A stretch of 64,000 bases of DNA from Bolinopsis microptera (Eukaryota; Ctenophora; Tentaculata; Lobata; Bolinopsidae). The notes beneath the pieces are model-generated. The model ran no database searches, had not been told where the DNA came from, and saw nothing but the letters and a program-made list of their open reading frames with translations. The position numbers were made by a program, and so were the translations under genes. The DNA is taken from positions 14,878,667-14,942,666 of the forward strand of contig NC_087074.1 of assembly GCF_026151205.1 (NCBI RefSeq). The letters are read 5' to 3'. Below, one piece after another: positions 1 to 64,000 of the stretch (position 1 is its first letter; each line of letters starts with the position of its first letter).

Positions 1-1545
1 TCATATTGTCCGGTGACAATACGTTAATGATGTTATACAGATACCATCTTTTGTACCACAAGTCAAGACTACAGATAAATTATACCTTTATCGCTTTATG
101 AAAGTATAAAACCAGCAAACTAAAACAATAGTCTTTAATTGACAGCCATCTCGGATCTGACGTTGGACAGTACGCAGCTTTGCCGTTACTTTGATATCGC
201 AGTGAACATTACGTATTTTAATTTCGTACGCATTTGTCTTTGAATTTGATATAATTAAATTTGACATATTTAAACATAAATCCCTCCTCAAACTATGGCG
301 ATAAAAAGGTTGTCCTGCTGTTATTCATTCAATTCGTCGTGGTGATATGCTAACCTAAAATCGTGGCCAGGAGATCTTGGATATCCTGCATCTTTGGTTA
401 ATCAACAAAAAACAAAATGATCTAATGAAGATTTTCTTGTCGTATTAGCGTGAGCGCTGATCGGTATAATGGTTAAAGGAGCGATCAGCGAGCTACCCAT
501 TGCCATCCAGGAGCTACCAATCACCAATGGTGTCTGATATACTCAGATTTGGGAATTCTACCATCACCATAATTAGTTTGCAAATTCGCGTTTCATCTTT
601 TCGAGTGGTTTGTGCTAAACAAAATACCAAACTAGCGCAGTGTATGATGATTTTTGGAATATCATTTGATTCGCTTTCGATTGATAGATATCTTTAGATT
701 TCAATATAATTTTGAAAATGTTTATGTCCAAGAATGTGCCATTCTTGGCATGAGAAGTCATACTTTTATCTCTCGGGCATGGAATTGGAACAATGACGAA
801 TTTTATACCTAATAACTCTTTTCAAACAAACGACAGGTGCCGGTGTGCTAAAAGCTCAGTTTACATGAATTACAAAACAGATTTGCCAAAAGTTATTACA
901 AATGTGATCACACAACCCCCACATCCACTGAGGAGTTGGAGTTAGATCATTTCTCACACGTCGCCGGCAGATTTTCCATGTGATTTGAACTGGAGTGGCA
1001 TCCCTCTCTAGGATATATCCTGGCACATTAAACTGGCACTTCTCTGTCTACCTTGACTTGTAATGGCCCATCATCCCTACCTCCACTAGTATACTTATCA
1101 GCGGGTCCATCTCTCTTTCTCTCTCTCTCTCTCTTGACAGCTTATTAACTTGTACACCAATGACTTAAACACTCTCATTAATGAGTGCCCCTAGTGTCAA
1201 ATGAGGGGCAGTGTGTCAAATGGGCTTCTAGAATAAAGTATTATGAGCATATTCGTATTCTTGGTGTTTGACTCATGACAATATCATTGATGGTAAAGCT
1301 ATGTCGGTGGATACACTGTGTGTCAAGGTGATTTGTTCACAAATGCCCCTTCCTTCGATTAAGTCTAAGTTTAAACGCATCAGTATTTTGAAGGGACTTC
1401 TCTTACATTTCTTTACTGCCGTTTGATTTTCAACCCTTGATAGAAAATCCAAAAACTAATCGACCGTCTACCATTCACAAAAAACAATGTTTCAAGTTAT
1501 AATTTGCATTTAAACTTGTATTTAAAACGTGTAACTCAACAATAT

Positions 1546-1813
<268 letters not shown>

Positions 1814-4570
1814 TCTCGTTTTGGTACCTTTTTGATTTATACAGCGTATACCTTGCAAATATTGAGACCGGGAGCTTAAAGTTGATTTGGTTTTCTAGGG
1901 ATTTATCCAATATCCACGATTGTTGCTAAACCAGTTAAAATGTTGAATTAAATCAGTTAGTGCCTATTGACCGTGTCCCCGCCTAAATATTAGTTTAATG
2001 CCACCTTTGAATAAATATATGATTTGTCATTTGTGATATAATAGTGCAGCATATATGTTATGTTTTATAGGATTTTTGTTGATCTTGTAGATAGGTCTTG
2101 TGGACAGATCCAAGATAGCACATACGCAGAATTTGAAAAACTTTTATCCATGAATCTCTAACTAGATAATACTTATCTTGAATTCTAATTTCCGACAACA
2201 ATAATATCCTTTGTCATATAACTAATTGTTACACACTGAGGAAAAATAAAAATTCAGCAAGATATAATATATATGTATCATTATATTGATGTAGAATATC
2301 ACACAGATATAATGGGAACATTTTCCATGTTTCAACACCGATAATTTCTATTATCCGACGTTATTATGACAGTTGCACGGCGTACCTTAAAATTCATTAT
2401 AAAACTAGAACTTTCGATCTCGACTTGTTTAAAACAGTAGCCAGTAGATACTTTAATTTGTTCGTTTAATGCAATAAAAAGAGATTTAATGAAAAGATAA
2501 CGGATATTAATAATCAATAAGCTGTGCTATATTTCTTCATAGAATTACTGGCTTACTCCTAAAAACGAGAAATGAAGAATTTCGTTTAAATTAAAATTAT
2601 CACATTTCATTCCGATGCAGATGGGGGCGTGTTCGTGAGACTGAGTGCGTACTCATTAGTGCATTTCAACAGATATTTTTAATTTTTAGCATTTCTTCTA
2701 CCTGGGTACCTGCACTCATGCTAGGACGGGGTAAGGGACAGGTACTAAAGAGCCCGCACTTAATATACTACACTAGCATAATATGGGTTAAGTTCTCCTC
2801 TAGATATTAGGCCATATTATTATTTATAATCTTTTTCATTATTTTTACTGGTACTAACGTTGCTTTTTCCAATAAATTTCATGCTTTTCAGCAGTTTTTA
2901 TAATCATACTGATACCTAAAGGGTAAAAGTTCCTAGGAATTGGGCACCTTTTCAACCCTAGCGCCACCAGGATACCCGGTCTTGACATTTGGCATCGACT
3001 AATCCGTAATCCATACACAGCTGCTTATCTAGTGCTTAAACCATGTATACTGCCTGTATGTTATCTCTCACCCAAATGTATGTGGCTCACTGAGGTTACC
3101 TTTTGTCTTTCCTGCTCTCCCCTCCCCGGCTCACAGAGCAGTTAAAGCCACCCACTACCCTGGATTTATGACATACATTTATTCAGCTTACATCTTTAAC
3201 CCGGACATTTCTTTAATAACTTATAACTGTAGGCTTGAGTCAGCTGGGTGGCGTCAGTCCTCTGTTTATTAACAATGATACAATTTGTGACCACTGTTCA
3301 ACAATTGAAAGACCAAGATGCCGGGAAATAGTAAATGGACAAAGTGGTCCAGCTCCGTGCTCACATACCGTGGGATGAGAGATCAGCGTCGAACAATTTT
3401 TAGGCATTGTGTTGCAAATTTTGTTCATCTGACAATACCAAGCTAGTTCTAACTTTCTAATGTGCCTCTCTCTCTCGGTCTAAGAGCAAGCTCTCTTAGT
3501 AGTCACACCAATATAAAGCAGCATCTCCTCTCTAGCTACTCTAACACCCTGTTAGCTGTTATACACGCCTGGTCCTAAAGTGTCATAGTTAAGCTCCTAG
3601 CTCACACGTCCCTTTTCCTGTAGTGGTCCTGGTGTTATAGCTCAGGTTATACGGTAATGGCTCTTCTTATACCCCAATTATTCCATCCTAACTGTTACAG
3701 CATGTGGTTAATGGGTCGTGCTTTATGTCGAGGTGCTCACAGTCCAGCCAGAATCTAGACAGTGGTATTATCGTAGCTAACACGCTTTCGAAACACAAGG
3801 TTCCTGCGTGATCTGTAGGATCAAAGAGGTTGTAAGTGTCAAGGATTGCATTCTTTAAATATATCTGCATTATTAATAGTAATATTTGTGATCACGTGTT
3901 GTTCGATTAGGCCATCCCAAATGAGCGGCGTTCCATTATGGGTTGATTGTCCGTAGAGTAAGGTTTGGCGTGAGGTTACAATCAGGTTCTCCGATTCTCC
4001 GTTTTTATTTCCTGTCCCTAGGCGCGATCAGATGGAAACGGTGAATACGCCTACTTTATCGGGCCTTGTTTGGACGGCCACTCTACTGCTCATAGCTAGA
4101 ACCGCTCAAAAGTTTGGCTGTTCATTATGTCCAATAATAGATTCGAACCAATATTTATACAATTACAATACACCCAAAATATTTTGTTGGCAACTAGGAA
4201 TTCACAGTTTAGCATACTTTGCGTATAGTGAAAATATGGTTGTCATATTACGTGTGGTGTAATGGTCGTGGACACTTTTTAGATCGATTCTAAACCTCGC
4301 TGATATCTGCAAGCACTGCTTAACTAAACTTAAACTTTGATTGCCGTTCATTTCAGCAGTGTTGACCTTCCGAATTAGAGTCAATAAGGAATCTTTTTGA
4401 AACATCATATTATTATCGCTAGATTACAACTTTCTCTATTTTTAGCAGGAAACATTCGTATGATCCTAGCTTTGTAGCTCCTTGTTCGGTTGTTCAGTTC
4501 TACGTACCATTTGGCTATTTGGGTACCCCGAGTGTGCATTTACTCATTTAGCTTCAGACTACTACTAGGT

Positions 4571-4719
4571 CAGGGACAAAAGGAAATCGCGGCATGTACG
4601 GAATCGCGATTTTCCCCATTATTTGCGACCAATTTTATGTATAGTGTAATGTATAGTCTGTTAAAATTCGCGGTATTGCGATTTTTGGACAAAATAATCG
4701 CGAAATCCTTTTGTCCCTG
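4571..4719. mobile_element. hAT-like MITE, 149 bp
   Basis: The element starts CAGGGACAAAAGGAAATCGC and ends with the inverted form of the same sequence (one or two mismatches in about 24 bp). Each side carries an 8-bp flank, TACTAGGT on the left and GACTAGGT on the right, which reads as a target-site duplication with one mismatch. CAGGG ends plus an 8-bp duplication are typical of the hAT superfamily. There is no coding capacity, so it would be mobilised in trans. The family assignment is inference from the ends only. Confidence 0.75.
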
Positions 4720-5095
4720 GACTAGGTTAGTGTCCCAACTGAAACTAGGTTTGTGCCACAACCGTGCCGATTACCAAATTACCGCGTTCTTAGAAATGAA
4801 AACTGCCTAGCGTTTAATTTCATCGTAAGTTTATTGTTATTACTGGGAATTAAATACCGGCTGATGACTGATGATGCTAATCAATTCACATTGAAATAAT
4901 TTAACTCAGGAGTAGATTGTGGACAGTGCAATTGAAGTTTCATGCCGATTCGAAACAATTCCTGCAGTTCACCGCCAGGAAATAATCAGGATTCTGGGCC
5001 CAGAATTCTAGGAGGGCGGAAAACGGAAGATAAAAAATCATTATTTCGAATCAGTCGGGGAGGGGGATCATAAGGTCAGAATCGTACGTGACGTT

Positions 5096-5119
5096 GGGGG
5101 GGGGGGGGGGGGGGGGGGG
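5096..5119. repeat. Poly-G tract (24 G)
   Basis: A run of 24 guanines. It is paired with a poly-C run about 480 bp downstream in inverted sense. Exact length should be treated with caution because such tracts are hard to sequence. Confidence 0.9.
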
Positions 5120-5603
5120 TACGGTGGGTCATTATTTTCTTCTGCTGCTCATTTCCCAGAAAAACAGTTAGAACATGGTATTAAGGGGGGTGTCCAACCC
5201 TAAAAAAACCCATTTTACCTCAAATTTCAATTTTGGGATTGGGTTTTGAGGTTTTTTGAGGTTTTTTTTGGGTTTTTAAATACATTTTCCTTTTTTTAAA
5301 ACTTTTTATCTAATTCGGCTATTAAAACAAAACCCCCACTAAATAGTGGGTATAATTTGCCCATTTCCCAATGTTTAATGACCTGTTTAAAGCAATTTAT
5401 GGGTGCAGGTATCTTATTTTATATAACAAGACACAGTTAGTACCGTGATTTCTCAACAGTTAGTGCCGCAAAAGGGGTGGGTGTCCTAAATATTATCCAA
5501 AAAAACAGTTAGTACCGCGAAGGGGGTGGGTCTTTTTTGTAAATTCCAAAGTTACACTTATAAAAGGAAGTCGACGTACCACGTACGGAACTTAGTACCT
5601 GAA

Positions 5604-5629
5604 CCCCCCCCCCCCCCCCCCCCCCCCCC
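5604..5629. repeat. Poly-C tract (26 C)
   Basis: A run of 26 cytosines, the inverted counterpart of the poly-G tract at 5,096. Short repeated motifs ending in GGGGTGGGT lie between the two. Confidence 0.9.
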
Positions 5630-7774
5630 GAATCAGTTAAGACTAATTATAAGTACTCCTTCAATATTCATCCTCGAATATATACCATTGATGATGAGAT
5701 TTACACGATCAGTACATTCCTAACTTAACTAAATAACTCGATATCTCGAGATATTCTCCAGCTTATTATACTTTGTTCGAGAGGTGGGACCGGCTCAATG
5801 TTAATAGTCATTAGCCAGCTCTGGCAATGGATTATATTCGCATTGAAAGTATTTGAGCTGAGTTAATTCTATAACTGACTCTAATTTCCATACCGTGTTT
5901 GGTTTTTCACAAAATATCATACCCCAACATGGTAATTGGTAACTTGTTCATTAAGCAATTATCGCGGAGAGGTTATAATTTATGATCGTCAAGTTGTTAT
6001 TCACACTTCATATTTTATCCGATATCCATAATCATACACATAGGCATATAATGAGCCGAGTATTCATTGGTTTTTAGCCGAGAATATTTCCATCAATACG
6101 TACATATAATTATTTAGGGCTTAATGGAATTTATCCTCGTTGTAGTTCATTACGACATCAAATTTGTAAATCCCCACCCAAAAACCAGCCATTTGTTCGT
6201 TTTTGAATATATTGCTGTTGAATTTAATTCAAGACTAATTTGGGTATTTTTATCTTATATTTAATGATTTGTAATTATATCAATAATCGATCAGACGGAC
6301 ATTGTACATGTAGCCTTAGATTCTGCGCAAATATGCTATAATTATATGCTGATAGTTGGATAATATCCGGTTATATGCTCTCCAAATATTTACTACGAAG
6401 AAACCTACATGACAATAAATAGACGGTCGAGGCATTTTAATCCTACTACTACTAGCAGGAACCCGTCTAACACTAAAGTGGTGTCAAGACTCAAGAGACT
6501 AAACTAATTATTACTTATTTAATTCGCGTTTTTGACACCATTTGGGGGTCCAAATTTTGGGCACAAAAATTCTTATTCCTAATTGGCCTATTTTTTATTT
6601 TTTTCATGTTGATTTGAAGGCCATTAAAGTATTTGAACCAGTCATAAAAGTTTAAGTTGTATATCTTTTACGGTTTTTGCGGACATTCGTGTTAAAGGTG
6701 ATATGATGTCTTGGTGTCAGTTAAATGGAAACAAATATATATATATATTTTGTTGCTGTACTCCTACACATTAAAAGTTGGTGTTGATTAGATCTTCGAA
6801 ATTCTTTGCATCATTTATTAAACATCGTTATCTCAAATTATTTGTTATATAGTAGTGTTGAAAGTATTAAAACTAAAGTATTTACATATATATATTTATA
6901 ATATATATGTACTACTGGAATGATTCTTCGGAATTTCGCTGGATTGTACAACTTTCGTCTTGGTAGATTCCAAACACAAGGAAATTTTCCTCTTGGTTGG
7001 TAATATACTCAATGATGGAAGTGTAGTGTATTGGCTATGCCCCGCTTACTAGTTTAGCTCTTTCTAGTCCCCTGCTACACGGCATGTAAACAGGGATCGG
7101 CTAGTTGGAGGCGGTCCGTGTAGGCCTTACACTGTGCTTTCAGCAATACTCATAATATAGCTCGTGCCATCGGGCCAACATTTCGAGAAGAAAGCGGCGC
7201 GCGCTACTTCGAAGAAATTTAGACGAGTAACATCCATCAATATAGGGCTACTGGGGGCGGAGTTTGTTGACATACCACCACTGGCACTATTGGAGAAGAT
7301 TGGAAATCTTTGTCAATTCTTCAGATCGTTGATCTCGAGCAGAATAAATTCAATTATAATATAAGGTCACCGCAATTTATCTAGGACCGGAATTTTTCAA
7401 ATAACTCCGCAACTCAAAAGTTCTTAACTTTGGTATGATGACGAAATTATATTCTAATAACTGATAGATGACAAAATTATTGCGCGTATATTAACCCAAG
7501 TACATATTTCGAGGTGAGCTTACATATTTTGAACAGTCACTAACTGGTCAACAGCAGTGACTGATCGTTAAGCAGCATCACACTGTTTTATTTGTCACAA
7601 CATTTCTACACGTATAAGGTAGTTTTTTAAATTTCTTATCAGGAGAAATGTTGTGCTGCTTTACTCATTTTCAGACGCATTTACAATTTATCCGGAATAA
7701 AATAGTTTGCGACCACGCTTTTGAATTTTACGTTCGTGACGATTTGATGACTATTATAGAGTTCAACTAATCTT

Positions 7775-7829
7775 ACTATATATAAAGCGAGACGATATAT
7801 ATTATATATCGTCTCGCTTTATATATAGT
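7775..7829. repeat. Perfect 26-bp hairpin with 3-nt loop
   Basis: The arms 7,775-7,800 and 7,804-7,829 are exact reverse complements and include TATAAAGCGAGACGATATAT. Flanking bases continue the symmetry imperfectly (AATCTT on the left, TAGATT on the right). A related half of this hairpin recurs at 32,338-32,375, suggesting a small dispersed family rather than a chance palindrome. Confidence 0.9.
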
Positions 7830-8700
7830 TAGATTGTAAGGTACATGGAAATAAATTTGATTAATTTGTAGTTATACATATCAATATAATTATTTCTAAT
7901 CCACCATTTGCAGTTTCATTCGATCATCTACAAGAATACTCGGATAACATTCGATATTTCGATAACATTCTAGTATAATAGTTTTAATTTCTCCGCAGCG
8001 TATCCTAATTTCGTTATTATTCTAGTACAGGGTGTTTCAAGATTCGTGTCCACATTTTGAATGGCCCTTAAAATCTAACAAATAGGTCAAACAGTTCGAT
8101 TTTTGTCAGATTCAGTTTGTGAGTAGGCCAATCGTGCCTCGTACTTTTGTCGTAGTTGCTTACTGTATTTTGACGTATCGGTATTCAGGGTTTACAGGAT
8201 GCACGATAATTCGTAAGGGTTATAGTTAATTTGAAGCTCAGACTTCAAAGTTCTGATCAGAAAGTCTGCGCACTGTGACAGAAAGTCATCATGCGATTAG
8301 TAAATGAGTATACTTTTATGGTTTCCGAATAAGAATGTTCAAATTCTTGAAATTGCGAGTCAATATTCCGGTTTCTTCTCAATGCTCGATGTAACGATCG
8401 CCAGTAAATTTAGTTCATTAATTATTTTATTCATTTTACATGTCCTACCGACCATGTCGCTCAAATAATCACTCGATATGCTTCAGATGTTTCCTTCGTC
8501 ACATTCCTTAGCTTACTCCACCCCGTATTTTGTTCAATATTTTTCTATTCTCTATATATTTCTTAATTATGTTTCCACCGTTTTGTAAAGTTTGTAAAAG
8601 TTTTTTTCCCCAAAATCCACATATTTTTAAAGTACTGTAACATCACGTCCCATAGTTATGAGTTAATAAAAAATTATTTATTTTAGTTGGTGTTGGTGTT

Positions 8701-8717
8701 ATGACATGAAGATGTGA
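8701..8717 (+). promoter_or_regulatory. Two minimal upstream ORFs before the channel start codon
   Basis: Just upstream of the chosen start codon are ATG-ACA-TGA (8,701-8,709) and a bare ATG-TGA start-stop (8,712-8,717). If transcription or splicing (a plausible acceptor ends at 8,686) includes this stretch, both would precede the main ATG by 9-25 nt. Short uORFs of this type commonly reduce initiation at the downstream start. Whether the leader contains them is inference. Confidence 0.45.
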
Positions 8718-8725
8718 GCCGAGAG

Positions 8726-8922
8726 ATGGGAACGAAAGCTGAGACCCACCTGCAGTATGGTGACACAGTCATGCTCACCCAGAAAGGTGCTATGTTGGGG
8801 AGCTACTACACCAATGACGCTGTCTCCAACCTCTTCATGCTGCCTCTCAACTACAAGACGCTGCCTGATGAGCTCTCGTGTGTTAAGACATGTGGTGTGT
8901 TTCGCATCATGCCGCTCTATGA
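8726..8922 (+). CDS. Channel exon 1: start of beta-trefoil suppressor region
   Basis: Encodes about 65 residues beginning MGTKAETHLQYGDTVML and ending FRIMPLYE across the junction. The pattern of a short leader, then hxxGDxxxL, then FRIMP aligns by eye with the N-terminal suppressor domain of IP3 receptors (hIGDICSL ... FKLCPMNRY). The donor is GA|GTAAGT, phase 2, and joins in frame to exon 2 at 10,568. Confidence 0.85.
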
Positions 8923-11900
8923 GTAAGTTTCTCAGTTGTGTTATAATCTAAGCTATTCAATAAAATTTACTTGATATCGTGATAATCATTTTTAAGTACC
9001 TCATAACTAATTATCAGAGTTGAGACACAGTTAATAAACTGCGGAGTGACTAAAATGCTATACAGCAAAAACAGAACGCTCCAACCAAACACTCCACCTA
9101 CTGATCCTAACCACCCTAACAACTCTCTAGCTCTCTCTCTTCAACCCTCATTCCCTCACTCCTCTTGGTGCACAAAACCATTCTAACCTATGTATGTCCC
9201 CCTGACGGGTTCCACAAGCCCAACGGTACATAGTTAGACGAAAAACAGAGAAGCCTTGATTGCCAGATCAAGGACTGCATCAGTAGCAGCGAAATACGGA
9301 TATACCTTCTCCCTTACAGTCAGCGAGCTGACAACTATCTGACTGTGTCTTTTAGGCCTTGTCACACCACCTTCGCTATTGCATCCGCTCGCCCGTATTC
9401 ACTGACACATGCCACACCTGGGTTTAGTATGAAGATGTACGCATATTCACCCAAGATGCGGAGATGCCTCAGTTTAGCGAGTTGAGATACAACAGCAAAC
9501 TCACAGGAGCATGGATCAGAATCATCAGTTACCAACCTGACACCGTTTCGGGGCTTTAATCGCAATACGGTTTCCTGTCAGGCGCCCCAGCAGTCCACCC
9601 TTGAACCACCATCTGATCCGAGAGTCACTTGAGGAGACCCGTTAGAGCTCGCAATTGGCGACGAGATAACGTTTATGGTACCTCTAGATGTTATAGTGAA
9701 CTCTCAAGCTCCAACCTTCCTGAACTCCCACTCCCTCTTTCTCGATAACAAGTAGATCCATCTGGAACAGTGGGCTGCCTCTTTCCCACTGTCCCGTACC
9801 AGCTTCTTCAGCTCTCTTCCCCTAAAACCAATCCTCCTCGCAGCTCTCTCCAAACTCTGCGCAACCACTCCCCTAGCTCCAACTTCGACTGCGGCATTAT
9901 AACAGCACCAACCTTCCGCCTGAATCTCAGCCTGCAGACCGCTGTATCGGTCGAGCTTGTACTCGTGCGATTCAGCGATCCGCTCTTCAGATGGTACTGT
10001 TAGCTCCCACCAAATAACTGTCTTTGCCGACCTTGAGAATATCACAAGGTCCGGCCTCAGCCGTGTTTCCACAATCTCACTGGGAAACTTAAGCTGCCCC
10101 TCAAGGTCTGACAGCACTATCCAATCCCGATACCCACTCAGGATCCCAAAACCACGACTATCCTTCCGGTCGTCTGTACCTGCTTTTCTTTTCCCAGCAG
10201 GAACAAAATCAATGAACTGCCTTCCATCGCCGGCCTTGTTCTTATAAGTGTTCACTCGGCGATCACAATGGAAGACAACCTGTTCAGAGATCTGCTTCAG
10301 AACCTTGTCGTGCCGCCATCTATACCTTCCTTGACTAAGGGCCACCTTACACCCAGCCAAAATGTGCTGAATGGTGCCCATCCTCTCCTCACATAACTTG
10401 CACTTCCCATCCTCATCTTCACTCCACTTGGAAACCATAGAGGGGGTTAAGAGGGTGCCGTACACAGCACTTAGCATGAACCCAATAAGTGAGTCACCAT
10501 ACTTAAAAACTAATTATCAAAAAGAGATAGAAATGTCACAGCTTAAGAATACGCCTTAATCAACCAGGTACGAATCTTTGGAAGAGCTAAAAGAAGAAAA
10601 GAAGCGAAAGAAGTTGAATTGGAACAAAATTCTGGAGCTGGAAAATAACCACAAACGAGAAGAGAAAGATAACCGGAAGCGTTTAAACCGTTACGAGGGA
10701 CGAGTCGTGAGATACGATCACGTGATTCAGCTGTTCCACCTGTATTCCTGCAAGATTCTCACAGCATCACCCAGCAACACATCTTGCACTGAGCCGAGAA
10801 ACTTTGCCTGTTATCTAGACTCGGACCCCAGTAAGCACAGCCGTTTTAAGGTCATCCCCGCAGTGGATGGCTACGATCCTGGAGACCCTGTTAATCACTC
10901 AGACTTCATCAATTTGTACAGTGACCCAGACGGGTTTGTCGGCACTAGTGTTCGAAATCTAGATCCGATCCAAACGCTTTATCCACCACTCCCAGAAGTA
11001 TTCATAGGACCTAGAGGCGGAGGTTTTTCTATCAAGCTCTACAAGGAGAAAGTTGAAGTAACAGCAGAAAATGCTTTGTCTCAAAACACAGTACTGGGAG
11101 GCGACCTGGTTCAATTTTACAACAAGAACTTGAACCTTTTCTTGGCTGCCGATGAAAACAATAATCTAATTTTGAAAAAGCCAGCCTCCGGTGAATTAAA
11201 GAACTTCAGTTCATTTGCCGATAGTTTCTGGGTGGTTAACAAAATTAAAGCTAAGTATTCCTCCCCGCTCAAGATTTGCTCAGGGTCCAGCACAGACCAG
11301 GATATCACTCTCACGAACTTTGTGACGGGAAAGAAGGCCATATTCCCTTCTGGTCATGATCAAACTTCATTGAAGTCGCTGATAAAGATCACTACTTTAG
11401 ACATTAAATCAGGGGATTGTTTAAAGATGTTTGCAGGAAAGTCCTGGTTGAGTTTCGGAGGAATTGAAAGTGACGGATTCACAAGAAAAATCATTTGCAT
11501 TGACCACAGGGACCATACAGATGTTTTTACTATCCATAAGATAGATGCTTCCACAAAGCAGCGTATGTTTAAACTTCTGGGCTTCAAACTACTTCTCACA
11601 GTCATTGAAACCAGGTGCAAAAATAACCAGCTGACAGAGGCGCATCTTGAAAACATCCTGTCAGCATTTCAAGAAATGCACACCTTTATTGAAGGACTGA
11701 AAAAGAAGACTGAAGTTTACGAGAACTGCTACGCTTTGGGCATCACAACATTGTGTTTCAACATTTGCAACATGTTGATCCCACAGATGCAGGAAGGTCA
11801 AGGATTCAAAAAGGACGTGGAGTGGATGGTGATTCTCATCAGAGACATGATGAAACACACTGGAGAACTGCTAGACAACCCTGGATTAGACCTCACCAGG

Positions 11901-14900
11901 AACCTCTTCATTGACAAGTCAGGAGTAGGACTGGAAGCTTTCCTGAATATCATCAGACATAATGTTAACCTGGTGTCCCTGATTCCCACTGATTTGGTTG
12001 AGAGTATTGTTGAGGATTACACCACCTCAGGGAAACCCATCTACCTTAAAGTGCTCAGAAAGCTCTGCAAGTGCAAGAGACAGGCAGTTACAAGCAACCA
12101 AAATGTAATCATTAAATCGCTGTTGGGCAGTAAAATTCATCAGCGATTTATCCAAATACAGCACAGCAAGGGTCAAGTAAGCGTTATGTATGGAAGTGAA
12201 TGGATTTTATTGACTGATCTTACCGAAGTGAACAACAGCCAGAACTTCAAGGATTTCCTCAGCCAACTTGATTTAATCAGAAACATGTTGTTTGGAAAGA
12301 ACTCTGTGGGAAAAGAGTTGATCGTGGGGAAGTACAACATGTTTAGTGAAGATGAGTGTGTTGATGTGATAACAAATGAGAAAATAGATGTCGAGGTAAG
12401 GGATTTTTTCTTAAAGTCGATATGTTTAAATCGAAAAACTGGAAATTATTCCATAATCTTTTTTACAATCGCCAAAAATCGTAAACACTTCACTACCAAA
12501 GTATCAGTTTTCAATATTTTATTGCGTCATTTGACTCATATCCTCTTGTATTAGTCCCTCCAAACCACATTGCTTATTTTCAGATTCGCAGTAGATACAT
12601 AAAAATCTTAGTAGCAGCCCACATCGATCACGAAATAAGGACTGCAACTTTTGAACCTAGGATGCTGTCGTACCAGCCCGTGAAGAAGTCACCAGAACAA
12701 CCTCCCCAAGCGAGGGATATCTACTCTGTTCTTGATAAGTGGCTAATCCAATACGTGGAGAACAACACCAACGTAATCACGTCGCAAGAGGTGAGAATAA
12801 ATTGTCATAACTGAAACATCTTTTACAAACGTCTCTGAAAACCAAGTGCCTGAAATTTATAAAATAAAATTGCAGTATAACACATTGAACCAAAACCTCT
12901 ACTCTTAAGCCGTTATAAGCCTAATACATTTACTAAATTAGTAACTGAGTTACTTCCTCCAGGAGAACAACCAGTTTAAGAACAGTGTGATAATGTTGGT
13001 GGAATATATGTTTAGGAAAGAAGACCTCGACATCAGCAGCAGCCACTTGGAGAGGTACTTAGAGTTGTCATGTGTTAAAGAATACATTTTAAAGTTACGT
13101 GAATATGACAAATTATATCATTGAATTAACAGTTTGCAAGAAAGAACAGGAGATTTTCATTATTCTTAATTTTTTGGTAATTATTCCAGATACATTAAAG
13201 CACTGATTAAATGGTTGGACGGAAGGTTAGATAAATATTACGAAGAAGAACATGATAATGCCAGTAAAGATGTATTCAGAAGAATTTTCAGGTAAGGACC
13301 TTACCTCATCATTTAATTATCTAATTACCTCATTATCTAACATAAAATAAGTAAAATACTGACAAATGAGTAAGATACTGACTAAACATGAACAAACATG
13401 AATCGAGCCGTAAAATAATGCCCTATGGCGGTGGTTGTGGTTATGGTAAAATCTTGGTTATTCTTACATTTAACTCACAGACACATTTCAGGTTCCGAAA
13501 TCTACCAGAAAACAGAAAATGTAATGTCATCAAACAGCGAGTACTGGAAACAATTCACCTGGCATTTTGGCACTGTCTGACACATTTCTGGGAGAGAACA
13601 ATGGCACCCCTCTACTCTGCTCTTGCAGAAACCTCCTCAGAGGGTCAGAACAAAACTTTGGACACCTGCCAGATCAAATCCAATATATCGAGTGCTGTTC
13701 AAGGCGTCCTCCCAATAATGACGCTTACTGAAGCAGTTTCTACTACTCTCAACATGAAAGCTTGTGAAAACTTGAGGGATGATTTCGAGTCCAACTCTAA
13801 AGGAATCTCTCCATCTGCCGCATCGGCGTTTATAGAGTTTCTTGAAGATCTTCTGGGTGACATTTACCTGTTCTCTGAGACACCTGACATAATGACAGTG
13901 ATATTAGACACCCTGAACTACGAGTCTGATTATCTTACTACTAGGTTCGTAAAACAAAGCTCACTACAATATAGCATATTTCTGTGGTCACCAATTCCTA
14001 TAAAATCTTATGTAATTAATCTTGTAATATTTACAATCATTAATATAATATGCCATATGGAATCCTCAATCCGAAAGTGGTTGATCTCACAATTTTACAA
14101 CATTTTGCAGAGCAACAGAGCTGATGGTCCATCTTTTTTCACCAATACATAAGCTGTTGGCAATTCTGCCTAATACGAGGATCATGATCGCAGAGGAAAC
14201 TTTCCAAACCAGAAAAGAGATCACTGAGAACTATCTCCAGATCAGGAAAATAGCCACCGATCCACTCACGTAAGTTTTGATGGCACGTTAGAATCGTAAT
14301 GACTTATCTGCTGAGCCCTGGGGAGAGGTATTTAGCTTAACAAAACTGTTTATTTCAATATTCAAATATCAAAATTGGTGTTTGGCGCACTGATAAAACA
14401 AGACTTAAATGTATGAAAGTATTTAGGACCTTTATTTAAACGAGTTATTCCGACAGGGAAAAGTTGTTAGAGAAAGTGATCTTGTCGATGAACAAGCTTA
14501 GAGAATCTTGCTTGAACGAGGACAACAGCATAAACAAGACGATGCAGAAATTTGTGTTCGATCTTGGAACGGTGAAAGAGATAATCCGGATAGTGCTAGC
14601 TAACAGAATTACCATCTCTTCCACCTATTTACCAACTGATGCCAATGATTATATGGACGAAAAATTACTTCAACTCAAGATTGAAAGCTTTCGACTTCTG
14701 AAGGTAAGGTTGTCGAAGTTTCTGAAATTGCTGATAATCTCAACCAAATTTCTTGACGGAATAACAAATACGCAGAAAATTAACCAAAGTCTCAGTCTGA
14801 TGATCTTATAACACGACGTTATAAACTACCCAAATTAAAATTCAGGTAGTCATCTCTGGTTTAGACCAAGGGCAAGAGCGGGTGATGGAATACTTCAAAG

Positions 14901-17900
14901 ACCTTCTGACAGTGAAAGATGAAGATGGAATCGATAAAGAAGGGAAACTTGAACAGGCTAAGGCTTACGCTTTAGATGAAATCTTCACAGATAATACCAA
15001 TCTCAGTTTGAACGTCCAAGAGGATGAGATTTTAGGTAAAATAAAAAGTGATCAACCATAATCTCCAGATAATGAAATTAGATTATCATCGAGAGAATTC
15101 TAAAGATCATATCTTATTCTTGGTATTTCATGATGCATGTTCAAAATCGTCGAAAAGCTGATAACTCTGTTTAAAAACAAAACGCACCCAGCCCTGTTCC
15201 ACGTTATCATAGAAGCGGTAACTGGAACTCCAGAGAACATAAACAATAAAGCTAGGTTCAGTTACCTCTACCTGGCCATCATTGAGAACATGATCGATAT
15301 GGAGGACTCAACTGACTTCTTGTGTAAACATCAAACTTACGTTCTGAGGTACCTACACTTAATTAGAGATTTGGGAACTGAGTAGTAGGGATATTCATTA
15401 TTCAGTATACGCGGTGCACCATGTAAATTTTGATATATTTGTGATTATGACCGACCGAATTATTATAATTGAATGTCAATTTACATCGAAATTGAAGCTG
15501 AAAGACTCAGACGTGTTCCCAATGCAGGCTTATCCGAGAGTACTGGAATGAGCTGAACGGCAGACTGGTCTTAAGGAATGGAGACGAGGAGCAACTGGTG
15601 GAAATGAATCTGCTGAACCTTTGCAAGGGGGAACTTATTGACATCCCAAGTTATGATGATTTGAACCTGAACAAGGAGGATTTACTCTCTGGTCAAAGGT
15701 ATCTGTTGCTAAAAATATAATCTTTGTCACATTTTTGTCTCACCAGAAGTATTGAGACACGTTGTTTTGTAACAGAATTCGTTCTGTGAGAGAGTATTAA
15801 TTTGAGGTTATGAAAATGGAATAATAGATGAAGAACCAAGCCAGTGTACCAAGACCAATGAATACATCACTATAAGTATAACATGTATTGTTCACGCAGT
15901 CTAAGTGGTTTAGACGCAATGCCAATAGGAACGAACAATAACACAGAACAAAAGATGAAGTAATGCACACAAGGCTGTATTTAAGCAGTATTTATTGCTG
16001 AGGCGGGCGTTTCATTTAACATTACACTATCATAATGATTCCTGGGAAGCTGATATACGAAACAAAATTAATGCTTAACTAAAAAATAGCTGAATATTTA
16101 TCGCTAATCTTATATCTAATAAAGCAGTGGTCAAGAGATAGGCCAATGGGAGAATAGGTATGTTACGAGGTTGATGTCTGAATATCTGATCTTTTACTAT
16201 CTCCGGGATTTGATCTTTCTTTGACTGTTTTGTGGTCTTGCATTTGCTCCTTCTTATCAGCTAGTAGCTACGGTTTATTTAGTTTATAATAAGAGTCCTA
16301 ATTAGAGTTATAATTAAATTCCTTAAAAGCTTAAAGGACAGACTTCCTGCTGATATCATTAAAAGCTACATTTTTGAAAGTTATAGTCGTCTGAAAGTGA
16401 AATACAGGATCTCATTTTAAAATACCTTTTTGCTCTCTTAGAACTAGAACATAACGTGTTCTTTCAATCTTTATTTTTAATTACATTATCCATGGTCAGG
16501 GGCTGGCAAGGACTGTATTTCACCCACATGATTTCTCTGATGGCATGTTGTGTTGTTGGTGATGCCAAATCAACCGAAACCATCTGCAAGGTAAGTTACC
16601 CACAATTCATATTTCTCAGCTAATTACGTTACGGCTTTTACCGCGAAAACAAACCTCAACCAAATCCTTGAACTCACTCTTCTGAAGCCGCGCAGCTATA
16701 ACAAACTTGTTGTGCCCAGGAGCAATATCCACTATCCATCATCTTCCCTCTGTTACGAGCAGCTAAGAACGATATAGTCTACTTCACCTGCTTGTCTAAG
16801 TTTGTACTGAACGTGTACATCAAATCAACCAGTGTAGTTGACAGACAGGTATGTCTTTTGCTTTTAGATTTCTAGTTGGATGATTTATTTAAAATAAGAT
16901 ACTCTATTAACTCTATCGGACCTTATTTTAATGGACCTTACTTTGAGAACACTAAACTAACTAAAAATTTACATCTTTTGCACCATAGCGATGCCTACCG
17001 CTAGTGCGCGTATGTACTGTAATGTACTATGTAAAATGTGTGCAGCACTAATTTGATTTGTTAATCAACATTTACATGATGAATTATAAACATAATCAAC
17101 ATTTACATGATGGATTATAAACACAAAAGCAACTTTGGGTTTGATGTTGTGGTGAAAAGTCAAGAATACCATCTGACGTTCTTATACTGCTATTATTAAG
17201 TTTTTCTGTAAAAAGAATTTCCTTTTCTCATAGAATCTTGATACCATGTAAGTTACGACTGAAAATAACGTCCGATAGGGTATAAAAGCTATCGTGCAAG
17301 AATATTCATTATGCATTATGATTCATGATACATGAGGGTATCCTAATCCAACATAAAAATGTATTATATGCGGGTACACGCATAATGTTTAAGAACAATT
17401 GGACAACTACACAATTACTATTGCTCTCTTGGTTACAGAGCAATCGTAGCGTTAAGCTTGAAGAGTTTTTCTACATGCATCATTTGCAATGGGTAAGAAG
17501 GGCCCATGATTTTCGTGTGAGATTGTAAAGATGTGGATTCTGGTTGGGAGGTGTAGAGGCATATTTTTCGACACGTGACATTGATTCTGGGGTTTTGGTG
17601 GTTAATAGTGGATTCGATTGGATACTTGCTGTCACGTGTAAACTAAATATGCCACTCACCTCCCTCATCTTTACCCTCTATAATACTGCGAGAAGTAACT
17701 GTTTATATTATAGAGCATGGTGTGTGCGGTCGTGAAACTACCTTATCGGTCATAATTATCACGGACATAACACGTGTGTCCCTACATATGTGTAGATACT
17801 AGATATGTGTGTAGCCGATTACTATATTAGCTTATTAGTATACTAGGACAAACATAATCACTCCTCAGTCGCATTCTAGAGTTTTTTTAAAAAGTAGAAC

Positions 17901-20900
17901 ACTTATTAAAAATCACCAAAAATGTTCACAATTTTTTGGAAATTTTTGGGCGGTCGCATGAGCGTGAATAATGATGTCCGTGAAAAATTTGGTCCGTGAA
18001 AAACTTGTCCGTGACAATTATGTCCGATAAGGTAGTATGTTCCGGTGTGCGTGGTCGTGAAACTAACTCCTTTTATCTATTTACCTTTCCCTCCTCATGT
18101 AGAGTAAGAAAACAGCGGTTTATAGGTGTTTGGTAAGATATTGCATGAAGCAAAGACACATAATTGAGAATTTAACAATTTGATTGATTAGAAATCAAGG
18201 TTTTGATGAGCCGTGAATGTGTTGAAAAAAAGGTTCCCTAATAATTATTTCAATTGATTGAATAAGCTGACACAATTTAGTAAACAACTATTTAAGCAAA
18301 GGTTATCCTAGAAATAATTATGATTACATCAAATCACACTTTAACAACTACGACGCAATGATCCCATTTAACGTTAAGCATGTATAATGTATATTGCATG
18401 TATGATTCATCGACGATTCTTAATGCACCTCTTTTCTTCTTAGTTCTTGCATATCTGAGTTTACCCATGCATCTTTTCTTGAATCATCATCAAATAACTC
18501 GATCTTAATAAATGATATTTAAAACAAAAGCAAAAGTAGAAGATAAAGCAAAAGTAGAAGATAAAGATCAAAAAGCAAAAGTAAGTTGCTAGTAACCCAA
18601 CTGTTCAGCAACTGCTGGGGAATGACCTGTCCTGGTATGTTAACGAGGGTATAAAGCTGGTGGAGAGGGTTACAAAGCACCTCAGGAGTTGTACCACCAA
18701 CCAGAAGATGACTTATCTCAACGTGTTGGGAGACCTGGGAACCCAGGTAATATTTGGGGTTATCATTAATAATGTATGCGCATATTTCGGATAGTTTCGA
18801 ATCAATGCATTGATTGATGAGATGACTTAGGACAGTCAGACCGTGTCGACAAGAGCATATTTTCTCCGTATTCCTGTACTGTTGCCATACAGATGTTATT
18901 GAATGCATCGCAAAAATCATAGAAATTAAGGTTGAGCTACATAATTTGCATCTTTATAATGTATCCATTCATCCTTATTTTATAGATGAATGGAAAGAGC
19001 GACTATGCCCGAAATGCCACTATTGACATTGTGGTATGCAGTCATGCGGGATAATGCTTAGACATCTGCTTTTACAGAATTTGTTTCACTGCACCAGTGC
19101 ACCGTTATCAAATAGGAGCACACTGTGAATGACCCAGTTTAGAAATAATTTCTTACATTAAATAAAGTAAATGGAAAGGCCTTGATAAGTGAAAATTGAA
19201 GATGAACAACGAATTTTAAAAACTAAGAGGAGGGCAGAGGAGGTTGGGACATTTGCCCGTCAAGTCGGGGGCATTGTTACATCAATGATCATAAATTTTG
19301 TTTTAGATAAAGCTGCTATCGAGTAGAGACGACGTTGACGCAGCCCTGAAGGACCTTGTTTGTTATTACGACTACATATTCTTTGTCCTTTGTCCGATAA
19401 TAACCAATATATTCAGCTCTGATAAAGAAATGGTGAGTCATCATGAACAAATCTCTGTACACACGTCGAATTATATCGACAATAGTTTAATAACTCATGC
19501 AGTACGCTCAAATATATAAGTATTTAGGGATTTCACCGAAACGGCTAAAGCTATGAGTTAAAATTAATTGAATCACTCGGATATTGGGCTAAGATCATAA
19601 ATTGACTCCTTTCAGGTACTACAAACCTTCCAAGACGTGGATAGATTTAACATGATGAAACAGCTCTGTAAATTTGGGAAGTTTGTCTCGCCCTTCCTGC
19701 ACCAAATGCTGTGGACCCTCCTTTTCGAAGCTGTTCAGGCAGTGAACGTCATTGATACTCATGACCTCACTGACTTTTATTTCTCTGATAGGAACAACAA
19801 AATGTACCAGTTTCAAACTCCTGGCTACCTGATAATGGTATGTTATCAACATCTTAGTTCTTAAAGCTTACGTTTCCTTCTTCAGCATTCTTTAAAAGAG
19901 TATTGAAATAAAATGTTTTCCACTATAACAATCACTCCATTGTAGGTCGACAAACCAGTGGTGTTTAATAAAGAAGTACAAGACGTGATGGATCTACTGC
20001 TGAAGAAAACAGGCTACAGACTGAAGGAGGCCTACACCAAGAAGATAATGAAAGAAAACAAGGAAGCAAGCATTAACACTGCGTTTCACAAGATAGCCAA
20101 AGCTTTGATACAGGTACATGAGTACTTAATACTTATTGAAATTATCATGACACACTTTCGGCTGTTTCAGATTGCTTCGAAACGGCATTTCATTTTACAA
20201 AGTGTCTCATTTACATCCTTCTGACAGATCACGGAGAAGCAGAAGGAGGGTAAGAGTGTAAAGATGAGTGAGGAAGTTAAGGGACTTGGAGGTATTATGT
20301 TTGAAGAGGCAGAAGAGTCAGGGAAAGCAGACGCCCTTACTAACTTCGCACCATTCTGTGACGATGAGGTTAGTTAATAGTGCAGCACATAGAATACTTT
20401 CCAATAGAGCTCCCATCAGTGCTACGTGTCCATTAGGTCTGGCTACTGATTCAATATTCGCTCTCATAATTAACACCCCAATATTACAGTGCAACAAAAC
20501 GGTTCTCTTAATAAATCTGCCTCCAGGAGGACGATTTCGATACCCACGAGCCAGTACCACAGCTGACTAAGATAATAAGTAAGGTTGAGAATGAGGAGTG
20601 CTCCGACTACACCACCATCAGACTTATTAACGTGTTCGCTGCTCTGGCGGAGGATAGTAACCGGACCAGGGTAAGAACTTTTAATGTTTTGATCTTTCTT
20701 GTTACCAAGATAGTACCTTGTGAATTTGATGTTGAGCAAAACGATGAAAATGTCTGAATTGAAAACGTTGTTTTAATGAAGAATATCAAGGATTTGAACA
20801 AGGAATTAAACGACATGCCAACGAGCAAAGGGAAATTCAAAATAGCCGTGAGTTCATGTAGCTGCTAATCAGCATAATAACAGCTAATTAGCATAATCTG

Positions 20901-23900
20901 CTAATATGCTAATTAGCATACGCTAAACGCTGCTGTTTACGGAGGTCAAATTATAGGGGGCCAGCCACGTCGTGAATACTAACTGGTTGCGGGTGCACTG
21001 TCGTGAAGTAAATATTATCAATGTTCTTACTTCTTACTAATTCATGTGGCCAGTTTCTGATCAAGATATATGTGGGAAAAGGAAGTCTCCGCTCGATTTG
21101 TTATGGGTGATTTATATTCATTATTTAAATGTTAACCTAATGAATGTTGGATGCATGTTGCACAGTTAAATCACACGATCAATGTTATTCATATTGATCC
21201 ACCAGTAAACCGAGTTACTATTATAATAGTATGTATGCAGATGAAATAATCAAATCTCAGATTGAATTTGACAATTAATGTTGACATGATTACTGGTACT
21301 GGTAGATCAATCGCTAGTTTATTTTTTTAAATGTTGGATCACATGGGACATGGTGATTTCTTGTCACCATGGTGATCTCTTGTCACACGCTAGTTGCTAT
21401 GAACATTGTAAAGCTGAAGAGAGAATGAATGAGATTCAAGATATAAGTATAACCAAGCTATGAAACGCTTACAAATCTATGATTGTCACTTTCCTACCTG
21501 TATGTTTACTCGATCTGCAACAAAACACGTAAAATATTTCTTTACATGGTCTATAAACGTGGTCACATGACCTACACTCCACAGTGTTCCCCAGCCACCT
21601 CCCTCCTCCACCTTGGTCTGACAGAAGCACTGGGAAGTCTCATGTCCTCCTGTGAGAACGACCACATCCAAGAGGCAGTGACGGAGTGTCTTCTCTCTCT
21701 GCTCCAGATCCCCACCACTAAAAACAGGTTTGTCACGTGGTCCGGTGTTTGTTTATGTGGGGAAAGCAGAATCTAACGTTGTGTTTCTGCATTATTCCGC
21801 TCAGTTTCTGTGAATGATATCATACCAACTTTTCTAGATGCTTATTAGAACATGGGAGAAAAGGAGGTGTATGCAAGGCAAGGTTTGGGAAAACTTTCTT
21901 TGCATGAGCGCCGATATGTTACTCGTAACTCTCTTGAACGCGATCTTATCTTCTATGTGTAGATTTCTATATGTAAATTTCCATGTATATGAGAATGCTT
22001 ATAACTTTACCTTCCAAATTTATTTCAGTAAGTGTCTATCAGGAATGGTTAAAATGTCTAAATAATTTTGCGATTCTTTTCTATATGCTTGGCATTGACA
22101 TTTGGCATGCGATATTTATGTTCATAAAATTAAATAATGTCCACGCATTACGTTACATTTGCGTTTAATACACCACTACAATTGAAATAGCTGGCGTAAT
22201 ACATGGTGAATTGTTAGCCTTCAAATATTAATAGGATCGTCTCAGGGTTCGAGAAATACTAATGATCAAACTATTCAAGTGACCAAACAAATGAAAAGAA
22301 CAAGTACTAAAGCCGATTTAGCCGTGTCAGGCGCCAAAAAGCCGGCCATCGTAGCCGAACAATTAAATATTCTGAGTAACTATTGTTCAGAAAAAATGAA
22401 GATGAAAAATTACCAAAATTGATTGAGCCCGTTTTTATGTCCTAAACGTACGACAGTGATGTTACTGCACCCATCCCCAGGTTAAGGGAATATTGTCAGA
22501 AGACGGACGAACCATTGTTTGAATGGGTCTCGGAGAACATTGTGGCTGCTATTGAAGGTGAGGCTTTCAGATAGACTTTAATTGAGATGATCATGACTGC
22601 AAGAATAGACCGTTCTGCTAAAAGATACTGTTATGCAGTTGTTGTTTGCAGAATTGTTCACTTTTGGATTCAGAGCGTAAAAATGTAACAGTAATGGTAT
22701 TGTAATGTTTTGCTAGGTATACTGTATATCTTATTGCATGATTTAACGCGTGGGATGAAAATTATTGACATAAGTTTAAATAAATTAATTCAATGTTACA
22801 GAGATAGAAGTATTTTACAGTAAGTTACACTGCGTGTAATAATAACTTTAATTATTTTGATCTTGATCTTTTCATCGTCAAAATCTTCAATACGATAAGA
22901 TCGGCTTTGGTTAAATCTGTCTTTGTTGAATTCTGAAGCAGAAAGGTTTCAATTTCCTCTTTAAAGGCAGAATATAAAACTAATTGGCGACAAGCCGTTA
23001 TTAGAAGTAGATTGTTCGCCTTCTTTGCGTTATTTTCTGATTTGTACTTAGCTATAGTGTTTATCAGTATTATCCATGAAGTACCTGACTCAAATCCACA
23101 ATGACAGACCATGGTCGAGTGTGGTTCTTTGAAATAAACCTCTATTATCTGTGAAAATCCTCAGGAATGTTTAGCTGTTTCCTTTAATCAAGCTCAATTT
23201 ATTTCCCTTTATATTTGAAGTGTTCTGTTTGCTGCTTTTGCTGTATCAATCGAGTGTTCGAAAAATAATTTCTCGACATTTCATCAGAAATTCTGACACC
23301 CTCAATTGCACCGACTCTGATCCTAAAACTTGACCTTAAGAGCAATACTATAACCAACAAGGAACCCTAAAAGTAAATTAATGATGTCAGTAAGAAATTT
23401 TGGGGATTCTATACGTACACAATACACATGAAAGTAACAAATGGACTGTTCAGGTAACAACCAGTTGAGCATGATACAAGCCATGCGGGACAGAGCAGGA
23501 GTTGACGGCATGACAGATGATATCGGGATAGTATCCTCCACCCCAATTATCAGACTGTCCATTCAACTGATCGGTGCAATGTGTGAGGGCCAATATACTG
23601 AGATGCAGGTAAGTGTAATTTAAATAAGGAGGTTGCCGTTATGTAGATTAAATACTTCACAGCGTTTTGAAATCACCGCGATACTCAACCACAATACTCA
23701 ATTAACGCCCATAATTCAGAACTATCTGCGACTCCAAGACAACAAGTTGGTATCTCATAACTTCCTGGTTATGTTGATCAGACTCCTTCACTGCGTGAGA
23801 TCGGGGGAACTCCTCATGGATACCATGAAAGCGATCAATTCCATGATATCGGCTAATGATGCGGCGAAAGAAACTGCTATTGAAAACGATATAGTAGAGA

Positions 23901-26900
23901 TATTGAACACCATCATTGCTGCAGAGGCACCAGGTTACTTTCAAATGCTTGTTAGGGGAAGTGAACTGTGATATCTAGCATTAAAAATTAAAACAAGGGT
24001 AACTAAAATCTACCAAATTAAATAAAATCAAGATTTAACCGGTACTTGAACGGCATAGATCATTTAGTTAACCCTTAGCTAAATGTATGGTATGATTTTA
24101 ACTGTCAAATTTTCAGCTAACGACTTCGAAAATGCCCAAGAAATAAAAGCAAACGCCTATGCACTCTTATCAACACTTGTTGAACAATCCAACATGCTCT
24201 CTGAATTCTACGACAAGGTTTGCAAGAAAACTTGAAATGTTATATGCATGCACAAATAATAACGTCTGGAAAACCCGAAAGAATTTTCTCGCTGCAGAGA
24301 ATATTGACAAACAATTATTTTATATTTTTAGGTAAGAGAGGAGCTAGACATTTACACACTCCAAAGTGAAATAAACAGCCATCTTGGATTACTGGGTACG
24401 GAGGGAGGCGAGAAGGCTCAGACAGCTGCTTTCAAGGGTTATGCCTTACTCAAGAAGATTAGTGCTTTGGAGAAGAAGGATTATGTAGGGAAGTTAGACG
24501 AGGAGATATCTCAAAAACTAAAGGTTACAAATCAACATCTAGACGAGATTTTTATTGTGAATAGCGATATCAAGCTTGCCTTAAGTAGACATAGTACGGT
24601 TAAATATGAAGTGAGCTCTTTCGATTTTTACCATCTCAAGTGGAGTATAAGAAACAACTGTTTTAAACCATGAGTGGCTTCATGATATTACAACAGGTTG
24701 GAAGCGTTGAAGTTCAATGGAAGGGACATCTGGAGAAGGTATACTATCCAATACCAAAGAGTGGCCAAGTCAGGAACAAAATACGGGAGGAACTTAAGTG
24801 GGGTATTGATAGAAAATCGAAGTTTGACAAACAACGAGATTTTCTCATCTGGAGCCAAGAGGTCAGCCTTAAATCCTATATCAGATTGATAAAGACCTGA
24901 AATTTTAATTATATGTGATTCAAATAAATTCTACGAAATTTAAAACCACCGAAAGTTAACAAATCTCTCTTTATCAGATTGTAGAAGACGTGGCTCACCA
25001 GCGTTACTTCATGTCCGTACCTTTTATCAGTTGGGTCATGGCCCATGAGATCTGGTGGGATTGGCTCGTCTTCCTCATAGCTCTTGTAGTCCAGGTATCT
25101 GGCAAGATGTGTAAATAAGATTAAACCGTGCAAGCTGCCTCAGTTCGTTTAATTATGGCGGGTTAATTTGGCGGTTTTTCGGAAAAAACCCGCCATTATT
25201 TTTACCCACCACAATATTACACGCCATGAATATGCGAATTAAGGTATATAACATTCTCTTTCAATTTAGAATAATTTAGTTACCGTATCTATGTAACATG
25301 AATATTGAATAATCCACACGAATTAACACGGAAGATTGAAGGCAATGTTTACTCAGCTGTGGCTCCTGAAAGAATGGGTGGACGTTGACTGGGTGGTTAC
25401 CCCAAACGGGATTACCCCAGACGGGGTTAGAAATGAAACTTACCTGGAGACTGTACCTCCGCATCTTGTTCAGTGTTATGATAATAAGAGAAATGGCGGA
25501 AAGGAATCCTACGTTGGGGTTTGTCCTTCGGAGGGCTTCTACTTCACGATAGTGTGTTTAGGTAAGGTGATGTTTGTGGGAGAGCTAATATAGCAGAGAT
25601 TGTTACGGAGTAAGAACAGTGTCTTATAGCCATTTTACTATCTTGAACTTTTAAATGAAATAATATAGAAGGATCCGACAGCAAATATTGGCCGAAAAAC
25701 CTAACTTCGGATTTGGATAAGAGTCGCTGTCGGACAAGACTCGCCCAATCATTTATTTCAGATTGAAAAATGTTAAATAACTAAGAAAATCAAACCTGAT
25801 CCCACCCAGGAACCGTACATTTGTTTGCCTGCATATTCCTAACCTTAAGCTACGTACTCTCCAACTACCACAGAATCTCGCTCAAGTTTAACCCAAACAA
25901 AAGGATGAATATCCAGTGGCATTCCTTCTACCACTTTTACCTACTTGCACTTCTTATCTGCAGTTGTTTAGGCATATGGTAAATATACTTTCCATTTATT
26001 GCATTTTTAATGTAACTTTCAAATTGAGAATTAATATAGTTATAACATTATTCTGTTGTTTATCTAAAGCTGAACTATTACTAATTTCAGGTCAGATGGT
26101 ATTGCGTACTGTTTCCACTTGTTCCACATTGCTACTCTGTTTGACTTACTCGGAAGGGTCATTCGTGGAGCAACCACCCATGCCGACCAGCTTTTGGTAT
26201 CTAAAATATTACTTACTTGAGTACCATAATTTACTAATTTTAATTTTACAATTTAAAAGTACACAATCAATTTCAAATTTTAAAGAAAACATATTCTAAT
26301 ACTGCGCAACGAAATGTAACTACATTCCCGCTGCACTTTCCCCAAGCACACACTGCACATGCACCACACAGCTTTCTAAAGCACTCAAGCTTCAGCGCTA
26401 AATCCTATTTCAGTTCTGCTTTCCTTTTGCGATTTTTGTCACGTATGCATATGCCGTTCTATACACGGTAACAGTGCGGGACATCTTTGATGAAGAGGAG
26501 ATGGAGTATTGCACCACCACATTCCAATGCTTGATAACAGTGCTGCACAAATCCCTCCAGCCGGCCGGGGGAGGCCACAACTATAGGTTGGTGCTGCACT
26601 GCTGATCTCCCCTTCTCTCTTCTAATCACCTTTACCCTGTATCTTTCAGGTGTGCGTTCCTTTCGCAGCCATTATTGCCTACATTTACGCCATTATATAC
26701 TTTGGTGCCTTCCGGAAAATGTTTGACAATACAAAAATGGAGTATTGCGATACACTAGGTCGTTGTCTTGTTACAGTGCTGAAGAACTCGTTGCGACCTT
26801 CGGCAGGCGGTCATAACTATAGGTACTAAACCAAGCATAGCCAAACTGCACCAAGCTATAACTAAATGTACTGTAGATCCGGGTGCTGGTTGGGAGGGGA

Positions 26901-29662
26901 AACTTGGTTACCACGGTTACCACGGTTTTGCTCTGACACGTGACAGGTATTAACCAATCAAAACACAAGATCACTGTCACGTGTCAAAACAAATATAGTT
27001 CACCTTCCCGCCAGTATTTAGATTTATACGAAGCATAGCCTAACTGTACCTAGCTATAGCTGTTGTAGTATTTCAAAGAATGATATATGTTGTTACGTAG
27101 CATTTGTGGGAAAATACGTTTTTAATGGATGCTGTTTAATGTTTAATGTTTAATGTTTATGCCATAAATTATTATTTATGGGCTTGTTATGTATGTGAAT
27201 GTTTGTTGTTATCTCGTGGGATGTAAAGCCAATGAAAGCAAATAAATTAACGTCGCTGAAATTATGATTATTATATGGATTACCATTAAATTAATTTTTG
27301 TTTAAATGTATTTTCAACAATTGAGGATAGAAGGTATCATGATATGATCTTCAACGATAGTATCTTCTAAGTTTATCATTTTAGTCACACAACAAACATT
27401 TCAGTTGGAAAGACAGGAAGACATTTGATGACCTTTGGATGCGTTTACTAATAGACGCCAGCTTTTGGATCCTATTCACTGTTATTGGTCTTAACGTGGT
27501 GACCAGTTTGATCTTGGACGGGTTTCGTCAGCTAAAGGTCTGTCAATTATTCATGTCAAAGCTAAACCGTTGCCTAATGTGTTGCAAATTTATGAGAATG
27601 AAAACTTCTTGTGCGGTGAAGAACTTGTCAGTACCGTATAAATATTAAATACCTCTCAATTTGTCCTCTGCCTAATACGTTTCCTGACATATTTACTGAA
27701 AATCCTCAAATAATTCCACGAAGGTTCTATTTATAGTGGCGGTTCTATTTATATAGTTCAGTTTGACAGAAACTAAACAGGGAACCTTTAAAAATACCAA
27801 ATGAGGGAATAAATCTGTTTATCACATACTATTTACGGGAACTAACGACACATTGTGCTCAGACAGAATTGCCTCTTTATTCTTTAAACTGAACGACTAA
27901 AATGACCAAGCACACCTTTTATCGCATTGAATCACCTCACCGACACTTCTGACATCATACTGTTCCTGCAAGGCGAAGCAGCAAAGGGTGCGGCCAGGCT
28001 ACAAGCTTATGGCAGCCTCACTCTTGAAACTATCGCCTTCAGGAAGGGAACTATCAAAAATCATACCACTATCAACAAACAATTCATGGCAGACCTCATT
28101 ATCCCACCTAGAGCAACGAGAGACCTAACAACACCAACCATGATGCTGGGACGGCACTTCACCGTCACAACAAAAAGCAGATGAGCTGGCCAAGCTTGGT
28201 ACAACCAGTGAATCCACTTTGAAGTGTCCAATTCCACAATCCTACATCAAGCGTCAAATCGACAACAAAGTCAACAGACTGAATCAGGAAACTTGGTTAA
28301 CTGACGGTCCCAGACACACCAAACTGACAATCGGCCACAAGCATGCCAAAATCATCAAAAACCTCAACACTACACTCAGCAAAAACAGACAAGATTACAG
28401 AACTGCAGTTCACCTCATCACGGGTCACTGCGGCTTAAACAAACACCTTCACACCATTTGCAAATCAAACACCAGTGCTTGTCCTATGTGCGGCGACGGA
28501 GAGGAAACTGTCTCACACTTCCTTGGACAGTGTCCAGCTATTGCCCAAATTAGAGGTCAATATTTCCAGGACTACTACCTCTCTGTCAATGACATATTCG
28601 ACAACCAACACATCACCACAATTGTCAATTTCGCAAACCGCACCAAACGCTTAATTGTGCCGGAAGAGCTGGATCAGACCGGGGTGACTTAAAGTATTAT
28701 CTCATATGCTGTCTCGTCTCGTTTTACTTTTCCAAACCCAGCTGGCATTTAAGCGTATCATTTTGACTCATATATCATCTTACACCATCCTCCACCAATC
28801 ACTCTGATTTCACCGGCAACCTTCCCCAAGGTTGCCACACCCCAGAGGTAGGCAGAGCATCTCAATGCTATCCTCTCGTGGGCTATCTTGGCCCAGCCTC
28901 TCTTAAAAAAAAATATATATATTTACTGAAAATCCTCAAATAATTCCACGAAGGTTCTATTTATAGTGGCGGTTCTATTTATATAGTTCAGTTTGACAGA
29001 AACTAAACAGGGAACCTTTAAAAATACCAAATGAGGGAATAAATCTGTTTATCACATACTATTTACGGGAACTAACGACACATTGTGCTCAGACAGAATT
29101 GCCTCTTTATTCTTTAAACTGAACGACTAAAATGACTCCAGGCTGAGCGAGAACGAGCGCTAAAAGACATGACTACCTTGTGTACAATTTGTGGCCTCTC
29201 TAAAGATTCTCTCACTACACGTGGTGTGTCCTGGTCCAATCACGTGGAGAGGGAACACAATATCTGGTCCTATGTTACCTTCTTTTACTACCTCCAAGAG
29301 CACGATGGTCGATTTTCTGCCGTGGAAAATGAGGTTTGTTTGAACTCCGAACTCTAATCTCTGAACGAGAAAGTCCATATGTTTGGACCTGATTTTCAGT
29401 TTCACTTCCAACGTACTAATTGTACTTTCAATCACGCTTGTTAAGTTGGAAGTGGAATAATAGTACTTTTCCTCCATGATGGTTTCTAGAGTTAATACAC
29501 GTCAGACATAATCATAATACCAAAAGAGAATCAAAATTAAGCTACTTTTATAACTCAACAAATATTCAGGTCCTGAAAAAGTTCCAAAAAGCGGATCCCT
29601 CTTTCTTGCCCGCAGGCCGCTGCATATCAATCGACACCAAGATCGATCTGGAAAAGAAGTGA
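8726..29662 (+). CDS. IP3-receptor family Ca2+-release channel, 36 exon positions, one with two alternative copies
   Basis: Divergent member of the IP3R/RyR family, expected as a tetramer in the ER membrane releasing Ca2+. Exons: 8726-8922, 10568-12395, 12584-12790, 12963-13054, 13190-13291, 13492-13944, 14111-14269, 14457-14703, 14846-15035, ~15138-15348, 15528-15698, 16500-16590, 16720-16848, 18609-18746, 18986-19033, 19307-19432, 19616-19837, 19946-20113, 20228-20368, 20527-20670, 20782-20847, 21585-21727, 22481-22557, 23454-23608, 23663-23933, 24117-24217, 24332-24523, 24697-24861, 24978-25094, 25357-25561, 25810-25978, 26091-26196, 26414-26586 or 26650-26822, 27405-27537, 29142-29333, 29570-29662. 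All other junctions are GT-AG and phase-consistent; only the exon 10 acceptor lacks AG. The product is about 2,473 residues against about 2,700 for usual IP3Rs. Start: first ATG after an in-frame stop at 8,702, with G at -3 and +4. IP3R rather than RyR because of overall size, the RIH-associated block (exons 24-28) and the C-terminal CTICGL...EHNIW domain. Confidence 0.93.
9106..10560 (-). mobile_element. 5'-truncated RLE-type non-LTR retrotransposon (3' end plus UTR) in channel intron 1
   Basis: Reading on the minus strand, a 257-residue C-terminal ORF (10,477-9,704) is followed by a 3' untranslated stretch running to about 9,106. The 9,106-9,570 part recurs in diverged form at 56,717-57,107, with shared blocks such as AGCAGCGAAATACGGATATA and TGACACCGTTTCGGGGCTT. 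This shows it is a dispersed element. The 5' end is lost at about 10,480-10,560, and outer limits are approximate. It sits antisense in the intron between channel exons 1 and 2. Confidence 0.75.
9704..10477 (-). CDS. C-terminal zinc knuckle and restriction-like endonuclease of an RLE retrotransposon (partial)
   Basis: 257 open codons, uninterrupted to the stop. Residues about 25-45 hold a CKLC...H...C zinc knuckle; then come RPDLVIFS and WWELTVPSEE, the PD...E-T core of a PD-(D/E)xK-type endonuclease, then VEVGARGVVAQS and a basic C-terminus ending in CSRW. This order is known from R2/NeSL-like non-LTR elements, where the C-terminal nuclease nicks the target. The reverse transcriptase upstream is missing, so this is a dead fragment despite its clean frame. 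The first Met is internal to the original polyprotein. Clade within the RLE group is uncertain. Confidence 0.75.
   Translation of the reverse strand: MLSAVYGTLLTPSMVSKWSEDEDGKCKLCEERMGTIQHILAGCKVALSQGRYRWRHDKVLKQISEQVVFHCDRRVNTYKNKAGDGRQFIDFVPAGKRKAGTDDRKDSRGFGILSGYRDWIVLSDLEGQLKFPSEIVETRLRPDLVIFSRSAKTVIWWELTVPSEERIAESHEYKLDRYSGLQAEIQAEGWCCYNAAVEVGARGVVAQSLERAARRIGFRGRELKKLVRDSGKEAAHCSRWIYLLSRKREWEFRKVGA
10568..12395 (+). CDS. Channel exon 2: suppressor end, MIR repeats and start of first RIH region
   Basis: A single 1,828-nt exon, unusually long for this gene, where most exons are 50-300 nt. It begins with a Lys/Glu-rich helix, then RYDHVIQLFHLYSCKIL, matching the MIR-type strand after the suppressor in IP3Rs. 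GGDLVQFYNKNLNLFLAADE and SFWVVNKI are further MIR/trefoil signatures. From about residue 500 the RIH-type helical region begins (YLKVLRKLCKCKRQAVTSNQ). The loop that carries Arg-Thr-Thr-Gly-Arg in vertebrate IP3Rs reads KKPASGE here, so the beta-domain ligand contacts look lost. Confidence 0.9.
12584..16848 (+). CDS. Channel exons 3-13: N-terminal RIH / armadillo-like solenoid
   Basis: Eleven exons of mainly helical sequence. Exon 3 (IRSRYIKILVAAHIDHEIRT) aligns with the IP3R stretch that reads ...LMLHMHVDRDP. Exon 6 (13,492-13,944, 151 residues) includes a Cys/Ser-rich linker. All junctions join in phase except the exon 9 to exon 10 step: exon 9 ends at 15,035 in phase 1, while the exon 10 frame has an in-frame stop at 15,131 and no AG between that stop and the coding stretch, so its start (15,138 by phase) is inferred. 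Exon 12 (16,500) and exon 13 (16,720) end this block before a 1.76-kb intron that holds a MITE. Confidence 0.8.
17063..17124. repeat. 31-bp tandem duplication in channel intron 13
   Basis: Two copies of a 31-bp unit starting AATCAACATTTACATGATG, differing at two positions. Confidence 0.9.
17741..18032. mobile_element. TA-flanked MITE, 292 bp, in channel intron 13
   Basis: The left end reads CCTTATCGGTCATAATTATC and the right end, reversed, CCTTATCGGACATAATTGTC; the inverted repeat runs about 28 bp. Both ends abut TA, as expected for a Tc1/mariner-type TA duplication. There is no ORF. Its terminal sequence is related to that of the MITE at 40,113-40,691 (shared CCTTA...GACAT..TT...CGGAC). Confidence 0.8.
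18529..18585. repeat. 18-bp tandem repeat just upstream of channel exon 14
   Basis: Two full copies and a partial copy of AGCAAAAGTAGAAGATAA within 25-80 nt of the exon 14 acceptor (AG at 18,607-18,608). It makes the sequence before that acceptor unusually purine-rich. Confidence 0.8.
18609..24523 (+). CDS. Channel exons 14-27: central solenoid and RIH-associated region
   Basis: Fourteen exons, most of them phase 0 on both sides (exons 14-21), followed by mixed phases. Exon 15 is only 48 nt and exon 21 66 nt (20,782-20,847). Exons 24-27 carry the RIH-associated homology: LSIQLIGAMCEGQYTEMQ and LVSHNFLVMLIRLLHCVRSG parallel the IP3R stretch before the membrane region, as does QEIKANAYALLSTLVEQSN. 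Exon 19 is acidic (FEEAEESGK, CDDE followed by EDDFDTHE in exon 20) and may be a flexible or Ca2+-sensing loop; that role is inference. Confidence 0.85.
24697..26196 (+). CDS. Channel exons 28-32: pre-membrane segment and S1-S4
   Basis: Exon 28 contains HLEKVYYPIPKSGQVRNKI, equivalent to the RxxEQIVFPVP segment of IP3Rs. Exon 29 gives S1 (WWDWLVFLIALVVQ). Exon 30 encodes a lumenal S1-S2 loop with an NET glycosylation site and four Cys including VCPSEGF, then enters S2. Exon 31 gives S2 and S3 (HSFYHFYLLALLICSCLGIW). Exon 32 gives S4 and the S4-S5 linker (LFHIATLFDLLGRVIRGATT), close to the LFDLVYREETLLNVIKSVT of IP3Rs. The exon 32 donor is phase 0, which fits either copy of exon 33. Confidence 0.9.
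26414..26586 (+). CDS. Channel exon 33a: S5 and pore loop, GGGHNY filter version
   Basis: 173 nt, phase 0 to phase 2, acceptor TTTCAG and donor AG|GTTGGT. It encodes 57 codons plus two bases: S5 (CFPFAIFVTYAYAVLYTVTV), a turret with RDIFDEEEMEYC, the pore helix (CLITVLHKSLQ) and PAGGGHNYR. IP3Rs have CIVTVLSHGLRSGGGVGD at this place, so the alignment is unambiguous, but Val-Gly-Asp of the filter is His-Asn-Tyr. The copy is 30/58 identical to exon 33b and the same length. Confidence 0.9.
26650..26822 (+). CDS. Channel exon 33b: S5 and pore loop, AGGHNY filter version
   Basis: 173 nt, phase 0 to phase 2, acceptor TCTTTCAG and donor AG|GTACTA, separated from 33a by only 63 nt. It encodes S5 (VPFAAIIAYIYAIIYFGAF), RKMFDNTKMEYC, the pore helix (CLVTVLKNSLR) and PSAGGHNYR. 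FRKMFDNTKM is closer to the FRKFYNKSE turret of ryanodine receptors than 33a is. Splicing 33a directly to 33b creates a stop at 26,756; skipping both creates a stop at 27,426. Only one copy at a time is therefore compatible with a full protein. Confidence 0.9.
27405..27537 (+). CDS. Channel exon 34: S6 gate helix
   Basis: 133 nt, entering in phase 2 and ending in phase 0. It encodes SWKDRKTFDDLWMRL and the S6 helix (ASFWILFTVIGLNVVTSLIL) ending in DGFRQLK, which matches IP3R [23 protein letters not shown]. The N in GLNVV and the D of ILDGF, both characteristic of this helix, are conserved. The donor is AAG|GTCTGT. Confidence 0.92.
27689..27906. repeat. 218-bp target-site duplication, left copy
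   Basis: Identical by eye over 218 bp to 28,919-29,136. It immediately precedes the truncated LINE. It contains the original intron 34 sequence including the pyrimidine-rich CTTTATTCTTTAAACTG stretch before the splice acceptor. Confidence 0.9.
27907..28918 (+). mobile_element. 5'-truncated LINE insertion (RNase H / zinc-knuckle end) in channel intron 34
   Basis: About 1,012 bp between two identical 218-bp copies of host sequence, ending in an A-rich tail (TCTCTTAAAAAAAAATATAT). It contains only the 3' part of a retrotransposon: an RNase H remnant with KADELAKLG, a C-terminal zinc knuckle, and a 3' UTR. That UTR ends AGAGCATC...ATGCTATCC...CGTGGGC...CAGCCT, which recurs at 48,938-48,995. Perfect duplication identity implies a recent insertion. 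RNase H plus the CPMCGDGEETVSHFLGQCP knuckle points to the I/Jockey-type lineage. Confidence 0.85.
27927..28692 (+). pseudogene. LINE C-terminal ORF fragment with one frameshift
   Basis: The first frame (27,927-28,184) runs out just where the second frame (from about 28,170 to 28,692) reads KADELAKLGTTSESTLKCP, the end of an RNase H domain, so one indel lies near 28,170. The second part has KLTIGHKHAK, LITGHCGLNKHL and a C-x2-C-x8-H-x4-C knuckle (CPMCGDGEETVSHFLGQC), then a stop at 28,692. There is no reverse transcriptase in this copy, so it is not autonomous. Confidence 0.75.
28919..29136. repeat. 218-bp target-site duplication, right copy
   Basis: Second copy of the duplicated host sequence. 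It ends TAAAATGAC and is followed directly by TCCAG and exon 35, so this copy supplies the branch point and polypyrimidine tract now used for that acceptor. Confidence 0.9.
29142..29333 (+). CDS. Channel exon 35: C-terminal Cys2-His2 linker domain
   Basis: 64 codons, phase 0 on both sides. It starts AERERALKDMTTLCTICGL and continues through WSNHVEREHNIWSYVTFFYY. The Cys-x2-Cys, then His-x4-His, with EHNxW, is the signature of the IP3R/RyR linker domain that binds zinc and couples the gate to the cytosolic assembly. The acceptor AG lies five bases after the retained right copy of the 218-bp duplication. Confidence 0.95.
29570..29662 (+). CDS. Channel exon 36: C-terminus and stop
   Basis: 30 codons plus TGA at 29,660. 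VLKKFQKADPSFLPAGRCIS follows the linker domain where IP3Rs have a Met-x-x-Glu-Arg...Trp-Phe-Pro segment, and the protein ends DLEKK. The long C-terminal coiled-coil tail of vertebrate IP3Rs is absent; in this respect it is nearer to RyR, which also stops soon after FFPAGDC. Confidence 0.85.
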   Translation, partial: VLKKFQKADPSFLPAGRCISIDTKIDLEKK

Positions 29663-30434
29663 TCAGGGGTTGAAAAACATCGATTGTCCGAAAATGAAAG
29701 GTATATGCCCAACACGTCGTTTAAGAAGAAAGTCAAAGCTATAAAGTAGATAAGCTGTCAAGATAAACTTGTTAAGTTGCCTACAGTAGAGATTGATGTG
29801 AAATCAGAAAAGGTGGCGAATAAGAACGATAGAAATGAGGAAATTGTGCCAGCTTATGCTTTAACACAGGGATAGTTATTTTATATACAGATTGGAGCAT
29901 GAATTATGTGCTTGATTGAGGTTTATTTGCCGTATTTCATGGGAATGCGATGTTGTTGTGAATTTTCATTTATCATATCATTTCAATTTAGTTAGAATGG
30001 ACAGAATTGTTAATTTTTGAAAACTCTAATTATCAATTTAAAGAAAGAAGGTGGTTAGGAAACAAATATGGAATATATCAAGGAGGTTGATATAGATCGT
30101 CAGTATGGAAAGATTATTATCTTCGCAAACACGTGATATTACAATGAGGGACAGTGACAACTCGATTTACACCCACGTCCAACTACTTTTACATTCGAAT
30201 AATAATTGGAAAAAAGTTGAAGGGTCATTCAACAAATTACGTGCTTTCTGCCTGTAGCATAAATAATGTAGCATGTACAGTGTACAATGCACAGTGTACA
30301 GTTTACAATGTACAGTGTACATGCTTATAAATTAGACGTACAACTTGCTCACAATCTTTGCCACCAAAATCCTTTATTTCAGTTAGTTAAAATTGACATA
30401 AATACTTCTCTGAAGAAATACTTGTTCTTTTTCA
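29663..30434. other. Convergent intergenic region between channel and GPCR genes
   Basis: No coding potential seen. At about 30,275-30,320 there is a cluster of TGTACA palindromes (ACAGTGTACAATGCACAGTG and variants). A minus-strand AATAAA for the GPCR gene is at 30,373-30,378. Confidence 0.7.
30373..30378 (-). terminator. Putative polyadenylation signal of the GPCR gene
   Basis: AATAAA on the minus strand, 57 nt past the stop codon at 30,435. Confidence 0.5.
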
Positions 30435-31671
30435 TTACGAACTCTGCCTGTTCAAGTGAAATGAAACCTTGTTCATTGGACTACGGTCCCTCATAAAAGT
30501 AATGATAAGGGACAACTTAGTGGGGTTACCTTTCTTATTTCTAATAGTCATCACCCTCCTGAAGCTTGTGTCCCGCAAGATGTAGATAATAGGTGTAAAC
30601 ATACAATGTACCTGAAGTAGAAACCTAAAAACAAGGTACATTTCTGGTGAAATCTTAGCGTGTAGTGGGGTAAGAGCGTAGGGAGTGGAACACACCAAGT
30701 ATCCTCCCACAATCAACAACACAGTCTGACAACTCCTCCTCACTATAGCTGAACGTTTCCCTGTCTCTCTTATCTGGAGGAGGATTATCAGGACCACTGA
30801 TGACGTCACAAGTATAATGAAGGGTAAGTACATGGACAGTATGGACTCCATGATGGAGAAGTTAGAGTCCCGGATGGTTGTGTGGACCTGAGGACCTGGT
30901 CTGTGCATGGTGTCGTTCTCAACCTCCTCCGCTATCACCACCACACACATGGACTCTGGAGGGTGAAACGAGTAGATGATTTTAGTCAAACCGAACACTT
31001 GTGGGCCGAGAAAAGCAAGCAAAACAGAGGAAACCCACGACATCACAACCTCTATCTTGATAACATTCCTGGTTACTTTTCTCTTGTATCTTGCACCGTA
31101 AATCACAACCAGACACCGGTCCAGAGCGATACAGGACAGTGTCATGTAGGAAGCGTACACGAACATGGTGGAGAGAGGTCCCACAAAGTGACAGGGGATC
31201 TCCCACATTTCCGAGAGGTCGTGGTATTTGTTAGTGTGGAGACACGTGGAGATGCCTGCTATCAGGATAACGTTGCTGACCAGTCCTACAAAGAGATCTG
31301 CTATTGCTGTGTTCATTACCAGGTAGTGGGCTTGTACTCTTTTTAACCTGAAATCGTGTATGTTTTAGCGTATTGCTTTTAACAGGATAGCAATTAGGGT
31401 CTGCTATTTTATAATTGCAGTTGTTTGATGGCTCAATGGACTTATAGAGCTATGTAACTTTGGCTTCTTTAATAAAGGCAATAAGTAACGCCTACTTAAA
31501 GTATGTAAAAAGTAGAACTGTTATTTACCGTTTGCAAGCTACAAGGACCACAATGTTGAGGAGTATAGTAACGGGAGTACAGATCACCAGGAACACCAGG
31601 GTAACTGCTCGAACTGTCTGGTGGGTCAGTATCTTCTCCGCGGACAGTGGAACGGTGTAGTTTGACACCAT
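30435..31671 (-). CDS. Class A (rhodopsin-like) G-protein-coupled receptor, two exons, 351 aa
   Basis: Exon 1 is 31,671-31,529 and exon 2 is 31,347-30,435; GT-AG boundaries join in frame (AAA CG|G TTA). The N-terminus starts MVSNYTVPL with one N-glycosylation site. TM1 has the 1.50 Asn (TILLNIVVLVAC), TM2 has NTAIADLF with the 2.50 Asp, TM3 starts at a Cys (EIPCHFVGPL) that can pair with SMCVVV in loop 2, and the DRY motif is DRC in ALDRCLVV. TM6 has CSTPY instead of CWxP and TM7 has TPIIY instead of NPxxY. FVYASYMTLSCIALDR is reminiscent of peptide receptors of the vasopressin/GnRH group, but I would not name a ligand. Length is normal for the class. Confidence 0.88.
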
Positions 31672-32280
31672 CCTATGAAATGTAACGTTTAGAAAATTTG
31701 TTGGGAACCTGGTTACCCGTCGATAGTTGATAATGATACGAGTTTGCTAAATGTGCCTTAAGCGACCATCAATTAACGAATACCAGGTTGTCAATTATTG
31801 AGTGATATTCCATAAGGAGGCTGGAGGAAACTAAAAAATAAGTATAAGGGGAAGGAGTCCCTACTCTGTAAGACAAGCATAATATATTCAAGTTATCTAG
31901 TAAGGTCACTACGTCTAACTCTAAGTGTTGAAACTTATCAATTTCAACTAGCAGCTGATCAGCTGCTGAACGCAATGATGCGACGAATGATTTATCTTAA
32001 TTACGAGTAATAAAATCAGATAAATTAAAATAACGAGTAAAATCATAGCGAGTAAGGTATATAATTATAAATGTCATGACTCTAATTATAATATTATGAC
32101 GAACGGATGAGAAAGCAGTACAAAACGGAGACCTTAATCAAGCAGGTGCCAGGACAGCTGGTCAGCATTAATACATTAATAAGTGTGAACTTTGATATGA
32201 AATCAGTCAAATACTTTTCCTTGGATCAAGATCAACGAGGCGTGAACCTTCTTTAATTATTGTACATATATTCTTTATAA

Positions 32281-32375
32281 AAGGTTTACGATATATATAT
32301 ATACATATATATCGTAAACCTTGTATCGTAAACCTTGTATCGTCTCGCTTTATAAGTTTATATATAGTAAGATTA
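32281..32375. repeat. AT-rich hairpin plus half-copy of the 7.8-kb hairpin
   Basis: A near-perfect hairpin (GGTTTACGATATATATA and its complement) at 32,281-32,322 is followed by a second TATCGTAAACCTTG, then ATCGTCTCGCTTTATA and TATATATAGTAAGATT. The last two blocks match one arm and flank of the hairpin at 7,775-7,829. Confidence 0.75.
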
Positions 32376-33434
32376 TCAAGTTACTAGCGACCTAGCGTGT
32401 CAAATCTACCCAAACCTTTAAAGATTAAAGATATGAATTTATTTAGGTGGAGAGACAGCAAAGGAGCCGTCTTGGTAAAATTATCTCAATTAGTAATGCT
32501 CAGTGGTTTTGGTCAATTTGTGGAGTGTCCAAGTGGACAGTAGGATGGGATTGAGATATAGAGATCATTCACTAACTTACAGTCGCCAGGTGCTGTCCTA
32601 TTTCTATTAAATCAATTTATAATGACTGTTATAATCTATAAATTGTAATGGTTCGGTCTGTGATTGTTAAAGACTGCTTCGTAGTTTGCGATTTTGTAAT
32701 TTGCATAGCGTTTTGTTAGATAGTACAAAGATTAGAAGCTCGTTTGTTAACCTGAAACCGCGCAATATCTACAAATCGAAGGCTATTCATGAAAAACTTA
32801 ACTGCTTATAGCACTTAACAAGCGGTTAAATGATACAACAGCACTTGATGAGGTCACGAGTATAATACTTGGCATTCTTAAGACGTTAAGAGCTTAAGAA
32901 ACTACGACGTACTCCAGGAAATCTAGGATACTGGCGACCACTCATTGCTCGATAATGTTAAACCGCAAAATTCAGTAACCTAGAACTTTCATAGGAAGTT
33001 TCAGCACAAATATTTAAGATCATGCCAACAAATGAGCTTGAACTGCAAAATCACAACAGTTAGTTTGCATAATCACATTAACAAAGATTACGAGAGTCAG
33101 ACTTTTGTACAAATCTCACGACTCACTCATTCGTCTTTACTCACCATAAATTAGCTCAGTGTACTGGGGTTGTATATTAGGAGTGGTATTCGTGACCACA
33201 CATAGGGCGTAACATCGTGTAATTTGTGTAAGGTTTAAGAAGTAAAGGTGACTTTATTCGATGGGAAGCAGTGTATACTGGATTGTGGGACAATGAAAAA
33301 GCTGGTGAAACCACTTTAAAAACAATTAAAATGCTCGCAGACACCTTTGAACATGGCAATATGAATAAAGCTATTTACTTTTGTAAAATTATACATTGAA
33401 ATAACGCATGGAAGTTACATTAAAAGCATATGTG

Positions 33435-33899
33435 CAACTTACCAACTAGTCAAACTAATCGACCAACTTACCAACTAGTCAAACTAATCGACCAACTTAC
33501 CAACTAGTCAAACTAATCGACCAACTTACCAACTAGTCAAACTAATCGACCAACTTACCAACTAGTCAAACTAATCGACCAACTTACCAACTAGTCAAAC
33601 TAATCGACCAACTTACCAACTAGTCAAACTAATCGACCAACTTACCAACTCGTCAAACTAATCGACCAACTTACCAACTAGTCAAACTAATCGACCAACT
33701 TACCAACTAGTCAAACTAATCGACCAACTTACCAACTAGTCAAACTAATCGACCAACTTACCAACTAGTCACACTAATCGACCAACTTACCAACTAGTCA
33801 AACTAATCGACCAACTTACCAACTAGTCAAACTAATCGACCAACTTACCAACTAGTCAAACTAATCGACCAACTTACAAACTAGTCAAACTAATCGACC
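33435..33899. repeat. 29-bp minisatellite, 16 copies
   Basis: Unit begins CAACTTACCAACTAGTCAAA and ends CTAATCGAC. Sixteen head-to-tail copies are almost identical; the few variants are single substitutions (for example CTCGTC near 33,646 and TTACAAACT in the last unit). Such homogeneity points to recent expansion. Confidence 0.97.
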
Positions 33900-34227
33900 A
33901 AAATTGTGAAGATGATTAGTGTGCAAGCTAAATTAGATTTGCAATTTATAAGCTCAACCTAATTTACGAGTCACATGCTGCAGTGAAAACCTTGCCAGAC
34001 GCTGAAAGTAAAACCAACGAGAAAAAACACAAAGCTTAAGACCATGATTTGCACGTGCATGAATTAAGCGGTTTTTAAGCCGACGTTATCATGAGAAAAT
34101 TCGTGACAGAACCAATAACGATATGTATAAGAGATGGCTGCTGGGGCTATTAGTGGCATTTCCTGTAAAGTCAGCGGATAATTAATAGCTTAATTAATAG
34201 CTTAAAGTTAATAGCCTGCACAAAATT

Positions 34228-34259
34228 TAGACTGTGATTTTTACTGAAATCACAGTCTA
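34228..34259. repeat. Perfect 13-bp hairpin
   Basis: TAGACTGTGATTT and its exact reverse complement, with a 6-nt loop. Confidence 0.85.
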
Positions 34260-36088
34260 GGGTCATCATCACTTCCTTAGTCGTCAACTTTTAGATCGGT
34301 GCGGTTAAAAAACATTAGAAAACCACTTTAACCTTGCAATCATCACGAATGGATTTTAATGAACAAATGAACACGATAAGTCTAATGAATTAAATTTATT
34401 TTCTTCTCGACAATGCTGATCATCTATCCGTAATATGTATTTAGTTTATCATAGATATGAGTTTATCATCAATTCCGGAATATCTTAACAAGAATATGAG
34501 GTATTAAAGAAATTCAAAGCACAATAATATTGAAACTGTTATCAAACTGATGATGGCTTAATGGCTGACATAATCACTAACATAATCACTAATGAAGAGC
34601 GCTAAGTAGAAAATCAGTAGAACTAATTCTGTCTGACAAAGATATTTATTCATGGGAACAAAATTTTCCCATAAGAATATTGAACAATACGTAGAAATTG
34701 GTTGTCGTATATAAAATGCAGTGATTGTTAAGTTCAACATCGAATTAGTACAAAGAAATTTTAGACAAATAAACCAGATATAATAACCACTCCTCGTCGT
34801 GACGTTATACCGAGCTGTGCCACATACCTTGAGGAGGTGAGCCGGCATCAAGGGGAGAGTCCAATAATCTCCCTAAAGAGGGTTCAACAAAGTTCAATCG
34901 GGTTTAATAGAGTTCACCAGCCTCTATAAGAATGGTATAAGATAATGATGTAGCGCATGTGCATGCTTTTACTTACAGTACAATGAGCACATGTATGCTA
35001 ATATTGACACTAATATTTCCTGGATATGATTGCTGTCCTGCTCTTCAGAGTACACGTCCAAATGTCCTTATTGAGTTATTGCTTTATTGCAAGTCCAGAC
35101 TTGACGTAGGAGAGTTTAATGTCAAGAAAATCAAATTAAAGTAATTTCATTTGGTGACGGACTGTTACAGTTGGCATTAAGGTAGGACGAAATGTCAACG
35201 GGTAGAAGAATCAGGATGGCACTTCAAATTTTGAAAGTTCATGCTTTTAATTCCTCCATTAGAGCAATCATCCCTTTTGACTATGTTATTTTGTAAACGC
35301 AGATATCCCCAGATATCAATATATGTATACAGGTATACATGCTATTGAAGCCTATTTTGCATATATTGATTACTGCAGTCACTCATTGACTGCAGGGGGC
35401 GTCGCCGTATACTATTTTGATTTATTCGAACCAATATTTTTCATAGTGAGCTTTTACAGTAATCGATCCTTACTCAAGGGTACGATTTATTGGCAGTATA
35501 CCTATCTATGAGGAGTTAAGGTTAGGGAGTATTCTCAGGTGGATTATTCGAAAGCGCAGCATATTATACTGATGTAACATTACCTTATACATACGATCAC
35601 GTTGTGTTTAACACGACAATTGAGTTCGACTTACAAGGTGTTTTACGTATCATCTTACACTGAGTTTCCTGACAATTCAGAACATATATACCTTCATTCA
35701 TTCTCGTAGAAGGATTTACAATAAGATGGGCATTGGGCAGGATGGCTGGGGTTACTTGAGCTGGTCATGAGCATTATCGAAGTAGAGTTTTCAATATCAT
35801 AACTTTTAAATTTAACAATATAAGATTTAGATAGTGTGTATAAGTGACTAAAGTGACTTCATCTTAATTTGTTGAGGGATTTCGATCCAGCTTGATAATA
35901 TATTGCCGATGGTGCATTATTCAGGTGACTGATCGAGATTCGGGTGACCGATCTGGAGAAATGTACACCATTTTGTGGTGCTGACTCAGTCTCAGGTCCT
36001 TTGATTTCAAGAATATTTGATGAACAGTATTGGAATTTGATAACGATATTTTGACAGGTCTGGTCTTATCGGCTGATTTCCTTCCAAT

Positions 36089-36112
36089 CCTGACAGCTTT
36101 AAAGCTGTCAGG
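36089..36112. repeat. Perfect 24-bp palindrome
   Basis: A fully self-complementary 24-bp sequence with no loop, centred on CTTTAAAG and flanked by CTGTCAGG. It could bind a dimeric factor or be the remnant of a small inverted-repeat element. Confidence 0.85.
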
Positions 36113-37595
36113 TTACACTTCTATCTGTTCAAACAGTTCGTCTTATTTTAGTTTCCTTTCACGTCCGTCTCCTTCAGACCAAAGATGAGTAAGTTCCTAC
36201 TGCGATCGTCTTTCGAAACAACACTCTGAACAATCCTTTTCAATCTGTAGCTCTTTTCTGTCAGTCCGTTTTCCGGCAAGGCTTTTGAAACAGCTTGATC
36301 CTAGTGAAGTATCCCGAACGATAGATTTCATGGTGGTCTGAACAGATTCAAACTGCTTTGATTAGGTTTCAAGAAGTTCACTCTGCAGCTTTGACAACCA
36401 AACATTTTGAATTTTGTGACCGAATAAGAGAGTTCCTCAACTCCTACATATATTTCATCATTCTCATAGTTTCTCTGACTAAGAGGTTCATTTCTTTGTA
36501 CATATTATATTTAACACCAATTTTGACATAACTTTCTTATAAGTTGGTTTTGAAACATTTTCTGCTGAAAACTCTGTTTTGTTATTACAGCTCGAGGCTT
36601 CCACAAGTTCTGTAAGCCACAAGTATCAATGTCCTGATGCGCCTTAGTGAAATATGTGGAGCGAGCTGACAAACGTTGAAATAAATCCAAATCATCTATG
36701 ATGTACTTTTATTTGTATTACGTTGAAAAGCACAAATTATAACGTATTTCGGCTAGTGTTTGTCGTACAAAAACTTTTGAAAAGGTTTAATCATTAGCTC
36801 CAACAGCCAGCGACAAAGAATAAATTTAATAATAATTTCGAAACAACAAATTATTTCTGATTCCTGCACGAATTCACCCTAAAAACTAATTAGAGTAGCT
36901 CAGTCTGCCCCAATCGATACTCTGTTACTGATCACATGATAGGGTAATGGGCTGTGGAGCACGAGTCACGTGATTAGAAGCTCTCACCGCAATATGTCCT
37001 CTGATTGTACCTCCATCACAATTATAAAAGTTAAGACAACAAAGTTGAACGTTTCATGAAACTATACAATATTTGCAAGATTACCTAATATAATTCCGAT
37101 AACTAATAACTATATTAACGGCAAAATTTTGTACGAGAGACGCGATCAATGAGGGTCTGCGGTGTCGATCAATTGATATTTTATTAGTTCCACAAGCACC
37201 AGGTGCCTAGTAACATAATCACGTTGGTCCTTAACAGTTTAGTGGGCGTAAACCGCGAAAATTCACATTACTGCGACCACGTGTTCGGTCTTTTCATAGA
37301 ACATGGGTATACAAATTACAAAAACGACGGAAAAGGAATGCTGATCCTTCGTAAGTAAAAATTTTGTCATACTAGACATTTTTAAATGAAAACCTTTTGG
37401 TTTTTGACCATCAGACAAGATAACATAAATAAAATATAAAAGCCCAAATCGTAACCTGGTAAATCTATTACTATTGATTACATACAAATATATAAATATT
37501 TCATTTGGAGCGGTGGAGCAGGTGCTGTGTTCAAATATTACCGTGCGGAAATATCAAATAAAAATTAAGCAAGATTCTGTCATTCTGTAGCAGAT

Positions 37596-39600
37596 TTAAG
37601 ATGTAGCTCTCTCGCGGAGTCGAAGTCGGGTTCCCACCTTAGGGCCCAAGGTGATCCTAAACTCTGGCTCTATATCTTCATCTGATGGGGCACTCAGTTC
37701 AAAATGCTGGAGTATTTGACCCACAACAATTTTTATCTCATTCATAGCAAATGTACTACCGATACACTTTCGAGGACCAACAAGAAAAGGAATGTAAGTG
37801 AACTTTTTAAGGGACTCTGTTTTTAAAAAGCGTTCAGGTTTGAAACTTAAGGGTTCTGACCAGATCTCCTCTAGCCTGCCTTGAAGGAAGGGAAGGAACA
37901 TCACTTGGGTGTCTGTGGGTATCAGATGCTTATCTATAATGCTATCAACATTAGTACTACGTCTTACAAGCGATACTACTGGGTACAAGCGCATAGCCTC
38001 CTTGATGACGCACTCCAAGTAGCTCATCTCCGAGAGATCGTCTTCATCAAGAAATTGTTTGCCCTCAACCAGGTCCGTCATCTCCTGAGCAGCCCATGCA
38101 GATACTCCTGGATTACGGGCCAGCAGGGCCAGCACAAACGACATGACATTGGAAGTAGTCTCAAATCCTGCCACGATGAAAGTCACGAAGTCGTCCACAA
38201 CTTCCTCGTCAGAATACCACGGACTGTTTTCTTGTATTCTGATCGAATGGGCTAAGAGGTCAACAGGAGTTTCTAGATTTTGCTTTATTTGATCACGCCT
38301 ATGCTTCAAAGCATCATGTCCAAGCCTTCGGAGGAGGCATCCCGCTTCTTTCGTCTTTCTTGTGAGATGACGGTTCATGGGATTATGTAAAAACAATGGA
38401 TCAAAAGCTTCACCAAAAAACCCATCCATCATGTCATTCATGGAATCCAGGATTTGTTCCATTGATACGTCCTCTCTATTATTCAAGTCGATGCCGTATC
38501 CTATGCTTGCTATGAGCAAAATAGCTGACTTCTTCATGTACCAATCCATATCTATAAAATCATTTGCATTGGTATTTTGTTTCAGCTGTTCAATCATGGC
38601 CCTTGTCATTTCATTCATCTTGGGAATCAAACTCTGTAGATACTTCTTGTGAAATGCAGGGTCCAGCGCATGCCGCTTCCTTCTCCAAACGTCTCCACCC
38701 ACATTATTCAGGAGACCACCATACCCCGTGAACCGCTGTCCACCAAAGTAAGTCAGACTAGATTTCTGAACCTTATACAGTCCACCGTTAGTGATGAACA
38801 TATCTTTGATCCCGTCCACCGAAAGCACTACCACTCCTGCAAGAGAAATGGCACGTTATCATGACGTGACTTCACCACATATTCCTAAATTTTTGCAATT
38901 AAATTGTCATGTGACTGGTCAAATCAACTAAAAGTTATAAATACCTGCTTTCCAAAATAGAAACCGACACCAAATAAGGCCATAATTCTCCGTCCATTTG
39001 AGATAGAGATTAAACATATGTCCGTCCTGTTTCGTAGCTTCCTTGATTACAGGAAAGTGACCGCCAATAAAACTGAAATTACCCTTCGTGTGAGGGCACA
39101 CACGGCAAAAATATTATATATTGATAATATATATTGCATATATCACGTGTTATTAATATTATATATCACATATTCCTGTGTTTTAAAAAATTGCAATAAA
39201 ATCTTATTTTTATGGTTCATTAAGATTAAATTTAATCGTATTCTCGTTTCTGTTTTTAAATAGGACAAACATCATAGTGGCCCACTATATGATGCGCTTT
39301 TTAAAAACTATAGTAGTGGGGAAGTGATTAACCAATCAACTTATGTTGAAATATTAAACCTAAACTGTTCAGATTCCGTAGATTGTTCACCAATCCGGTT
39401 TCAAATATGCTTTAGCTCTTATATTGTCATTACGGTTAAGTCGATTTTTACCATATAAATAACAAACGCTTGTAACAATGTTACCTAGACAAAGGAGGCA
39501 TCGGGAGATGCTTGTACCTTCTACGTTTCATCTTAAGAAGAACTACCCCATATACCATCAGGGAGCCGAACGCCAACAATATCAAACCAACGAACAACAT
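37596..39600 (-). CDS. Cytochrome P450, CYP46A-like, three exons, 494 aa
   Basis: Exons 39,600-39,485, 39,072-38,945 and 38,836-37,596, all GT-AG and in phase. Exon 1 gives an ER membrane anchor (MLFVGLILLAFGSLMVYGVV) followed by a basic stop-transfer (KMKRRR) and a short Pro hinge (LPMPPL). Exon 2 covers HMFNLYLKWTENYG. Exon 3 has helix C WRRKRHALDPAF, helix I FIVAGFETTSN (AGxxTT), K-helix KEAMRLYP (ExxR), FKPERF, and the heme loop FLVGPRKCIG with the Cys thiolate ligand. Closest family by eye is cholesterol 24-hydroxylase CYP46A (FVTFFIAGHETSAN, GRMDTYFEDPLTFNP, about 500 aa). Catalytic residues are intact, so an active monooxygenase is likely; a sterol substrate is inference. Confidence 0.9.
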
Positions 39601-40112
39601 TTGCCAAACAAAGAGAGGAGACACACACTATAGCTGAGAGGAAATCTACAGTGCGATCTCCTCTCCGTGCACCAGAATAATACCCGTTAACCCACGTGTG
39701 TGCTACAGAACAATACATAAATTACCAGAGCTCTTTTGTAGATACAGGGTGTGTGTGTGGTGAAGCCTCTCATCTGCCGGAGTACTACAGCTCTCTTCAA
39801 TGGTAATATATAACACACCTCTAGAATTTACCACAACGTCAAATATTCGGAGAATTATCCTATATTAGAGTATTTATGTATTAGAGCTCAATCGTACTGC
39901 AATCCAATCAGAGTTGTGGGTATTTTGAGGGACAGTCGCTCGCTTTTGTCTTGCGACTTGTCACGCTTGATGCTACTATTATTATATTTTGCTTCTATAC
40001 GTAACAACAAAAACAGTTATGCAGTACTTAAACAATTCTAACTTGAGCGCCAAATTTAACTTGCACTGATTGTTTGGTTATTGCGAATGAAGAGTAGTAT
40101 AGTTACCGCATA

Positions 40113-40691
40113 CCTTACAAGACATTTTTATAACGTACGAAATGCGACGGTTTTCCCGAAATTTCGCCATATTTTCGGACCGCCAAAATTTCGGTCGTCG
40201 TAATAGAATCCGTCGCATTATTTTTAGCTTATTCCAATAATTGTGGCTTCATCGATTCATTTTGTTTTTGAAAAGTTAGTGATATGATGGTGGGACAAAT
40301 AAACACAATATTCCATGATGAATTTAATGTCAAATTAAACGTTTTAAATTTACAATAAATTACATTTATGTGCTAACATAAACGTCTTATAGACTAAGTC
40401 AAGATAAACAATTTAATACCAAACTCAATAAGTGAAACTGAAAGATTCGAACCGGACCCCTTAGAGGAAGATGAAGAAATCGATTTATAAGTTTCATTTT
40501 GTTTCAACATGATTTTACCGATTTTTAGAAAATTTTGAATTTCCTTTGTGTCAGAAAACAAAATGATGAAAAATACCCTTATTTTCTGTGACGTCCGAAA
40601 TGTGACGGTTTTTGTTCAATTTCGCCATATTTTCGGACCGCCAAAATTTCGGTCGTCGCAAATTGGTCCGCCACAAAAATGTCTTGTAAGG
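40113..40691. mobile_element. TA-flanked MITE, 579 bp, with internal direct repeats
   Basis: Terminal inverted repeats share CCTTACAAGACATTTTT and are bounded by TA on both sides. Just inside each end is a direct repeat of about 70 bp (40,145-40,200 and 40,600-40,660) with ATTTCGCCATATTTTCGGAC and GCCAAAATTTCGGTCGTCG. It is non-coding. Ends are related to those of the 17,741-18,032 MITE. Confidence 0.8.
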
Positions 40692-40971
40692 TAAGTTGTT
40701 CTCTTGAACGAACAATGGATATTGATCGAACAGTAAAATGATGCTATTTTGATCAATCGTCCTACTGAGGATTGAGGAAGTAGGAACTAATAGTTGTTTG
40801 AGGGTTACAAATAAATTCCCAAATATTAAATCGGCCCTTAAACCGCTTTTTGGCTAGGGTTGAATAAGCTGCGAGAGTTTTGGCGCCGTATTTTTAACGC
40901 ATTAGTATCATCATCGAAAAATCAACACCAATATTTGCGTATAATACTCGTATCAGACTTTATTTGAATGG

Positions 40972-41332
40972 ACATTACGAGGCCGGGTGGTGAAGTGGTA
41001 ACATTACGAGGCCGGGTGGTGAAGTGGTAACATTACGAGGCCGGGTGGTGAAGTGGTAACATTACGAGGCCGGGTGGTGAAGTGGTAACATTACGAGGCC
41101 GGGTGGTGAAGTGGTAACATTACGAGGCCGGGTGGTGAAGTGGTAACATTACGAGGCCGGGTGGTGAAGTGGTAACATTACGAGGCCGGGTGGTGAAGTG
41201 GTAACATTACGAGGCCGGGTGGTGAAGTGGTAACATTACGAGACCGGGTGGTGAAGTGGTAACATTACGAGGCCGGGTGGTGAAGTGGTAACATTACGAG
41301 GCCGGGTGGTGAAGTGGTAACATTACGAGGCC
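40972..41332. repeat. 29-bp minisatellite with tRNA-like unit, about 12.4 copies
   Basis: Unit contains GGCCGGGTGGTGAAGTGGTA followed by ACATTACGA. Copies are identical except one A for G near 41,240. GGTGGTGAAGTGGTA resembles the acceptor/D-arm half of a tRNA, including a box A-like TGGTGAAGTGG. No box B or cloverleaf is present in the unit, so it is not a tRNA gene. Confidence 0.95.
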
Positions 41333-42398
41333 ATTACGTTTTTTGAAATGCCTTAGAGCGTTCATATTAATGCCTGGTACTATTTGATGAAAAATTGGCA
41401 GTTTTGAAATTGAACAAGGCCTTATCTTCTTATCAACATCATTATTCCATGCGTCACACACTTGAAACGTGGTACATAATTGAGTTCTTTGTACTATAGT
41501 TATACTTTGTTCTATAGTTGTACAGGTAGGACAGCTGACCAGAAAAACAAAAGCTGCACCGTCTAGTTGGGTGCTGGGGAGACCTAAGATAATTGTTTGA
41601 TCTGCTCCTCCTCCAATAATAGTTTAGCTATAAACTGGTACACCTTAACGTGACCACAAATTCTTCGTTATGCACCCAGCTTTCAGTGCTTCCCAGCTTA
41701 ATTATTATGTGGTCATCTCAACGCTAGTCAACTATTTTATCGCCCAAGTAATAGTGTAAGAAGGCCAGTAAGGGTTTGAAGACTCTGATATTAATATAAA
41801 TCATGGTCCATGACTGATTCATACTTTTAAATTTAGCAATTGTTGGTTATGCCGTTAAGAGTAAAAATGAATTGGATTTAACATTCTCAAACATTTGAGA
41901 ACCCGCCAAAAAGAGATTATTTGACGGTTAATTTGCTTTGACGATAATTAACTTTGAGCATTAATATTTATGCATTCGGAAACGTAAACACAAGCAAATC
42001 ATTATATATTAGCGGATCTAACGACAAAATTCCTTTTTTTAAACCGTGATTTATCTGCAAGATCTAATATATAATTAGGAATAAAGAATAGCATAAGGAA
42101 TGTGACCTGCTTCCTTATAACTTTTATAAATATTTGTACGTCTTTTATGATTTATCTGTGTTATCCATTTCGAATAGTGTTAGAGAAATTGATGCTTAAT
42201 CTAATTTCTACCATTTCACCCCTTTTTGCATCCAATTTGATTCTTGTTTGATAAGAAATTAACCTCTCTTCATCAGCACTTATGAATATGACGTGATTTA
42301 ATGGATACATACGATTACGTCACGAGTGGTGCCAAGGACAAAAGGACTAATCTCTTGTCAGACTTTTACCGTGTGCTTTTACATTAGAGTTGAATATT
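41333..42398. other. Spacer between minisatellites
   Basis: AT-rich, no ORF or repeat structure recognised. Confidence 0.6.
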
Positions 42399-43450
42399 GG
42401 TCAGTGTAACTGTAAGATTGGTCCGTGTAAGATTTTTCAATGTAAGATTTTTCAGTGTAAGATTAGTCCGTGTAAGATTAGTTAGTGTAAGATTGGTCAG
42501 TGTAAGATTGGTCAGTGTAAGATTGGTCAGTGTAAGATTGGTATGTGTAAGATTGGTCAGTGTAAGATTAGTCAGTGTATGATTGGTCAGTGTAAGATTG
42601 GTACGTGTAAGATTAGTCAGTGTAAGATTGGTCAGTGTAAGATTGGTCAGTGTATGATTGGTCAGTGTAAGATTGGTCAGTGTAAGATTGGTCAGTGTAA
42701 GATTGGTACGTGTATGATTGGCCAGTGTAAGATTGGTATGTGTAAGATTGGTACGTGTATGATTGGTCAGTGCAAGATTGGTCAGTGTAAGATTAGTCAG
42801 TGTATGATTGGTCAGTGTAGGATTGGTACGTGTAAGATTAGTCAGTGTATGATTGGTCAGTGTAAGATTGGTATGTGTAAGATTAGTCAGTGTAAGATTG
42901 GTCAGTGTAAGATTAGTCAGTGTATGATTGGTCGGTGTAAGATTGGTCAGTGTAAGATTGGTACGTGTATGATTGGTCAGTGTAAGATTGGTATGTGTAA
43001 GATTGGTACGTGTATGATTGGTCAGTGCAAGATTGGTCAGTGTAAGATTAGTCAGTGTATGATTGGTCAGTGTAGGATTGGTACGTGTAAGATTAGTCAG
43101 TGTATGATTGGTCAGTGTAAGATTGGTATGTGTAAGATTAGTCAGTGTATGATTGGTCGGTGTAAGATTGGTAAGTGTAAGATTGGTCAGTGTAAGATTT
43201 TTCAATGTAAGATTGGTCAGTGTAAAATTGATCAGTGTAAGATTGGTCAGTGTAAAATTGATCAGTGTAAGATTGGTCAGTGTAAAATTGATCAGCGTAA
43301 GATTAGTCAGTGTAAGATTGGTCAGTGTAAGAATGGTCAGTGTAAGATTGGTCAGTGTAAGATTGGTCAGTGTAAGATTGGTCAGTGTAAGATTAGTCAG
43401 TGTAAGATTGGTCAGTGTAAGATTGGTATGTGTAAGATTAGTCAGTGTAA
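42399..43450. repeat. 15-bp satellite array, first block (about 70 units)
   Basis: Consensus unit GATTGGTCAGTGTAA with variants such as GTACGTG, GTATGTG, AGTCAG, TTTTCAATG and AAAATTGATCAG. Variants are arranged in higher-order patterns: 42,540-42,890 is partly repeated at 42,960-43,160. Since 15 is a multiple of 3 and the unit lacks stops in several frames, long meaningless frames appear on both strands (Cys-Lys-Ile-Gly-Gln on plus, Leu-Thr-Leu-Thr-Asn on minus). Confidence 0.97.
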
Positions 43451-43534
43451 TATTGATTTAATATTGGTTTAATATTGGTTTAATATTGGTTTAATATTGG
43501 TTTAATATTGGTTTAATATTGGTTTAATATTGGT
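43451..43534. repeat. 11-bp repeat TTTAATATTGG, about 7 copies, at the array junction
   Basis: Separates the first and second satellite blocks. ATTGG is shared with the 15-bp unit, so it probably arose by slippage from it. Confidence 0.95.
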
Positions 43535-44317
43535 CAGTGTAACTGTAAGATTGGTCCGTGTAAGATTTTTCAATGTAAGATTAGTCAGTGTAAGATTAGT
43601 CCGTGTAAGATTAGTTAGTGTAAGATTGGTCAGTGTAAGATTGGTCAGTGTATGATTGGTCAGTGTAAGATTGGTCAGTGTAAGATTAGTCAGGGTAAGA
43701 TTGGTCAGTGTAAGATTGGTCAGTGTATGATTGGTCAGTGTAAGATTGGTCAGTGTAAGATTGGTATGTGTAAGATTGGTACGTGTATGATTGGTCAGTG
43801 TAAGATTGGTCAGTGTAAGATTAGTCAGTGTATGATTGGTCAGTGTAAGATTGGTACGTGTAAGATTAGTCAGTGTATGATTGGTCAGTGTAAGATTGGT
43901 ATGTGTAAGATTAGTCAGTGTAAGATTAGTCAGTGTATGATTGGTCAGTGTAAGATTGGTACGTGTAAGATTGGTATGTGTAAGATTGGTACGTGTATGA
44001 TTGGTCAGTGTAAGATTGGTCAGTGTAAGATTAGTCAGTGTATGATTGGTCAGTGTAAGATTGGTACGTGTAAGATTAGTCAGTGTATGATTGGTCAGTG
44101 TAAGATTGGTATGTGTAAGATTAGTCAGTGTAAGATTAGTCAGTGTATGATTGGTCAGTGTAAGATTGGTACGTGTAAGATTGGTACGTGTAAGATTAGT
44201 CAGTGTATGATTAGTCAGTGTAAGATTAGTCAGTGTATGATTGGTCAGTGTAAGATTGGTACGTGTAAGATTGGTACGTGTAAGATTAGTCAGTGTATGA
44301 TTGGTCAGTGTAAGATT
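43535..44317. repeat. 15-bp satellite array, second block, left of the LINE
   Basis: Begins with the same irregular leader as the first block (CAGTGTAACTGTAAGATT, then TTTTTCAATG), which shows that the whole first block was duplicated. About 52 units, with an emerging 120-bp (8-unit) higher-order repeat. Confidence 0.95.
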
Positions 44318-47300
44318 CAGGATGGTCGCACAGGAGTGATGCCCGTGCCTACGCTGGGGGAGACATGTGACACCTATGGTCCCTTAAAAGATCGTCGCCT
44401 GTACTCTCAATCTACCTCAACTACAGTGAATTTACTCGTCATTGCTATGATGTCTATGCTAAGTATCGCTAGTTGGAACGTTCATGGGTTAACAAAGGAC
44501 CTTAAAAAGGAGCAGCTTGTTATAGACGCTAAAAGGTATGGTTTTGATTTCGTGGCTCTCCAGGAGACTAAATGCCAGGACTATGCTGAAATTGACTTAA
44601 TGAACTACAGTCTTATTTTATTTGAACAGTTACCTCATGGTTTTTATCATCACGGTTTGGGGTTTCTAATCAGCCCTCAGCTCAGAAAATCAGTTGTCGA
44701 TTGGAGACGTGTCAGTAACAGAGTTGCTTTCATCAACTTCAGACTTAACTCAAAAAACGGTACATTGACTTATTTTAGACTCATTAACGCGTATGGACCC
44801 ACCATGAAAAATGTAGAGGATGCTGATTGTACAGGTGATTCCAACATCATTCTAGAGGAGTTTTACGCTGATCTGAATTCTGCACTTGACAATATTCCTG
44901 CTCATTACGATGTGTTTATAGCCGGGGATTTTAATTCTCGTCTGGGTCGTAAATCAGATGGTGACATCCTTTCTGGTTTATCACGCAATATGGGTATGTA
45001 TGGAGTCGGTCAACGTAACAGCAATGGCCAACGTTTGCTTGATTTTATGATTGAGAAGGATTTTTATGCCTGTAACACAAGCTTCAAACATTCAGCTCGT
45101 CACATTACATCATGGCACGGTACTACTACAGCCCGAGGTGACCCTGACAAGACCGTGAAATACTACAAGCAGATTGACTACATCCTTTGTAAATCTAGCT
45201 ACAAAGTGAATATCACGGACGCTCGTTCATACGGAGGAGCCCTACTCAAATCAGATCACAAGCCTGTAGTCGCTCGCATCACACTCCACCAGAAGTACCT
45301 TGTCCATAAGAAGCACAAGACGTCCAGAAAGCTTGACCTCAAGAGACTACAAGATCATGGAGTTAAGAAGAAGATGCTGAGTACGTTTGAGAAGAAAGTA
45401 AGAATGAGACCCAAGACAGGCAACCCCAACGATGACCTCAACAACCTGATAACAGATGCCTATAACACTGCTGACGAGGTGCTAGGAACTATACCTCCAA
45501 AAAAGCACAAATCCTTCAGTACTGATCCTGAGATCGCTGAACTGTCACTTGAACGCAAGCAGCTGATGATTGCAAATATGCAGAACAAATTCCCGACCAA
45601 CAGGAAGCATGTCAAGACCAACATCAACCAGCTAAGACGTAAAATCACAAAGAGACTCAGAGATATCAACAACCGCAGTGCTGACACACTCGTCGAAGAG
45701 ATAAACAAGACAGACGACGCCCGGAGATACTTTGGAGCCTCTAAGATACTCGCCAAAGGATATGTTAGACCAGCTCTAACCGTCCACAACTCTGCTGGGA
45801 ATATCGCAGGTACTAATGAGGAGAAAGCGAGGATTATTAAGGAGTACTTTGAAGCTGAGTTCAACGACGCTGATGAGCCCACCCTTCCTGCCTTCCTTGA
45901 CCCCCCATCTAGCCTTAACAGTCCCATCACCGTTGCAGAGATAGAGAGAGCCATCAGTAAACTCAAGTCTGGTAAAGCAGTGGGTATTGATAAAGTTCCT
46001 GGCGAGGTCATGAAAGCCCTGAACAACCCCCTCCTTCATGAAGAGCTAGCTAAAGTGTTCAACGAGTCTTTCGAGAAAAACATTCACATTGAAGCAATAG
46101 GAGCAGGCATCCTCACACCACTGGCTAAGCCTGGTAAAACTCGTGGCCCAGTTAAGTCGATACGACCATTGACCCTGCTGAATGTTTCTAGAAAGATCCT
46201 GTCACTGATAGTGCTAAACAGAATAGAGAGAGCTGTGGACAACTTCACCGGACCGTTCCAAGCTGCCTACAAAGCTGGCAGGAGCTGTGCCGACCTAGTT
46301 TGGGCACAGAGCATGCTCATATCTGTAGTAATGAAGAAGGAGTTTGAATGGAACAAAGTGAGTATCGACATGTCAGCTGCTTTCAATACCATCCGCAGAG
46401 GTACAACAATCAGACTACTAGAAGCTGCAGGATGCTCCAGAGACGACCTGAGGCTTGTACAATACCTCATGGCTAACACCACTCTAGTAGTCAGAGTGTG
46501 TTCTACTGACTCAGAGATGTTCTCTTTCAACATAGGAGCCTCCCAAGGAGACAGCACAGCTGGTAAATTGTTTACCCTCAATCTAGCTGGAGCTGTAGTG
46601 CACATAAGAGCAGTCCTCCCCTCAAGACCCAACCCTCCGATAGCCGATAACCACATGCCTCTTGAGTCCGGCTATTCAGACGATGTAGAGGAGATTGGTG
46701 AAGATATGGAGGAGTTACAGGTTATCTTTCAGATCTCCAAGAATATTCTCAGTGAATGGAGTCTCTTTGTCAATGACACAAAGACAAAGTTTACCAGAGT
46801 GTATTTGGAAGAAGTTGGTGCCTGTGACGAGTGGGGTAATGAACTAAGAGGAAATGAGGAGTGGAGAAACGAGACGCTTCTTGGTACTAAGCTTGGATCA
46901 GAGCAGGATGTTACTAATAGAATAAATAAAGCTAACTCTGCCTTCTGGTCATTTGACAAGCTGTGGTGCCAGGGATCAGAGAGGAGTCAGATAACTGAGA
47001 AGAGAAAGATCAAACTCTACGACTCACTAGTAGTATCAGTGCTCCTGTACAACTGCTGCTGCTGGGCCGTACCTCAGCATGTTCTAGAGTCTGTAGATGT
47101 TGTTCAGAGGAAGCACCTCAAGCGCATCCTACATATCTATTGGCCTAGCTCAATATCTAACAAGGCCCTCTACGCTCGTACCCAGACCAGGCCCCTTTCC
47201 GAGAGTGGAAAAGGCACGGTGGACAATGCTAGGTCATGTTCTACGCAGTGACAACGACACGCCTGCCTACCAGTCTCTGTTATTTGCTACACTAGGATGT

Positions 47301-47560
47301 CAAACACTAAAGGGACGAGTGGGTAGACACAGGACTAATTTGTATGATATTATTGTAAAAAAGGACCTATTTAAGAGACAAATTTATTTGAAAAATGAAG
47401 ATGATTTTACCAACTTAGTGAACTTGGCAAGAGATAGAGTAGGATGGAGGAGTTTATTTACTTTGAGACATATTGAACGAATGAGTCTTCGTAAGCGTAA
47501 ATAGGCCAGCACTTTGCTGAGCCTCTTTAGGTGCTCTTTTGTTTATAGATGTTATTATAT
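44318..47560 (+). mobile_element. Near-full-length APE-type LINE inserted in the satellite (RTE-like)
   Basis: About 3.24 kb with satellite on both sides. The flanks ATGATTGGTCAGTGTAAGAT (before 44,318 and from about 47,561) could be a target duplication but are also part of the array, so this cannot be decided. The element encodes an endonuclease, a reverse transcriptase and a short C-terminal region, no RNase H, and ends in an AT-rich GTTTATAGATGTTATTATAT tail without a long poly-A. Short RNase H-less organisation and the WTMLGHVLR C-terminal motif suggest the RTE lineage. Confidence 0.88.
44447..47504 (+). CDS. LINE polyprotein: apurinic endonuclease and reverse transcriptase, one frameshift near the C-terminus
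   Basis: From Met at 44,447 the frame is open to 47,251. Endonuclease motifs: SWNVHGL, ALQETK, AGDFNSRLG, QIDYIL, SDHKPVV. Reverse transcriptase motifs: GKAVGIDKVPGEVM, RPLTLLNVSRKIL, QAAYKAGRSCADLVW, VSIDMSAAFNTI with the first catalytic Asp, GASQGDSTAGKLF, and GYSDDVEE, where the usual Y/FADD is YSDD. At about 47,200 the frame shifts: the natural continuation VEKARWTMLGHVLRSDN runs in the next frame to a stop at 47,504, consistent with one missing base. Upstream, the frame is open without a stop back through the satellite to 43,652. The element is therefore nearly, but not completely, intact. Confidence 0.88.
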
Positions 47561-48327
47561 ATGATTGGTCAGTGTAAGATTGGTACGTGTAAGATTAGTC
47601 AGTGTATGATTGGTCAGTGTAAGATTGGTATGTGTAAGATTAGTCAGTGTAAGATTAGTCAGTGTATGATTGGTCAGTGTAAGATTGGTACGTGTAAGAT
47701 TGGTACGTGTAAGATTAGTCAGTGTATGATTGGTCAGTGTAAGATTGGTATGTGTAAGATTAGTCAGTGTAAGATTAGTCAGTGTATGATTGGTCAGTGT
47801 AAGATTGGTACGTGTAAGATTGGTACGTGTAAGATTAGTCAGTGTATGATTGGTCAGTGTAAGATTGGTATGTGTAAGATTAGTCAGTGTAAGATTAGTC
47901 AGTGTATGATTGGTCAGTGTAAGATTGGTACGTGTAAGATTGATCAGTGTAAGATTAGTCAGTGTAAGATTGGTCAGTGTAAGATTGGTACGTGTATGAT
48001 TGGTCAGTGTAAGATTTTTCAATGTAAGATTGGTCAGTGTAAAATTGATCAGTGTAAGATTGGTCAGTGTAAAATTGATCAGTGTAAGATTAGTCAGTGT
48101 AAGATTGGTCAGTGTAAGAATGGTCAGTGTAAGATTGGTCAGTGTAAGATTGGTCAGTGTAAGATTGGTATGTGTAAGATTAGTCAGTGTAATATTGGTC
48201 AGTGTAAGATTAGTCAGTGTATGATTGGTCAGTGTAAGATTGGTACGTGTAAGATTGGTCAGTGTAAGATTGGTGTGTGTAAGATTAGTCAGTGTAAGAT
48301 TGGTATGTGTAAGATTGGTATGTGTTA
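47561..48327. repeat. 15-bp satellite array, right of the LINE
   Basis: About 51 units. The first 380 bp is a clean 120-bp higher-order repeat (8 units, ending GTACGTG, GTACGTG, AGTCAG, GGTCAG, GTATGTG, AGTCAG, AGTCAG, GGTCAG). 48,001-48,185 repeats the end of the first block (43,185-43,440), including the TTTTTCAATG and AAAATTGATCAG units. Confidence 0.95.
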
Positions 48328-48937
48328 AAGTTAAACACCCCACGTGAATTGTCATTAACTACTCACAGCATGTGGACACGTACTATAAGTGATTAAAGTA
48401 CAAAGCAGAGCAGTTCTGTGGGTGAATGATTATACTGTAGTCTGTACTGGGCGTCCTAATATGGAATCTCATTTTTGTGTTCAGAAAGTCAACTCTAATT
48501 GTTAATGGCCACTATTATTCACGCGGACCCACGAAAACTGATACTCAATTTGGCGCAGGTCACAGGTAGCCGTAACTATGGTAACAAAACGCAACAGGTG
48601 GCTGGAACTCGTGGACCACTGTCTCTTTTTGAAAATTGTGTTCCTCTTTCTGGTGTATTTACCGTAGTAGTCCAGTGTAACATCCTACCTCACGTGCAGT
48701 TTACGGCACTTATTGATTTATCACATACAGTTACTGTTAGCTTATTTTATCGCAATCTAGACTTTTGCAATTAGTTTTTATACTAACATCTTCATTTTAT
48801 AGAACCGTTTAAGACCTTGTTTATGGTCGAGTGTTGTGATACACAGAATACAGATATCCTAATATGGTTGCGTTACAGTTAGGCTTTATAAACCTGTAGC
48901 GACCCAGCGTAATAGTGCTATATACCTTATCTTTAAC

Positions 48938-48995
48938 AGAGCATCGTCATGCTATCCCTTCGTGGGCCATTCAGGTCCAGCCTTTCTTGAAAAAG
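48938..48995 (+). mobile_element. 3'-terminal fragment of the same LINE family as the 27.9-kb insertion
   Basis: AGAGCATCGTCATGCTATCC, CGTGGGCCATTCAGG and CCAGCCTTTCTTGAAAAAG match the last 50-60 bp of the element at 27,907-28,918 (AGAGCATCTCAATGCTATCC ... CAGCCTCTCTTAAAAAA). It is a tail-only copy produced by extreme 5' truncation. Confidence 0.65.
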
Positions 48996-50018
48996 TCTTT
49001 GATTCCCAGAATTATCAGTGATATTTAAATGATTAACAAATTCTATAGTAGACAAATGCATTACATAACTGAATATAAAGTTCATCACAAACATGGCATA
49101 ACTATAATTGAAACCGGTACTGTAGACTGTAGTGGTACTGAACTGACTTTGTGAAGTTAAGATATCTGATAGCGATCTTTAAAATTTATGAAGATTTTAG
49201 TTCATTTTAATTGTATTAACGAAGTTAAGATACCTCAGATGTTAACTCGCTGAACTATTAAGTGTTTCATATCGGAGACATATCTAACGATCAGTCTAAC
49301 GATAAAATAATAATATTTCTATATTATCAGCCAACCATCGAAATCACTTGAAGCTTTAAACTTTATGTTAAGGAGAGGATGTTGAGGGGTTGGGTCAGCT
49401 TGGGTCAGCGTGATTCTTTGAACGTGATGGTAGGTATTTGATAACCGAATTAAATGTAGCTTGCCAAAATTACCATTAAATCCCTTAAAAGCCTTGTCGA
49501 AAATTTATTAAATTTTCTGCGATTTGTGAATTGTCTCAGTTAATATACTTATAGAACTAGAATAGCATCATTCAGTCTACAGAATTATTAGTTTTTGTAT
49601 GATGTCTAACAATTTCACATAACTTGACTTACCCATTTATTTGTAATAAGCGCGCACATAAATCAGCTCAAGTACAACTTTCAGTTAATAAATTTCTCAG
49701 TCTCGCAGTAGTACTCGTAACCGTTTGGTTATGTCTGCAACGCCACTCGTAAAATATGATTTTATAGCCTGGACAGCTGCACTTGTAGAGATTGCGACAG
49801 ATGATTTATAATATTCCCCTAGATCACGTTCATTTAGCAGATTGCAAAATTAGCTCCAGAATGTTCCATTTGACATATACCATATTTGACACTCGTCAAA
49901 TGCAGTTAAACGATTTGCCAGCCAAGGATGGCATATTATGTAAAACAGCAGTAAATCTCATGTACGGGTACAAAAAACTAGCAGTCTTATGCTAACCAAC
50001 AGCTGCAGCTCTGAGTTC

Positions 50019-50093
50019 ATTTATACAAGTGTGTACTTTAATACCATTAGATTAGATTTATTTATACAAGTGTGTACTTTAATACCATTAGAT
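50019..50093. repeat. 34-bp direct duplication, period 41 bp
   Basis: Two identical copies starting ATTTATACAAGTGTGTACTT at 50,019 and 50,060. Confidence 0.9.
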
Positions 50094-52903
50094 CTGTTTA
50101 ATCGTATGATTAATTACGTATATAACCGTGTATACATTTTAAAATGAAATTAAATTACATTCCGATAAGATCAGTATTCTCGTGACGTGATAGAGATTTG
50201 AGTCTTTACCTTATTATAAATCGTTTAGTTTTTCTGATTATAAGTTTTACTGCGACCATTTTTCATTTAAAATGGGGGTGCAAGGTAATTATTAAAAACA
50301 GATTTACATATTATGTCGTTACAGTATTTGTCTGTATTTTGGGCCATTTAGATTGAGGGACCTGGTGAATGGGATCAGGTACTGTAAAAAGGGGTTCATG
50401 GTATAATATAATAGAGTTCGCCATAACGCAATATGAACCAGAACTGTCTAAAAAGTGAAGAAAACTCCTCTTTATTGCTATGTGTGACGTTTTCATGGGC
50501 TATGATACCTTGACACTGAATTTACTGCATTTTATGTACCATTAAGATGACACTTTAAGAGACCACCTACTCAGTTTTTTGTTCAGATTATTACAAAAGT
50601 TGACATGGAAATTCGGCATTTATTTTTGGAATTCTGGTCCTTATTGCCAAGCTGTCCTTATTATACCTGTCCTTGGAATTCTGACACAGCCAATTTTGTG
50701 ATTTGCATATCGATTTTTAATTTTAAGTACGACTGCGAAACTTTGAATATTTGAGCGAATTATGGTGATTGACTGATCGTTTTATCGGTTTTTTGTTTTC
50801 CTGCCAAGCTGAATAAAACAGACAAGGATACCAACGAATATTTAAAAATAAATAGTGACAGTTAGTATAATAATATTATAACTATAATATAATCTCCATC
50901 TATATTAATCTTCGTGTACGATATATGGCACTTCCAGCGACCCCCTATATAAGCCAGAAAAAGTGCAGCAGAATAGTTATGTTGCTGTGATAATTTCTTG
51001 CGAATTTTTAACGTTTCAAACACAGTTTAATTGCACAACCATCTCGAATTCTTTGAAATTGAAAGTTAAGCAGCTGAACGCTGCTTAAGATTTAGTGAAA
51101 TATCATCCAGCTGCAGCACTCTGCATTCAGGAAGTTTCGTTGCCTTGTGATTATTTCTTACACAAGGCCCTTCAATTTTTTTTGGGTATCTCGAATCACT
51201 CTCAGTTTTCAAATTCCCAAAACTTCTGTCCCCCTTTACCTTTGTGCTGCGAGAATAATAAAAGTATCAGTAATGCACACGATTATAGCGAATTATACAA
51301 GTACACTAAGTGGCGTGTGGTGCACGGGTTTTCTATGTGAACCTTGTGATATTGCGATCTGTTTTACAGAGTTGTTGTCATGGGCGGGCACCGTTTTAGC
51401 TTACACCGAGTGAATATACGTTTCAATCGTATATTTTGCGTCACATCACTTCCTTATTTAAATAATCTGTGTTTTAAGATCGGTTGTTTTAGATTCGAAG
51501 GTATTTTCTATGTGGATTTTCATTTTCATGCGAGAAACAAATCGTTGTGCACATTGTTCAGGGAAGCCTATCGCCTGATCATGTTTAGGACTGACCCCAA
51601 TTAAGAACGAAAAGAAGATATGACCCTAACCTAATCTTTATCTGAACAAGGGATTCATATCGTTGTACTTGTATCCTTATACCTCGACATGAAAATTGGA
51701 AAACAGTACATACAATGTAAAACCAAGTGTTGTACCATAATGTAATTACTACTTTATTAAAATCCGTATCTCAGTTTAATTTCAATTTGCCTTGTTATTT
51801 TAATTGTGAAGCTATGTACTGCAAGCCGCAGTCTCCCGTGCAGACTCCATCATTCATTGATTACCATACAGTAATCACCATGTTTAGCCATCCGATACTG
51901 ATTTAACCTCGATTAAAATCCGGTATTACCACAATTACAGTCCATTACTCCTTAACTCGTAAATCACGCAGCACAATTTAGCTGCATCGTGTTGGCAGGA
52001 ATATTTTAATAAAATCCCTTCCTCAATTCAACCAGAACATGCAGTATCTGTTTCGTGCAACACCCTCTATAATCTATATTCCTTCTATATTGTAAGTTTA
52101 AACAGCTAAAAAGTCTTGCCCTTTAATTGAAGTTAAATTGAAAATGTTGTTGAATTTGTTTCGAAATTATACACCGAAATTTCTTCAAACGGTATCCCCA
52201 TGAGACACTGCTCCAGCCTTGCTGTGTCACCGCTGTGGCCTGTGTCACCACTGCGTCACCACTGTGTCAGCAGAATGGCTTTTTGATCATTATTGTTCTG
52301 GCAAAGTTAATTTGCTTGGCAAGATAATGTCAAAATAACATTTACAAATGGTTTTCAGTCTTTCTGCGTTTGTTTAAAATCAAATGGATCAGGATGAATC
52401 CCTTAATGTTGACAATTATTTACTAGAATTCCACTGATAGAAGTGATGTCCTACTCCTAATGGATGATAATAGTTTCATACTCGGTTTTGAGTGTGGCTC
52501 TATGTAATTGTAAGCTTTATCTATTTTACTACAATGAAAACACCGGGGTAATAAAAAGTATTGCTATTGGACTTTCAAAGTTGCGAAATGAGCAATAAAA
52601 ACGACTCATATCGGCCAGAAAATGTTTAATATCGTACGGAAAAGGGTATGATATTGAACGTAAAAAGTTTTGATATCGAACGGAAATTGTTTTGAAATGA
52701 TCTATTGCTATTTTGTTATTTGGCAGCTGCTAGTGGTGGGTAAAGCTGCCTCGCCGCCACAGTTATCTATTTTCAAGTTGTAACCGCTTTTTTACTGTCA
52801 ATAAACTAATAAACTTGCGTCCTTTTCTTCGGTGATAGCATATATCGCTTTTAATAAAGGGTGACTTTTTCGTTCATTTTTATCATCGTAAACAGTCCGC
52901 GTT

Positions 52904-53450
52904 AGTCCAGGTGCACCTGGCTGGTTGTGCACTTCTGACTTTAGTCCAGGTGCACCTGGCTGGTTGTGCATTTCTGGCTTTAGTCCAGGTGCACCTGGCT
53001 GGTTTTGCACTTCTGGTTTTAGTCCAGGTGCACCTGCTGGTTGTGCACTTCTGACTTTAGTCCAGGTGCACCTGGCTGGTTGTGAATTTCTGGCTTTTAT
53101 AGTCCAGGTGCACCTGCTGGTTGTGCATATCTGGCTTTTATAGTCAAGGTGCACCTGGCTGGTTTTGCACTTCTGGCTTTAGTCCAGGTGCACCTGGCTG
53201 GTTGTGCATTTCTGGCTTTTATAGTCCAGGTGCACCTGCTGGTTGTGCATTTCTGGCTTTTATAGTCAAGGTGCACCTGGCTGGTTTTGCACTTCTGGCT
53301 TTAGTCCAGGTGCACCTGGCTGGTTTGTGCATTTCTGGCTTTTATAGTCAAGGTGCACCTGGCTGGTTTTGCACTTCTGGCTTTAGTCCAGGTGCACCTG
53401 GCTGGTTGTGCATTTCTGGCTTTAGTCCAATAGTCCAGGCACACTTGGTG
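52904..53450. repeat. 39-42 bp minisatellite with palindromic double E-box, 13 copies
   Basis: Each unit contains TCCAGGTGCACCTGG (or a CAAGGTGCACC / one-triplet-shorter variant) followed by CTGGTTGTGCATTTCTGG. CCAGGTGCACCTGG is a 14-bp palindrome holding CAGGTG and CACCTG. Length variants differ mostly by 3 bp, so frames stay open on both strands; the minus strand reads Gly-Ala-Pro-Gly-Leu-Lys repeats. The last unit is degenerate. Confidence 0.95.
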
Positions 53451-53822
53451 TTAAATGATAAACTTGGAGAAGTCTCTATAGTTGATTCAAACTTTTCAAT
53501 AATCTCCATATCGCATTGCTGAATCACTTTCGAAGGTTGAAATCACTCGGATGGTGTTGTCAGGGGAAACAGGGGGTCAGATTGAGCTATTTGAGGTGTT
53601 TTTGACACTGAACAAGAAAAAACGTGGAAAACCCTGATTGTAAACATAAACGGGAGATTAAATAAGGTCATTTTAATCGAGAAACTTTATAAATTAATTT
53701 AATTTTGGTGTCTGACTGCATTGGCTATAAGTAAAACACGTTTAAGTTTTTGCTAAGGATGCTACTTGAAATTGGAATACAAATCTGGTCTGGTAGTCGG
53801 ATCCCAACCGTTCTAAAAGGCT
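53451..53822. other. Spacer between minisatellite and foldback element
   Basis: Nothing recognised. Confidence 0.5.
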
Positions 53823-55071
53823 ATCTCGTTAGCTTTTCGTGTTAAAAGCGATTTCTCAACGGTTATCACCTCTCTAGATGATTCTTAAAACATTTGGACA
53901 CTATTGCATTTTTGAAAAAAATGCAATAGTGGCGTTTTCGGCCACACCCTTTTTCAGGGTTTCGCGGTCAGTCGAATTTTTGTATTTCAGCCCAGGAAGG
54001 TCTTAAAGACTATTCCGATACACCAAAATGTGCCTAATAGCCACATTTATATACAACTTATGAAGCAACATATACCTTAAAATGCTTCGTTTCGGAAATA
54101 TGGCCGAAAAACGGTTTTTGGCTTGACGCAGTTCATAATTTCCGTGATTTTTGGCATTTCAGCCCAGGAAGGTCTTAAAGACTATTCCGATACACAAAAA
54201 TGTGCCTAATGGCCATATTGATATACAACTTATGAAGCAACATATACCCTAAAAGGCTTATTTTCGGAAATGTGGCTGAAAAACGGATTTTTGCCGAGCG
54301 AAAAATGACAATATTCACAAATTGGCTATTGGACTGTTAACTAGAAAGGTCTTAAAGACTCATGAGCAACATTTGTCACAAGATGTAAGATGACTCACTT
54401 TGTGTCCAGAAACTCCTACAAAAATTGGAGAATGATTTACTTTATTGGGCATCTCTCTTAATCATAATGGGCCAAGCCAGCAGCATATTTGTGTCTTACG
54501 AAAGGGCAATTTTTCAACGGTTTCTTAAGGTCAAAGGATCGGCCGCTAACAGCAAATTGTTTGCAATTGCCGACTCATGCACGTCATATAGTTATACTGA
54601 AAAACGCTCACTTTAGGAGTCATCAGTAAATAAGTTTAACTACTGCATGATTTGTGAAAACTCCAACAATTAATTTTCATTGGCACCAATTTAGCCAAAA
54701 TGTAATGATCAGAATTCAACTTTTGATTTATTTCCTGATTCCATGAAACCATGATATATGTACCAAGAATACCGGGCCTAAAATAAATCGGCACTGGATC
54801 CGGGCCAGACTGTTGCTTGACCGCTGACCAGTACCCCACTTTATAATTATGATTGATTTCGCTGCCTCGACCAATATTGGTCTGTAATCCCTGGATTGAG
54901 ATCTGTTGGCTGCAGTTAAATTTAGCTAATTTCCTATAATACTGCAGTGGTTTGGTTCCCACTTCAGAATGACCACATATTCTTTTTTTCAGTCGCATAG
55001 ATTTTCCCATCGTATGATAATGATATTGCGTGTCATTCCCTCGTTTTTTAATCAAGTGGTGACTGGCTAGT
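53823..55071. repeat. Left inverted arm of the foldback element
   Basis: Pairs with 57,777-56,163. Contains the hairpin at 53,899-53,931 and two direct repeats starting ATTTCAGCCCAGGAAGGTCT. Confidence 0.8.
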
Positions 55072-55247
55072 TCTTCTATTATTATAGCTGTGAGCTGCCT
55101 CAAGATCTTATCTGGGGCATGGGCTATATATATATATATATCCTCGAACAAGTAGGTACAGCATGCCATCTGCAAAGCAACAACTCTAAAATATAAAACA
55201 CGGCGGAGGTATAAGACCCAACGTATGGGTACTGACTTTTGGCCCAC
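54636..55247 (-). CDS. Unrecognised 203-codon ORF inside the left arm of the foldback element
   Basis: I do not recognise this protein. Its C-terminal two-thirds lies in the left arm, and the last 67 residues are preserved in the right arm (56,367-56,570, plus) with about five substitutions and no stop: both read VKQQSGPDPVP and end NCWSFHKSCSS. The middle is basic (HLIKKRGNDTQYH, KSMRLKKRICGH). The first 25 codons overlap a mariner-like terminal sequence in the centre and are probably not original. It may be a remnant of an element-encoded protein or chance conservation of a young repeat. Confidence 0.3.
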   Translation of the reverse strand: MGQKSVPIRWVLYLRRVLYFRVVALQMACCTYLFEDIYIYIAHAPDKILRQLTAIIIEELASHHLIKKRGNDTQYHYHTMGKSMRLKKRICGHSEVGTKPLQYYRKLAKFNCSQQISIQGLQTNIGRGSEINHNYKVGYWSAVKQQSGPDPVPIYFRPGILGTYIMVSWNQEINQKLNSDHYILAKLVPMKINCWSFHKSCSS

Positions 55248-56162
55248 CCTGTATAACAGAAGGTCTCGAGATGCTGATTTAGCTATTGAGGTTTCAGATG
55301 TGAAATTTTTCCAGCTTTGGGTAAAGTGGACTTTAGAGCGGGGAGGGGATCAAAATCTGAACGATCTCTTATTTACGGATCTCGGGCCTAATACTAATAG
55401 CTGGTTTTTAATGAGAGGCTGGAGTCTGGACCTAGATGGTCAACGTGAGGATAGCTTGAGGATTTAGGATGCTATGCCTGCCTTTCATGGGGTTTTGTAA
55501 CCCCGAAAGCTGGTATATCTCATCTCACTTAACCTTGGTTACATCCCGTGCATGTTTAATTCCTGTTTAATTTAATTCCTGTTTAATTCCCGTGCTGTTT
55601 CGAATATATAATTAGATTTAAAGGTCCAATATCAAGCAAAAAAGTCTGATCTCCGGTACTGATGTTACACTTACATGATTTCCGACGCGAGGATCTCCGA
55701 AGTCCGATCTTAAAGTTGGATCTCAGAGCCAAAAAGAGGAACCTAAGCCTTGGTTCCTCTCTTTGAGAGTCAAACAGGAAATTCGGTGTTATCAACTCAA
55801 ACTCGGATTCGTAGCACAATTGAAAAACCAAAGAATAAAAATCTTAATGAATTTCCCGACATCCTAAAATTAATATCAGGTCGTATTCGGTTCAGTGGCC
55901 CAAACTCCAATAGGTTACAAGACTTAAGTTCAAGTCGAGGAACACTTTGATTCAGCATGATCCTTGACTAGTTGGATTTTTCCCATACCATACAGTTGTT
56001 ATCTACTAATTACTCCTAAACTGAACGTTTTAGATTCGAATCTCGAACCCTGCCATTCAGCCAAGAAATCTTAATCTGAAGTTCTAGAATTACAGTTCTA
56101 ATGTTCTAGTACTAATGTATTAGTGCCCTAGATAAGATGTCGAGGCAGCTGTAAAAACAAAA
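55072..56162. other. Central region of the foldback element
   Basis: Contains GACTTTTGGCCCACCCTGTA at about 55,230-55,250, similar to a terminal repeat of mariner-type elements, an 81-codon plus frame (55,225-55,467) without known domain, a short hairpin around 55,485-55,515, and three copies of CCTGTTTAATT near 55,560. No transposase signature. Confidence 0.5.
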
Positions 56163-57777
56163 GAGACAGCCAGTAACCAATTGATAAAAAAAACGAGGGA
56201 ATGACACACATTATCATACGATGGGAAAATATATGCGAACCAAACCACTGCACTGCGGTATTACTATTATGGTAAATGAGCTAAATTAAACTGCAGCCAA
56301 CAGATCTCAATCCAGGGATTACAGACCAATAATGGTCGAGGCAGTGAAGTCAATTATAATTATAAAGTGGGGTACTGGTCAGTGGTCAAGCAACAGTCTG
56401 GCCCGGATCCAGTGCCAAATTATTTTGGGTCCGGTATTCTTGGTACATATATCATGGTTTCATGGAATCAGGAAATAAATCAAAAGTTGAATTCTGGTCA
56501 TTACATTTTGGCTAAATTGGTGCCAATGAAAATTAATTGTTGGAGTTTTCACAAATCATGCAGTAGTTAAACTTATTTACTGATGACTCCTAAAGTGAGC
56601 GTTTTTCGGTATAACTATATGACGTGCATGAGTCGGCAATTGCAAACAATTTGCTGTTAGCAGCCGATCCTTTGACCTTAAGAAACCGTAATTTTGAAAA
56701 ATTGCCCTTTCGTAAGGTAAAGATACAGTTAAACTGCGAAGGCACAACACCAAACCAACCCTACTCTATCTCCCAAAAACAACCTTCTCCTGGTCGGCCA
56801 TGTCCCTCATCCTGCACTTGACCCCCGCAGAGGTCACAAGCCCATCGGAGCACAAATGAGCGAGAAACGGGGAAGCCTTAGCTACCGGGCCAAGGACTGC
56901 ATCACTAGCAGCGAAATACGGATATACCCTCCCTTTTACATGCGTTCAACCGGCACCCGAACCACACGCTGTTTCTTAGACATAACTTCCCACTTACATC
57001 AGTGTCTTCTCGCATCAAATGGCATCGGCAAGTGGCGACACTGTGTAGACTCAACCCTGAGCTTGATCAGAATCTTCAGTCACAAACCTGACACCGTTTC
57101 GGGGCTTGGTTGCTGCTGGCTTGGCCATTATGATTAAGAGAGATGCCCAATAAAGTAAATCATTCTCCAATTTTTGTAGGAGTTTCTGGACACAAAGTGA
57201 GTCATCTTACATCTTGTGACAAATGTTGCTCATGAGTCTTTAAGACCTTTCTAGTTAACAGACAACAGTCCAATAGCCCATTTGTGAATATTGTTATTTT
57301 CGCTCGGCAAAAATCCGTTTTTCAGCCATATTTCCGAAAATAAGCCTTTTAGGGTATATGTTGCTTCATAAGTTGTATATCAATGTGGCCATTAGGCACA
57401 TTTTGGTGTATCAGAATAGTCTCTACGACCTTCCTAGGCGGAAATGCCAAAAATCACAGAAATTATTACTGCGTCAAGCCAAAAACCGTTTTTCGGCCAT
57501 ATTTCCGAAACGAAGCATTTTAAGGTATATGTTGCTTCATAAGTTGTATATAAATGTGGCTATTAAGCACATTTTGGTGTATCGGAATAGTCTTTAAGAC
57601 CTTCCTGGGCTGAAATACAAAAATTCGACTGACCGCAAAACCCTGAAAAAGGGTGTGGCCGAAAACGCCACTATTGCATTTTTTTCAAAAATGCAATAGT
57701 GTCCAAATGTTTTAAGAATCATCTAGAGAGGTGATAACCGTTGAGAAATCGCTTTTAACACGAAAAGCTAACGAGAT
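56163..57777. repeat. Right inverted arm of the foldback element
   Basis: Inverted copy of the left arm, interrupted at 56,717-57,107. Includes the hairpin at 57,669-57,701 that mirrors 53,899-53,931. Confidence 0.8.
56717..57107 (-). mobile_element. RLE-retrotransposon 3'-UTR fragment inside the right arm
   Basis: Absent from the left arm and homologous to 9,106-9,570 (shared AAGGACTGCATCA, AGCAGCGAAATACGGATATA, TGACACCGTTTCGGGGCTT). About ten bases of the arm (ACACAAATAT) are missing at the junction. The 93-codon frame at 56,856 is a by-product. Confidence 0.7.
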
Positions 57778-60700
57778 TCCGTTTCGTCTCTGACTATGGC
57801 TTCATAAGGAAAAATTGAAAGACGTTTGCCGTAAGGGGATCTTAATCCTCGATCCCCATTGTGTAAATTGGTGGTACAAATAATAGTTTGGTGACAAGTC
57901 AAGCCGGCTAGTCCGCAACTGTAAAATTATGAGTAAAGAATTTAAATTTTGTTTATCAATTTCTAGTATCTTAAGAACTAGAGTTTGTCTTAACCACTAT
58001 AAGTTGGATTGGTGCTTATCTCAAAAATTCATTCCTCAACTCGTACGAGACCGGGGTCCATTAATCAAAGTCAAATATAACATAATTGGTGTTTAAGTTT
58101 GACACGAGAGCAATTGCTTGAAGCGACAGCTAGTCACCACTGCTTTTATCATCAGCTACCCCTGATCTTAGCTTACACGCAATATAATATCCGCACAGCT
58201 CACAGCTCAATTCCTCTGATTGTATTACTATTGATTGTCAACGACAACGTTTATTACAGCAAGGGAGTCCTTACTCCGTGCCGATAACCTATTACGGCAA
58301 ATACTGAGTGATCGGGTTTTTATTCAAGACAGCAGCTTGCATGAATACGACATGAAGTAGCATCTATTCTTATACAACGGACTGTAGATTGAAAAACGTG
58401 CACAAATGGCAGAGTTCTGACAATTATTGCTTTGTGTGTAGTGTTTGTGTTACTTCCACATGGAATTTATATTACATTCGATATTGAGATACTGGAACTA
58501 CGTTTTATAATATTTTGTTGACAGCAATTTTTTGAAGCAATTGGATCAAAACAAGAAACTTGGTGAGCTCACCGTGCTAGAGTCCTTCACAAGGTGTATT
58601 CAGTAGGCAGTTTTGTGGTGATTTTACTTTGCAAGGTGGAAGCTTTCTGTTTTAGTAAATAACTTTATTCCATTTTTAGTCCCCCTCACGTAATATTCCA
58701 CTGTTGCTCTAAGTGGAATACTGCAATTGATTGGCAGATGTTTCTTATATTCTCGCGTTACATGTCACACCGTATAATATGATATCACCAGCATTAATAT
58801 GGTGTCAAAACAATGACTTCATCAGGAGATGTTGAGTGAACTGCTTTTTGTGAATAATTAATTACAAAGGGCGGGATGATCTGAGTCTCCACCTAGCTTT
58901 AAACAAAATATTCAGGTATTGTCCTCCGTCCTTCCTTCTAGGACATGCCTTTGTCACGGAAAACCGTTAATATTACACTTTACATAGTTATGCTTTACAT
59001 TGTCACAGATCGTTAGTCCCAAACATACGTAAGGGCTTCATGGCCTAGATGCACTAACTTTGCAGTTTACATTTACACCGCTGGATGGGTTTTTTCATTT
59101 GCTGACTCAAGACAGGTTTAGACGTTTAGATAGAGTTCGGTTGCGTTCATATCTCAACTAGGTGTTGAGCCTAGCTTATAGCAAATACCCCAACTATGTT
59201 AAACTATAAATAATACTCCAACTAGGCTCAGTTATATAAGCTAATACCCCAACTCATACATAAAGACGAAGCTATAATATACAGTCGTTACAGTAGTATA
59301 ACTCAACAATCTAACTGCATCTCGAATTTAATCATCCCTTGGCCCGCCGCTCATTCACATTTGTCGACTTAAATTGTTCTCTGTATTTGGTATGTTGTTG
59401 CAGGGTTCACGGTCGACCAACATCTTACAGCTAATTAGATCAATAGTCCAGACGCTGAAAATGTTTGATTCGCCGGGCGGCCGGTGGCGACCATCTGGTG
59501 ACGGTGCTGGTTACGGACTGTGGGAGCTATCAAGTTACAGGCTCGTACCGAGACTCTATCTCTCTATACACCTGCACCCGGCCCTTCTTAGTTCTTAGTA
59601 ACATGGCTTGTGCATCAATTAATATGTGGGTGCAGCTTTTGCTGGTTTCACATGGTTTGCTCAAAAAGTTTGATTAATTAACCCCGATCTGGGACGTCAT
59701 CCGTTTAATATTTATTCTTGTGGTGCATTTTATTTTCAGTGCAAGCTGGACTCTATAGTTTAATAATGAATAAAAAGTAGTTACATGGTAGAACTAGTGC
59801 TCTTTCTAGTACCGAGGAGTTTTTCTTGAGCACTTGTCAAACTTAGAGGTGTGGAGACTGGAGCTGTTAATAGAATGTACGCTCAGTGAAGGATTCTTCT
59901 CATGAAGGCTTCCCAGCAGTTTAAATTCACGTGGAGCGATCTATTTCAACGATAAACTGATATGGGTTTTAGGTGCGGTTAGGGTTCGTGATATCTATCA
60001 AAGCCACCTACAGAACGATCAGTCACGTGACAACGATCGTAGACTGATTAATCATCATTCAAATCCAACCCACGGCTTCTCTGGTGGGAGCCATCTTCCA
60101 GCAGCTTCCTCATAACACGGAGAACACTAGGAACACAAGCTCACTGGTTTACATTTCATGAGTCTCACTGTCTCAACTACACAGTTTCTCACAGGCAACC
60201 GTAGATTGTGACAAGTGTGCGGGAAGAATGTGTCATTAGCACCTGAGCACTACTTACATTTGGACCCTCTTTAACTGTTTCTGCAACTATACTGATCTGT
60301 TCTGGGCAACTAATTAATCAATTATTGTAATTAAGATTAGCCCCGAGTCAAAAGTGAGTTGGGAGTCTCCCGTGACCACTTATAAGTGGCTATAAATAAC
60401 TTTATAGCGACTACAGTTACTTCTATAAAAAGAACATCCTCGCAAGAGTTTTATAGTTAATACTTTAGTTACTTATAGTTACCTTTTAAGGAGATTTGTG
60501 GACTCTCAGACTACCTAGTTGAGTGTGTCCCACAACCTAGCACCTTGCCTAAACGTTCGGCACTCCTGGGCACCTATGTGGCAAGCTTGCTCCCTGAAAA
60601 ACAAAAAAAATAATTTCAGTTATACACTCAAATAAGCAGGCCGGTCAAGCATTTTCTTCTAAATTATTGTTCAGTCTCATTAAATAGTCTTGTGTTCAAA

Positions 60701-62096
60701 AGCTATCCGATCAAAATCGAATCAAGACAGTAAATTTCGATTTTGATCATAAAACAACACAAATTTAAACATGTTTTGTACTTAACAATTTTTAATATAA
60801 TTTGGAATTATGATAATTTAATAATTTACTCATACAAACTTACATACTTGATTAAATTATTAATTTACCCGTGTGAGCTGTCTCACGGAAAACCCCATTA
60901 ACCCCATATTGTGACTCAGAAATCACTGCATTTTCAAATTAATCCGCCCACGAGGAAATGTTTTGTAACTTTTGACAGGCTCAAATTTAAGGATGATCCA
61001 AAAATAGCTCCTTGAATTGCAATAAATGCGGCCGTTGGATCATTACCATCTATGTTGGGAACCTTTAAAATACGACCCAGGACTTATTTCTGTCAACTCA
61101 GTCTCCACTGTGTATCACTATAATGTCAGTCATGCAATTCGGAAAAAATAATGTGCGTGGTCGGATTATACAATGGAGCTGAGTTTGTGGTACCGAGTGT
61201 GTTACCATGTTGTTCTATAAGTATAATATATTGTTATAGCTTTATAGGGTTTATTATCTTACTGTATAACTTTACCGTTTACTATTAATGTATTTATTTT
61301 GCTCTGACAGTTCGCTTGGGAGCCGATATCATTGTAGTTATCGTAGTCATTGTAATCATTACAATCATAGATCGCATTTCTAAACGAAATCTGAAAAAAA
61401 TAACATTTCTCGATCACTATTCATCGTGAATTCATTTGTTCTGATAATAAAAGTATAATGTATGAAGTAAAATAATTAATATCTTTCAACAACCTAATTT
61501 TATAGGCTATATCCAATTCGTTTTTATGTCCACTTATGGTCTTTATTAGGTTTAACCATCACATTGTATGCAATTTATTTAAAAATGCTTAAACTTTTAC
61601 AGGTGTTAAGTAGGGATGGATTAAACTTTCTATTCGAAAGCATCTAAAATATTTCTGAAACTAAAAAATGCGTTTTTCGAAAGATTCCAACTGATCTACA
61701 CTGTTCTCGACTAGTCTCCTCCTTTGCAATTAACAATACATTGTTTGTGTCTTGACTAGGGAACAATTAGAGTCTATCACAAGTATAAATATGATATATA
61801 TATATATATATGTCATATATGTGTCATAAGTATATAGCTGAGTAGGACAACAATGCACCACTTAGGTTCGTGAGGCCTCCTCGCAAAAGCAGTTCAAATG
61901 GCCGCGTATCACGTTCAGACACATTCACTATAATATATACATGCGGCTTGAAATGTGCGAACTTTCCTGCGTTCCTGACATACCGTACCCTGTCATTATA
62001 AAACTTATACTTCTTCCAGCAATGATACCAGTTTGTATTTGTACTTTAACAGAGGTGACTCAGCTCTCAGTTAGCGTTTAACGTCACTAGATTTCT

Positions 62097-62187
62097 CAGC
62101 TACACCGAAATGCAGTTGACAGTTCTGTAAATAGTACCATTTTGCAGCTACACCAAAATGCAGCTGACAGTTCTGTAAACCATTTTG
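62097..62187. repeat. 48-bp imperfect tandem duplication
   Basis: Two copies starting CAGCTACACCRAAATGCAG, sharing TGACAGTTCTGTAAA. Confidence 0.8.
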
Positions 62188-62583
62188 ACACCTGAGGAGG
62201 TAATTATAATTCACCTTTTTGCCAGTTCTACCCATTATAATTAGCTTCCAGATGACTGATAATCATGTGGGCGTTTTATTAAAGTTCCCTTGAACATGAG
62301 CGATTTATTAGCTGTTTCACAGAATCTGAAAACGAGCCCAATCTTACCATTATGGCAAATCATAAGTTTCGCAATTTATGATTCCCTCGTATATGTGCAC
62401 CATCGATTGCGAAATTCATTGTTTGCAATAAATTTCCAAGGTTTATATTGTCTAATATTTATGTCTCCAGTAATTTGATGGATAAATATATTATATTACA
62501 CATGTTATGCCTTTGATAGCTAAAGACGTAAATCATGAGAGACTAATTAAGCCGGTTATTTAACGCTTCCTTGAAGTTTTCAG

Positions 62584-62748
62584 CAACTAGGTTGAAACTA
62601 CGGAAAATCGCTAATTATAATAGGGGAAATTTCCAGGAAAAACCTATTTTAGTTAAGGCTTCTCTGTGGCAATCAACAATTAGGTTAAATCTACGATAAA
62701 ATTGCTAATTGTTGAGATAATTTACCAGGAAAAACTACTCTGGTTAAC
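62584..62748. repeat. Imperfect tandem duplication of about 75 bp
   Basis: Copies at 62,584-62,656 and 62,675-62,748 share CAAYTAGGTTRAA, CGCTAATT-like and CCAGGAAAAAC blocks, and end in a GTTAA. Confidence 0.65.
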
Positions 62749-64000
62749 ATACAGCAAGAAAAATATTACCATTACCATTGTACTGCGCCACGTACAATTG
62801 CTCAGCGTCTGCAGTTTATTCAGGTGTCTTGAGCAGGAGATTATAATTACCAGAAATCTTTTATAAATTATTCGAACATTTTAAAAACATTTTCTAAACA
62901 TTTTTCTTTTCATCGACTACATCATTATGCCAATTTTGCTACAAACCTATCCAGTCTGCGACAAATATACAAACGATTTGTCTTCAAGTTGTTCAGTGAA
63001 AATTTGAACTATCCTAAAATTAAATTTAGATAAAAATATGCCGATGACGTGGTAGTTCTTATTCTAATTCCTGTAAGCAGTGGTAACACATCAGATTAAG
63101 CTAATGACGTGTCCAATAACAAGACAGCTCTAAAATTACCAATACGTATGCCACATGACACAAACATTCGTTAATCTGAAATGGCCGAATTACGTATTTT
63201 TCGAGGCAGTATATTTAATCAGTTTTGTTGAGGGTGTCTTTAGATTATTTTTACATAGTTTTGATGTGTTTCATATGGTTATTTTATGTTTTAAGTTAAA
63301 ATATTGTTTGTTTGAGCGTCAATAGTATGAGATTAGTGCTGCTGTAGTAGATCGCACAGTACTAAGTCACTCAGTCTCTGGGGCTTCTTCTACGGTGCAC
63401 TTGGTGACCAAATTGATACCAGAAACAGTGCAGAATAATTCCCCAATACCTACCGTGTGTACCTAATTGGGTCAGATTCGAGCTAGATTGCTTAGGCCAA
63501 GATATTGAGTATCCCCACCGCAAAGTTTTCTATTTCTAGTTCTAGTAATGGTAGAAATACGAACATTTTTTTAGCAATATGAAAAATTAGATTATCTGAA
63601 TCTTTCAATAGCGCAGTTTAAATGATTCAAACCTTATTTTTGACGCAATCTAGAAACCTAAGGATAAACCTAATTGCTGAATAGTCTCTATACAACCAAC
63701 AGCTTGCAGTATAAGCTTGGACTGTTGGCATTATTCCAACACGCAATTCACAGCTTTCTGCTCTGCAATTATACTACAGCCAGAGCCCAACGGTTCATTA
63801 ACATTTAACAGTTTGATTAAACTGTATTTATTAAATTGCCGGGGTCGCAGTTATTTTATTGATCTTACTGAGGCTCGAATTCGGCCGATGTGCAATATAG
63901 TTTTGAAATTGCCAGTCTCACAAACAGATTGCATGCACGATCTTTAAGTTATGTTAATTTTCAAGTGTAGGCATTATCTTAAAATCATTTAAATATCCAT

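Follow-up and report, generated by a model that had tools for sequence, protein, structure and literature searches.

Tandem pore exons, probably mutually exclusive, in a divergent IP3R/RyR-superfamily gene of the ctenophore Bolinopsis microptera

To our knowledge, the pore properties of IP3R and RyR channels are generally taken as fixed by the gene, with diversity arising from the regulatory regions. Alternative pore exons have been described in other channels. NALCN has tandem alternative pore exons 15a/15b in domain II and 31a/31b in domain III, and according to the accessible part of that report, a difference in selectivity could not be demonstrated by recording (PMC3557258). In the invertebrate Cav3 (T-type) channels, the alternative exons 12a and 12b begin at S5, cover the turret and reach the first pore helix, and the available text describes the products as sodium-selective versus more calcium-selective channels (PMC4436565). 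Within the superfamily itself, the insect RyR exons a and b are mutually exclusive and are used in a stage-dependent manner; as given in the text available to us, they are located in the second SPRY domain (residues 1136–1168), far from the pore (PMC3342285). A survey of 26 insect species, as far as its accessible text goes, neither mapped nor dismissed mutually exclusive exons in IP3Rs (PMC6026295). An earlier note on the present DNA knew of no IP3R or RyR with alternative pore exons, and we likewise found no such report among titles and abstract openings; this search covered few subscription journals and is provisional. No dedicated study of IP3R or RyR in ctenophores or Mnemiopsis was found in the literature searched, which was of limited coverage.

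Here we describe two adjoining pore exons, A and B, in a stretch of 64,000 nucleotides from B. microptera (the window; C3:14878667–14942666; GC content 38.3%). Our best explanation, to which we assign a probability of about 0.77 from the sequence, is that exon duplication in a divergent, ctenophore-type gene of the IP3R/RyR superfamily gave rise to A and B as a tandem, mutually exclusive pair.

The host gene and its relatives

The exon borders of the whole gene were predicted from the sequence and not derived from RNA. The features of the gene outside the exon pair are as follows.

8726–29335, plus strand: extent of the coding sequence modelled for the divergent IP3R/RyR-superfamily gene, starting with the ATG at 8726 (splice-aware model, pore completed by hand)
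10568–12395, plus strand: large N-terminal exon of 1828 nt, containing most of the Ins145_P3_rec match and the RIH match
25810–25978, plus strand: exon whose hydrophobic segments precede S4 when aligned to IP3R1; the paralogue has a counterpart
26091–26196, plus strand: exon of S4 and the S4–S5 region, by alignment to IP3R1; it ends in phase 0 and is the shared 5' partner of A and B
27405–27537, plus strand: S6 exon, the shared 3' partner of A and B, whose first base completes a split serine codon
29142–29335, plus strand: C-terminal zinc-finger-like exon (CTICGL ... H ... EHNIWSY), which aligns to the stretch after S6 in IP3R1

The model comprises 2255 codons and is stop-free in isoform A and in isoform B. 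It ends with the zinc-finger-like exon at 29335; the true 3' end, or last coding exon, of the gene was not found. The Pfam profiles Ins145_P3_rec (PF08709, 44.8 bits, cut-off 23), RIH (PF01365, 31.4 bits, cut-off 22.3) and RIH_assoc (PF08454, 34.2 bits, cut-off 28.5) all matched above their cut-offs. Ion_trans reached 23 bits, just below its cut-off of 25, and the MIR domain gave no Pfam match at E <= 0.1; the gene is highly divergent. In a comparison with the PDB, the C-terminal half matched IP3R1 (E = 6.6e-23) and RyR (from 1.9e-21), and the best stretches covered the pore region, S6 and the zinc finger. These matches reveal the C-terminal pore followed by a zinc-finger-like domain that is expected of the superfamily. 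The N-terminal part gave a weak match to ITPR2 (E from 2.4e-6). By the Pfam and PDB matches, the gene is a divergent member of the IP3R/RyR superfamily. It is not a typical IP3 receptor, as its filter and its N-terminal motifs show.

The filter motif of IP3R and RyR is GGGxGD, as stated in the accessible text of PMC3342285. In this gene, the expected GGG[IV]GD filter with its acidic residue is replaced by xGGHNY, which reads GGGHNY in A, AGGHNY in B and NGGHNY in a paralogue, R2. No paper on IP3R and the filter motif was found in the literature searched, again of limited coverage. Three basic-residue motifs, RSTGR, KLVREQDIL and NNNRKLLEKH, are taken here to be IP3-coordinating. In a distant alignment with the canonical IP3R of this genome, the first corresponds to KPASG, the second falls mostly in a gap, and the third corresponds to RHNVNLVSL. 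By such distant alignment the motifs are conserved neither in the window gene (10568–12395) nor in R2, which suggests another ligand, or none, for both. The earlier note had called the channel IP3-receptor-like. The Pfam and PDB matches support this name for the architecture, to which it should be limited, since neither the filter acid nor the IP3-coordinating motifs are conserved.

A genome search with the protein of exon B and the S6 exon returned eight places at E <= 1. Three are A, B and S6 of the window gene, four belong to two related loci elsewhere on this chromosome, and the last is a weak stray. R2 is located at C3:6.16–6.20 Mb, on the chromosome of the window gene. Its pore exon is single, has 173 nt and the same phases as A and B (VIIPFAV...NGGHNY, net charge +1), and is closer to B (33/57 identical residues) than to A (24/57). 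The S4 exon of the window gene shares 22 of 33 aligned residues with R2, which also repeats the phases of the pore exon and the start of the S6 exon. No second pore exon was found in the introns on either side of the R2 pore exon, where the best match between the S4 and S6 exons had E = 1.6. Weak matches of exon A in R2 (E from 0.003, among the matches listed) were rejected; they fall in a simple tandem repeat with stops, about 5 kb before the pore exon.

The same chromosome carries R1 (C3:5.21–5.24 Mb; 5.211–5.242), about 0.95 Mb from R2 and 89–96% identical to it over the longer aligned stretches of the initially compared regions, among the matches listed. R1 looks like a broken copy of R2 because the donor after its pore exon is changed and its S6 exon is interrupted.

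The canonical IP3R is located at C5:6.127–6.238 Mb on the minus strand in a gene of about 110 kb. It has the filter GGGIGDV and the IP3-coordinating motifs, and one pore place was found by the search made. We used an ab initio model of this region, which includes exons from simple repeats and from a nested gene, for the N-terminal motifs, the pore and the intron lengths. The apparent nested gene, at C5:6.171–6.180 Mb in an intron of the canonical IP3R, has repeated cysteine-rich receptor-like stretches in this model. A genome-wide search with the Ins145_P3_rec profile gave three places at E <= 0.1, one in the window gene and two at the canonical IP3R; the profile missed R2 and is thus unfit for counting the family. 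The Ion_trans profile gave 150 scored places among 256 candidates and was uninformative here, and the protein searches served instead. The viral contigs gave 18 pattern matches and no relatives of the gene.

Further observations concern other sequences. For an iGluR frame, mammalian kainate receptors rank first over the full length. Its ligand-binding stretch of 138 residues matched four PDB sequences at E <= 1e-15, three of the receptor ML032222a and the fourth 4zdm, which we take to be from Mnemiopsis and Pleurobrachia, respectively. The best match of the ML032222a stretch in the genome is 77% identical. The intron just before the zinc-finger-like exon (27689–29136) holds a 1012-base insert with a LINE-like fragment, which has a weak zf-RVT match below the cut-off. 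The insert is flanked by a perfect 218-bp direct repeat (27689–27906 and 28919–29136) that resembles a target-site duplication of unusual length. In the region 42411–48319, arrays of a 15-bp tandem repeat (42411–44317 and 47563–48319) flank a frame with an endonuclease domain, which looks like a non-LTR retrotransposon; a single open frame of 1210 codons covers part of the first array and the element. Further long tandem arrays, at 33435–33901, 40972–41332 and 52902–53429, are built of 29-bp units (98–99% matches) and a 39-bp unit (88% matches).

The exon pair and its reading frames

The exon pair lies between the S4 and S6 exons.

26414–26586, plus strand: pore exon A, 173 nt, phase 0 to 2, encoding S5, the turret VRDIFDEEEMEYC and the filter GGGHNY; net charge −4
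26587–26649, plus strand: gap between A and B, 63 nt, GT...AG, polypyrimidine-rich, with a branch-point-like CTAAT motif whose A is at +39 from the donor
26650–26822, plus strand: pore exon B, 173 nt, phase 0 to 2, encoding S5, the turret FRKMFDNTKMEYC and the filter AGGHNY; net charge +3

Direct reading thus confirmed two adjoining exons of equal length and phase, 63 nt apart, at the positions that the earlier note had reported. Both are bordered by AG/GT: tttcag before TTCTGC and gttggt after CTATAG in A, and tttcag before GTGTGC and gtacta after CTATAG in B. The two exons are identical at 101 of 173 nucleotides (58%) and at 29 of 57 full codons at the residue level, or 30/58 when the serine completed by the next exon is counted, the figure given previously. 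Differences at codon positions 1, 2 and 3 number 24, 11 and 37. In tblastn searches of the window, A found B with E = 3e-12 and B found A with 5e-19; therefore, the likeness is not due to chance.

Both exons keep an MEYC motif and end in GGHNY plus two bases; the serine codon split in this way is completed by a T, the first base of the S6 exon (27405). What differs between the exons is the S5 helix, the turret (VRDIFDEEEMEYC in A, FRKMFDNTKMEYC in B), the residue at the start of the filter (glycine in A, alanine in B) and the net charge of the segment (−4 in A, +3 in B), and the difference in turret and first filter residue noted before is accordingly upheld. GGHNY is common to A, B and R2; it therefore marks the branch and is not what the exon pair varies.

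The frame stays open when the S4 exon is joined through A to the S6 exon, and likewise through B. When A and B are joined together, the first stop is a TAG at 26756; when both are skipped, it is a TGA at 27426. Translation of the joined frames reproduced both stops and, with them, the earlier argument that a message can use one exon only. Tandem homologous exons of equal length and phase, whose joint inclusion and joint omission both break the frame, are what is expected of mutually exclusive exons. The pair was seen in one genome, in which the paralogue R2 has a single exon. A search of the gene region with the 31 modelled exons at E <= 0.05 revealed no second case of duplication; the two additional weak matches, with E = 0.007 and 0.035, link unrelated exons.

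The same premature stops would also be produced if one copy were mainly a regulatory (poison) exon, so that double inclusion or skipping led to a frameshift, nonsense-mediated decay and less channel. However, a pore-segment sequence is not required of a poison exon, and both copies keep one; we regard this explanation as improbable. An error in the gene model or the assembly, with the copies belonging to different transcripts, to a collapsed haplotype or to a misassembly, is less probable still. The exon borders are predicted and the model does not reach the far 3' end of the gene, which leaves some room for such an error. However, a nucleotide identity of 58% is too low for alleles, the flanking exons join in frame without stops, and the phases of the pore exon and the start of the S6 exon are repeated in R2. 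The tandem pore exons are real as read from the sequence, and they are probably mutually exclusive and probably both used. The pair is supported in the sequence by its identical phase, its frame exclusivity, the single like exon in R2 and the coding constraint on the path between A and B.

Coding constraint on exon A

A pairwise codon model gave omega = 0.07 for the path from A to B and rejected omega = 1 (2dlnL 26.9). When the paralogue exon was included in an unanchored three-branch codon model, omega(A) = 1 was not rejected (2dlnL 2.4); this fit was incompletely converged, as the restricted model outscored the free one. A pairwise fit of A with R2 reached a boundary and was set aside. Synonymous sites are saturated, which leaves time poorly bounded. 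In anchored models, the neutral time was set by 884 codons from the other exons common with R2. The anchored joint fit with the late-duplication topology was worse by 2dlnL 18.8 when omega(A) was set to 1. The early-duplication fit with omega(A) = 1 may represent a poor optimum and was disregarded; in the remaining joint fits T reached its bound of 30. With T fixed at 0.75, 1, 1.5, 2 and 3, the anchored 2dlnL was 0.6, 0.2, 4.8, 8.9 and 13.6, respectively, so that a neutral A is not rejected at the two lowest values, and at T = 4, 6, 10 and 20 it was 15.8, 17.4, 18.1 and 18.6. For the other exons, the likelihood is 54 units higher at T = 20 than at T = 2; therefore, the high range of T (4–20) is the one that matters. 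When omega(A) was left free, it was about equal to that of the R2 pore exon, and the fits placed the exon duplication at about the time of the gene duplication or close to it; in this topology it can be no older.

At sites where B and R2 have the same base, A deviates in 11/36, 5/41 and 17/26 cases for codon positions 1, 2 and 3. This count is supportive only, because agreement by chance at the saturated third positions makes the last figure too high. Neutral decay was also simulated from B in 4000 runs of 100 substitutions each, which brought the nucleotide identity close to the observed level; the only changes modelled were substitutions, and all of them were put on A. The frame stayed open in 11% of the runs, and at least 29 identical residues were kept in 0.1%.

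These results bear on whether A is a decaying duplicate, that is, a relic that happens to stay open while B alone is used. A is the faster-changing copy, with 11 unique residues against 2 in B (relative-rate statistic 6.2) and 33 unique nucleotides against 19 (3.8). Its acceptor is weaker than that of B (−0.3 versus 3.9), the unanchored model is compatible with a neutral A, and R2 manages without a second copy. However, a neutral A is rejected by the joint and fixed-T anchored models in the preferred range of T, and A retains both splice sites, its frame, its length, and the MEYC and GGHNY motifs. Simulated neutral decay seldom kept as many identical residues. The anchored models argue for coding constraint on exon A, even though the unanchored model does not reject neutrality, and this constraint argues against a dead duplicate. 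We consider decay of A unlikely, if slightly less so than a poison exon, and prefer the explanation that both exons are used in a mutually exclusive manner.

Splicing and comparison with known systems

The earlier note had proposed that the 63-nt gap itself could prevent A from being joined to B. The gap is shorter than all 26 other modelled introns of the gene (86–1760 nt), in a model that permitted introns down to 42 nt; steric exclusion is therefore plausible. For OGDH exons, the accessible text of PMC7969005 gives mapped branch points that lie 25–41 nt from the donor and thereby enforce exclusivity, the proposed threshold being about 50 nt; the predicted branch point at +39 in the gap also falls below this value. 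Thus, the short gap and the position of the predicted branch point favour the proposal, and two candidate 65-nt introns count against it. These come from ab initio models of the canonical IP3R region, one of them in the nested gene. In the model of the canonical IP3R, 5 of 60 introns are shorter than 100 nt (30, 41, 41, 65 and 65), and four of these were inspected. The two 65-nt introns may be real, which would weaken the distance argument.

By a generic matrix, the acceptor and donor of A score −0.3 and 0.7, and those of B score 3.9 and −0.7. Each copy thus has a weak splice site, which counts against the use of both, although all these values lie within the range seen for the gene's 27 donors and 26 acceptors. 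The shared S6 acceptor scores −2.8, below the range of the acceptors. RNA pairing between introns and exons gave no convincing signal in six comparisons. The best one, between the gap and the downstream intron, was equalled by 8 of 200 shuffles, and a docking/selector pairing was dropped on this ground. The Bolinopsis annotation drew on RNA-seq and Iso-Seq, according to the available text (PMC10232365).

In the preferred explanation, an exon duplication would have given rise to tandem A and B, both of which would be used in splicing, and each mature mRNA would take one of them. The channel would then combine an unchanged large cytoplasmic body and S6 with either of two modules, each made up of S5, turret, pore helix and filter. 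Exclusivity would be enforced by the short 63-nt gap, the branch point lying too near the donor of A, and the loss of frame upon double or zero inclusion would serve as a backup layer. The choice of exon may alter conduction, for example through an acidic turret (A) versus a basic one (B) and a GGG versus an AGG filter.

More broadly, the window gene and R2 may represent a ctenophore class derived from IP3R/RyR, without IP3 sensing and with an acid-free xGGHNY filter, one member of which splices the whole module from S5 to the filter in an acidic or a basic form; we hold this tentatively, at slightly less than even odds. If true, this would be the first switchable pore among intracellular release channels, and possibly the permeant ion would be changed, beyond calcium flux alone. 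A spliced pore module in this superfamily would provide a natural swap experiment on the turret and filter within one channel body. It would also show that tandem-exon pore switching, known in four-domain plasma-membrane channels, arose in a relative of the release channels as well. Ctenophores are placed as sister to other animals in the accessible text of PMC10232365; therefore, the gene bears on the early diversification of calcium-release channels.

The canonical IP3R of the same genome belongs to the same superfamily and has the same order of S5, pore, S6 and zinc finger, whereas the window gene is without its GGGIGDV filter and IP3-coordinating motifs. IP3R and RyR are tetramers. By analogy, all four pores would change in a homotetramer, with one pore per subunit, whereas NALCN is a four-domain plasma-membrane channel in which one of four filters changes. 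The exons of the window gene also span S5, unlike those of NALCN. The Cav3 exons end before the filter and differ in length, whereas A and B include the filter and are of equal length. The likeness to OGDH exons 4a/4b lies in a short intervening intron that enforces exclusivity (PMC7969005, in its accessible part); OGDH is a vertebrate enzyme with mapped branch points, whereas the branch point in the window gene is predicted. Pore-exon switching itself is already known, and as far as our searches show, tandem pore exons are new for the IP3R/RyR superfamily.
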